Assembly: GCA_950295325.1 (NCBI GenBank)
Contig: OX485803.1
Location: forward strand, 53,893,554 to 53,957,553
From: Polytrichum commune
Lineage: Eukaryota; Streptophyta; Polytrichopsida; Polytrichales; Polytrichaceae
Reading direction: 5' to 3'
Length of the DNA stretch: 64,000 nucleotides
The notes under the pieces were generated by a model. That model did not search any database. It saw nothing but the letters and a program-made list of their open reading frames with translations, and was not told where the DNA came from. Position 1 is the first letter of the stretch. Each line of letters opens with the position of its first letter. Below, piece after piece: positions 1 through 64,000 of this stretch. Position numbers and translations under genes: made by a program.

Positions 1-1110
1 GTAGGAAACCCTTGTAGCCCTTCTAACAAGGAATCCAAAAATGTAATTATCTATAGGAAATGAATATATTTTGAAGCCTATAATTGCATTAAAAACCTAA
101 TTATGGGGGCATTCACGGTTGAGGTACTACTTTTGGGACAAAGGACTTAAGGACTTAAGGACTAGTGGATTTCGGCGTTTATCATGATTTATTATTATTT
201 GATCAATAAATTTTAAATAAATAAGTAGATAGTTCATAGGCTATATCAAGAAATATATTATTTCTTATTAAATAATCACCAATAATAGAGATACTCCCTA
301 TGAAATGAGTAGATAAGTCATAAAACTTGAAAAGGGGTCAAATGACTTGTTTAGGCCACATCAATGGCATTTTTTGCTATTTAGGTGTGCATTGGTGGTC
401 AATTATTTCCTGTTTTGCATCTTGGTACCTTGGTATAAGTGTCATGTGTCCATTCATATAATTTTTTTGGTCCAATTCTAATACTAGACGTTCCTTTTAG
501 GTGTGGCCGTGATTATATGTATTTTTGGCCATGTTTGGTGCCACATGTAAAGTTGGGCAATTGGTATTCAATACATTTTTGGTTCTGTTGGTACACACTT
601 GAACGATGATTGTGAGGAAAAAAATTGGGATCGTTTCGATTAATTCTTGTTGTCCTTTTCATTCCTTGATCCTAAGGTGAACAATTAAGACAACACTCCT
701 AAATGTCCTTTAAGGAATCAAAATGATATCTTAGATGACCCTATTCCTTCTAAATTAACTTTGTCGGTGTACTCAATATGGAGTATGAATTGTAGGTATG
801 ATCCAAAATATGCTTTACAATACAAATCTAAGCATACCAAGCATGTGAAGTTATCTAAAAAAGTCATTTTTCCATTAGACACCCAAAAGTAGTACCCCAA
901 CCGTGAATGCCCCCTTATATGATTTTTTTTAATACATGTACCATAGGTCAAACTACCCAACTTTTTGGACTTTTTAATAAAATTTTAACATTGTAAATGA
1001 CTTATAATTTTAATGGGAGGCAACTATTCGTGGCTTATAATTCTAATTGGAGGCAAATATTCGTGTGGATTTTTTAAAATTATGTATAGGCAACTTATTG
1101 GTCTAACTGT
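1..1110 (+). repeat. Dispersed repeat family A, copy 1 (split by an insertion)
   Basis: Bases 1-104 and 915 to about 1110 are one repeat copy interrupted by the element at 105-914. The two halves match, in order, the uninterrupted copy at about 1390-1640. A third copy lies in reverse at about 13440-13795. No coding capacity is visible. The copy begins before the window edge, so its left end is unknown. Confidence 0.85.
105..914. mobile_element. Non-autonomous inverted-repeat element (MITE-like), 810 bp
   Basis: The ends are about 33-bp terminal inverted repeats starting GGGGGCATTCACGGTTG, with one mismatch seen between the arms. It is flanked by TTAT at 101-104 and again at 915-918. The related repeat copy at about 1390-1510 carries the same flank with a single TTAT and no insert, so it acts as an empty site. 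No transposase is visible inside. The superfamily is uncertain: the duplication can be read as 4 bp (TTAT) or as 3 bp (TTA, PIF/Harbinger-like) if one end carries an extra T. Confidence 0.85.
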
Positions 1111-1296
1111 TGGGATAGAAAACTAATGATTTGTGTTAGGATACAGTTGAGGTATGTATTTTTAAGACCATATACATCATATGGTGCCCCGACTACTCAA
1201 GGGTATCATGGGGTATTTCAAAATATCATGGGTTCCCGGTTTAGGGTTAGGGCTTAGGGTTTGAGGCTTCTATATATTCGCTTTGAAGCTTTTGTG

Positions 1297-1884
1297 CCCG
1301 GGTACGCAACTCCCGTATTATATGGTCCTGATTATAATAACTTATAATGCGTTTTAGTCCAATATTGAGTGATACAATTTGTTTTAATGTAGGAAACCCT
1401 TGTAGCCCTTCTAACAAGGAATCCAAAAATGTAATTATATATAGGAAATGAATATATTTTGAAGCATATAATTGCATTAAAAACCTAATTATATGATTTT
1501 TTAATACAGGTACCATAGGTCAAACTACCCAACTTTTTGGACTTTTTAATAAAATTTTAACATTGTGAATGAATTATAATTTTAATGGGAGGCAACTATT
1601 CGTGGCTTATAATTTTAATGGGAGGCTTAATAAATATGCAACCCAACTTTTTTTTCATCTCATTTATTTAATTTGGTCTTCACCCAACTTTTTTTTCATC
1701 TCATTTTATTTAATTTGGTCTTTACCCAACTTTTTTTTCATCTCATTTTATTTAATTTGGTCTTCACCCAACTTTTTGATCATTTTTATTTGATATAATT
1801 TGATATAATTTTTACAAAAGCCGTCCTTTAAGCCGTTTTTAATACGATGCCCCCTGCGTATAATATGGGAGTTGCGTACCCAGG
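1297..1884 (+). repeat. Dispersed repeat family A, copy 2 with terminal inverted repeats
   Basis: The left end reads CCCGGGTACGCAACTCCC and the right end is its near-complement (GGGAGTTGCGTACCCAGG), so the family has terminal inverted repeats of about 25 bp. No matching target duplication was found, which suggests age. The body contains the uninterrupted version of the sequence that flanks the 105-914 element, and a three-copy tandem repeat at 1641-1775. Confidence 0.75.
1641..1775 (+). repeat. Tandem repeat, about 41-42 bp x 3
   Basis: Units start at 1641, 1682 and 1724, each beginning ACCCAACTTTTTTTTCATCT and ending near TTTAATTTGGTCTT. A fourth partial unit begins near 1766. The short open frame across it is only a by-product of the repeat. 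Confidence 0.9.
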
Positions 1885-4800
1885 TGTAGGGTTTTATTTA
1901 AAGTGTCACTAACACTCAAATACTTCCGTTACATAAATATCCAAAATATTGACTGTTACTATAACAAGAATTTAATATTGGACATAATTTATTCTAGAAA
2001 ACTATTTCAATAAATAAATAAGAAGATACATTCACACTATTATTGTCAATAACTAGTCAACCATTATAATGGTCCATTATTATCCCCACCGCATGTGTCA
2101 GTTTATGAAATTGACTTTATAACAATAACTTGGAACCGCAAGTCAACATAATAAGTCACAATGCTCAAAAGCTCACACTAACGTGGCGGTGTTTCGCATG
2201 TGAGGGGTCCCGCCTCCCCTTCTTTGTGGGTGCGTCATCCTGGGTTTTTAATTCATTTGGCATTGGCCAGGTTTGGCGTTCTGTCTCAAACAATTTTTTT
2301 TTAAAAGCTCACACTACCGAACCTAACTAGTGTATTTGGTTCACCCCTAATTAAAAATTGCCCATGTCAAATGGGAAGCTTGGATCATAACATATTATAA
2401 TAGAATATACAAGATATGTCACATGTGGCTTTATTTTGGACATTTCCTCCAATTCCACACAAAATATTGGCAGGTGGATTGGATCAAGAATTATCTCATC
2501 TAGTAATTAGCATCAACAATGCGATATGGGTGTGAAACATGAAGACATATATCTCAAGTTTCAAAATGAAAGTTACGATGTAAAAATTATGAGAAACAAT
2601 CTAAGGAGGATTGAATTTCTCTTTAAGTGATCACATAGCACATAAAAACTCCCAATGTTCTCATTAAATTGTTTATTTTGAGGACATGCTTGAGGGCGGG
2701 TGCACCTTTCATCAAAACCAAAAATCACATGAGTCTACAACATAATTTGAAAATCCCCTATATACAAGTTTGTTTTTGTAAGATTAAGCAATACACATAC
2801 ATTTTCAATGATAAACTCACAAGTGACAATATGTACACATAAAAATTCAAGTATAGTCATTGACATAAGTGTACAAATATATTTTTAAATAATAGTCAAC
2901 TCCTATCATATGTATCATGCAAAACCCTGGCATTCATCAATAAAGTCATTGCCCGGGGGGGTGCACTCCATTGTCAAGTTGAACACTACGTGCAAATAAA
3001 AAAACAAGATCTACTTTTTACATAAAGCGTCACCAAAATGGGTCAAAACTTTATCAAATTTTTTTCATGAGTAGATATACACGGTACTTATTACCTGGTA
3101 CAAAATAATAACCAAATTTGATGATTTGTTTTTTTATAAAACATACCATTTCCAACTAAATTTGAACGACACAAAATTGAACTAAAAATTTTACTAAAAA
3201 AATGAAGATGACAAAAAAATTCAAAATTATAAAAAAAAAATATTATCAATGGTTATGTATATGTAGGAAAATAATCATAATTTTCGAAATTATCTATGGC
3301 ATATAATATAGGGTAACAAACTTTTATCGCACATGGTTATGAAATATAAGGGGGTGTGATCGCCCCGAGAATCGTTGAAGACTTTTCATCCCCCGGACAT
3401 AATTTGTAAGTATTTAAATATGAAATAATAATAATTATTATTATTATTATTTCTAAGTCTACCATCAAATGATTAGTAAGATTGTATGTCCACATAACAT
3501 TAAGTAGCAAGCCTGGAATGACCTTCTCAAAAGAGCATCAAACTGGCATGTGCTGTTTTGATGCTCTTTCAAGAGCAAAAGTAGCGCTACTTTTGAGTTT
3601 AACTTAGGCTATTTTTAATTTATTTGAGTATTTACTTTCAATGCTTAAAACTAATTATGTGACAAAACTAATTCCAAGTGGTGGCAAAGGTTCTAATCTA
3701 GGCTAAATTACGATCTAAACAAATCTAAATAGCTATAAAAGCAACGGGAAAAGTTGGTGAGGTCAAAAAGGTAGTTGCACTTTTCAAAAAAGTCTTCGGA
3801 CACCCACATTGGAAACCTTTTTGAAGTTTTAAAAATAAAATAAAATTGATTATCCATTCATTCACCCTTGCTTTGCAAGCTTTTCCCTTCTTTTTGAGGT
3901 AACTTAAGATTGCGGGACCGGTACTCAAAGTCTACTCTTCTAGCATTGCTACCTAATGTTATGCACTTGTTGGTGGTTCCTTTTTTATACAAGTATAAGC
4001 CAATTTTCACGTTTGATGAATGATCCATCAAGTTAATTGGATCCCTATACTCCACCCAACGATTACCAAACTTTCTAGTTATTTTGCAAGGTCTATTACC
4101 CGCTGCGTGGGAGGGGGGGGGGACTTAGAAAATTTTAGCTGGAATGGTGCAACCAAAGATATGGTTTAGCTTATTATTTGTACCAAAAAACTTGAATTTT
4201 TTAAGAGGTGACATGTGATGGATTAAATATGGCATACTGGATTGTAATTGATATAAGGTCATTTATAACATATTAAAAAATAATTTTAAATACAATTTGC
4301 CATGTGGGATGAATTATTTTCATGTTGATAAAGGAGCCTTTGTGTGTTGTTTGTGGCATTGAGTGTGCAATGGCAACATTTCTAAAACCTAAGTCATTCA
4401 AGTTTATAATTTTTGGTCGTCAATACAAAAGCAACTACCATGTGGAACTCAATGTTTCCTAGTGCCATTCATTAATAACTTAGTCTTGGTTTTGGCACTC
4501 AAACTAGTAGAAATATCTTTGTCATTAATCTTTGGATTTCACTTTTTTTAATTTACTTCAAATTTTTTAATAAATTAAGGGGTTGAAAATAACCCCCCTT
4601 CATATTTTGCAAGTAATTACATGGACCCTTAAAACACCACAAATAGGATAATAAGGTAATTGAATGGTCCATTTTAGATCATTTGGGTCATCAAAATGCC
4701 CCTACAATAATATTCCTCAGTAGCATGTGATATACGACCTCCCCAAGGAGTCACTCCCCACCCCTCGTGGTCTAGTGACACTACCATACCGATACATATG

Positions 4801-6566
4801 CTGTATATTTTCAAAAGCCCTCCACACATGCATGTACATATATCAACTATGATTTATGATATTCTATAGCATATGACAGTATATACAGTACATAATATGG
4901 CAAAGTTCAAAACACTACCCCTTTTATGCACTCATGTACAGCTCCACGTGTTTAGAATGGCGCAACCCCGAAGAGGACACGGTCGAATAAACTTGTAACA
5001 CGTCGTGTCTTTTTAAAGCCCATTCCCTATTACTTATTTACAAGTCTTGTCATGTATACCACTCAAGAACAAGTGCTCAATTGAGGAGAGTGATACATAA
5101 CGCTCACAAACGATTTACGATCTTGAGTTAGCTAATTGGCTACCAATGCATCATTGAGTCACGACTCATGACTCACGACAATGATCACCAAAACTTTCCA
5201 ATGGGTTTCTAGTTTTAAAAAATGGATTTTCCCGAATTCCACCAAGCTGTCAAATTGGGATTCGACCGCTCAAAGTAGATTCCAAATGGAGTCTGATACA
5301 CAGAGCCATGGCCGCTCTTTGCCACCGCCATTTGTTTGTGACATCACGATTTTTTGAAGTGCTGCCTAGCTGGCCTTTGAGCAACACCAAAGCTTTTGCA
5401 ATACTGAAACATAATATACCTAATACATGGAAATGCATCATCATGTCTTTTTGTGGTGTTATTTAGGTGCTATTACATGTCTCGAGGGTTGGAAAATCAC
5501 ATGTTATTTGGGTGCTATTGTATTTTGTTTTGTTGGGGTGCATGAACATATTGCGCATTGCCACGTGTTGGGAGACGAAGTGCTTTGAATACGATCGAGG
5601 CCACAGCTAAAGCTAAAGCCTCGTGAGTCATGACGGCTTCATGCAACTCCTCATCCAAACCCGCAAGATTCCTCAAGGAAACTATGGAGGAAGGTGAAGC
5701 TTGTTGCTTCGCATGCTCAAATTGCATGTTGCGAAAGTCGGAGCATTTTACGCTAGTCACAGGTAGATATGGTTCGAGTTATTACTTACACATTACTACA
5801 CCGGTTTACAATTATGAGTGTGGGTCGAAAGGTAGCGTGTGTAGAAACTACCTTGGTGGCGTGGCCCACGATAGTTTATGTGTGTGTTGAGAATTAGGGG
5901 GGCTTATAAAATTGGTATAATAAAATGATCAAAATATAACATGACAAAGTATTTACAAAATAGTGAAATTGTATTATTGTGATGATGTGAATAATTCAGT
6001 ATTGTTTTTCTATTTAGGAAATATATGGAAATATTTTTAGCCCACCCTTTTGAGTTCTTGAAAAACACAAGAATTCCATGTTCCAGATTTTGAGCATATG
6101 ATACTATGAGATCTAAAATGGCGTGGGTCAAGAAAAGTTATATTAATCGAAATTATCGTGGTATGACAATTATAGTGGGCCATAGTAAAGGGTGTAAAGG
6201 GAGTAATTGCTACTCATTATTCAATCATGTACAAACTATGTATGATTTGAAGCCAACCTTCGGTTGTGTGGTTCCACCACGTGCACCCCATATAGCTCCC
6301 ATTTTGCTCCAAGTCATGCACTAGTAAGAAGCATGGTCACTTTGACATGGGCCCGTGACATAAAAAAAACTCTTGTGTCGGATTTTGAGCTCCGAGCTGG
6401 AGCCAACAAGGATGAATAGTATTTAGCGGTTTTTCTTCCATATGTGGGAGTTGTGTCACTTCTTTGTCATGCAAAAGGTCCGCGAAGGAATGTTTTCATC
6501 TTTGTTTAGTTTTTATATATCTTCTAAATCTAAATCTAGATGTGTGTCACCTTCGTAATTAACTAC
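1885..6566. other. Intergenic, repeat-derived, no gene seen
   Basis: Short open frames here show no recognisable domain and no splice-consistent extension. Two blocks, 2695-2925 and about 4755-4990, are homologous in the same order to 23725-23960 and about 24175-24370. They therefore belong to a longer dispersed repeat. In this copy about 1.8 kb separates the blocks; in the other copy only about 0.2 kb does. Confidence 0.7.
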
Positions 6567-6699
6567 TAAGAGCAAGCCCAGTCGTTCATGCATCTGCATT
6601 TGCATCCGGGAATGAAAAGTGGCCTCCGTCCAGGATGCAGATGTAGACCCAGACAAAACTATCATTCATCCTGCATTGTTTTTTTCACTAACTTTTGGA

Positions 6700-6975
6700 A
6701 TTCCTCTAAAATGTTCGGTAATTTTCTGAAGTCATGAACCTCGTTATTTCTCAAACACATATGATTCATCTGTAACTATTATTTTGACCGTGCACCCTAA
6801 ACCTCGATCGGTTATTTTTCAAATTCAACCAGATCATCTGTAACTATTATTTTGACTGTGCACCCTAAATCTCAACCGGTTATTTCTCAAACTCACCCAG
6901 ATCATCTGTAACTATTATTTTGATTGTGCACCCTAAACCTCAACCGGTTATTTCTCAAACTCAATCGCTTCATCA
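6700..6975 (-). repeat. hAT-MITE remnant with 68-bp tandem amplification
   Basis: About 6700-6770 matches, in reverse, the interior of the hAT-type MITE family found at 43706, 53259 and 59698 (shared words around TCGGTAATTT and ATTTCTCAAACTC). A 68-bp unit then repeats with starts at 6770, 6838 and 6906, each beginning CTGTAACTATTATTTTGA. The amplified unit seems to have grown from the MITE interior. Confidence 0.75.
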
Positions 6976-7329
6976 ATGAAGTTGTTTGTCTGTAGCTGAT
7001 AGCAAACTCCCTACATATCTCGACAAAATTTAGGGAGTTCTGCACTTCTTGTATTATTCTTCATCCAATTTTGACTTATAGCAGGGTGATATACTGGCCA
7101 CACCGGGGTGGCTATGACTAGCTAGCCGATGGTGGCGGCCTAGCCATTAGCTGGCTGGGCCACCCCGGTGTGGTACTTGGCCATCCACCTCTACAGCAGG
7201 TTTAGCTAGCAGGAATTGATGCCCCTGCCCCCTCCCCCCTCGTATTTGCCCCTACCAAACTAGATTACATTCTTTAAAAACATAAGTGGCGATATAAACG
7301 AATGGCAATATGTATATAAATGAATTAAT

Positions 7330-8120
7330 AAAAACATGATATTAAACATTATGGGACTTTAGGGTAATTTTGGGACTTTTGTGATGTAAGTGGGGAACTC
7401 ATTGGGAACCCATTGGGAGCTTATTGGGAACTCGCAAGGAACATGCTGGGTAGAACACATGCGACACAAATACTCTTTGATTCCAATGGTTGTTTGCTCG
7501 GTGCATTTTTGTTAGGTGATAGGGCGGTCGGTCGCAAATCCAAATGAAGTATTTTTTGTTCATACTCGCAATATTGCTTTACGTGCACATTGCGACCATT
7601 GACATACCTTCATGTGTGGTGTACACACAACCTTAATGTAAGGCTTTTCAAAGATGTGTCATGCATATGTCTCCATCTGTGCAGTGTAATGTTGTACTTT
7701 GCCACCTAATAATGAATATTATCAATATTGTATGTAAGCGGTGTACATGATGCATGTTATGGAGGCAGGCATGGATATAAGTATTACCCAATCCATACAT
7801 TGTTCCCATATCCATGACTCACCTTGTGCAAGGAATCCTCCAAGTCGTTCCCATGTACCCAAGCACGGTCCCAACAACAAGTTCCTCCCCACGTGTTGTT
7901 GTTCCCAATGAAGTTCCCACACATGTTCCCATGTTCCCAAATGAGTTCCCACGCACGCATTCATGTTCCCAAACAAGTTCCCATACACACTCCCATGTTC
8001 CCAAACAAGTTCCCTTTCATGTTCCCCTAAACGTTCCCATGTTCCCTTTGGGCCAAAGTTTACCTATTTTGCAATTTTGGGACTCCCAAAAGTCCCAAAA
8101 TGTTTAATATAGTGTCTAAA
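7330..8120. repeat. Inverted-repeat block with GTTCCC minisatellite
   Basis: The left flank near 7338 (ATATTAAACATTATGGGACT) is complementary to the right flank near 8085-8115, so this is probably an element nested in the PIF transposon. Between 7840 and 8050 the motif GTTCCC recurs many times at about 10-25 bp spacing. GGGAAC words occur in the opposite sense near 7395-7440. Several overlapping frames stay open here only because the repeat lacks stops. Confidence 0.6.
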
Positions 8121-8124
8121 TGAA

Positions 8125-8475
8125 CATGAAAATGAGTATAAATCTCTATATTCTTGATATTTTTGAAAACATATATTTATGGAAAAAAAATTTATAAGAT
8201 AAAACCAACCCCGACTTACCAACTAAAACTACTCCCTATGTTGCCCAAAAAAATGAATATCCATACATATCTATATAATATCATATTATAAAAAAATCAA
8301 GAATTTTTCTAAAATGAGTATATATAAATATATTCTTAATATTTATCTCTCATTTATTTATGAAAAAAATGGTATATAAGATAAGACCAACCCCATCTTA
8401 CCAACTAGAACTACCCACCTATTTTGTCCAAAAAAAAAGAATATATATATATTCAACATCTACAAATCTAATCGT
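8125..8475 (+). repeat. Direct tandem duplication, about 180 bp x 2
   Basis: Two AT-rich units, about 8129-8305 and about 8310-8470, share the order AAAATGAGTATA, TATATTCTT, TTATAAGATAA/TATAAGATAAGA, ACCAACCCC, TTACCAACTA and CCAAAAAAA. They are diverged. No coding content. Confidence 0.7.
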
Positions 8476-8529
8476 TTGTCTCATTTGTTTTTACATTCTC
8501 TAACCAATACTAAAATAATGCATTTCTAT

Positions 8530-9590
8530 TCAATGTGCCTGCACGTTGTAACACCGCCTCTGATAATTGTCTTGTTTGGATAGGAAGTTGCACATCATTG
8601 TCATTTGTTATGTCGCCAATGTTGTTGATTACCGGATTTCCTTGTCTTCTATCATTATGCAATTTGCAAAAATTGTGTAACACACAACATGCAACTGTAA
8701 TTGTTCATGCATGTTCAACAACACAATTTAATGCCTTTAGTATTGTTCATCGCTTTTTTAAAATTTCAAATGTATTTTTTATTTTAAGCCTCCCACATTG
8801 TATACACTCATCAAAATCATCTTGATACCCCCCTATTTGACCTCCGAGCATTGTAAGGTTTTAGGTATTGTTGTAGTAGAGGATATGTGGAGTTTCCAAC
8901 AATATGTGGCTTCACTTGTCTTCCTTCGATCAACATTCTCGATTCTTGTAATATTTCAGAGTCCATAAGTTTCTTGTAAAAGGAAGATTTCGTCAAATGT
9001 GTTGCGTCATGAGTGCAACCAAGTGCAAGCACATACACATTTAAGAAATTTTTATCTTGATCGCAAATCCCTTGTAACAATACCGTATGCGCATCATGTT
9101 GATACTAATAATCAGTAGGTTTATATACACGTTTGGGTTTGTTTATGAACTTGATATGGCTACAATCTATAGCACCACGCATTTGGAGTTTGGTGAGCCT
9201 AAAAACACCCTGTATTATTTGTTATAATTTTGCTTCACTCGGAATATTAATGTATCTAGAATACAATTTGTCTTTGTTGGCCAATGCCTTACACACCAAC
9301 CTTGTATATTTGAAAACGGATGCTCTTCTCACTCCAAACTCATTCCCAACATTACGATCGCTCCAACATAATGCTAGCTTTTTGAGTACAAGTACTACTA
9401 CTTTTTCTACAGACAATGTTGATTTATAATTCGTATCTCTATGCTCTACATATGATTTCAATACATCACACAAATTTATAAATGTTGTATATGTCATGCA
9501 AAAATCAACATACCACTAATTGTCGCAAAGAGCAACATCTTGCCTATACACCCTTTGATACATCACATTCCATCTATGAATAGACCTAGG
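8530..9590 (-). pseudogene. PIF/Harbinger transposase (HARBI1-like), decayed
   Basis: Reading the minus strand downwards, the frame shows a HARBI1-like N-terminal region with an LSVEKVVVLVLKKLA segment and FGVRRASVFKYTRLVCKAL (a helix-turn-helix-like stretch). GAIDCSHIKF follows near 9150-9180 and carries the first catalytic Asp. LGCTHDATHL near 9000-9035 carries the second. The C-terminal end has GRLKIKNTFEIL and ACCVLHNFCKLHN near 8660-8790. The glutamate expected before the GRLK segment is not at its usual place. In-frame stops occur near 9107, 8813 and at two or more points further downstream, so this is a pseudogene. In PIF/Harbinger elements this enzyme cuts and joins the transposon ends together with the ORF1 protein, which lies divergently just to the right. 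Confidence 0.85.
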
Positions 9591-9614
9591 AAAAATCCAT
9601 CAGCATCTATTCGG

Positions 9615-10209
9615 CCACATGGATCCCTGGAGGCGTGAATACTGGGAAACCATTCAATATGCCAAGCCAACGCAGACACCAATTACAATCGAGATGAATT
9701 CTCTAGCATGATTCGATGAAGAGATTGAGGAGTTGGAAGAGACAACACCTACTGGGGTAAATGATCCTCCAACAAGTGCTTCTCCAAGTATGACTAGACC
9801 GTCCACGGCTCCTACGCAAGATGAACTTGTGAGTGGTCAACGAGTTGGGGAGAAAAAAAGGAGGATTGATACTTAATCCTTATACATGGCAAACGCACTT
9901 ACAAACTTTGGTTTATTGTATGTAGCAAAAGAAGATGCCAAACTAGAAACTCAAATACAAGTATGTCTGAAAATCATTGAAATGAATGTTCTCGCCAAGG
10001 AAAGGGTGGTACAAGCACGAATCGAGGCGAAGGAGAGGGCGTTACAAACACGAAATGAGGTGGATGAGAGGAATAAAGAAGCACAAATTGAGGCAAATGA
10101 GAGCAATAAACAAGCACGAATTGAGGCGGATGAGAGGATGAACCAAGCACAAATCGAGGCTAAGGATAAGATGGATAAGATGGATAAGATGCCTAACTTA
10201 TTGACATAA
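9615..10209 (+). pseudogene. PIF/Harbinger ORF1-type accessory protein, decayed
   Basis: A plus-strand frame begins near HMDPWRREYWETIQYAK. It continues through an acidic and Thr/Ser/Pro-rich linker (EEIEELEE, SPSMTRPSTAP, SGQRVGEKKRR) into a long Glu/Ala/Arg-rich coiled coil made of repeated QARIEA/ERNK units, and stops at 10209. Two in-frame stops interrupt it (near 9708 and 9873). The C-terminal part from 9886 is an open 107-codon frame. Position and polarity relative to the transposase match the second ORF of PIF/Harbinger elements, which helps the transposase bind DNA. The Myb-like DNA-binding part is not clearly visible, so the family assignment rests mainly on context. Confidence 0.65.
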
Positions 10210-11359
10210 TCATTTAGGAAAGGTATTCTAAATTAGTGTGCCATTAGTTCGGTAATTTTTTGTATACATTAGTTATAGGCACGAGGATGTTCGAATTGTA
10301 CCTTGTTTTTTGGCTTAATAAGATATTATTTCTATTACTTTTTATTTTAATAAATGCTTACTTTCAATATTCTATAACTATATCTTTAAATTCTAAACTA
10401 TGTGTCTATCTAATATGTCATTAATATCTATTTGTATCTAATATCTATCTATATCTAGGTAATATCATATTATATTTATTTATTAAATTGAGGAACTCTT
10501 TTTAAAATATTAAAATATACATTAAAATTTAAAATATAAAAACAAATAAAAAAATTGCTTGGCCAACCTTGTTACCAGTTGCCGGGGCAGCCCACCAACA
10601 TGCCCGACTTGAGGCAGCGGGCAGGCCCCCTTGCTAGCTGGGTGCAAAGGTTGGGGCTTGTAGCTAGCCAACCTAAGCACCCAACCTGGCCCTGGCGCTA
10701 GCAACCTGGCTAGCGGCCAGCCTTTTAGGGGCCCCTCAGACGGGGCAAGCTGACTCGCTGGGCTAGCCACCGCCTAGGTGTGGCATATGTATGAGTGGGC
10801 CACTTCCTTGCATCCACATCTGCATTGCAGATGTAAAACTGCAGATGGAGATGCAAGGTGAGTGGCCTTGCCCTAAGGTGGGAGAAAGGCAATTACCACA
10901 TACAAGTGTCTTTCATTCATCCAACATAGAAGCACTAAAATAGTAATACTAAATATTAAATAATAATAATAATAGACAATAGATAGTTAACAGTAAATAA
11001 TAAATAAATAAATAATAGGTAGAAAATAGTAAAAACTAAATAATAAATAGTAGACAATAAACAGTAAATAATGGACATTCCATCTAAATATGATATCTAA
11101 ATATTTGAAATTACGCAATGCTATATTTATTTACTATACATCTCATATATGACTTACAGGTGTCACTTTGGTTGTTTGGACATTATAGAACATTAACAAC
11201 TTTACTTGATAAAAAACACATTAATAGTAAAATGGTAGAGCATTGTGTAATCCCAAATAGTAACTTACACTAATTATCATATTTAGTATAGACAATAGAC
11301 AGTAAAAAGTAAACAGTCCACAATAGCCTTCTCACATAGAAAAGTAGGGAGCACTACAA

Positions 11360-11545
11360 ATTTTACATGTGCAGTGCAATGAGTTAGTGGCTAAGACCTC
11401 TAAGTGGGAGCCCTGAGGTTCAAAGTTCAAGTCCCTTGAACTTTGTCCTTGGCCTAGCCTTGTAGGTGGTCATGCATTGATAGTAGGTGGTCATATACCG
11501 AAGGTATAATAGAAGGGGATCTACCACCTATTATTTTAAATGAAA
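11360..11545 (+). mobile_element. Candidate tRNA-derived SINE
   Basis: About 11372-11440 contains an A-box-like stretch (TTAGTGGCTAAGACC) followed about 35 bp later by a B-box-like stretch (AAGTTCAAGTCCC), the two parts of an internal RNA polymerase III promoter. It ends in an AT-rich tail near 11535. No cloverleaf could be folded by eye and no clear target duplication was found, so it is a SINE candidate, not a tRNA gene. Confidence 0.4.
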
Positions 11546-13439
11546 ATTTCATAGAATTATCCCTGAAATTGACCACCAAATTTATCCATGATAAACAAAA
11601 TTACTATATGGTAAAAATCTACACATGCGTATACCATGACATGATTTTGACATCCTGGTTATTTGAAAATAAAACTGGTCCAAGATGACACCATCTCCAC
11701 AGTGGTTGCGGCCTCTACGACATGTGTGGTGGTTATTCAAAAGTATCAATTCATTGTCATTTTGGTGTGGGAAAGGACCCTGCTTCCTAGTAGTGATGGC
11801 GGCCTTGTATTTGTTAGACGATGGAACAAAATTGTATCATTATTTCCAAAACAAAACAGACAAAACCATCACCCTTTTGTTTTGTAGTTCTTTACCGTGT
11901 ACCTTTGGCGGGTTGCTCGTATCTCTCTGCCCCAAGTCCCGGTGACCTTTTGTATTTATTGGCAAGGAAATAAAGGTGTTTCCTTTGTCTAAAAATATGT
12001 ATATTTATGAGAAAAAAAGAGGAACAAATCAACCTATGCATCATGCAAGCCTAGGCTCAAGGGTTGAATAAGTACTAGAAACCTATGCATGCAACCTTAT
12101 AATTTATGTTGATGTTAAATAAAGTATTGCCGATATTATGCATTCAAGTGCAAAGTCCATTGTACAGATGGAGCAATTTGGCTGGAAGAGAATTATCATA
12201 TTTCATAGCAAGTGATAGAGTACCCTACTAGAATGGACTCTGGAGGTCGTCTCTGTAATCATATTTTGAAAATCTGTTTACAATGCTTTTGAATTTTTAC
12301 ATCGCTTTTGGTGTAGAGCATTGCCTATTAACATCATCAAAGAATTTTGGAGAGCCTTCATACACTCGTGATCATGTGGGAATCCAATTGATAGGTCTAC
12401 AAAATGAAATTAGTCTTTGTGAGGGCTTTCACATGATTGCTTGTTGCAAAGTAGTTGACATGTCATCATGATCACCTTGATTCCCCCACCAATGACCAAA
12501 ATTTTAGAAATCTTATGATGAGTCACCTAGGGATACGTAAACTTTAGAATGAGTGACTATTGGTCGAATGTTAGTCAATTTTCTACTAGGTGGCATGGGT
12601 TTATGTGGAATCATCCTCCGCATGTCCTTCAAATGCAAAAATATGTGGTCAGTTTTCCAAATGTCATCAAATTCTTCATAAGTTGAAAAATTGAACAACC
12701 TAACAATTCTGGCACATTGTGGGTGCCACATCATCCACATAAAATGTCCCTCTGTAGACAACCTAAAATTAAGGTATTCCCACTTTATTGGTTGATATTT
12801 TTTAAGGAAGATCAATCCGTTGGCATTTGAAGTTTTGGATTCATTGCGTACCTAGTACTCATGATTTAGAAATACACTCTCTACAAAGCACTCAATTAGA
12901 CCAAAATCTCACCCGAGAATGAATTTTTTACTTGTTTGAATGCTAGTACACAAGGTTATGAATTCTTTCAAACTCTAAATGATGCTTTCCCGATGTTTCT
13001 TGATTTGTAATGAATTACCTACCTAGTATGATACACATTGCACGCATTGAGATAAACCTTATTCACAAATATTGGTGTGTTTGACAACTGGTGTTGCTGA
13101 CATGGTGATGCAACTGGATTAGAATGTGGAAAAACAAACATTGTCATAAGCTCACTTGCACTTGATTGCTAGTTGGATAGGGGTTGACACGTCATCACCA
13201 AAGATTTCCGTGAAATAGATATGTTGTCTAGTAGTATGTGATAAGAAAATTGAGATGGATACGCAAACTTAAGTTTGACTAATATTATTCACAAGTAATA
13301 GGTTGGTTTCCCAGTCACTTCTACAAAAATGGAGTATTTGTTTTAGGTGCAGAATATCAATAAATTCTTGAATGTCATCAAGTTGGGTTGCATATTTATT
13401 ATTAGAAAAAAATCATAATATATATAAGGAATTAAAACA

Positions 13440-13795
13440 CTTATTTTTCTAAGCTTGTAGAGCATCTAATTTTAAAGGATCCACACAAGTAGTTGCCTCC
13501 AATTAAAATTAAATGTCATGGGATTTTTTTTATTTATAGTTAAAAAATCTTAAGATTTACTAAAATGCCCAAAAATTTGGGTATTAAAAAACTCATATAA
13601 ATAGGTTTTCATTGCAATTATATGCTTCAAGAAATATTCATTTCCTATATATAATTACACTTTTGGATTCCTTGTTAGAAGAGCTACAAGAGTTTCCTAC
13701 ATTAAAACAAATTATATCACTCAAGATTGGACTTAAATGCAATATAAGTGATTATAATTAGGGCTATATAATATGGGAGTTGCGTACCCAGGAGT
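13440..13795 (-). repeat. Dispersed repeat family A, copy 3 (reverse)
   Basis: The sequence is the reverse complement of about 1040-1510 plus the CCCGGGTACGC terminus: it ends with GGGAGTTGCGTACCCAGG at about 13779-13796. The far terminus is missing or too diverged to see. Confidence 0.75.
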
Positions 13796-14939
13796 GCCAA
13801 ATTTTGCAATCCAAATAACAATTGTATGAATTTACATACAAGCCTCTCATAATTTGGTGAGCATTATAAAGGTGGGTGGCCTTGTTGTGGGCACTTTTAA
13901 CTTGACCATTGGATTGGATTGGGGGTTGTCTCCATCCTATTAGCGACTATGAATGACAAAAGATTTTCATTTCAAATTTTAGAATGGGGGTTGAAACGTA
14001 AAATATTCAACAAGGTTAAAGGGAGGAGTCTCTTTCTCTATAAGTGATCACATTGGCCCTCACAATTGTGTGACTACTAAATACAAAATGGTTTACATAT
14101 TTTGAGCACATCATGGTCCAATCTAGCTCATTGCACAACACGTGTCTTTTTGGTGTCTTGACATACATAAATAGTAACCTTGCCACATATCACTCAAAGG
14201 AGTCCGTTTAAGAAAAGTGATCATTCAAGGTCCAAAATATACAAATCTTACTTTGTCACATCAACGTAACTCGTGCTAAAACCCAACACCTTAAAAAATC
14301 TTGCACAATAAATGCAAGTTGACATTGAGAATGTTCACCATCTTAACATCATGCTTCCGTGTTGACTTTCAATCATCTACCAGTACAACTTGGCATACCA
14401 AATTCAAATAAGGCAAACTTTGATGCGTTGGAATTTGATTTCAGTTGTTCACGAGAAACGTCAAGAACTCCTTCCAACCGAATATCAGAAACTTAGATAC
14501 GTACACTCAGAGCCTGAAGTGAAGGTCTTAGCACCAGAAAAGGTGGCTCTTTACTTGTCTGCTCCTGACGCAGTTGCCATGAAGTGCCAATTCAATATAG
14601 CTGGCGTGTAAGTAAGCGAATCTGCTACTGTACGACATTGATGGGGCATGTGTTTGGCACACGCTTCCGGTCATGCCGGTCATGAAGGAGAAAAAAAGAA
14701 CATGCTAAAATGCCAAAATTTGTCACAAAAGTAGCTCATACATGAGAAGAGTAGGGAATCAGAGCCACAATTTGTACAGGGTGGAGGTATTAAAAATATT
14801 CAGAATATTCACATTGGTGCCACCTTGGAACTTAGCTTTTTGAATCATGGCAGGTCAAGTTTGTGTCGGAGGGAGGGAGGGAGCGGGGGAGTGAGGACCT
14901 GATTGCGGGAGCTTTCAAGTTACGTGGTGAGCTTTTCCC

Positions 14940-15011
14940 AGTGGGTATAAAGACAGATTCAGCCCTGGCCTATTTCTCAAACTAGCCACTTGAAGCTGTT
15001 CCTAGTCACGG
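14940..15011 (+). promoter_or_regulatory. Candidate core promoter and 5' UTR exon of the multicopper oxidase
   Basis: TATAAA lies at 14946-14951, about a kilobase before the first coding ATG. A strong splice donor (GGTAAGATT) follows at 15011-15019. Acceptors TTTCAG (ending 15863) and TTCTCCAG (ending 15901) lie just upstream of the ATG. This suggests a short untranslated first exon and a 5' UTR intron of roughly 850-890 bp. There is no transcript evidence. Confidence 0.4.
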
Positions 15012-15968
15012 GTAAGATTAGCGACATTTACTCTGTCTTGACCAGCCTCTCCTATTGGCCAGGATTTCCTTGAGTAGCGTTGGATGCATTATTTGTAGAT
15101 CTTCTGATTCCTGAAGGTCGTCAACTGAAATAGTAAGGTTTGTAGTTGCTGGCGGCCTTCATATGTCTTCTACGTCTGCATGAATCCATGGATGAAGTGA
15201 ACATATACACTGTTTTTCTTGTGCAGCTTGCGGCGTTGCCTGACATATTGATTGCCAGTTCTTACGTTGACATGCATGACTAGTCGGGGGGGGGAAAAAA
15301 GGTTTAGCGGTAAGTTAGCTGTTTCTAGTCTATGTTTAAGTGTTATATTCCATATTGCAACTTTATATAACAAAAACCATAGTCGTCCAAGGAGGTAGTC
15401 TTTGACATTATTGCTCAGTTTCCATGCAGTTATGGCCATGTTTACATGACAAATTATGAAGTTATAATGGATAAATCAGCTGCAGGGTATAAATACATTA
15501 CACTTCCTGAGAATGATATGTGGCCCCCGTATTGCATCTTCAGGGGCTAAATCTCGAAATGGCTGCTAAATCCTGTTATAGAAAATCAAGAGTGTTTACC
15601 AAATATGCGCCTACAAGTCCAAATATAATTTCTTTGCTCTATGTCACTTGTTAAATTTCAGAAGGTGCAGGCATTCTCGGTATAATCTCAATTTAGGTGG
15701 AGGGCCACATGGTGGTGATTAAGCCAGATGCAATTTTATGAAAGATAACAAGCTATGGGAAGACCCATAAACTTCAAAATATGCGTCATGCATGTAGTAG
15801 TGATTTCACTTGCCAGTTCTGGACGAATGGGCACCCTCACAAAGTTCTCAATTACTGTTTCAGGTGGACTGATCAACTCCAAAAGTCAACATTTTCTCCA
15901 GAATAAGCGGCTTTCAACGAAGTTCAAACCACTTATTATTTGTTGGTAATATCTCAAGTTATAGCACA

Positions 15969-18900
15969 ATGGAAGGAGGTCATGGAATTTGCATCCTGTT
16001 CTCTTCCACAACTAGCCGGCTGGGTGCGCTTTGTTTCCATCTCTTTGCAACAATATGGCTGCTTCATGTGGTAGCCTCATCTGCACAAGACTCTCTCTGT
16101 CAAAACATGACAGCGTCCCCAACGCTGACTCCGTTCGTTGATGCACTGCCGATTCCCCCTTCCATTGCGGTGAACAATCTAACAACACTCACCATCAGCT
16201 CATACAAGATAACCCAGGTGACAATTCCAACTTCAAGCGACCCGCAAGTTGACATTAGAATGAATGCCTGCCTTCAGTCCATCATCAACAATAAACTACA
16301 TCGTCATTCCTTGATCAGCTGCCGCACAGATCATGAATTGCAAGCATCGACTCATGCAGAGACTTTCCGCATGAACGGATCCAGTTGAACAATACGCCAC
16401 ATTATAAACACCTTCATGAATATTCAGACTTTTTAAAGGAGGTTAATTATCCAAGTTCACGTGGATCATGTAATAAGCTCCTAAACATTTAGTGTACATG
16501 GAGAGGAAATAATTTGTGGCGACTACAAAATTTGCAGAGATGAATTGATATTAATGTCTGGTAGTTCACGGATTTTGTACTGAGCTCCTAGACATTTTTA
16601 ATAATGGAGGCAATAGATCGTCAGGATGCATTTACTGATACATGTATTGATGGAGGTTAAGTATGCAACCTCACGGATGCACTGATCAGCTCCTAGAAAG
16701 TTTAGTACATGGAGGTGATTAACACAGATGGACCCTGCACTGATGCGCAGAACCATTCCGATGTACTAATTGTGGCGACTGCAGAAACTCCACAAAGATC
16801 TGATGCTAATGCATGTCTTCATGAGAATTCTGCTAATTCACGCATACTATACTCAGCTCCTTGACATTCATTTTTGCACATCGACTCGAAGATGATCGAT
16901 TGACAGGTTTCATATACTGACAGACCCTGCTGCAAGTCTGATCATTCGTAGTAGCTTCATCTTGTCTGCCATAAAATTGTCGAATACGCAGAAACCCGAC
17001 AGGGATCTAACACCGAAGAATAGTTTGATTGGTGTCTGCTAATAATTCTTGGATGTTGTAATACTGAGCTCCTCCATTTTCATTTGCGCACATTGATTCG
17101 ACGATTATCGATCGACAGGTTTCCTATACTGAATATAGACCCTGCTGCAAGTCTGATCTTTTGTAGTAGCTTCTTCTGATGCAACAAAATTCTTGAATTC
17201 GCAGAAATAGCAGAGATCTAACACCGTAGCTTAGTTTGATGAGAGTCTACTAATTCACGGATGTTGTTTTCCTAAGCTTCTCCATTTTCACTTTTGCACA
17301 TTGACCCGGCGATTATCACTCAACAGGTTTCATACAGTATGGTTCTATAGACCCTGCTGCAAGTCTAGTGATCAATCGTACTAACTTCTTCTGATGCAAA
17401 AAATTTGTGGGAATGATTTGCAGAAACTTCACAGGGATCTGACCCCGACGACGCTATATGCATACGGGGTGAACAGCAGCAGCGCCATGTTCCCCGGCCC
17501 AACCCTGGAGGCAACGCGAGGGAACATGGCCCAAATCTACTGGGCGAACAACATCCCTGACGCAGAACACTTTCTTCCTGTTGACAGAACGATTCACTGG
17601 GCGAATCCCCCCCATGGTGGAGTGCCAAACGTGGTCCACTTACACGGCGCCGAGACGCAGAGCACCCACGATGGCCACCCAGACGCATGGTTTACCCCGC
17701 CAACGTTTGGTGACTTCGGACCAACGTACACAACACAGAATTACTCGTACCCGAACCAGCAGAAACCTACCATGCTCTGGTATCACGACCACGTGGTGGG
17801 TATCACCCGGTTGAATGTGCTGATGGGGCTGACGGGACTGTACATGCTTCGATCGACTGAGGAGCAGAATTTGACGAGGATCTTCACACCGGGAGTGTTC
17901 GAGATCCCGTTCGTGATCAAGGACTTGCAGTTCTGGCCCAATGGATCGATCAACTATCCCAACGTTGGCGACAGCCCTGGGGTGCACCCCCAGTGGTGCC
18001 CGGAGTACTTCGGAGACACTATCCTGGTAAATGGGATAGTGTGGCCGTATCTCAACGTCTCCCGTCGCATTTACAGGTTGGGTAATTTTTATATTTATCT
18101 TTAATTTTCCCAAATACATTTCATATCGATCAGTCAAATTGGGCATACTCTTCGAGAGTGATGTGCATTAGACTGAAATTTGAATACCTGATGATCTTCA
18201 GCAAGCACTACCTACTACTCCCTTCGGGTTATGAGATGCATGTCCGGGTTGAAGGTATTGCCAAATGAATAATCAGGAGGTAACGGTATTGGTATCTTTA
18301 CCCCTCCTTTTTCAATCTATCTTGAAGATCAGGGTGAGCCCTCACGATCATTTATTACATTGCCAAGAAACTTAGAAGTTGGCCACCTGAATGGAGAGCT
18401 GGGGGACACCTCTCATCCGGGGTGTGCATGGTGGAACCACAAAATCCCCAAGAAGGGTAACTTGAAAACGTCTAAGCATGGATTGACTATGTATTTCTTT
18501 CTCAACAATTTCCTAACCGATATTGGATGCTGCAATGAGTATACACAACATCATCATGCTATAGACGTTGTTCATATGATCAAAAGGGTCATAGCAGTAA
18601 ACAGTTACGGGGGAATTAGCAAAGAACATGTTGCACCTGCTCCTTCTGCTGATGACCAAAGAAACATGCATCAGGAACATTTTGACACTAATTTATCACA
18701 CTTGAGTGTAGCATTAAATTGGTCATGGTAATGCATTCATTAATTTTACTTCCATACATGATTCCAATTTCCATAGCATGATGGATAATTACTTAGCTAA
18801 GCCAAAAACTCTATCCTCGCATGCATCAACAGGTTTCGAATCCTGAATGGAGCCAACGCACGTTTCTTCAATCTCACCTTCAGCAACCCCTCCTTGAGGT

Positions 18901-21193
18901 TTGTCAAGATCGGCACCGACGGGGGTTTCCTGCCGGGATGGCCGCAGGTTGTCTCCTCGTTGCTTATCGCTCCCGCTGAGCGCATCGACTGTCTGGTCGA
19001 CTTCAGCAACTTGACAGTTGGCACCGTAGTGTATGTGAACAACTCCGCCGTGGCACCCTTCCCCAGTGGGGATCCCACTCTAAACCCCCCGCAGACATCC
19101 TGGGTATCGGAGATCCGCGTGGTAGCTAACACTTCCGAGACGTCCCCAACGTACAAGGATGTGCTAACCGCCCTGCGACAAGCCACCGCCAATGACAGCA
19201 ACCCCTTCGTAAATTACAGCAACGCGCTTCACAGGTAAATCATTTTAGTGTTATGACTGCTTGAGAGAATGCCCAGAGAATGTTGAGCGAATAATATAGA
19301 ACTCTTTATTGTGAATGCATAAATGAAATACGGCCAATCTACAACAGGTAAGTGAAAAAAGATCTCTGTCTACGCTACAACCTCTATAGACAACCCACTG
19401 TCTACGATTAGAAAGACAGCACGAAAGGTGCGAGACGAAGCCTTATGTGAACTCTCCGACTAGAAGGTTCTGTGGATCAACAGAGTTCAGTCGAATGCTA
19501 ACACATTCTTGCAACAACAGGGAACTCACTATGGTGGAGTATGATGACGCCAATGGCAACCCCACTGAGATCACATTGGGCAACAGGACCTGGACCGATA
19601 CCGTGACAGAGACTCCGACCCTGGGAGCGGTGGAGGTCTGGGAGATGATCAACCTCACCCCCGATGCGCATCCTATCCACGTCCACCTCATCCAATTCCA
19701 AGTGCTCAATCAGCAGCCCATCAACACCAGCTTGTACGTTAATATTGCAGCAAGCTAATTGCTTCAACTCACTCTTGAACTTTGCAATTCCTGTTGTGTT
19801 ATGCATTTTGTGAGTTAGTGCATCAGGCATACTAGTTTTGTTATTCTAGGTACTTACCTGCAATTTGTGGTGACATGGTGCATATATCATGATGCGGTCA
19901 ATTTGCATGACATCCTGAATCCTGATAAATCTGCGTGTGAGGAGTTTTGTAATGTGCATACATTTCTCAATGTATGATTTTCCTACGTTGGAGGTTTTCT
20001 AATTCGATTATGTGAAACTCGCACATTTTGTAATTAACCTGGTGCGATTTTCTGTGAGTCAGTGCATCATCGTGTGAGAATTTTAATGCTAATTTTGCAA
20101 TTTTTCTAGTTGCCTGAATTTGTGGTGACTCGGTGCAGTATGTGGTCACTTTATATGTCCTGAACCCGGGATGGCAGCTATATATTTGTAGCACTCGCAG
20201 GGGTCCTCGCCTTTAGAACTTGGGTTGGAGCTTCTAAACCATTTCTAAGAAGCATAATTGGGAGAGACTTTTATATTATAAGCATTTCGAAGACTAAAAT
20301 TTCAAAAAATATTCTAGAATTGAAATTTAACACCCAGTGGATCTGGATGGTGACCCCTAATTTAGAAAAATTGCTTGTAAAAATGACATTTGAAAATGCA
20401 AACCTTCTGTTCAGACACAAATCACACCAATGAACTCTCCCAATTCCCTCTTTCCAAGCATGTTTCTCCTCCTTGTGGAAGTAAAAATCACCAAACCATT
20501 AGAAGTATTAGAAAATATTTAGGAACAACTGATTTAAAAGGGAGAATTGCCACCCCGGGATCCTGAATCTGCATGTGAGTTTTGTGGTGTACGAGCATTT
20601 CATACATATGTGTGAGTTAATCGTAAGTTGCAGGTTTGCGTCAACTAATCATCTGAGATCTGCAGATTTATAAACCTGCAATTTTCTGTCTTGAGCGAGT
20701 CGTATCATGATGTGCAAGTTTTGGTGCAATTTATGTAATTAACCTGAAGTTGTGACAGCTCGGTGCATCATGTGGTCACCTTGCATGTCCTGATGAATTG
20801 GCATATGAATTTGTGATGTGCATACATGCTTTACTGAAGCAACTGTAGAATTTCTAGCATATATACTGATGATGACGTGGTGGCCGGGCGAGAATTTTGT
20901 GCAGAATTACTCCAGTAACCAGTACCTTACTATGCAATATAACAATACCTTACGGGCAGCCCGGGACATGCTTCACGGGGCCACCCATTCCACCTGCAAT
21001 CTATCAAACAGGGTTGAAGGACACAGCGATCGTTTGGCCAGGAAATGTCACTCGCTACGGAATGCATTTTGTGGCCTCCTCCGGTGGCCCTTTCCCCTTC
21101 AACGCCACCGTCGGCCCCGGCTATGTGTGGCATTGCCATATCTTAGACCACGAGGACAACGACATGATGCGACCCTACAAACTTCTTAATTGA
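15969..21193 (+). CDS. Secreted multicopper oxidase, LPR / bilirubin-oxidase type (5 exons)
   Basis: The predicted exons are 15969-16247, 17424-18076, 18833-19234, 19521-19733 and 20905-21193. Joined, they give 1836 nt (611 aa) with no stop at any junction; an alternative exon-1 donor at 16218 also keeps frame. The N-terminus has a signal-peptide-like segment (about residues 18-40). The cupredoxin domains carry all copper sites: HLHG (H165, H167), WYHDH (H214, H216), HPIHVHL (H495, H498, H500) and HCHILDHEDNDM (H592, C593, H594, H598, axial M603). The DGGF and DHEDN signatures, the HRDL segment after exon 1 and the overall length match plant LPR1/LPR2 and bacterial CotA-type oxidases. Those oxidise metal ions or phenolics and reduce oxygen to water; LPR1 is a ferroxidase acting in root phosphate/iron sensing. 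Many N-x-S/T sites fit secretion. Intron 1 is a tandem array of decayed exon-2 acceptors and intron 4 holds a MITE. Substrate is inferred, not shown. Confidence 0.93.
16500..17423 (+). repeat. Intron-1 tandem array of decayed exon-2 acceptor units
   Basis: Four upstream units precede the real acceptor. Their GCAG acceptor-like sites end at about 16537, 16784, 16991 and 17204, against the true site at 17423, giving spacings of 247, 207, 213 and 219 bp. After the sites at 16784 and 16991 the sequence still encodes weak copies of the exon-2 start (KLHKDL and KPDRDL against the real KLHRDL). Each unit also repeats a GCTCCT motif, a GACAGGTTTC motif and GACCCTGCTGCAAGTCT. Confidence 0.8.
18360..18731 (+). 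other. Open frame inside intron 2 of the oxidase, unrecognised
   Basis: A 123-codon frame from ATG lies entirely within the 756-bp intron between exons 2 and 3. The peptide is His/Asn-rich with no domain recognised. It may be a fragment of an inserted element or a chance frame. It does not fit the oxidase fold and keeps no obvious splice link to the neighbouring exons. Confidence 0.3.
19855..20850 (+). repeat. Degenerate direct repeats in intron 4
   Basis: Three blocks, at about 19860-19975, 20113-20164 continuing at 20560-20620, and 20740-20830, share the order TGTGGTGAC, CGGTGCA, TGTGGTCAC, TGTCCTGA and GTGTGAG/GTGATGTGCATACAT. The middle block is split by the MITE at 20165-20559. Confidence 0.65.
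20165..20559. mobile_element. Short MITE in intron 4 of the oxidase, 395 bp
   Basis: The ends are CCCGGGATGGCAG on the left and CCCGGGGTGGCAA read inward from the right. The flanking 8-mers are GTCCTGAA (20157-20164) and ATCCTGAA (20560-20567), a 7/8 match of hAT-type length. It interrupts one unit of the intron's own repeats. There is no coding content. The TCCTGA word is already doubled in a sister unit, so the duplication is not fully certain. Confidence 0.6.
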
Positions 21194-24100
21194 TCATTAT
21201 GAATCATTTAGTCATAATTAATCACCGACGTGACCGATTATCAGCACCTTCCGATCGACTGATGTGATCGGCAGAGCACATTGAGTTGTTGCTTCTGAGC
21301 TTGTCAATCGGCTTTTCTAACTCCTACTACTCTATTACTTATACTGAATTCATGCCTTGTAGTGCATGCTCACTTGTTCCAGATGTTTACAATGATAAAC
21401 GTTCTAGCAGACTGCATGCAAAATGCTTGTAGGGTTAAGCTTTCAGTTGACCTAACATTCACTTTGAATCTCTAGATATGTAACTTGCTGCGTGCTCTTA
21501 CGCTTGTATATAAATAAATAAATAAATAAATAGCTCGCTTGTCATGACAGTACTGCATCCCTAATAATTTTTATCTACTATCAGGTGACTCTCCTCACGT
21601 GCAATTATTTTGACTAACTTTATGAAATTGTCGGTTGACTGGAGAGCACCGTGTTCTTCCATCAGAATCTTTCAAAGCCAAATTTCAGCTGCTAACTTAG
21701 TACTGGGTGACAGCAAAATATATTGTTGTGGAAAACACACAGAAACAGAAAGATAGCCTGCACCTGTCACTGCATTTCTACTGACTAGGGCCTGAATGCA
21801 GATACTGTCCTGATTTACATATACACATACTTTTGTTCAGATCAAACATCAATGTGATAAAATTTTCATTTCATCCGACTCTCATGTATTCTCCTTCTAC
21901 ATGTTGACACATACTGGACAGGATTTTATTATAGATTGAACTTTGTCCTGGACGGATTAGATAAATAGAGTGACTAGTGGCGGACACCATACCACTAAGA
22001 CCGACCTTTCCAAAAACACAGAATGATTGTCTAGCATTCATTCTAAGACATGTGATGATTTAAGTTTGATATGTAATTAAATATTTATGTATTTTTTTCT
22101 GGTGGATCGGATTCGATGATAAATTCCTTTATAACAATTCCTTGTAACAATAATATGTTAGCAGTTGAGGGCTGAAGGCTGTAATAACTGTATACAATGA
22201 AAATTCCTTGAAATGGTGTGTAGCTGTTAGTACTTTAATTGATGAGTCACTAAGATTAGCTTCAAAGACACTGAGTTAATGTAGCAATACACATTTGTGT
22301 TGATTTAACTTTAAGCTTAGCAGTTATAGGGGATAGGCTTTTAACATGATTAGATGTAAGGTATGCTTGTAAGCAGTGTCCAATATTGAAGTCTTCAACA
22401 CTTGTCAAATGCCATATTGATTATCAAAAAAGTTTTTTTTGGGGGGGGGGCACTTCACAAAAATGTGCTTTGCAAAGTTTCCACCCTTCACAGTGAAGGC
22501 CTCTCCAAAATCAGCCTGTCACAACAAACAAACGAACGAACAAACAAACCTATAAAATTAAATTAAAAAATTAAAAATTTGTAATTTGCAAATAGAAACA
22601 TAGCTGGACTCCAATCTTGGCACTCTGGCAGACACTTCCAAATTCCAATAAATCCTACACTTTCAACTCTACAACATCGACTCGGCATTGATTGCAACTT
22701 CGGCTTGGCAAGCATAGCTACATGTTAACATGGATTTTTCAAACTGAATTGGGTGAAAAGTGATCGCAAAAGTCCATTGAAACTTGAAACATTGGATGTG
22801 TTGATGTGAGTGTCATTATGCGGTCTTCCGATGGAAAATATGGAATGGGCTAGAATTTTTAACACTTAGAAATCAACCAAAAACTGGAGGGCTTTGCCTT
22901 TGGAGTTGGATGATGATTAAGTACATTATGTAGGGAATCTAAATAATTCTAGTGCATTATTATATTACATGAACTTCTTCAATAAAGTGAGACATCATAT
23001 TATTTTCATAATCAATACAAAACAGCCAATATCAAGTTTTTTAAATTGTGAAGTGTTGCAAAAAAGTTTGAAAGTTTGAGTGAAGTGTGATTATTTTGAA
23101 GCCCTTCACATTGAAATGCATGTGCACAGTTCAAACTTGAACACTGCTCATATGCAACTACTCCGGCCTCTCGCTTATGAAAAGCCGCCTTTATAATCAG
23201 GATACAAACTTTAAAAAGTACAACTTTATGGGTTGCACTCGGCGTTTCACCTCATTATAATTTTCTAATCAAAATACTCTCTACAATAATATGGCGAGGA
23301 GCCTTGCCATGCACTATATAGTACTTGGTGTCTACCTATCAAACTGTATTAGGAGCAAGCTGATACTTATTGGATACCTACTATAGTCAATGGTAGAGTG
23401 ACACATGTCCATTGTTATACGTAGTAGTCATGTCATGATAAAATGATCATTTATGGATGATAATATGCCTCCGCATATCCAATTAGGAATCGGTACACTA
23501 GCAGAATTGCTTGGTCTAACCACTATCTAGTCTAGTCTAGTCTTTTGTACACTAATATACTTCTACTCTTTCGTGCCTTGTAGCGCATGCTTAGTTGTTC
23601 CAAATGTTTTGATTTTTTTTTTTAGAGTGTTGAATGCTCTTAGAGTCTCGGTTGACCCTATGGGGTGGAACTCTTCATTGCAAACTTAAATGATGTGCAT
23701 GGGTCACTATGAAATTAAACCCCCCTACATACACTGGGGGGTGCACCTTACATTAAAAACCAAGAACCACGTGCATTCGCAACATACTCTAAAAACCCCC
23801 TACATACATATATTTTTCTAAAAACAAGCAATACACGTACAACTTCAATGATAAATATACAAGTGACAATATGTATAGATAAAAATTTACATTCGTATAT
23901 AGTCATTAACATAAATATACAATTATACTTTTTGAATAACAATCAACCCCTATCATAAGCATAATTACCCGCATCAACCATCCACATCCCCTTTGATCAG
24001 CTTCCACTAAGAAGCACAACATGTTCCTCTTGCAATCCTAAGCAACTAGTGGCATCGTTCTCAACTCAACGACCCCTTCCAAAACCCTAAAGCTACCTTC

Positions 24101-24372
24101 CATGTATATGGATGGATGAGATAAGGAAATGAGAAACTATTCATTCTAGTTTCATCCAAAAAAATTATCCCATAAAGTCTAGTGACGCTACCATACAAGT
24201 ACAAATGTTGTATATTTTTCTAGAGGTCCTACAAACATGTAGATAACTATGAGTTATAATGTGTGTAGCATATATATATAGTATGGCAAAGTTCAAATCA
24301 TTGCCCCTTTGGTGCACTCACGCAAACTCATACGCGTGGAATGTAAGGTGCACCTCCGGGGCTATATATGAG

Positions 24373-24631
24373 ATGGCCTTATCAACTAAAATGAGCCAAT
24401 TGGGCCATTATGAGACAATCCGTACCGTCACAATTGATGAGATCTTCCATATTATAATTGATTATTTGCATGGTTTTATAAACACGTGTGGGTGTATTGG
24501 AATGGTTGAGTTGTATTTTAAGAACCCTCAACAGGTATTCTCTTGTACCAACTAGCAATCATTACGTTCCCATCACGTTCCCTACATTAAATTGAGTGGA
24601 CCAATTGGCTCATTTTAGTTGATAAGGCCAT
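24373..24631. mobile_element. MITE with about 30-bp terminal inverted repeats, 259 bp
   Basis: The left arm starts ATGGCCTTATCAACTAAAAT and its complement ends at 24631. The arms appear identical for about 31 bp. TGAG flanks both sides (24369-24372 and 24632-24635), a possible 4-bp duplication. No ORF is inside. The superfamily is unassigned. Confidence 0.75.
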
Positions 24632-25307
24632 TGAGAGGTTTGTCGAGAATAACAAATGTATACGTGCTAACAACATCCTAGAAAATGGGCTCATGTATTT
24701 ATATTAAGCTTTTAAATTTGTTGTTATAAATGCCTCCACTAAGTATACAAAATATAAATCATGAATTACATAGGCCATTATTACATGTAAAATCTACTTT
24801 CACTATCCAACGAGGAAGTCATTGAAATTTTTTTTCATCCATAACATGTAACTCATTGATTTGCATCAAACAAACAAAGACAAGAGCATAATAACTTAGT
24901 CTTAATATGTAGAGAAAAACTCAAGGGAGCCCATGAGAGGATAAGAGCCTCATGGATAAAAACCTAGAACCCAAATGCAAACCCTAACAATAATGAGCAG
25001 GGTAGACATTGAGGAATATGAACATACGACAACAATCAATGAAAACATGTATTGAATGAAACTTACACATCTATATCAAATGTTTCTCTAAACCTCAGGG
25101 CCCCCTTTTGTACATCTACCTTTACTTCAAAAAAATCATTCGCCTTTTGAATGTACACACTACAGAAGAAGAAAAATTACCTTTTCCCTTATGTATGGTA
25201 TGCACACCGACACCTCAAATTATACCCCTTTTTAAACTCACATTAGTTTGTACGTGGTACGAAAAGTCCACCCACTGAGCAGTTGACCTACACTGGCTCA
25301 CTTTGAG

Positions 25308-25624
25308 TAAGGTAGAGGGGCCCTTTCCCGCTCGGGTCCTTAAACCACTCACTAGACCTATCCAAACAAGAGGTACATTATAGCTTCCAACCTCAAATTT
25401 CTATGTAATCATGGTGTACATTTTTGGGGTGAGTGGTTTTGGGTACCCCTATGAGTTCTCCTTCCAAAATTCATAACTAATTCAATATTAATCCAAAATT
25501 AATTATTCCAATTGGTCCAATTTCCAATGTACTTTGCACATCTTCCAAGATTGATTCCCCCTTAATAACTCCCCAATGAACATGCCAATCTGAAATTCGA
25601 GCGGGAAAGGGCCCCTCTACCTTA
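25308..25624. mobile_element. MITE with about 27-bp terminal inverted repeats, 317 bp
   Basis: The left end TAAGGTAGAGGGGCCCTTTC and its complement at the right end (to 25624) form near-perfect arms that continue to CGCTCG. The flanks ACTTTGAG and GCTTTATG are only partly alike, so the target duplication is unresolved. Confidence 0.75.
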
Positions 25625-27058
25625 GCTTTATGAGTACACTTATGCATTCATGCGGCTCTTCTCACCATAGCCCCCCCTAACTCACCTTGTGGCTCTCAGT
25701 TATCACCCTGGCATGCTTCTTGCCAAGGCAGACAACCACTGTAAAGAGTTTGTAGTCCACAATAAACTTGGCCAAAGAAAGAGTTATTTGACCGTGGACA
25801 TTGAACCTCTCAAATTCAACGATGAATCTAGGCAGGGGAAGGATATCAGAAAGAATAACGCCAGCACAAATCTCATCTTATTACAAGGCCCAATGGGCTT
25901 GTAATGTGATAGACAACTAAGATTTAAACATATCATCTAAAGATTTCAAATACATAATGAAAGTGTTGATAGTAGACACATTGGCATAAATGTATAGAAA
26001 TGTACAAAACCACCATCTTTTGCAACACTTTTTTAAAATCACTATTCTCTCCAGCTTTATTCTCTCCAGCTTTATGTCCAACAAAATTTATATGCTTTAT
26101 TCAATTATTGATGTCATAGAACTGAGACTGCCCACAAATGTTTCGTGCGAAACTAAAGACACTAATTAGTATTCAATCTAAACTGGATTCATAAGAGTTC
26201 ATTCACCTTCAAGTACTATTTTTATCAATCCTCCTCAAGTCACCCATATCTTATTTCTCAACAAGAGAGTCATAATCCTTGATATAATTCTTATTCAGAT
26301 TTTTCACAACCCATGCTTGGCCATCAATGGGGAGTTGGCTTTTATTTTTGAAGTCCATACCCATACAAGCTGGAGGATTAACAAGAACGATGGGAATGGG
26401 TTCTATAGCATTCATACCTATGTTTGTGCTTCAAGGTTGTCATGTGTAAGTTCCGTCCTTCTAGGAGAAATCTATAATTTGCAATAAATTCCACTTCCAC
26501 TTCAATAAATTTTGAGAAATAATTTCCCATACATTTTCCATTATGAATTCCTATCCTGGTTAACCGTGTATTCCTTAACACACTTTCAGAAGATATTCTT
26601 TACCTTACCTGTGGCACTATGAACTTATGAGTGTATCATGTCAAGACCCTCAGAAACTGGACTGTAAATGACCACCAGAGCTATCAGGCACAGAAAATCC
26701 ATTGCCAGCATTTCCAACATTTGTTTAAATTGCCATAACTTAAATTACACAATGCCCTTAGTTGAGAACCAAACCACTTAAAAGAAATTAGTGACTGAAA
26801 AATGAACCAGTTTGCAGCTGTCCTGTGAACATCCTTTGCACACAATCCACATCAAAATCTAACTTATTGACGAGCGGTAGAGGATAAGAATATAATAGGA
26901 ATTACATCCTACAACAAAAATCAAACCATAAATTGCACTTCATGACTATAACTCGCATTCGTGTCTGCAATGCTTGTGCAAAAACGCTTGTACGACCTCA
27001 AGTAGAGATCATCACAAGAGGAGGATGCAAGTTGTTCCAGATGACCATGCTGAAGATC

Positions 27059-30000
27059 CTACTTCTTGGCCGGGTACTCTCGTGCACCAAAAATTGTGGA
27101 TCCGACTCTCACATTTGTGCTTCCCATTTCAATCTGCATTGTTTACAGTAGCATCATTATAAAGACATATATTAGACCTCCTTATGACATGTCAGTATAA
27201 CCATTCAGGAATTTTTTTGAAGTTCTCATAGGTGATAAGCAGGTTCGGCACAAATCAATTCAAGTTTTAAGCAAAGTGTCACGTGTCAAGTGTCAGAACC
27301 TCTAGAAAGATCCAGGTGTCACCTCAAAAGATAGCATTTCAGCACCAAAGTGCCAGTTCTTATCACCTGTGGTTACTGTATTTTGCAGTCATCAGGTGGT
27401 GCACAGTTCAAGATACTTACAGCAAGTTCAAAGTCACCAGACATGCCCATTGAAAGTTCACATTCTTCAACTGGAATGTCGAGCTCTTTACAAACCTGCT
27501 CCCTACAACTTGCTAGCGTCTGCGTGAGTCAACATTGAGCAAAATACTTCAGGGCATCTGAAACAGTTTAAAAAGTACAAAAAACTGAGAAAAAACATTA
27601 GTTCCTTCCCTATGGAGGCCTCTACATTTTCCCTGTAAATACTTGCAGCATTGCCAGTACAAAGCAGAAATTAAATTGTTGGCAGCATTGAGAAAATATC
27701 ATATAAGGTAAGCAGACCTACTTTGGTTCCTCATCTTAAACGGACACCTATATTTGAGTGATGTATGGCTGGGTGTGGATCTAACAACGGAAACCAAAAA
27801 GACATGTGTTGAAAAAAGATTGGACTATGTGCTCAATATTTGTTAACCATTTTAGGCACAATAGTCAGCATAATCAGTAGGACCTATATGATCATTTAAT
27901 AACTAAGAGAATCTTCACTTTGACAATGAATAGGATATTCATATGAGTTCCAAAAATTATGAGGAAAAATGGCTACAGTCACGAATTGGATTAGCTAATC
28001 ATTTCACACTAATTGTGTGTTTCATATCCTACACGAAGTGGGTGCAGAGAGAAACCTGTCCATCTAAGACCCACTTACCTTATGGCAACAAGGTGCCAAG
28101 ACAAGATTATGCACATGTGTCAAAATAGAGATGACTGGACAAAGTAGCCCACAATTGAACGCATACCGAGTGTAAGTACCTTGAAATTTGTTGGAGTTGA
28201 TGTATAGTCGAGCATGCCGATTGTCATGAATCCTGAGAACCTCAAATTGGGGCACTCTTGCTTCACATGCTTCGCAAGCTCCAAACACTCTGATGGCTCC
28301 ACTCCTGATTTGGCTGTTTCACAAGCAACCAGGACACAATAAGTACCAATATAGTTCTGCTGAAGTACAATTTACTCCTTTACGAAGAATATGCAAACAA
28401 CATATTTTCAGCCTGTCAACTTGTTTATACATAAAAGAACAATTTAAAGCAAAGATCACAGTAATACCAAAAAAGAGGCAGTTGAAGCATGTGGTGCTTA
28501 CACTCCTCTCCACTAGTGTTCACTTGCACCAATACTTTCAACGGCGGCCTTCCTAGCACACTTATTGCTTTATCTAAGTTATTTGCAACCTGCATAGCAC
28601 ATATCAGATTGGCTTATATCAAAGCATTGAGATCCCAGTAAAATTCTCAAAAAAGATGTGGTCATTTTCAAAGTATTTAGATCCAAAACAGAACAATAGG
28701 GATGGATTTTTGCACCCACAGGATCATTAGCAATCTATTAACAGCATAAATTCATGATTAAAAGTGGAACAAGATATAATTGTGGAAGGTAAGTGAAGAA
28801 TCAATTTACAAGTATTCCAGTTCCTACTGAGGACTCGGCCAACCATACACACCTTTGGGCTGTCAACACCTTCCACCATATAGAGATTGGGCACACCAGC
28901 TGATATTTAGGCACATAAATGTCAGCCCCACAAGTGCAAATCAGCAACCTGAGTCAGAACCACTCTCAAATTTGTTCTCTGGAGTTTTGTTGCTATATTT
29001 GGTTCCCCCATGGCTTGCCCTTGGGGTTTAGAGATAGGTGCCAGCTGGCTTGTTTGAGCCCATTCAAATAGTTCGCCTTCAAAAGGAGGCAGTAGTCTTC
29101 AGGGGCCTTCTAATTCTCATGATGCCCATTTCGGGATTACATAAAGACTTAGACGAACTCGAAAATGAATCAACACCATAATCCACACCGGTGGCAACAT
29201 CGGAGTCGTCTTTCTTTCTTTCTTTCTTTCTTTCTTTTCTATTTGGTAGAAAACATAGCAATGCTGTAAAATTCTCTAGTGCTATCCTAGAAGAACAAGA
29301 AGCACAAAAGAAGCAAGTAGAATGACATTCTCAAAGATCACCCACAGCTTGTTAGAATGAGTGAAGGCACTTACTAACTAGAGCCTTGGCCTTGTTGCTT
29401 TGAAGATGACCTATAAAGTGCCACTTAATGTCCTCAGGAAGCTAAGTAATCCATGCACAAAATAGTCCACAAAATTCTACGATTTAGTCCTCACTTACCA
29501 CACAACAACATACATAACTCAATAGGAACTTCAGATTATCCTAAAGTAATGTGAATCAAGCATAAAGCTCATGTGAGAAATACCGACGTTAGTAAAAAAT
29601 AAAATCCTCAGTAGATACAGCAAATGTGTTCAGTCGAGTGAAAAAAAGTCAGTAGACAATGGACGTGAATATTCAAAGTGAGGCGTCAAAGCCTGACCAA
29701 CGGGAAGAACTGCGGGGAAGATGCATGACTACAAAAAGATGACTTTCTGAGAGAAAGTCTGAAATTAGGTTGGAGTAATCCAGGCAGGCTATGCAAGCAA
29801 CTATGTAAAATGAACTTCCAATTCGGCATCACTTGGGATGCCTTGTAGTATTCTTACTCATTTAGTGCGGAATTGAGAGATCCAGAATTACCTGCGGTGC
29901 CTTATCAATCAGCTCTTGGACATAATTTTCTCCAAAGTGGCGATGCCCGGCATCATAAACCTCCTGGACCACTGTCACCGGTTTTGTCTTGCTCACTGCC

Positions 30001-30461
30001 ACCACTCGCACCTGCAGCTGGAACCCCACCCTACTCAGTCTTACTTCAAACGGATGCATCCACCATAATTCTATTCCAGTTTCTACATTATTTCAAATTC
30101 AGAGTAGAAAAGTGACAGAGAGACAGAGAGGGGGATGACTCCAATGTTACCACCAGAGTGAATTATGGTGTTGCTTCATATTTAAGTTAGTCTAATTTTA
30201 CATATAATTCCAAAACGGAATTGAATTCAAAGTTGTATAGCAGCCTGTATGTACATGCTGAAAAAGGTCTAGATTCCACAGATTCGTGTAATTCTCTACA
30301 CTACCTTATTAAGAAAACCAAGAACATGCAAATTAGGGTTCAGTAGAAATTTATGGAACCACCTGGGAGACGGGACGATTAGCACGTTCGCTGGCCTGCT
30401 GCACACGCTGCATAACATTACGAAGAGCAGTGACTGCGGCGCTCTCCGCCGCTCTCGCCAT
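27059..30461 (-). CDS. PLP homeostasis protein, YggS/PROSC (PLPBP) family (8 exons)
   Basis: The exons on the minus strand, in coding order, are 30363-30461, 29892-30011, 29375-29441, 28853-28899, 28502-28589, 28180-28313, 27421-27519 and 27059-27133. They give 729 nt, 242 aa, open at every junction, with GT-AG borders. Family marks are AVSKTKPV with the PLP-binding Lys at about K41, HFGENYVQE (about 58-66), [11 protein letters not shown] (80-90), VQVNTSGEE (about 132-140), GFMTIGM (168-174), SMGMSGDF (208-215) and VRVGSTIFG (226-234). These line a single alanine-racemase-type TIM barrel that binds pyridoxal phosphate without known catalysis and controls vitamin B6 and amino-acid balance. The length is usual for plant members. 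The short MARAAES N-terminus gives no strong targeting signal, so cytosol is likely. It reads as functional. Confidence 0.95.
29210..29237. repeat. (TTTC)n microsatellite in an intron of the YggS-type gene
   Basis: About seven TTTC units lie between exons 3 and 4 of the minus-strand gene; on the coding strand this is a GAAA run. Confidence 0.95.
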
Positions 30462-32240
30462 TACGTCAATTGTGGAAGACTCTCTATATATCTCTTGTAT
30501 GAACAAAAACACTTTGCAGAAAAAAGGGGCTCAAATTTCCTTGCAGTGGATTCGACTGTCAATGCACCTGTTAATCTCCCTCCTCTACCTTCACTGCTGC
30601 ACAATTCCACAATTCCACTAGTCTCAATTACCGCCTCCACCGAGTAACCTTTCAGGGCGCTACTCAGGATCAAAGGCAATCCCTTCACAAGTCTACCACT
30701 GGAAAAGAAAGACACAGAAATCGCGTGTGCTTTGACTGTCAATAGACCTTATTGTCAGGTTTCCAAAATCCTAATCAATCTGGATGTGATCTTTCCAGTC
30801 TTTCGCTTGTGCATCTCTTTTCTTTTAATTAAATTGTTAAGGGAATTTGAACTCGACACACAGATGCACACAACCACAATGCACTCTGACTGTCCAATGC
30901 ACCCAAATGTCCAGTTGAAACCAAACCTAACCTATCTCGGGATCTCCCCGGTCCTTCAATCCTATGTCTCTTTTACCTTTCTGATCAAATCAATTAAGTG
31001 GAAAAGTAGTACAGACTACTAGGTACAAAGATCCAAACACACACAACCCAAGGGTTTGGTTCCAATTTGTAGCAAACCTAAGCTATGTTGTTGTGATTTT
31101 CCAGAGCAGTGCCTCACTGCACGCTACTCAGCCGGAAAAATGTTTCAAGAGAAAGAATTGACAGAAGTAGGCACCGTGCGCTGCGATTGGGAATGCACTC
31201 GAGGGTCCGGTTTGTAACAAACCTGAGGGAATTTGGGTGTGATCTCTTCCCAGTCTGCCAAGTGTGCTTGAGCCTGCCTGTAGTTGGAGTGGAATTGGTT
31301 GGATACTGTGTGGCTTCCTCGAGAATTGCAAAACGGGTGGTGAGGATGCGGCGAAGGTGGCAGCTTCAGCTTTCGGAGACGGAGAAGCTTACAGAGTGGC
31401 CCCTTTCACACTAACTTAAGGAATGTAAGGTAGATGGGTCTTAAATGGTTACATTTTCCACTAGCCCACTTTCCCTAGGTTATGAAACATGCAATTAGTG
31501 TGAGATGATTAGCAAATCCAAATCGCGCCTGTAGTCATTTGCCTCATAATTTTTGGAGCTCGTATGGATGTTTTATTCATTATCAAAGTGAAGAACCCAT
31601 GCTCATTAAGTGGTCATACAAGTCTCCCTAATTATTCTCAGGAGCATGTAGTTCAATTTCTTTTAAACACATGTTTTTTTGGTGTCCTTTTTTAGTTCCA
31701 CACCTAACCACAAACCACTCACATCTAAGTGTACAATTAAGATCAGCATCCAAATGAGGTATGTTTACCCTTAACACTTTTGGGTCTACACTCACTTCTT
31801 CTAGGATAGTAAACAAGCAATTAATGTGAGATGATTTTAATAATGTTATCAAAACAATCCTTGTTCCTCATGGTTTTTGGAGCTCACATTAGAATCTTAT
31901 TCATTATCGATGTGAAGATTTTCTACCACCTTAGATTACCATAGAGATCTCTCTTAACTATGTTGATAATTAAACCTAGAAAAGTAAACAAATTTTGAGC
32001 ACATTGTCCATGGATCTTGGTCTTTTTCTTTTTTTTCTTTTTACTTGGTAGTTAAGTTAACAACATTCTGCTTTGTTAATACTTTCAAACATTAGGGGAA
32101 ATTTTTTTGACAATCATGTCTAGTGGAAAAGCTAGTTTATGCTTTATTTTGGTTGGTGCAAGGATTTCAAAGTTCTTTTGGCCCTCTATTCACATTTGTC
32201 CTATATGCCCTGTGTATAATTGAATGTTTGTAATTACGAT

Positions 32241-32349
32241 AGCATCTATACCATAACATAATAGTCTGAATGTGGGAAATATTCCATGGAATATTGTCAA
32301 TCCCACATAACACTCTTGTGGATCTGAATAATGTTATGGTATAGAAGCT
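32241..32349. repeat. Short inverted-repeat unit, 109 bp
   Basis: The outer arms AGCATCTATACCATAACAT and its complement (ending 32349) match at 18 of 19 positions. Inside are a second inverted pair (ATGTGGG / CCCACAT) and a perfect palindrome ATATTCCATGGAATAT at about 32279-32294. It is probably a tiny MITE or a foldable RNA-like unit. No clear target duplication was seen. Confidence 0.7.
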
Positions 32350-33604
32350 AACGGCCCAACTTTTTAATTAGTGGGAGGATGTCAATGATACTCCAGTTCA
32401 CTTCTTCGTCTCCTTTCCAATACACTAACATGTCATAAATATAGGATTGCATCCTATGTCTGAAATGTTGTGTCTTCTTTCCCAAAAGCACCTACAGGTA
32501 ACCTACATAGTTGTACATCCGAGTAGGCAGTGACCCACACTTAACAAGTATTTAAAATACAACTAGGTTGCAATAGCCTGGCCCAACAAAATTCCTTGTT
32601 AGGTAAGTTCCGACAAGGAAATTCAAATGTTCATCTAATTTGATGATATCCAAATATTTCATACCTATCCGAGGGTCCCACATAATAGCTTAGGCCTCCT
32701 AAGTAATGTTATGTAGCAAATTTGATACAAGGGCACATAATCACCACATTCGGCATAAAACTCAATTTATGACAAATTTCCAAAGTGCAAAAAATGCAAC
32801 TTCCTTAAATCATGCAATAGGCAAAATGTGGGCAATCGCATACATTGGTGAATGCTACAGGATCATATACAAGGGTGCAAGATTGCCAATCATAATTGTT
32901 TGTATGTTGTAACCCTCTACAAGCAAATATTGTAAAATTCCCACCATAGACATCACTTGGTGTGGGACCATGTAACTTATGACCAATCTACATAACCTTG
33001 CCAAGATCTTAGAAATGCTTAGCTTTCACTGCATGAATGCTCCATTGCTCAAGACTTTCATCGGATTGGTTTCATAACACCTACCAAGGGGGTGATAGTA
33101 AAAACATGCCCCCATTGGTTGGATGCGGAATCATCCCTATTTAAGATCACTTGAAAAATTTGGGTCTCTAATCACGATTTAGGGGTTATTTGTTTTAAAA
33201 TAGCAATTCCCGAGCTCTATAATGCAATTCAATGTTTCCCCCTCCCTCTCCCTTGACTTGCCCTCCCCCATCAGTAGGTGTTGTGAACATCCACCCAATT
33301 TCATTCCTCTTCTCAATTATTCTTTGATATGGTACCAATCTCCACGAGATAAAGAACAAAAGCTCATATTTAAGACATGCCTAGTAGCACACAACTATAA
33401 TGGAGCCCACAAAGATGGTACCACCTTACCATCCTTGTGACCACTTATGCTATGGACTCAACACAGGTCAAAGAGCTTGCCCTAGAGTTCCAAGTGCCAA
33501 CACATCTTTGTATGTGAGTTACACTAGTTTGGACTCATTGCACACTTGCATATGAATTAATGTCTCATGCCATCCCAGCACCGTTCGCTCAACATGCCAC
33601 TATC

Positions 33605-34190
33605 AATAGCCGGTCATTCTGAAACTTCGGAACAGAAACTACATTGGCACCCATTTGTAGCATATTGTATTGTATTATAGATATGCACTTGATATCAACC
33701 GTCCCAAATGATAGCAAAATAAGGCCCTATAAATGCAGGCCAAAACTTCCAAAGGTGAAAAACCTTAGGTTTGATTGCTTGCCACAGATGTGCAGGCATG
33801 CTTAGATGCATACCTTGAGAACACTACATGGGACTTCTACCACATTCTCAAATGTTCTAGGGGAAATATCTGTGAGTTAGGGGTTTAGGGTTTAGGGTTA
33901 TAACTGACCGTTTTGAAACTTTGAAACGACAACCGCGTCAACGCCCACCTGTAACGTATTGTATTAAAGATATGCACTTGATATCACCCGTCTCGAATGG
34001 TAGACACACAAGGCCCTATGTTCCAGATCCTCCAGAGTGTTCAGGAATAGGAAGAGGCAGGCCAAAACTTCCAGAAGGTTAAGCCTTGGGTTTGATAACT
34101 TGCCGCAGATATGTAAGAAATGCTGAGAAGCATATCTAGAACACACTCTGGGACATCTACCACATTCTCAAATTCTCTAGGGATTATATA
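33605..34190 (+). repeat. Direct duplication, about 270 bp x 2
   Basis: About 33615-33870 and about 33902-34185 share ordered blocks (GAAACTT..GAAAC, CATATTGTATT/CGTATTGTATT, GATATGCACTTGATATCA, AAGGCCCTAT, GGCCAAAACTTCC, GGTTTGAT..CTTGCC, ACCACATTCTCAAAT). They are diverged. A short telomere-like run lies between the two copies. Confidence 0.75.
33875..33900 (+). repeat. Interstitial telomere-type repeat (TTTAGGG)
   Basis: About three adjacent units of TTAGGGG/TTTAGGG occur at the join of the 33.6-34.2 kb duplication. The run is too short to be a telomere. Confidence 0.8.
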
Positions 34191-34528
34191 TTCTGAGGAA
34201 CATACCTACTCCCTGTACAGACTGCAGGCTTACAAGCTCACCACAATCTGATTCAAGATTTGTGAAGTTGAACTATGTGAGACATCTGTCTGCATTTCAT
34301 TTACTCTAAATACTAGGGGGACGGTGGTCGTTCCTGATAATCTGAACGTGACTCGATTTCCACAGGGGAAGGTGATTTGATCTGAGAATCCATGATGATG
34401 AACAAGATGAGTCCAGTTCCGACTTTAAATATAGAAGCATGAAGACCTGGAACCAATAGCTCAGGTACTGTCTGATTATCTTGTTCGGCCACACTCAAAG
34501 GGGGAGGGCATGTGTGTGTCAGTTGTTG

Positions 34529-37500
34529 TCATCCCTCGTCTTTCGCAGCCTCCTCCTTTCGTATTCGCTCTTCCTCCACTTTGTTGAAGATAGCATTCAA
34601 CTGCCGCTCAAGCTGACCAGATTACAAATTCTGACGTTAGAAGGCTACTAGCACATACAACTGTGGTCTATTGCATACTTACAGAATTCAAGAGTAATGT
34701 CCTATCACCCCACTACTACATTGTAATTTTAACATGGAAGGCATGCCCTTGTGTATAAAGGGTTTCATGAGGATTTGTTTCCGCTAGACCCAATAAACTT
34801 CAACTGACAAATGAACTTACCGTAACATTTTTGAGTTTGGCACCTTGCAGTTCATCCACAAGATTTGCCATCCTAGCAAGACATGAGATGAAAATAATAC
34901 AAATGGTTAAAGAGGCGCATTGATGAAAATGAAACAGTCACATTAGTACTCAAAGGAACAACCGGAATGACTATGCATTACTTCCTTACAAATGCTGTTA
35001 AGAAACACGAAGCAGTAAATGAGGAATAATGTAACACAAGATGATTACTAGCCGGCGTAGTCACCTGGCCTGAAGTTCAGAGACTTGATGAAGAAGCTCA
35101 CGTTCCCTGTCTGTTGAAAAGTCACCCTGGGTGCATCAAACGCCATATACATTTAAATATATGAATAAAGTATGTAAACTGTGCAATTTGGAGTTGAAAA
35201 ACAACTCCACTTGCTGATGTTGCCTGCAAATAATCCTTTAAATTTTCAGATTTTAAACATGATCATTTCTAGGTCCCTCAGTCGTAAGAAAAAAGCTACA
35301 AATGATAGATTGAACCCTCATCTGGATCTCGGGTAAGGTGGTCTGGGGTGCTTAAGGCGGATGTGGATGGAAAGCTTCCTTCAGGATCCCTATTGAAGAA
35401 GGTCCACCATAGCAATCGTGAGCATTCAACTCTAGCTGTACGCTGCTAAGGTAATAAAATTGGCTTTGAAGAGAACAAGTACATTGAATGCCTCCCAGGA
35501 GGACCCACGTCCCAAAAGATACAAAACCCCAAAGCTAAATGCACTAACAAGGTGATAAAACCCACCCTACTTAGCTCAGCTAGGGGAAGAAACTCTTTAC
35601 CACTCTCTCAAACCTTAGATATCAGTTGGTCGCTGGTAATAAGCCCAGACCACGTAGATCTCAGGAATACCACCCAATCACACAGATAAACTCTACTTCA
35701 GGATGCATATACCAGAATATGTTACCAAAACCTTACATACGACCACTGGCTACCAGAAGACCCCTAGGCCCAATCTTTGTCCCAAAAGAGACCACCTCCG
35801 ACAGGAGGCAGTAGGACTTGTTACATAACCATGCTCTGTAAACCCATCTCGCATTTACACTTGAGTCTGCGATAATGATCAAGGGTGAAGCGTCTCTCAT
35901 ACATGCCACCTAAGACTGGCGTCATCTCTCTTAGAATGCCTCTCAGAAATTTGACAATAATGTCCAGTATAGATATCTCCTCTATCAAAACATTTCAAGG
36001 TTGACGTTCACCAGTTATCTTCGACAAACCAGGAAGTATTACTCATATTAGAGAATGCAGACCTGGTGTGCCCGTGCTCGTGCCCCTGTTGGACTGCGTG
36101 GTTGTGCTCCCAAGCTCTGCACAAGAATCGCCAAAGCTAATAAGTAAAACACAGCCACATATGAAGGGAAGAACCCATCCCTGAAAGGTGGCAACAGCCT
36201 GCGGGCGAAGAGGCTCTTCATTCATCCTTGCTCTATCAGGAGCCAGCGTTTGTATCTATCTCTATCTATCTGAAGCAAAGCGACAAACCACAGGATTCAA
36301 TACCTAAACCTGCATGATTTAACTAGATTCCCATGGTTGAACCCCACCTGTTCCTTGCCCACTTTCATACTATCTGCTGGACATTTTGAGAAATGAACAT
36401 TGCACTGAAAACTTCATGACTCCTATGTTAATCCTGACATATACCTCAGTGACTAAAGTCTCTACGAACTGCTATGAACTATGTACCAAGTGCCCACTAC
36501 AGCCAATGGCAGGGCAAGCCAATGGTCCGACTACAGTCCATGGACATAGTAGTCAGGCCATGGCAGGGTCATCAATTATGGGCAATAATTGCCTCCTCGT
36601 ATCCAATCAGGAATAGACACGTCAGCAAAACCTCCTGACCTGACCATTTTGACCTGACAGACAAGGCTACAAATGAGCAACAGCCACTTCGCAGAAGTAG
36701 TTACTTAGTATACCTTGGAATGAACAGACAGACTGTATCATATAGATAGGACATCGATGGGACATAACAGGAGTCTAAAAAACAAGGTAGCAGTGATCCC
36801 AAAGACGACTCTAAACTGCACTCACCGATAGATCACCAGAGGAGTTTGCACTTGAGCCTCGTGAGTATCTCGATGTGGCAAGAAGGGATTGGACTGCAAG
36901 CAAAATAAAAAGGAACAACTTCATGTTTACTGCCTGCCAGAAGAGATTCATTTGATCAAGTCACTGAGCAGAATGGTTTCTGCAGATTAGAACTAGAACA
37001 GGGACCCCAGTAGTGGGTTGGTTGTGTTCAATGTATTCAAGTGTCTAAAGTACATAGTATCTACTGGTACTCAATCTAGTAGTATCCTAGTTCACATGTC
37101 CAAGTATGTAATTTCATAAAATTCAGTATTTATGTTCATAAAGCTCTTAATTGTTGATATTTGCACAAAAATATGTATGAAAATTTCAGATCAAAATGTT
37201 TTCTGAACACCTTGAATTTCTAAATCTGGAGGTACTAAGGCAAGACGCTAGGTATCAAACATTGAGAAGAGTTTCTAGTTAAAGCTCTGAACTTGTCAAA
37301 CAAACACAGAACAATAGACTCGGAGTAATCAAGCGTGTTGAGATGCTCACAGTTGGCATTATCACTTGGACTCATGACTTGAATCAGGTTTAACAGACCC
37401 TCCTGCAATGCAACATAGAGTAAATCTGCAAAGTCCGGTCTCCAAGAAACGAATAACACAAAACTATACTATTGCAATATAAGCATGATACCTTCACAAC

Positions 37501-40500
37501 CCTACTTGAAGTTAATGAAGAGGGCAGAATGTCGTCAAGTTTCTCTACTTTGCAGCTTCCAGTGCACAAACAGATCTTGTCTCTACCAGAATGCATTTGA
37601 GAGAAGTTACCGTTGCATGATCTATGGTTCAAACTCGAGCCATGACCAATACAACAATCATCTTGGGGGTTGACAATATCATGCCAATACCTGTTGCTTT
37701 TGTCCATGTTGAAGGATCTGCTGTAATTGAGGTATGATAATACACATAGGTGCTGTTGAATTGGCACTTGCATTTGATGTTGGTGGCTGAGGGGCAAGAG
37801 GAGGTTGGTTCTGCAAGACCCGTTATTTTCAATATGTCAACCATTCACAGTGACTTTGGTGTGGCACTGGGAATATATCTACACATCAAACCATGGAATA
37901 CATATATGCTAATTGTTGCCAACCCATGACTCAAAAGGTTTAAAAGGTCATTTTCTTTGTGCACCACCACATCAAGAGAATAACAGCTACATACTAAATT
38001 CGATGGAACAAGGGCTTCAACAAGAGTCGTACAGATGATTTTCTTTCAAAAGACCAATCTCCACCACTGCAAGACCTGTGAGGCGACGACCCCTGCACAA
38101 TAGGTTGAGTGTCCATTCACATAATTAGTACATAAAAAATGACTGTATCATAAAGTACCATGGCCTCACAGATCACTTTTTAAGATCAATGATGATTGCG
38201 TTGTGAAAGCATTCACAATGTACTGTATGGAGTGACTGCTGCAGCTAAATTGTCAAAATGTGCTCATTGACATTATTTTGACACCGGTTCAGTGTATTAA
38301 TTAAACCAACCTGAAAACTTGCATTCCGGCGTGCGCTTAATTGCGGTGAATCCTGCAAATTGCACATGTATGATACTCAGTACTGAGCAGGTAAGCCGAA
38401 CTTGAGGTTTGGAAAGGACAAATTTACCCAGGACCTAGTGGTTCATGCAAACTTGATAAGCTCCAGTTCAATTTGGAATAAGGCTCATGAACGCCCTTAC
38501 CTCACAGTCCACATCATCTGAAGTAACCGAGAAGCGCCCTTTTTGAACAATAGGGCCTTTCTGAGCAGGGGCCTTCATCTTCTCCTCTGCTGTCTCCTTT
38601 ATCCCTGTTCAGCCATAACTCTAGTCTTACATCCTGTACTCTAGAAAGACAATTAATTGGAGGTATACATTGTTAAGAGCTCAGGAAATCAGCTTGAATG
38701 GAATTTATTATATTCAAACACCAAATGGAACTAAAATCTGAGTTTTGCATACCAGAGGTTGTCCTGGAAGTCCCTTGTGCCAAGTTGGTGGGTCGGTAGT
38801 CTGAGTTTGAGCGGTCAGCAGTATAGGTTAATGGTCCACTGTAAGAACGTTCCCGCGGGAGTCCTCGAATGAGATCCTCACTAGTCCGGCATCGATAATC
38901 TTTGTCCTTGCTGGAAAAGAAAAAAGAAGACGATTCATGATGCTTATTTCACAGCCAACATGTGACATTAGTCTTTCTAAGTTCTGGATGGTAACAGTCT
39001 TACATTGATTTTTACTGAACAAAATCCACTAAAAGTTTTTGAACTGTCACTACTGTAGTGCTCATTGAGGTGGTGAAAACCAAACCCTGTCACAACAGTA
39101 CAGATTGCTACTGCACAAGCCATGCTAATTGTGTGCATCCCCAAATTAATCTCATGGTTGTACAAACTCTTATCCCCGGGTTGTTGAATCACAATAAATG
39201 ATTCGCATGCTTGAGCTTATATTACTCTTTTGGCATTGGATGCACTTTAGCTGGGTTCATGCCATTCCAAGTGGCCCCAAAAAATTTATGGAAAGTAAAT
39301 TTGAAAAGCAGGTAACCAACATCAGCTTTTGCAGCCTTCAACATACAAGCTGGCCAATGAGCAAAATCTATGTAACTATTCGCCTCACCTGTCCCGGTCT
39401 CTGTCATCCATAGTGAAATTGCGAATTGATGACAACACACGCCCGGAGCCCAATGAGCCGCTGGCAACACGTCGAATTTCATCTCGATCAAACCGATCAT
39501 CAGATTTTCTCTGTTCTCTACTATCCTCCTTCCTCTCAAGTCTTTCATCATTCTTTTTGTATTCTCTGTCTTCTCTCTCTTTCCTAGATTGCTCCCTCTC
39601 TTCCGCTCTGCGATGCTCCCGTGGCGAGCCAAACCCCCTTGGGGAGCCATGCCCCCTAGGCGAGCCATGCCCTTTTGGCGACCCATGCCCACTCAAAATG
39701 TCCAGATCATTGTTGTCCCAAATATCCAATCGGCCTCTGAACCGTCATCAAAACACAACCCATCACAAATAGTTGTATTACATGCCAAGTTGCAAGTATC
39801 ATCACAGACCTCCATAGCATTCTTAAGCATCATGTGTAAGGATGTTCTCTTTCTATTCAAGCTTCCAGAATAAATCCAAGAATCAAGGTCCTTGAATACA
39901 TGCATGAATTTCAAGCATAGTCAAGTGGCAAGCTCTCAATAGTTGAGACCTCATTGTGACCTATCTTCAATTTCGGACAAACCTTCTCCCATCTACCAAG
40001 TATCAACTTAAAAGATCTTGCCAAAAAGAATCTCACCGAGTGTATACTCTCCAAGATGCTTATCTAGGGAGAACACCCACTACACCACTTAAGAATGCTA
40101 TGTGAGAAGTGCCCTGGCTAGCTTTATGAAGTTTAGAAGCCATTCCATGGATTTTGTGTTAATCCAATACTGCATGACAGAAGGAATTCTGAACAGTTTC
40201 CTGTCTCCCAAAGCTCCTAGCATCGATCAGATTAGATTACTTAAAACATAGAATACTATTCCTCTAAATATATATAAATGTCAGTGTTTACCAGTACATT
40301 TGTTTCAATCCAGTCTTCTCTACTACTTCTGCCCGGCCATTAGTTCCTTCTTCTTCCGAGAGATTTCTGTTCGCACCACTTACACCCGAATGGAAGACCT
40401 AAATCTGTGGTCCAGTAGGCATGGAGAAATTTGGGTTTAAAAACCTAGTAATATTCTTATGCTGGTTGTATTAGTGACAAACAATAGCCACAAACAAACA

Positions 40501-41894
40501 ATCGCATGGTTGCATGAAGTAACCCTTCACAAGACACTTCTTGGACTTTGCGACACCCTAACCCTAGTCCACATACATCACTCACATTTGGTTGAATTCT
40601 TTCGATCTCCCGGATCCACACCTACATAGAACAGAACACAACAGAACAGAAAAGAGTTAACCCCCAGTATTTAGCACTACTTAGAAACTAACAGAATCTT
40701 CCAACAGCTCTTCTCTGAAAACGGCTAAGCTTGAATAATCCTCTGTCCCAAACCCTATTTTAAATCTAAATAGGCATGGGTCTCTTATTAGCCTAATCTA
40801 CAGCAACCCTCATCATCACTGCCATTGGAATTTGGAACCAATCCAAACTTAGTGCAATTTTGAGCCTTCACCATATTGTATGGTTTTATCTTCCAAGATT
40901 CCCAATGTCACACGGAAGATATTTGGTGACGCCGGTGCCTATGCACAAATGAAGATGCTATTACCTGGATAACTTAAGCTACAACTAACATCGAAATGTG
41001 AACCTTTAACTAGTAGTGCATGGGGTTACGGTGTCAAAGGACCAGGAACGGATTATAAACTTGAGGACTTTCGTCCTGTGCCCAAATTGGAATTATTTGG
41101 AAGGTGATGATGTTGGCCCACAAATAGAGAAACACAGAGTTGCAGATACAAATTACTCGTTAATCTGTGGTTGTGGTGTGTGAAGCGATGGACCTGATAC
41201 GTACTTGGGACTGCGTGTCGACTTGGGGATTGGGATTGGCACTGGATTGGGAAGGGGCCCTGATCGCACCCTTGTCACTCGCTCTCCTGCCTGTCAGGTT
41301 ACGTCCAGATAACCCAGAAATTAGAGATACATAACTTATATACTCGCAGTACCTAATTTGATCACCAAAGATGCCATGGACCGAGTCAATCATGTGAAGC
41401 ATGTATGATTGAAAAGTTCATTCGGCTGACGGGTGGGAGAGCGAGCGAGCTAAGAGCTTACATCGTTCGTCGTCTCAGCGATAATGGAATGTATAATAGT
41501 GGCCGGCAGCTGGAACCTGTCAGAGGTTGAGTCCCGGTTGAGAGATGGCTGCGCTAATTCTTGGATGGCAGCTCCAGAATTTGCCCTCGCTGTTTGCGGT
41601 CTTGAAGTGGCTTGTTGTACAGCCTTCCCTGGTTTCGAAGGAGGAATCTCAACATCGTCCCGTATCTGCTAATCGCATGGACAGGAAACCAAACCAAACC
41701 ACATTGTGAGGACCTTTCAAATTGTTTGGCAACCCAACAACTGCAGCAAAAATTGCAGTGGCGCCATAGCCTCAAACCCCGTCGTGGAAAGACCATAAGT
41801 ACCCAATCCCATAAGCCTCGTCGATCTTTCGCAATGGAGGGTTACGTTTGCTTACCCTAAACTTGGACAACGCTTTAGCAAGGCGTGGAGCCAT
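34529..41894 (-). CDS. Kinase-less protein resembling the tail of plant GCK-type STE20 kinases (15 exons)
   Basis: The exons in coding order are 41856-41894, 41462-41665, 41205-41290, 40586-40621, 40384-40404, 39389-39736, 38753-38910, 38501-38604, 38311-38352, 37691-37810, 37351-37402, 36826-36893, 35065-35126, 34821-34872 and 34529-34612. The total is 1476 nt (491 aa), open at all 14 junctions. Visible parts are an N-terminus MAPRLAKALSKF, a GHGSP(K/R) repeat (about 145-170), a charged Glu/Arg/Lys stretch (about 170-220), SGPLT, VQKGRFSVTSDDVD (about 317-330), IIIPQLQQIL (370-379) and a C-terminal coiled coil from DRERELL (about 432) to the end. GRFSVTS, IIPQLQ and the ELQAR coil occur in that order in the regulatory tails of plant GCK/STE20-type kinases. 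No kinase motif (HRD, DFG) is present. The function is unknown; a scaffold or kinase-pathway regulator is inferred. The five small 5' exons are the least certain. Confidence 0.75.
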
Positions 41895-42972
41895 GTTGAT
41901 GATTCGCAATACTCAGAGGTTGGGGAGGGAACTATGTCGATGATCTCGGGTAATTTCGGGCACCCATCAAATCATGTCGTCATCATCGCTTGTTGGCATG
42001 CACATGTCTCAGCAAGCCTCTTCTTCGTCCCCAAACCTCAACAAGTGCGGTTGAAGTAGCAGCCGGCTCACCCTTCCCCTCCTCTCCCCACTTCTTATGT
42101 CACAGGCTACCATGGCAAAACCACCATCAACAACATCAACTACCTACTCATCACCCTTCTTCTGTCTCCTTGTTTATCTCTTTAATTTCTCCTTTGAATG
42201 ATCCCCTCCGCATTGGCACAAGAGGCTTGCTCATCAAAGCCGGCCAAACTCTGAATTAAGTATCTACCTAGACTGTTTCTGAATCAGACAGCAAAAGCTC
42301 CTCCACCAACCAACCAACCCAAAATGGCTATGTTTCAAAGTCAAAGAGCCAGAGCTATGTCCACGATGTCGGGGATGTTGTTTCGGAGACACATCATGTT
42401 ATCGCTTGTCGTTGGCATGGAGATGCCTCTGAAGTAGTCCTCTTCTTCCCCAAACCTCAACTAGTGCGGTTGTTAAAGTAGCAGCCTGCTCACGCCTCCT
42501 CTCCCTGCTTCTCATGTCATAGGCTACCATGGCAACAACATCATCAACAACTCATCACCTGTTTCTTGTGATTTAATCTCTCCCCTACACTGCATAGCTC
42601 CGTATGATTCACTCCACATTGTCATATGCCGCCTCACCATGAAACTCGAAACTAAACATCAGAAATGCTCCCAACCCAGAAACAAAAAGCTTCTTCACCA
42701 CCACCACTGCACAAAGTTACAAGGTTCACACCCATCAACTGACTTAACCAACAAATCGGTACGTCTCCCTTCAACTTTTCGTTCCCCCTCTTTCTCTCTT
42801 CAATGGCTTGCGAAGGATTCACTACGCATTGGCACGAAGCCTGGTATCCTTCACCCTGAAACTCGAATCTAAGTATCCCAAATGCACCCAAGCCAGAAAC
42901 CAGAAACCAAAAGCTTCAAAATTACGAAACCCGCCAATCAACTAACTTTACCTACAAGAAGCTCTACAAACT

Positions 42973-43025
<53 letters not shown>

Positions 43026-43700
43026 GTTGCCAAAGTCAAAGACTAGCGACTGAGCTAATGATGACAGGAGGGAGCCATGATTCTACTTATTACACCCATC
43101 AATCAAAGCTCTCACATCCACATTTCAGGCGCCCAAACAAATTCATCAACCTCTAACTGCCCATATTGCAACTCTTTAGTGGTTTGAGGAAGGTGAGGAT
43201 GCCGGATGCCGGCCAGCTCCAGATTGGATTAAAATGGAGGACTTTGTCCCTTGCTGTTTTGTGGAAGCTATGTTACGCTATGCTACTACTTCATAAGTAA
43301 TGCATTGGATTGCATGCATCCTTCGGAGCAGACTCCGGTTATAAGAAGTTACTGTAACATTGCATCAGGAAGCGGTACTTATGTGGGATGACTCATCATC
43401 GTCGTCGTCAATCTGCTGCAGGAGGCGGCCCTCAGGAATGGGGAGAGGCCGCCCAAACTGTGATGAGTCCGGGATTTTGGAGTGGAATCTGTGGAAATTA
43501 GTACTAGGCTGTCCGTTGAACCACGAATTTGGGATGGGTGGTCGGCACTCGGAAGGAATGAAGACGCAAAATAATTCACTTTAAAAAGTGGTGTGGCCAT
43601 CCACTAGTGATCATCATTTGTCTCTATTTCTAGCTTAGCTGCTTTGTCAGCCATTATAATTATAATTGTAATGCAATCCGCACTTGATTTGGGTCACCTT
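41895..43700. other. Upstream region of the minus-strand gene, internally duplicated
   Basis: Blocks at about 41990-42265, 42415-42560 and 42610-42870 share ordered words (CTCTTCTTC..CCCCAAACCTCAAC, AGTGCGGTTG, AGTAGCAGCC, CTCATGTCA/CTTATGTCA, AGGCTACCATGGCAA, CGCATTGGCAC). They represent repeated duplication of about 0.3-0.45 kb. A (CT)n tract and pyrimidine-rich stretches lie within the repeats. No coding region is supported. Confidence 0.65.
42974..43023. repeat. (CT)n microsatellite, about 25 units
   Basis: An uninterrupted CT run about 1.1 kb upstream of the start of the minus-strand 15-exon gene. On that gene's sense strand it reads GA, as in GAGA-type promoter elements. Confidence 0.97.
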
Positions 43701-43705
43701 TCGCA

Positions 43706-43924
43706 CAATGAACAGGGGGAGAACCGACCGCTAGTTACAGATGAACCGGTGGAGTTTGAGAAATGACCCATTGAAGTTCAAGACTTCAAGAAATTACCGA
43801 TCATTTTAGAGGAATCTATGAAATACACCTCGGATCTATAAAGAAACCCGAAAGATCACGACACAGTGGAAGGCTGGGACTTAGAAACACTAGGCGTTTG
43901 AGCAAAAATCTCCCCGAACACCAG
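43706..43924 (+). mobile_element. hAT-type MITE, family H, copy 1 (219 bp)
   Basis: It starts CAATGAACAGGGGGAGAACC and ends in TCTCCCCGAACACCAG. The flanking 8-mers are CTTTCGCA (43698-43705) and CTTTTGCA (43925-43932), a 7/8 match. 8-bp duplications and CA-TG type ends are typical of hAT. The interior matches the copies at 53259 and, reversed, 59698. Confidence 0.85.
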
Positions 43925-43995
43925 CTTTTGCATCCTTTGAGTCAAGCATGGATTGGAGGAGTCAGTCCTCCACACTTCTTAAAGTATACTTTAAA

Positions 43996-44351
43996 GGGCC
44001 GGTTTACATGGGTCTCAAGTTCCAACATGGAGGCAAAGTCCCAACTTTCGAGCCTCGCGAAACCATTAAATAATGGTTAACTATTCTTGAAGTCGGATCT
44101 TGATTATTTTATGTAAAAATATTTGTGGGACTTGTGTTGATAGGAGTTGGGTCTAGCTGTTTGCTTGACCCAACTCTCACTACAAGTTCCAAGCCTCACC
44201 CCCAAAAGTGTTGCCATGTAGGCATCGATGTCATACTTGGGACTCGTGTGAAGTGGTAAGTCCCAACTTCCATACTCTCAACGGCTGAGATCGCACGAAT
44301 TGACCTCAAGTGACTTGAGACTTAGCACTTGGGACCCGTGTGAACCGGCCC
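43996..44351. mobile_element. PIF-type (Tourist-like) MITE, about 356 bp
   Basis: The left end GGGCCGGTTTACATGGGTCT and the inverted right end GGGCCGGTTCACACGGGTCC form terminal repeats. The flanks are AAA (43993-43995) and TAA (44352-44354), consistent with a once-identical TAA. It abuts the pogo-like element that begins at 44358. Confidence 0.7.
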
Positions 44352-44357
44352 TAAGTA

Positions 44358-45371
44358 CAGTCTAACCTTGATAATGTCACACCATCCGTTTCACCAAAAA
44401 GAGTGATATAAACAAGGTGTGACATATTTGACAATGTCACATTTTGAAGATTTGTGCATAATGTGATATTATCAAAAAAATAGGTAGAAAATCAAAATAA
44501 GATTACAATGTAAAAAAGAAAATAACAAATATGAGACTTCAATTTTTTGAATGTAAAATCTAATTCAAAATTGTGAATAACAACAAGAGCACATCATAAT
44601 GTGTCATTGAGATCAGGTAAAGACCTCTCACTAGAGACAAAGAAGCTTCTAATGTCACATTGTTTTGTTGATGTTAAACGTGCAACACCAATTCTAATGA
44701 GTTTGTCATGAATTTTTTCCATTCCTAACAACTCCATAGTGTTGAAAATCTGAGAACCTTGGCTAGCCATAAAATTCAAAACATCTTTAGCATATTTTTG
44801 TGCATCGCTTAGCTTCACTACTTTAGACTCATCATCACTGCTATCAACAATCAATGGGTCTACTTCCATGGAATCAAGAACATGTTCGCCATCTTGCACT
44901 AATTGCACAAGCTCCTCAGTAGAATATTCCACCTCAAAATCATCTTCACCTTCCATGTTTATGTACTCCAAAGGACAAAGCTTTTCTACAAGCTTGCCTT
45001 CGACATCCAAACCCAAATTCAATGCGGCGATGAGATTGCCCAATTCCAAAGCACCTTTGAGTGCCGTGTACAGACAATACCGTTCAGGGTTGGTGCACGA
45101 TCAAGTTCCAAGAATAGCATTGCATTTATCACAGGGGCGGCGCATGACCCGTACGGCTACTACAATCTGTCCATCCAACCATCACATACAATCCATCCAT
45201 ACTTGGTATTATCACATTTACACTACGGATTTTGGAAAAAAATAGTGACATTACCAAGGATGATAGGGATAACAACGAGGGAGTTTTACACTATGAAAAT
45301 TGGTTTCAAACTTTTAGATGACAATATCAAGGTGTTCTATTAACAAGGGTGACATTATCAAGGTTAGACTG
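44358..45371. mobile_element. pogo/Tigger-like transposon, deletion derivative (1.0 kb)
   Basis: The ends are CAGTCTAACCTTGATAATGT on the left and its complement on the right (to 45371), extending through GTCAC. TA flanks both sides (44356-44357 and 45372-45373). A CAGT terminus with a TA duplication is the hallmark of pogo-type Tc1/mariner elements. Only a C-terminal fragment of the transposase remains inside. Confidence 0.85.
44594..45049 (-). pseudogene. C-terminal fragment of a pogo/Tigger (CENP-B-like) transposase
   Basis: A 151-codon minus-strand frame with an acidic middle (EGEDDFEVEY, VDSSDDES) and a C-terminal TKQCDIRSFF motif like the basic-aromatic tail KQ..I..FF of plant Tigger-type transposases. 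The catalytic DDE core and the DNA-binding domains are absent. It lies wholly inside the 44358-45371 element. The frame remains open beyond the first Met, up to a stop near 45100, showing the 5' part was deleted. Family identity rests on the element's termini as much as on the protein. Confidence 0.55.
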
Positions 45372-45429
45372 TATTCCCCTCCAACACAGGCACTCTGCTC
45401 ATTACAGCTAAACTTGTGGGGTTTTATTT

Positions 45430-47535
45430 CAATAACTTAACCCACCAACATTGTACTTGTTATTGATGATATGTACCTTGATTATTCCTCTCCAAATCTT
45501 CACTGGCTTTCCGTTGTCTGTTCTGCTTGTCAGCTTATAATTCAATGGACCACCTATATATAGATTATATGTAGTAATGTTCTTTAACCCGTAAAGCCCC
45601 AAGTAGTAACCGAAAAAGCGGTACATGCTTTTTGGGAAAAAACCTTCTAACTCCCAAGTACTTGTCACATAAAATTATATCAATCTCCGTGAGGGTTGAA
45701 TTCTTTGGGGTCAATTTTGTGGGTCTAGGGAGTGAGTGCGACACAATGCCATAAATATCCTCAGGATGGACCACATCTAAGTTTAATATGGTTTGGTAGG
45801 TAGCTCATGAGGACATTCTCTTTATAAAAGAATGGTACATCACACTAATAACTATCTTTTGCAGGGTTCAATTCGTGGATTATTAAATCGACTACGTAGT
45901 TCGTTAAAACGACCACAAAGAGTTGTTGCGCGGTCACATGACCTATTAAAGATTTGATGTTTCATTGCACACGTGATGAGGAACAAATATTTCAGTTATG
46001 TGTTAGAATTATAAAAGTTGACCAACTAGATGGATTAAACAACTTGGCCAACACTTGTGTATGCATCTACGTGGTCGTTTTGACCAGTGTGTGGTCGATT
46101 TCACAACCCCCTTTACTTATATCCACATAGGTACACATTGATCTGCACATACATACATCTACACACCATCACTTGCTTTGCTTTGTTTGTTGTAGTCCTT
46201 TATCCAATGAGCACTAGGTCATTAACATTAACGAACAGACACTTTATTCACGCCAACCTTGAAAAAGGTCCGGAGTTTCTATCTATTTGTTTGTTTTGGT
46301 TGCCAGCTTATAAATCAACAAATTTCCTATATATATATATATAGATAGTAATGTGCTTTGACCCGTAAAGCCCCAAATATCCCAAAAAATGTGCTTCCTT
46401 TTAATTATTACTTTTATATATTTTTTGAAAAAAAACCCTTTCTTACTCCTCAGTGTTTGTCACATAACATTTTTCAAGGTGAGGGTTGAGTCATGTCCAA
46501 TTTGTGGGTCTAGGGAATGAGTGGATCACATTTTCATGACTATTATAGCACCATGGATGGTTCGTGCAAACATAATTTCCAAATAAAAAACCGAAAAAAT
46601 TTGGAAATTATGAACCCAATCAAACGAATAAGTGAAAAAATATATAAGGAAAAAAACTAATTAATGGAAATTTTGGACTTTTCTAAGCTCCAACCATGTC
46701 AACGCGCCATAAGAGGTTGTATGCTAACACATCAATGGCTTGGCATCTTGCTCACTCAAAGCAGCGAACTCTCTTTCTATATCCATCTCCCTCTCCTCCT
46801 TGCTAATAGGGATAAAAACAAAATCAACCCGTCATTGTTTTGGTGCCATTTCTAAAACTTTTCTCACACATGTTAAAGTGCAAATACATACAAAAGACCA
46901 AACACATACTATGTGCAAAGACAAACAAGAGCCACACTAAATAAGGTTAAGGTGAATACTTAAGTTTAAGGCCAAGAAGTTGCCATGAATGAATGAAAAA
47001 GAAAACAAATCACTACTTCATGTACTGTTGGACCTTACCAAAAAGATGAATTAATTATTTTTAAATCATGGGACTGACGAAAATTCATAAATTATATTTT
47101 TAGTCGATGAACCTTATTTTTCAAAAATAAATAAATATTCGTTTCGAGGTGCACAAACCAGCTATGGTGCTACGGTACCCACGAGATGCACCAAATTCAA
47201 GTTGAATTTGAGAGCTCATGAACAAAATATAATCTTTGAAGAGAGAGTGCTCATTTACAACTATCTTTGTGGGGTTTCACTTATGCTTACCTAGGCACAC
47301 ATTGATTTGTACCTGCATTCCTCTCCAAATCGTCATGGGCTTTGCTCAATATGTTTTGGTTGTCATGTTGTAGTTTCTATAGACCACCTTGAATTAGTAA
47401 CGTGCTTTGACCCCTAAAGTCCCAAGTAACTAGAAAGGTGATACTCACATTTTCAGAACTTTCTTATCTCCTACTTGTCACACAACATCGGTCAATGTAA
47501 GGGGTTGAGTTTTGGTTGGGGCACACTTTCGTTAT
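45430..47535 (+). repeat. Direct-repeat array, three units of about 0.9-1 kb
   Basis: Core blocks at about 45475-45740, 46285-46530 and 47310-47515 share, in order, a TGGCTTT/TTTTGG..CAGCTTATAA/TGT segment, AGTAATGTGCTTTGACCC(G/C)TAAAG(C/T)CCC, a TTGTCACA(TA/CA) segment, and GAGGGTTGA..GTGGGTCTAGGG(A/G)(A/G)TGAGTG. Spacings are about 820 and 1030 bp. They are diverged and non-coding. Confidence 0.7.
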
Positions 47536-48746
47536 ACTACAAGCATATGAATCCTAGGCAATTGACCTACATCACTGTAAACTTTGTCCTCTGTGACTAA
47601 GAAATTTGCAAATCTAGCACGGTGATAGATTTGCATTGTTCTTTCATCGATGTTGGACGATTGTGTAGGACTTGTATCCTAATAATGTTAAAATCCTTGG
47701 GATCCGCTAGATTCAAGTTGAATCTGCCAGAACCTTGCTAGAAGTTCCCTTATGGGAAAGAGCCCACATGCTAAAGAATGTTATGCGTGATCTCTATACA
47801 TTCCCTTTCCGTTCTTTAAGTGTTGTCACTCGAGCCTCTTGCGCACTTACCTCTCCACCTTAGCGCGGAATCCAAACATTTACAATTTATGTTTTGTGTT
47901 CCAACAACTTATTGCATAAAGCATGATGTACAAAAGAAGTAACCAAGTTTAGTGGTAGGGTTTTTTGGCCATATTCCATCAATAAATGCAGCTCATGTTT
48001 ATAGCCAATAAACAAAAATGGTTGAATATGGATTCAACATCATTATTTTAATGAGAACGAATATGAATGGATATTTGCACAAACTACTAAGTGTTGCTAG
48101 TTCTAATTGGATATGGATCCCAAATGGATGTAGTCTAGTGTTCGCACAAGTTCACAACTTTCTTTTATATGTCAACCCCAAGTTGGTGAGAATTGTATTT
48201 CATACTAGATGTGTTGATTTTGGGTGTACATCCTCGGCATGGGCTAGGCCTTTATCCCTTGGTATTCGTAGAGACCATATTTTGGAACTCCCATATCATG
48301 GCTCCAACCCACTAAGTGCCAGTGGGAGCCCCCCTCCTTAAAAAGAGAACACTTTTTGAGGGGTAGTGTTTGGGGTCTACTCCATATCGTTCTTTGGAAA
48401 GAGGATGTGAGGAATACCATATTGTTTTGTACTCACCTTTGAGCTCATCCCCAACCTCCTAACCAAGGAGTGGTTTTCCAAGAGAACTCACTACACTTGT
48501 AGAAGAAAGTGAATTTCAATTCCAAATAATTTCGGTCCAAAGAAAAATTGTTGATAATTTTTATGTATATTCAAGCACGAGTCTTAAGCTTTTTTATCCT
48601 TGAAATTTAATCATTTACAATACATCATAATCATAACAAAAAAAATTCTCAAATTTGGTATGTGTTTCATCAAGATGATAACGTGTGTGTGTATGCGAGT
48701 GATATTATTTATAAGTTTACAAATAAATGATCATTCCTAATGAGCT

Positions 48747-48786
<40 letters not shown>

Positions 48787-51700
48787 TGATTTTTGACATG
48801 GATGAACGGGCTCTACTAAATCAAGCTTTGGGTAAGTTGAGGGCCAATTTGTTCCGACTGAAATCCACTACACCCTTCATACATGTGCCGGTGGCCCCGA
48901 TGATTTTGACACACCTTGATAATTTTGGTCAATCTAAATTTGCTTCTCCACTCCATGTTTGAGCCCACGGTATCATAAGAGGTGTAAAAAGTGTAGTAAA
49001 ATTCAAGGTCTTTGATATTAGTTCTAGAGTCAAACTATCTAAAATAGAAGAAGACATGGATTGTAGAATGGCTCATTGTGTTTTCACCTTCCCAAATGGA
49101 CGAGCTTACCTATAGTAGATACCATTTAGAAGCTCTAACTAGAGAAAAGAATTTATTACATACAAGCATACCTCTCGTTCATCCAACAAAAAACCCTGAA
49201 ATAATATGCAACCCAAAGGTTATTATTTTTAGTTGATTTGACCATAACATTATTCAACCATGTGGTTTAGTTCCATTGACCTTGGAATATGTCAATTATA
49301 TTTTTGGACCCTTGGAAAAAAAGTAGTAATATTTGTTTACTATTCGTACATGTAGGCTAACACTTGGGAACATAAGTGGAGTTGTATTCTTGACCTACTC
49401 ACATGAATCATTGTTCATCCCGACACTATTCATTCGGGCATTACTTGCTAAAATACTATACATAGCAACACTATTCACAACATTCGTACTATTCATACCG
49501 TCACTATTCATTATTCAGAACATCGTTAATTTCTTCTTATTATCTATGCCCCCCCCCCCAATGAAGGTAGGATAATGAAGCCATGTCATATGTTAAATAT
49601 AGAATGAAACACAACCATGCAATTGAATAATGCTATGAAACCATAATCAAGTTTCTAAAACCTAAAATTAGCATATCCCAAATAATTAAAGGTGGATCGG
49701 CTACAAACCTATAATAGGTCACGTCTTATGTTGGATGGATGAGAGGTATGCTTGCATGCAAATGTTCCCTCTCTCTCTCTCCGCGCTCTAGCCCATCCAT
49801 ATGTCTATCCACACTTACATAGACGTGATTTATTAAAAGGGGCAAGCCATTAATCAATTGGCCTCGATCATTGGCGTCCAAGGAGAATAGTGGCCATTCC
49901 TAGGAGTTGTCATAGCCCAGCCCCATGCCCTTGGGATGCTGCTTAGTAGTTGGCCCACAAACCTATATTATGTACATGTTCATCGCAAAACACGGAAAGT
50001 ATCTACAACTCCATACGCTATATATGTATATCTATCTATGGTGACTGCTCATTCCAACCAAGCTTTGCTTCTTACAACTCATAACTCTCAAAAGCCAAGA
50101 TAAGTTCTTATGTACTAGAATTTCTTTTCTTTTCTTAACGGATTGGGACATACGACTAGCACTTTAACATTCCTCAATGCACTTGGTTTGTTATGTGGGG
50201 GTCCCATCATACCACAATTAAATTCCAACGCAAAGAGACAATGCGAATCTCGGGGGTGGGGTTAGTGCGAGTCATGACCAACCCGGGGACCATCTATCTT
50301 GAAGTTATTGGCAGTTGTGTTTCATTTGTAGAACTGGTGGTGGTGAGACCCACATTAGTTGATGTCGAGGGGTCGGCGCGTCTGATAGTGGCCTACATGT
50401 GGAGCCAGTGGCTTGCCTTCCTTAGGACTGTCAGTTGGCCCATCTTCCTTAGGATCAATCTAAAAGAGAACAAGGCAAGGGTACTGAAAAATGTTATGAT
50501 AATAGGGCGCGATGAGGACTAACACTATCTTGACATATTGTTTTGAGGACGTTACTCATGTAAACAATACTTCTGCATGTGTTACATGTCATGAGTTTCC
50601 ATCAAGACGAGTGAGTGGAAGATCGAAGGCTAACGGTCATCATAGATAATCAAACCCTCGACCTCGTGAATCCAACTACTTGTTTCTCATCTGGGGTCTT
50701 TTAAGAACATCCCCGTCCACATATTTTCATGATTTCAAATACTTCCACTACATCTATGGAAGTCCCACTATAAGAGCTCCTCAATAAACAACAAAAATTA
50801 ACAACCATGCATATGAAAGGATTTGTGTTGAGTGCCCTATTGAAATTTGATTCAAAAGTAGATTCTTCCCTAGTTAAATGAACCAACAACTATCAGGACA
50901 TGGTTTTTTTCTCCACTTCTATATGGCCATCTCTCTCTCTCTCTACAATTTTAATTCTATAAAAGGATTTAGAGTTTAGCCCCTCCTACTCTCCACTATT
51001 TGGCTTGATGAACGCGTGCTTCAAACTTTCTCGTCTCGGCTCGTCTCCAATGTACAAAGAGGGCCATTGCATTGTGGCTACGACTTTTATCTACAATGTG
51101 ATAATGGTGGTGGGCTTACTCATAACATTACTCAACCACCAAGGTGTTGCACCTATAGTTTCAAGAGTTTCGGGAATTTTCAAAGAACGATATCTTGTTT
51201 ATGTTGGACCACCCTTACAAAAATAAATAAAAATAAAATAGTACTCAACTTGAGCATTGTTCATTTTACATGGACAAATCTCTAGTTGGGGTTCCTTATC
51301 AAAGCATGCTCTCTATATAGTTTAATCAAATTTCGGGCCAACTGGTCACAATCAATAACAAAGTTGTGCCATATGATATGTGGTGGGATCCCCCAGTCTA
51401 CTCCGATTCACATGCAATTTCTACATAGTCTCAACTTATAGATTTTGTGACCGGGCTAGTAGCTCACCCCATATAGCAAAGGGAGTTGTCAGACGAGCAT
51501 TACTAATGTCATGCTCTGTTAGACCTTGGAGAAGGTTAATTTTATTTGTGGCATGATGGAATTTGTTTGTAGTTTGGCCACTGGTTCACATGTGTGAGAG
51601 CATTGACTTTGCTTTATTTATTTGTTTATGTATAGCAATTTGCTTGTTGATGACAACAAACAAATTGTATAACAATGTTACAATTTGCAAAAGTTACTTG

Positions 51701-53250
51701 ACAAGTTGGTTGCATGGACATGTGTGAGGGCTGCAACATCTACAAAATGTGTTGCTCTTATCTTTACCCAAGGATGTTGTGATGTACCCGAGGATGTACC
51801 TATTGTGATATATTTCAATGACTTTTTTTAATTGAACAAAAATATTTATCTAGGTCTATATGGTAATTGGATTTGTTGCATTCCAAAAAGAACTTGATTT
51901 GATGAGGAGTTGCCATTTCAAGGGATGCGACACTCACTTGTGCGCTGTCCTTATCCATCTTGTTGTGATTGCTATAATCTCTTGGATTTCACAATAGAGG
52001 AATCCGTAAATTGGCCAAAAGAAGGGTCCAATTCATTATTTTTAGAGAAATTTTATCAAATTCATATAATTGTATCATGTATTGAGTCCTAAAGGAAGAT
52101 TGAATGTTGCTAAAAAAAGAAATAATTCATGAGTTTGGAATCTTGAGTTGAGTCCCTAGAGTATGCATCAAACTTCTACATGCAGGTCAAAGTGACATCC
52201 ACCTCCTTCATTAGGCCGAGTTTATGTCACGCTCTTGATATTCAAACTCTAAGGTACAGTCACTGAGAGGCAGGTGGATCGATGTGGGAGCGATGAGAGG
52301 CAGACAAGGGCATTCCCTCACTGCGAGCATAAGCGAACACACACACACACATACTAGGATCTGACAACGTGAGCTTCAGAGGACCCCCAAACATAGAAAG
52401 AAGACAACATGGAGAGAAGAAGCAACAAGAAGCTCAAGAGCCACTCAACACAACAAAGGCACGCAAATCCAATAGTAGACAACTTGAAAGGACTTGTCTC
52501 AACTTTCTTGCTTTATTAGGGTTTGTATTCTACACACTTCCCAGCGACAGCCGGCCAACTACAACCCCCCCCCCCTCAACAATAATACTACAATGCGCGC
52601 ACTACTCCCCTCTCCTCTCCCCTAGATCTACACTGGCAACCCACATTCACGCCAATGCCTGGCTACGGGCATTACTTTTTCTTTCTCTTTTTCTTCGAAA
52701 TCTAAAAAGCGAGTCCATAATATAGTCACACAAGTTTCATATAAAAATCTCCAAAGCCTCTTCGCTTTTCAATTAAACTCATTCTTGCCCCTCAAACCCA
52801 GTTAAAAGTTCACTCTTTGCTTGAAACACATGATTACTATCTGGATTACTTTACGGATAAGTCTATTAACAAGGGCTCATTTGAAATTGAAAATACCCGA
52901 TTATAGCTTGATGATAATCATGAGATTGCTAAAGGATGTAAGGAGCACTTTTAAGGTGTGCATCTTTTGCAGTGGGAATTAATGGACACAGACAAGATGT
53001 TTCCGTTACCAAAGCTTCCTTTCCAATGTACTCTCTACGGCCTCTCCACTTAAAGACTTGGGAGAAACTTCAGTTTAAGTACACGAGTACACATAAAGCT
53101 ACGATTTCCAATTTGTAACACAAAACGGGCCTACAGAGTGCACATGGTACCTTTAAAAAAGAATAAAATTTGAGAGGGAGTTGATGACATGTAAGAGATT
53201 TCACAAGCTATGTATCTTCCCTTTCGAGTCAGCCCTAATATAACTAGATA
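47536..53250. other. Intergenic, no gene recognised
   Basis: The longest frames (48018-48341, 50193-50522, 51005-51285 and 52369-52725) show no known domain, no codon-level conservation cue and no matching splice neighbours. About 49140-49260 resembles about 54040-54180 (a shared dispersed repeat around CTCTCGTTCATCCAAC / CTCTCATTCATCCAAC). Pyrimidine-rich, C-run and AC-run stretches occur at 49775-49790, 49551-49560, 52337-52351 and 52566-52576. Confidence 0.55.
48749..48784. repeat. (AG)n microsatellite, about 18 units
   Basis: An uninterrupted AG run in non-coding DNA. Confidence 0.97.
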
Positions 53251-53258
53251 TAGAGAAT

Positions 53259-53484
53259 CAATGATCGGGGAGAACTGGCAGTTAGTTACAAATGAACCGT
53301 TGGAGTTTGAGAAATAACCGGTTGAAGTTCGAGATTGCAAGAAAATTACCGATCATTTTAGAGGAATTTATAGAATGAACACCAATTTGATAAAAGAAAA
53401 CCGGAGGATGTCGACATGTAACCGGTTGGACTTGCAAACACTGGGATCTCGATCGATTATGTCCAAAAATCTCCCCGATCACTG
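53259..53484 (+). mobile_element. hAT-type MITE, family H, copy 2 (226 bp)
   Basis: The ends CAATGATCGGGGAGA and, inverted, CAGTGATCGGGGAGA are 14/15 identical. A perfect 8-bp duplication TAGAGAAT flanks it (53251-53258 and 53485-53492). This is the best-preserved copy and defines the family. Confidence 0.93.
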
Positions 53485-53492
53485 TAGAGAAT

Positions 53493-54865
53493 GGTATGCT
53501 AAATTCCTAAAAGAAAGGCCATCCATTATCACCATACGAGTCCCACACAACACACCCTTTGCCACTACAAAATTTGTAAAAACATTGGTGTCTTGAAAGA
53601 TGTGTTGTGTGAGATCCGTTTGGTGGTAGTAACTAGTGTCCATGCCACTTTTGAGAGAAGTAAAATGGGTCCAAAAAGGTAAAGGAATGATGTCAATTGC
53701 ACGATTCCCTAGCTCCCATTCGTGTCTTGGTCATTGTTTTGTTTTGAGCGGGCTATCATCTAACTCAATAGGACCCTATTGCAAAGCTTTGACCCACAGG
53801 TGAGCATATTTCAACTATTTGCATGTAGGTAGTACACCACGTTGGAGATTATTTATGCACTTTATGGGCATTCTTTGGTGATAAACGGGTTTCTAATTGC
53901 GCAAGTGTCCATAAGCACATGTGTTTCTTCTTCTTCTTCTTCTTCTTTTGACCTTTTTATAATGTTAAGTGAAAGTTGAATTCCATGTTCATTCCTTGGC
54001 CATATGCAAGTGTTATTATGGAATTTATGGGCATTTCTTTTTATGAGGGCTTCTCTAGAACATTTGCATCTAAACGTTTCTCTCATTCATCCAACACTAA
54101 GCCTTGATATAATATGCATTCTAGAGGTTACTTGTTTTAGTTAATTTGACACCAAAATTAGTGTAGTTGAACACATTTGTGACGAATCGACCACAAATGT
54201 TTAAAGGTCAAGTTTTGAGCATGGATGGGTGACATGGAGATGACATTTACACTCCTATGACTCAATTCCTACTCGACCCCCAATCCCATGTCAAAATCTT
54301 GGTTTACACAAGGGACGAACTACATTTGAATTTATTTGCAAGGTCCATTGCTTTGTAAGTTGAGTAACTTGTCCTCTATCTATCCACCCCCTTCTCATAC
54401 TGAGAGAGCCCTCATTTGATCTTTTTTTCTTTTCTTTTGACAACTTGTTCACTCCTGACACCACCAACATATGAGTCCTAGGCAATTATCATATCTCAAT
54501 GAAAAACAATGCCATTCTATCTTAATGGTAGATTTGCGGATTTTTCAATGACGCAAGGCAATTGCCATGACTGTTGTGGTTGTAGTGCAAGTTGCAAGGG
54601 TGGTACCATGGCCGCCACTGACAATCCTATTACAATATACTCACTAAACACAATAGTTTGTGGTTAGATATCCTCTCACGGAATTAACCTCCAACCATTG
54701 ATTTGTGAATAACCCTATTCATCATTAATGTTTTTGGAGGGGAGGAGGAAGCTCGTTATTATAACAACAAGTCCACAATACCTTATCAAAGAGGGTATGC
54801 GGACCTTTTCTTGGTCTACTCAATAAGTTTTTAGGAGATGTAATGATTGGAGACTGTGCACATAC
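53493..54865. other. Intergenic, no gene recognised
   Basis: A (CTT)n run lies at 53927-53949. About 54040-54180 and 54470-54560 resemble 49140-49260 and 47540-47640, so they are dispersed repeats. No convincing coding region. Confidence 0.6.
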
Positions 54866-54868
54866 TTA

Positions 54869-55467
54869 GGGCCACTTCAAACATGAGCCAAGAGCCGTGA
54901 CCCTGTAATGGTGAGGACCCTTGACTCTCATCCAAAGGCCATACCATGGGTGTTGGGAAAGCCGCTTTATGTAATCACGGGCCCTCAAGCATAGTGTGAA
55001 GTGAGAATGGACCATGTTGCGGGACCATTGCATATTTTATTGGCAGAAAAAGAGGGGAGGATTTGGTTTTAACGTAATATGTTTCAAACTCTATCAATTT
55101 AAGAGAATTACTTGATGATGTTTGTCTATCCTTGAATCTATTCTAGAACATGCCTTGCAATCTGTCCTGAAATCGGTCTTGCTAGAAAAAAAATCTAAAA
55201 AAATCACGGTCTTCTAGAATTTGCGTCAGGCCCACCTCCAAGAGGTGGGCCTGACGCAAATCCTGGTAGACCATGCACCCTTATCCACAACCTGCCATGT
55301 AGGATTCCATGTAGGCTTTTCATCCACGAACTTTTCTTTGGGCCTTTAGACCTTCACCTCCTAGTGTGAAGTGAACTTGGACGGTCTCCGCCTTTTCGAC
55401 CAATGAGAACTCTTACATTGCCATGGTCATGGGCCTTAAGCCTTAAGCCTTGTGTGTGAAGTGGCTC
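54869..55467. mobile_element. PIF/Harbinger-type (Tourist-like) MITE, 599 bp
   Basis: The left end is GGGCCACTTCAAACATGAG; the inverted right end is GAGCCACTTCACACACAAG. A TTA duplication lies at 54866-54868 and 55468-55470. It contains a perfect 20-bp hairpin at 55219-55261. Its interior (about 55225-55330) is shared with 57106-57200 inside the element at 56341-57327, so the two are relatives. Confidence 0.85.
55219..55261. repeat. Perfect 20-bp hairpin with 3-base loop
   Basis: ATTTGCGTCAGGCCCACCTC (55219-55238) is followed by CAA and then its exact complement (55242-55261). Imperfect pairing extends outward to about 55209-55273 (GGTCTTCTAG against GGTCTACCAG). Confidence 0.95.
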
Positions 55468-55470
55468 TTA

Positions 55471-56337
55471 CAGTGAATAACACACAAAATAGAGAAATAA
55501 AATGCTTCGTTTCATTCCCAAAATACATACAAGGCCACACGGACTTGCACCAGGATATGCTTATCGGTTTGAGGTGCCCTATAATGATATTATTACTCTT
55601 CCAATTGCATTCCTGGACTCCAACAAGTTCATACCCTGACCTTGACAGGGTATCAGCCTGTAATATTTGGGCAAGGCTGGTCATGAGTTCGGTCAACATC
55701 CCTTTTTCTTTTTGGGTGGACCTCAACAAGGACGTAGTAGGGGCTCAATCTAACATGAAACATATGCATGTGGGTATGTGGGTGTTATTTGGTTCGGTTT
55801 TCATGTTCTCCAACTTCCACCCATTACATTTACACAACAAAATCCGTGTTGCATTAACAAATCTAACATGAAACATATGCAAAAACTAGTTTGAAAATAA
55901 GATCTTTCCTGGTTTAGTTATGGTTACCTGAACTAGATACATAGGTTCTCCCAATTGTGTTCACTATTGAGTGGAGAGTAGTTATTAATATTTGAAGATG
56001 TAGGTCCAGTTTCTTTTAAACATGTGTCTTTATGATGCTTGCTCTTTGATCCTCACAAAACCACGTTACATTGAAATCTAGGGGTCCAAATAGGAATACA
56101 AGCCACTTAAGACCCATCCACCTTGGATTTCGTCAACTGCGGCTACTACATTTTCCTATTAGTGTGGGCACACCTCAAATAAAAAGAAAAACTCACTCTT
56201 GTATTCACGATAAATTTTTTGGAGCAACGGGCCTTTTAAAAAAAAAGGTATGGCGGCTTCTTCACACTTGTGTCTTTACATTCCAATTTTGGTTTAAGTA
56301 GGTACACCAAATTATTTGATCTAGTGTGCGTGGCATA
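55471..56337. other. Intergenic between two related MITEs
   Basis: The 139-codon plus frame that starts inside the MITE at 55452 and runs to 55871 has no domain, and its N-terminal codons lie in the MITE end. The word ATCTAACATGAAACATATGCA occurs twice (about 55749 and 55860). No gene is supported. Confidence 0.6.
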
Positions 56338-56496
56338 TTAAGGCACGTTTACACCAAGGGATTAGGCCATGGCTCTTAATTGACCGTGGTACCCCACTTT
56401 TTGGATGGGGCCATAAAGAAGTCCATGGACTATAGCTAGATTTTTTTGAAGGGCACGGGCCCCTAGTGTAAACCCAAATTTCCATAGCAAGTCTAG

Positions 56497-57087
56497 TAGG
56501 GGTAGAGCCAGGGGGGGGGGCTGAGCCTCCTTGACATCACTAGTAGAAACTATGCCAAAACGACTACATACTTTTCTTTTTTGTTATGCAACTGCAATGT
56601 TAAAATTTTGGGGCGTGTAATATACCGTTGGAAAAGTGTTTCCAAGACCTTTCCAACGGTATATTACAAGCCCCCAAATTCCTAAAACCACAATTGGTAA
56701 AACTAAAAAAAATTGTAGTTGTTTAGCGATTGTAGAGCAAGCTGGTCAAAAGAACCATAATGGGAAAACAATTGCGATTCTTTTTAGCAATGTTTTCTAC
56801 GAGTGCATTGAAGGAAAGTCGGGAAACTGCTTATTATTGGCGATGTCTATCAGCGATGATTGGATGGTCAATCTAATATCATCTTCATCGAAAAAACCAT
56901 TGCCAAAGCTTTGGATATTAATGACATTATCATTTTTTATGGGGATGTTAGCTCGATGAGTCCAAATCTCTCAATAAATAATCAGATTTGACCACCTATT
57001 CAAATTTGAAAATAAAATATACACTGGATATTTCCATATTATGAGGTCAACCCCCCCCCCCGGATCAAAAACCTGGCTCTGCCCCTA
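56497..57087. mobile_element. hAT-like MITE, middle layer of the nest
   Basis: The left end TAGGGGTAGAGCCAGG and inverted right end TAGGGGCAGAGCCAGG form terminal repeats, each followed inward by a homopolymer G run. The flanking 8-mers AAGTCTAG (56489-56496) and GAGTTTAG (57088-57095) match at 6 of 8 positions, suggesting an aged hAT-type duplication. Confidence 0.75.
56538..56805. mobile_element. CACTA-type MITE, inner layer of the nest (268 bp)
   Basis: It starts CACTAGTAGAAA and ends TTTTCTACGAGTG, with a CAT duplication on both sides (56535-56537 and 56806-56808). The arms are long inverted repeats around a centre near 56650. It is related in sequence to the CACTA MITE at 58426-58758. 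Confidence 0.9.
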
Positions 57088-57639
57088 GAGTTTAGTCAGG
57101 CCTACCTTCAAGAGTCGTCCCAAAAAAATTCCCTACAATACGGCCAACATTATTCATACTTGCCATGTGGGATTCCGTGTAGATTTTCATCCACTAGAGA
57201 TGTTATGGGTTGTAGTTCAAAACTAACCTTGTGTAAACCTAAAGTAGGGGTTCATGAAATACTCAACTAATGAAAATTCAAGGAGTCTCAAGAGCCATGG
57301 CCTAATGCCCTTCATGTAAACAAGCCCTTAGTTTTAGAAAACATTCGTATTGTCCACCTAGTTGAAACTTTTATGGTTAATAACTTATGTGTTATCACAA
57401 GAAAAGCCTTGAAAGTGCATGCCACCATTTGAGGTGCCATAAAATTTTATGATGAAAGTCAATGTGGGCCACAATGAACCAGGAATTTTGGTGTGGTTTG
57501 CACTCACAATAGAGTAATGCAAACAGTCTTCCGATCAAATTCTCCTTGAGTTGACTAAACATGAGTTTAAAGGCGTAACCATAAGCCATAAAGCTCCTCA
57601 AGTTCTCTTAAGGCTTAAATTAATATAGTGTCAGGCTAT

Positions 57640-58425
57640 TAGCTTGTCATACTAGGGTGAGTGCACCAAGCTAGTGCGTCACACATGGTGAAATTATGTC
57701 CAACATTGGTGTTAAACAAAGATGTCCCCTCTCCCTCACAGTATTTGGCATGTACATTGATGAACTTGAAACATATTTGGATGAGATCGATGGGTATTCT
57801 CTGTGTTTATTCACCAAAGTGGTTGCCATTCTTCTTTATGTTGACAATGTTGTTCTACTCTCTAAATCATGAGTAGGCTTACAAAGACTTTTGAACAAGC
57901 CATATGAGGTTTGCACTTCTTCTAGCCTTGAAGTCAATTTACCTAAGACTAAAATCATGATATTCGGCCGCAACAAAAGGAAATTAAACCGAGAATTAAA
58001 CCAAGAGGCATTTACCTAGATACAAACCAAATTGAGATCACCCAATGAATAGAAACACCTTGGGATGGATTTTTATTCACATGGCCACTTTGAGCCATCT
58101 AGTAAAAGAAGAAGAATCACAAGTATGAATGCCTTGATGGTCACTTTAAGGAAAGAACCAGTAGTTGGAGTCACATGTTGGGAACTCAAATCCCATCTAT
58201 TCAAGGCTTTTGTGCTTCCTACTTTCACATATGGCACTAAAATTTGGGGAGGTGACTTGGAAGGTTTTCGAGAAGGGCATGAGGATGCATATGATGTCTC
58301 ATGTCAAAGTGCATTCTTCAACTACCTATCATATTTTGCTGACTGAATTTGGAGAACTTCCCATAGAGTTATATGCTCTCAACCTTACTATTGGCTTTCA
58401 ACAACGGCTTGCCCACCTATCCCCC
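57640..58425 (+). pseudogene. LINE reverse transcriptase, decayed (5' part)
   Basis: The plus-strand frame shows GVKQRCPLS..FGMYIDELE, then ILLYVDNVVLLS, in which the catalytic YxDD box is altered to YVDN. GLQRLLNKPYEVC and LEVNLPKTKIMIF follow, in the order of non-LTR (LINE) reverse transcriptases. Stops break the frame (for example after LLSKS near 57871). A downstream frame from 58065 continues with HLGMDF, SMNALM, VLPTFTYGTKIWGG, the conserved stretch after the polymerase domain. The sequence runs directly into the CACTA MITE at 58426. Only the polymerase region and later parts survive; the endonuclease region is not visible upstream. Confidence 0.85.
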
Positions 58426-58758
58426 CACTAGTAGAAAACATGGTAAAAAAGAACCGTAGTCGTTTTCCCATTGCGGTTCTTTTGACCACCCTGATCTGCA
58501 GTCACCAAACAACTGCGGATTTGTTTTTTTGGTTTTACGACTGTAATTTAAAATTTTTTGGGGCTTATAATATACCGCTAGATAGGTCTTGAAAATACCT
58601 TTCCAACGGTGTATTACATGCCCCCGTAATTTCAAAATTGCAGTCATAAAACCAAAAAAACAAATGTGCAGTCGTTTGGTGACTACAGATCAGGGTGGTC
58701 AAAAGAACCGCAATGGGAAAACGACTACGGTTCTTTTTTACCATGTTTTCTACTAGTG
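58426..58758. mobile_element. CACTA-type MITE inserted in a LINE (333 bp)
   Basis: The ends are CACTAGTAGAAAACATGG and its exact complement. A CCC duplication flanks it (58423-58425 and 58759-58761). The arms are near-complementary for about 150 bp each, so the transcript would fold into a long hairpin. The interior words (GTCGTTTTCCCATTGCGGTT, ATATACCG, TTTCCAACGG) are shared with the element at 56538-56805. Confidence 0.95.
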
Positions 58759-58761
58759 CCC

Positions 58762-59420
58762 TCTTGGTTAGTAAGTAAAGCAACCTCACTCTCCCAACAC
58801 CTGGCCGAACAAGGATTTAAAACATGGCACAAATCGACAACCCATGTGGAAGTCATTATGGGGTTTATCTCACTAGGAAACCCATGACATCCCAACCACA
58901 TCAAAAATAGCATATGATGATATCAAGGTGGTTTTTCTTGCTAAAGAGTGCAACTCTTTGCATCTCTTAGGGAAGAAACTACATCACCTCCACCTCACAA
59001 ATTTTCTCAAATACAAATGTGAATTGTACTTGAAGCAACCATTGACTCCACCACAATGCAAGATCATTGTTGCCTACCGCACCTTGAACCATAGACTTGC
59101 CATTTAATTTTGGACAATGGACAACTATCCCCATATCTATAGATTCTAGACTATGCCACTTTTGCTCCTATAATGCAATTGAAAATGAGGCACATTTTGT
59201 GTCGGAATGTCCCCTATATAACTGCATTAGAGATAAGTGTGCATCACTATTTGAGAACACAGTTCCAGGGAACCTCGAGTCTTTCTTTCAATTAGACCAT
59301 CAAGTTGACATTAGCCTCAATCTCACAGAGGCTACCGCACTCCGCCACTCTAGAGAATTAGCACACCTTGATGTACTTTCAATCTCATTAACCTTTTCGG
59401 CTTCTGGACTTTAAAATCAA
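58762..59420 (+). pseudogene. LINE reverse transcriptase, decayed (3' part with zinc-binding tail)
   Basis: The LINE frame resumes after the MITE. From 59097 it encodes a tail with CHFCSYNAIENEAHFVSECP, the C-x2-C...H-x4-C zinc-binding module found near the C-terminus of plant LINE proteins, followed by LYNCIRDKCASLF. Several frame breaks make it non-functional. Confidence 0.8.
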
Positions 59421-59439
59421 TTCCATTCATTTCATCTCA

Positions 59440-59635
59440 TAGGGACCTACATTTTGAACTACATTAGCTCTTTCAATGTAGTTAGAAATGAGTCACACTT
59501 TGTGTTCGGGTGGCCTCCATATAACTTCATTGGAGATAAGTTTCAATCATTATTTGAGAATCTAGCATTAGGGCGTCTCAAGTCTTTCTTTCAGTTGGAT
59601 CATGAAGTCAATATTAGCCTCTAAATGCAAATTGT
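59440..59635 (+). repeat. Second, partial copy of the LINE tail
   Basis: About 59475-59630 repeats 59165-59320 with divergence (GAAATGAGTCACACTTTGTGT against GAAAATGAGGCACATTTTGTG; TCTTTCTTTCA; GACATTAGCCTC against AATATTAGCCTC). It lies in the same orientation about 310 bp downstream. Confidence 0.8.
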
Positions 59636-59697
59636 TGAACTGACCATGACGAGAAGCTCATTACTAGAGTGTGGCATTGAACAATGTTGCTTTGAAG

Positions 59698-59932
59698 CAA
59701 TGTCCGGGGAGATTTTTTGGGCATAAGCGGTTAACATCCTAGTATTTCCAAGCGCAACTGGCTACACGATGACATCTTTCGGTTTCTTTTTGCTTATTTA
59801 AGATTGCCTTATTCATTCTAAAATTCCCTAAAATAATGGGTAGTTTTTTCGTGAAGTCTTGAACTTCAATCGGTTATTTCTTAAACTCAACCGGTTTATA
59901 TGTAACTAGCGGCCGGTTCTCCCTGTTCATTG
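59698..59932 (-). mobile_element. hAT-type MITE, family H, copy 3 (235 bp, reverse)
   Basis: It is the reverse complement of the copies at 43706 and 53259, with ends CAATGTCCGGGGAGA and, inverted, CAATGAACAGGGAGA. The flanks CTTTGAAG and CTTTACTA share only the first four bases clearly, so the duplication has decayed or been altered. Confidence 0.8.
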
Positions 59933-60047
59933 CTTTACTAAAGCTGTGTTGTGTGTGACCTCCCCGGTCAAAGCAAGCTCGTGCATTAACTTACATGTGT
60001 TTTATAAAGCCTAAATCCAATCAATCTGGGCCATGGACATATTTATA

Positions 60048-61322
60048 ATGGCGGACGCTAAATACCCCCCCTCGAACTTTTCGGGAGGGAATATTCTGTC
60101 AGGGGCAGCCCCCCGACATTTTTTCTGCACCCGACCGAAAACTGCTGCCCGCCCGCCCGATTTCGAAAAAACTAGTGTACTTGCATTTTTGAAGGCTACT
60201 TGTCCACAAATCCCATATTGAGTGCACTTCATTTTCAAGGTCTCAATTCCAATATATATGTTCACTTCCATTGAGTAAATAAGCAATTGACTAGATTTCA
60301 TTCTCAAAATGAAACCGCCAATAAAGCATGTAATTAAATTGGAAGTCAAAAATATTACAAAATCCTCATTACCACTGAGGTTATAATTTTTGTCACTTAC
60401 AATTGAAAGGGACTTTGTCATTCTAAAATGAAACTAAAATTTATGATTTTTTATTTTATTTTAAATATAATATAGTTAATACCTTCTACTATCACAAAGT
60501 TTTCATATACATTTAAACTAGTTAAGTAAGATTGAATGCAACTAAGTCTAATATATTCTGATTAATTCTAATTAAGCCCAATTAAATCAGAAAATATGCT
60601 TCCCAAAATAATTAAGCCTAATTAATCATAAATTATATTTACTGGAGTTAATTCCATTTAAATCATGACTAATTCCAGTAAGTACATTTTTTAATTATAA
60701 TTTATGATTATAATTACTAATTCCAGTAAATATAATTTATGATTAATTAGGCTTAATTGTTTTGGGAAGCATATTTTCTGATTTAATTGGGCTTAATTAG
60801 AATTAATCAGAATATATTAGACTTAGTTGCAATCAATCTTACTTAACTAGTTTAAATGTATATGAAAACTTTGTGATAGTAGAAGGTATTAACTATATTA
60901 TATTTAAAATAAAATAAAAAATCATAAATTTTAGTTTCATTTTAGAATGACAAAGTCCCTTTCAATTGTAAGTGACAAAAATTATAACCTCAGTGGTAAT
61001 GAGGATTTTGTAATATTTTTGACTTCCAATTTAATTACATGCTTTATTGGCGGTTTCATTTTGAGAATGAAATCTAGTCAATTGCTTATTTACTCAATGG
61101 AAGTGAACATATATATTGGAATTGAGACCTTGAAAATGAAGTGCACTCAATATGGGATTTGTGGACAAGTAGCCTTCAAAAATGCAAGTACACTAGTTTT
61201 TTCGAAATCGGGCGGGCGGGCAGTTTTCGGTCGGGTGCAGAAAAAATGTCGGGGGGCTGCCCCTGACAGAATATTCCCCTCCCGAAAAGTTCCGGGGGGG
61301 GGGGGTATTTAGCGTCCGCCAT
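60048..61322. mobile_element. Foldback element: near-perfect 1.27-kb palindrome
   Basis: The two arms (about 60048-60653 and about 60720-61322) are inverted copies of roughly 600 bp with very few visible differences, separated by a 67-bp AT-rich centre. The terminus is ATGGCGGACGCTAAATACCC, and TTATA flanks both sides (60043-60047 and 61323-61327), read as a 5-bp duplication. A G/C-rich outer section (GGGCGGGCGGGCAG-type) precedes AT-rich inner arms. A matching frame of over 100 codons occurs in both arms, reading outward, with no recognisable domain. The arms' similarity suggests recent insertion. The superfamily is not assigned. Confidence 0.92.
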
Positions 61323-61327
61323 TTATA

Positions 61328-64000
61328 ATCTGTGGCCTTGTTTTAATGACGTCTTTGGATCATTCAACTCCTTCAAAGCGACATGGGCCAAATTTGTGGG
61401 CATGCTGGTCCCCAGCATTTGGTTGCCAAACACTGATCATTGTGTTAAGTTAGACTCCTCGATACCCTACTAGGGACGTTATGCTATTTGTCACTATTAT
61501 CAACTAAATAAAATATCATAGAATTTCAGCATGGTATAGTATATTCTCTTGATAATTGATTCCACATAAGATTCCTCAAGATATGTCTCCGTTTGGTGGG
61601 GTCTAATTTTTAATATTTAAAAAAAAATTATGGCTAGAGACCCACATCTCGAGCCAACCTTTCAGTTTGATTATGAGTATTAACCTAATAGAATCCAAAA
61701 TAGAAATTTAGAATAATATGATGAGATTGAAGAATGTCATGTAAATTGAAGTCACCTCATCTCATACCAACTTGATTTTGCTTGGTTGATAAAACTGTTA
61801 TATTATTGAGAGATTCAAATTATTCTTGAAAAATTAAACCTTTAAAGGACTAATCAACCCAAAGTGGGTTGCCTGTGTGTTTTTGAAGTAACTTTATAGT
61901 TATTGAACAAGCCTTTGCGTTGTTTTTGAGTTAATACTGTTTTTGTAGTTATTTTGGAGTTAATGTTTTTCCCCACTCACAGTTATTGAAATTTCAAACC
62001 ACCTTCGACAATCGATGTCTAAGAATGTATTACCAAGATTTCTCTATGGGGTTTGGAAGTGCTCAAACATCATATAATTTTTCTCTGTCACGAAATATAT
62101 TCTCAAAGGAAAGTAACAAGGTTATTGTTTTGATTTTGTTTGTTATTCTCCATCACGTGATAAAAATCCACGGTTTCAACCATTCAAAACACGGGACATC
62201 TAATTTTGATGATGTGAAACCTGCTTTATTATCATTTATGAAAGAAAGATACTTCTGGTTTTATTTTTATGGTGATCCAAAATTCACAGTTACCATAAGC
62301 ACCAACATGTGGATGTAGTTTTAAAATCACCCTTATTGACTACCTTTTATATATCAACCCCAAATTCAATCACCAAATCATATAGTATAACACATCTTTG
62401 ATATCATGTATTACCCCCCCCTCCCCCCGTGCATCCATCATGAGTTAAGGAATTAAATAAATGACTAATAGTTTTATATAGTGACGTACGGTATCCATAT
62501 CTAATGTTAGGGCTTCAAAGTCCAAAGTCGTGGGAGGAAGAATGGGATGAGTGTTTCTTATGTTGGTGGCAAAACGACTTACCGGGGCCATGGCATATGC
62601 ACGAATGGGCAAGAATCTAAGCCTTGTCGGCCCCAGAACCTCATTTCACTCAAGATCCAAACTCTATCAACACACTATTCCCAAGATCGTGTTCTCCTTT
62701 TTAGGGAGTATATCCATGAGGATAAGTAAATGGAAAATTTAAGCATACCCTCCTACGAGATTACAATAGTGACGTTGTGCAATGAGTCGTCATTAAAGTA
62801 CATTAATGCTCCAATGACCATGCGAGAGGTTTGTACAAAGGGCCTTTTACATAAGTAACATTCCAAAAAATGGACAAAGTGTAATTCTAGAAAGAGCCCA
62901 ATTTTAGGAACAAAGTGTTGCAAAATAATAAGCAATATGCACTCCATAGTATTCCGACTCCCAAGGCTTACTAGATTGAATGTTGTCCGGTGTCCATATG
63001 TCAACTTGTATATGTGTAACTATATATGGAGTATGTTGAGTCTTGTCTTTAAGGCCACGGATTTGGGCTTGGGGTTTGTGGCATCTATGTGCTAAGCTCA
63101 TTCATCATAGATGAAGGTGCTCTAGTAAAAACAAGCCTCATGTTGGTGTAAGGCATATTCATTCCAAGGAAATTTCACTACATTGATTTGGGGTTCTCTA
63201 ATGTTCTTTATGGAGTCAACTAATTTAGAAATCGTTTTAGGTTTTAGACCGCCTTGAGCACTAGGTTTCACCTTTCAAATGAATGTGTCAACGTATACAT
63301 CACAAATCCTTAGCCAAAGATTTGTATTATCTACATAAACTTGTCCATTACAAAGGTGATAATGCAACGACTTATTATGTAACTTTAAAATGCATATGTT
63401 TACATGATTTGACCATGGAATGGCATCAAAATTTCACAAGGGGTTTGCTTTTACTAGGGTCCTTTCATCCATAATGGATAAGTTTACATAGACTCCGCAA
63501 AACCCTAACATGTCTCTAAGTCCTCATACACATAGGGGCCATAGTTTCGTGGCTTTTATGTACACTCATCCATCCATAAGGTGAAAACATAATGAACTTA
63601 TCTCTATTTGGTTTTTACCCTTTCAAAGTTGTTTGACCTTTGTACATAGAGACCAAAAGAAGTCTACTATATTTGAGGTAAATAGTGCCAATTGCTACGT
63701 CTACAATTTCAAACATTACAGACAATTTTTGTCTTATTATAGAGTTCAAATTTTTACATCAAAGTACACACATGTAGTTTGAACACTTGTAATACATAAA
63801 ATATTTCCTTGTTGGAGAATGTGGTTGTTTCTTAATCAAGGAAATTATATCCTGAATAGAACGTGGCACCGACTACCACCAATAACTACCATGTAGTGGA
63901 ATTGAGCTGGATCGAATTAAGTGCAAACCTAGAGGGGAAGGTTTTTACTATAGCCTTTTGATTGTATATGCATGTCACAAATCCCTAGTTCACTGGCCTT
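61328..64000. other. Intergenic to window end; possible decayed coding on the minus strand
   Basis: No intact gene. Around 62750-63300 the minus strand holds adjoining frames with phrases such as KPKTISKLVDSIKNI, FPWNEYALHQHEACF and HIQVDIWTPDNI that read like a broken protein, possibly a retroelement integrase fragment. No catalytic triad could be assigned. C runs occur at 62414-62426. Confidence 0.4.

What the first reader, a model, noticed from the sequence alone, without database searches (positions are those of the whole stretch)
16500..17452. Intron of a multicopper oxidase built from tandem copies of its own downstream splice acceptor
Units of about 207-247 bp each end in a GCAG site followed by a decayed copy of the exon-2 start (KLHKDL and KPDRDL against the functional KLHRDL). 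This looks like repeated duplication of an intron-exon border, leaving decoy acceptors. Such arrays could shift splicing or be raw material for new exons.
Basis: partly seen in the sequence, partly recalled or inferred. Interest (0 to 1): 0.75.

Follow-up and report, generated by a model that had tools for sequence, protein, structure and literature searches.

The report
Tandemly duplicated splice border in intron
One intron of a plant-type copper enzyme gene has grown by repeated copying of its own end together with the first few letters of the next coding piece, a real but decayed example of a kind of duplication already described in lancelets and potato.

Summary
Intron 1 (16218-17423, 1206 nt) of an LPR1/CotA-type multicopper oxidase gene holds a diverged tandem array. 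Three copies end in GCAG followed by a decayed copy of the exon-2 start. Acceptor spacings are 207, 213 and 219 nt; units are 72-81% identical. The likeness reaches 28 nt into exon 2, then stops. In register, the exon start scores 67 at the three sites against 35 for the best of 286 distant registers. Weaker copies reach back to about 16433. LHRDL is conserved to bacterial CotA, so the exon is the source. Four paralogues have the intron at the same place (477-691 nt) without an array. The decoys hit a stop after 36, 16 and 1 codons, and unit differences fall evenly over codon positions: non-coding decay. The kind is known: lancelet "mirage" repeats and a potato intron-exon-border duplication. 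Long-period arrays are also common in this genome. Whether the decoys are ever spliced needs RNA data. A new member of a known kind; modest interest.

The parts
15969..16217 (+). Exon 1 coding part (83 codons, phase 0; secretion-signal-like start by eye), ends ...SSYKITQ
   Evidence: Open frame MEGG...KITQ, 249 nt; matches exon 1 of the four paralogues
16218..17423 (+). Intron 1, GT...AG, 1206 nt, phase 0
   Evidence: CAG|GTGACA ... TTTGCAG|AAACTT; same position in four paralogues
16433..16783 (+). Older, more decayed part of the array: cores near 16454, 16563 and 16671 (spacing about 108 nt) and a possible fourth border relic near 16525
   Evidence: Repeat D5, self-BLAST, shuffle test 0 of 200 for four pairs; the 16525 relic rests on one short match, TTGTGGCGACT, and is uncertain
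16785..16991 (+). Unit A: decayed exon start (KLHKDL) after an AG ending at 16784, then intron-like sequence ending in GCAG at 16991; 207 nt
16992..17204 (+). Unit B: decayed exon start (KPDRDL), 213 nt, ends in GCAG at 17204
17205..17423 (+). Unit C: most decayed exon start (AAATAGCAGAGATCT), 219 nt, ends in the functional GCAG
17424..17451 (+). Source segment: first 28 nt of exon 2 (KLHRDLTPT), the exonic part that was duplicated
   Evidence: Best-matching exon-2 28-mer at the three sites; likeness absent beyond 17451
17424..18076 (+). Exon 2 of the multicopper oxidase
   Evidence: Pfam PF07732 Cu-oxidase_3, E 1.1e-7; CotA spore coat protein A, E 9.4e-54
18077..18832 (+). Intron 2, 756 nt, absent from all four paralogues examined; ACAGGTT at both borders (side observation)

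Best explanation
Intron 1 of this LPR1/CotA-type multicopper oxidase gene has lengthened by successive local tandem duplications (slippage or unequal exchange). The last, period about 212 nt, took the 3' end of the intron, its acceptor and the first 28 or so nt of exon 2. Each event left the furthest-downstream border as the working one and pushed an acceptor plus an exon stub into the intron, where it decays as intron sequence. Shown: the array, its register with the exon start, the polarity exon to intron, non-coding decay. Inferred: the mutational mechanism, that the last acceptor is the one used, and that splicing is not disturbed. It is a decayed 'mirage' array as described in lancelet genes, and by itself has no evident function.
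For: Array and significance; exon start in register; LHRDL conserved to bacterial CotA and in four paralogues, so the exon is the source; intron at the same site in four paralogues, 477-691 nt, no comparable array; unit not found elsewhere in the genome, so not a dispersed repeat; mismatches flat over codon positions, 16/17/17, 15/22/19, 12/12/16, and stops in every unit; arrays of period 80 or more occur about once per 15 kb in 18 sampled pieces, so the mutational process is common here; same anatomy reported in lancelet globin BflGb6 with normal RT-PCR products.
Against: No orthologue or second haplotype was available, so the duplications were not seen before and after. The exon stubs are short and alone not striking (42 of 1000 controls). 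All three acceptor distances are multiples of three (207, 213, 219), which a pure accident gives about once in 27 and a coding or splicing role could explain. The acceptor-side halves of the units are more alike (86.6-88.0%) than the exon-stub halves (74.6-78.7%), which could mean constraint; gaps in that alignment and small size make it weak.
Confidence: 0.88

Rival explanations
1. The decoy acceptors are used: some transcripts splice exon 1 to 16785, 16992 or 17205, giving truncated messages that lower the output of the enzyme (unproductive splicing), perhaps in a regulated way.
For: GCAG is kept at all three decoys; their pyrimidine counts (8, 7, 9 of 17) overlap those of the real sites (8-12), though the four paralogue rows in that table were cut one base off; decoys have some yTNAy branch-like matches. 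All three are in frame with exon 2 and would give early stops.
Against: No RNA evidence. Units B and C read TAGTAGC where the functional unit reads TACTAAC (alignments), so the clearest branch-like site is lost there; but two of the real acceptors have no yTNAy match either, so the motif decides nothing. Authors of the lancelet cases report normal splicing.
Confidence: 0.07
2. The units were, or are, tandem coding exons or an in-frame coding repeat that has since been lost.
For: Unit lengths 207, 213 and 219 are all multiples of three and unit A has one stop in 69 codons.
Against: Differences fall evenly over the three codon positions and several gap lengths are not multiples of three; unit B has 6 stops and C 3; stop numbers are not below shuffled expectation (200, 1768 and 682 of 2000 shuffles have as few or fewer). 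No paralogue has such an exon.
Confidence: 0.02
3. The unit is a transposable element or satellite that happens to sit beside the acceptor, and the exon likeness is chance.
For: The exon stub alone is not rare (42 of 1000); arrays are common in this genome.
Against: Exon start is the best of 616 exon-2 28-mers and only in register; the unit was found only at its own place (that search scores only best candidates and can miss copies).
Confidence: 0.03

Closest known systems
'Mirage' minisatellites of lancelet (amphioxus) genes: Adh3, troponin C, globin BflGb6 and BflGb9, PGBD5 (PMC3087553, section 16 read; PMC3902484, one passage)
   Same: Tandem duplication of the 3' end of an intron together with the 5' part of the next exon; 150-160 bp units in BflGb6; AG signals kept in many units; gene otherwise normal
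   Different: Here about 212 bp units, 72-81% identical (BflGb6 81-100%), so older and decayed; a plant-type gene; no haplotypes and no RT-PCR
Potato RdRp gene PGSC0003DMG402000361.L (PMC4974935, abstract and passages)
   Same: A plant gene in which a tandem duplication crosses the border of intron 1 and exon 2
   Different: In potato one duplication created a new intron from a cryptic donor and kept the upstream copy expressed; here the copies lie inside one intron, several rounds, no sign of a new intron between units
Intron gain by tandem duplication of an AGGT-bearing exon piece (Rogers model; Gao and Lynch 2009; Zhuo 2007): known from passages in PMC3087553, PMC4974935 and PMC2891723; the two primary papers tried were not held
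   Same: Same mutational process, internal tandem duplication including a splice site
   Different: No intron is gained at this place; the old intron grows
LPR1-type multicopper oxidases (PMC9168544, passages)
   Same: CotA-like gene with phase-0 intron in a spliceosomal genome; that paper proposes acquisition from soil bacteria and later gain of phase-0 introns
   Different: The paper's passages mention no repeat array; the acidic triad that defines LPR1-type was not checked here

Membership tests
Mirage minisatellite (tandemly duplicated intron-exon border) | Tandem copies in an intron, adjoining a real splice border | tested here: met
   last unit ends at the functional acceptor
Mirage minisatellite (tandemly duplicated intron-exon border) | Each unit holds intron end plus exon start, in register | tested here: met
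   Three of three main units; third copy weak (13 of 16 nt)
Mirage minisatellite (tandemly duplicated intron-exon border) | Copy number varies between haplotypes | not testable with these tools
   One assembly only
Mirage minisatellite (tandemly duplicated intron-exon border) | Regular splicing is not disturbed | not testable with these tools
   No RNA data
Intron gain by tandem duplication | A new intron at a new position | tested here: not met
   Intron 1 lies at the same position in four of four paralogues
Dispersed repeat or transposable element | Copies elsewhere in the genome | tested here: not met
   Only the own locus found with 16781-17423 and 16218-16790; the search can miss weak copies
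CotA/LPR1-like multicopper oxidase | Sequence relation to CotA over exon 2 | tested here: met
   E 9.4e-54 to spore coat protein A; PF07732
CotA/LPR1-like multicopper oxidase | LPR1-type acidic triad | not tested
   Named in PMC9168544; not checked in this gene

The most novel reading that the evidence does not exclude
A gene reported (for its family) to have come from bacteria and to have gained introns since is caught in the act: intron 1 grew by copying its own acceptor, three in-frame decoy acceptors are kept as a throttle that sends part of the message to decay, and the same gene copy has separately gained intron 2 at a CAG|GTT site.
Probability: 0.06. Interest if true: 0.6.

Novelty: new member of a known kind. 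Interest (0 to 1): 0.3.

Why it matters
It is a clean, datable example, in a plant-type gene, of an intron lengthening by duplication of its own 3' border. The array gives a graded series of decaying acceptors beside a working one, which could be used to ask how the spliceosome picks the last of several similar sites. It does not change what is known about the process.

Tried and rejected
Rejected: dispersed repeat (own locus only); coding repeat; structured RNA of a known family (0 matches at 15900-21300). Led nowhere: promoter/terminator scan of intron 1, made for bacterial signals and not informative in a plant-type gene (2 promoter-like against 3.3 expected, 3 terminator-like against 0.8); branch-point and pyrimidine comparison, which does not separate decoys from real acceptors; alignment of intron 1 to the paralogues' introns, best match 13 nt at E 0.03. 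I first thought units B and C were closest on the acceptor side; the gapped alignment shows the three acceptor halves about equally alike, 86.6-88.0%, so I claim no order of duplications.

Slips, mended: one search used unit limits one base early; notes gave L001 intron 1 as 690 nt, which is 691; one search joined exons 2 and 3 one base off and was redone. In one search the four paralogue acceptor rows are cut one base late.

Literature: nine searches. The word 'mirage' with lancelet terms gave two papers, and no plant paper using the word was listed (one search demanded a narrow phrase). The library holds open-licence papers only, so I do not claim that no plant case has been named so.

Full report
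What is there. The window lies in a 407.8 Mb genome of 64 contigs, unnamed. The gene encodes a CotA-like multicopper oxidase: exon 2 hits Cu-oxidase_3 and spore coat protein A at E 9.4e-54. Because such genes with introns are reported from streptophytes (PMC9168544, passages) I take the host to be a land plant or relative; that is inference. Exon 1 ends ...KITQ at 16217, intron 1 runs 16218-17423, exon 2 starts KLHRDL at 17424. The same intron site, phase 0, occurs in the four paralogous loci that the exon-2 search found, one of them a neighbour about 5 kb before the window.

The array. Three units of 207, 213 and 219 nt (A 16785-16991, B 16992-17204, C 17205-17423) are 75.6% (A-B), 72.3% (A-C) and 80.6% (B-C) identical. 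Each begins with a decayed exon-2 start and ends in GCAG. Upstream, shorter-spaced cores near 16454, 16563 and 16671 belong to the same array; 16218-16432 shows no repeat. A border relic near 16525 is possible but rests on one short match.

Is the exon likeness real? The matches are 16 of 19, 18 of 21 and 13 of 16 nt. On its own the 28-nt exon start is not remarkable: 42 of 1000 random 28-mers match their own upstream stretch as well. But at the three sites the summed score is 67, against 35 for the best of 286 registers at least 38 nt away; of 616 exon-2 28-mers the first is the best, and the best of the 588 starting beyond the duplicated stretch is 50. The exon starts of all four paralogues also score highest in register. 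In paralogues the same test of exon start against own intron gives only 14-16, against 27 here. Likeness ends about 17451.

Direction. LHRDL lies at the start of the alignment to bacterial CotA and in all four paralogues (K-L/M-HRDL), so the exon is the older sequence and the intron copies are derived.

Age and constraint. The paralogues' introns cannot be aligned to this one (best 13 nt, E 0.03), whereas the units are 72-81% alike, so the array is younger than those gene duplications; absence of an array in the four paralogues (self-BLAST, only a 17-nt simple match in L002; TRF, 0 arrays in 29,557 bases) is what one expects. Differences are even over codon positions and units hold 1, 6 and 3 stops: no sign of coding. 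All three distances being multiples of three is a coincidence at about 1 in 27, unexplained. The acceptor-side halves are more alike than the exon-stub halves (86.6-88.0% against 74.6-78.7%), which may hint at constraint or at partial exchange between units, but the numbers are small and the alignment gapped.

How common. In 18 evenly spaced pieces (178,200 bases) TRF found 12 distinct arrays of period 80 or more and at least 1.9 copies (13 rows, two of them one array), about one per 15 kb; the 64 kb window has one, this one. Long-period tandem duplication is thus ordinary here; what is special is that this one straddles a splice border. I did not measure how often that happens genome-wide.

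Would it affect splicing? Not known. Splicing exon 1 to a decoy would end the protein 36, 16 or 1 codons later. Simple acceptor features do not tell decoys from real sites. B and C read TAGTAGC where the working unit reads TACTAAC. In lancelet cases of the same build the authors state that regular splicing is not disturbed (PMC3087553 section 16; PMC3902484 passage).

Known kind. Tandem duplications comprising an intron's 3' end and the next exon's 5' part are called 'mirages' in lancelets, and a potato gene shows a duplication across an intron 1-exon 2 border that made a new intron. This locus fits the first in anatomy; haplotype variation and splicing could not be tested.

Noticed in passing
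18077-18832: Intron 2 (756 nt) of this gene is absent from all four paralogues, where the coding sequence runs on unbroken. It sits at CAG|GTT and has ACAGGTT at both borders, as a duplicated target or proto-splice site would. It is likely a gain in this copy; searched with 18076-18832 the genome gave only one other partial match, 75% over about 106 nt on C2, and it has no likeness to the gene's other parts.
   Followed up: partly
L004 about 4499-4808 (C1:45353998-45354307): The paralogue L004 has its exon 2 interrupted by some 310 nt between ...ATSLW and YHDH..., ending in CAACAG|GTACC: perhaps another copy-specific intron.
   Followed up: no
L002 about 3670 (reverse-complemented locus): Paralogue L002 changes reading frame within exon 2 (two overlapping matches in different frames): pseudogene, sequencing error or small intron.
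   Followed up: no
60043-61328: A large inverted repeat: the stretch matches its own reverse complement at 95.6% over 1303 columns, with nearly identical open frames on the two strands.
   Followed up: no
6743-6964: Tandem array of a 68-nt unit, 3.3 copies, 88% matches.
   Followed up: no
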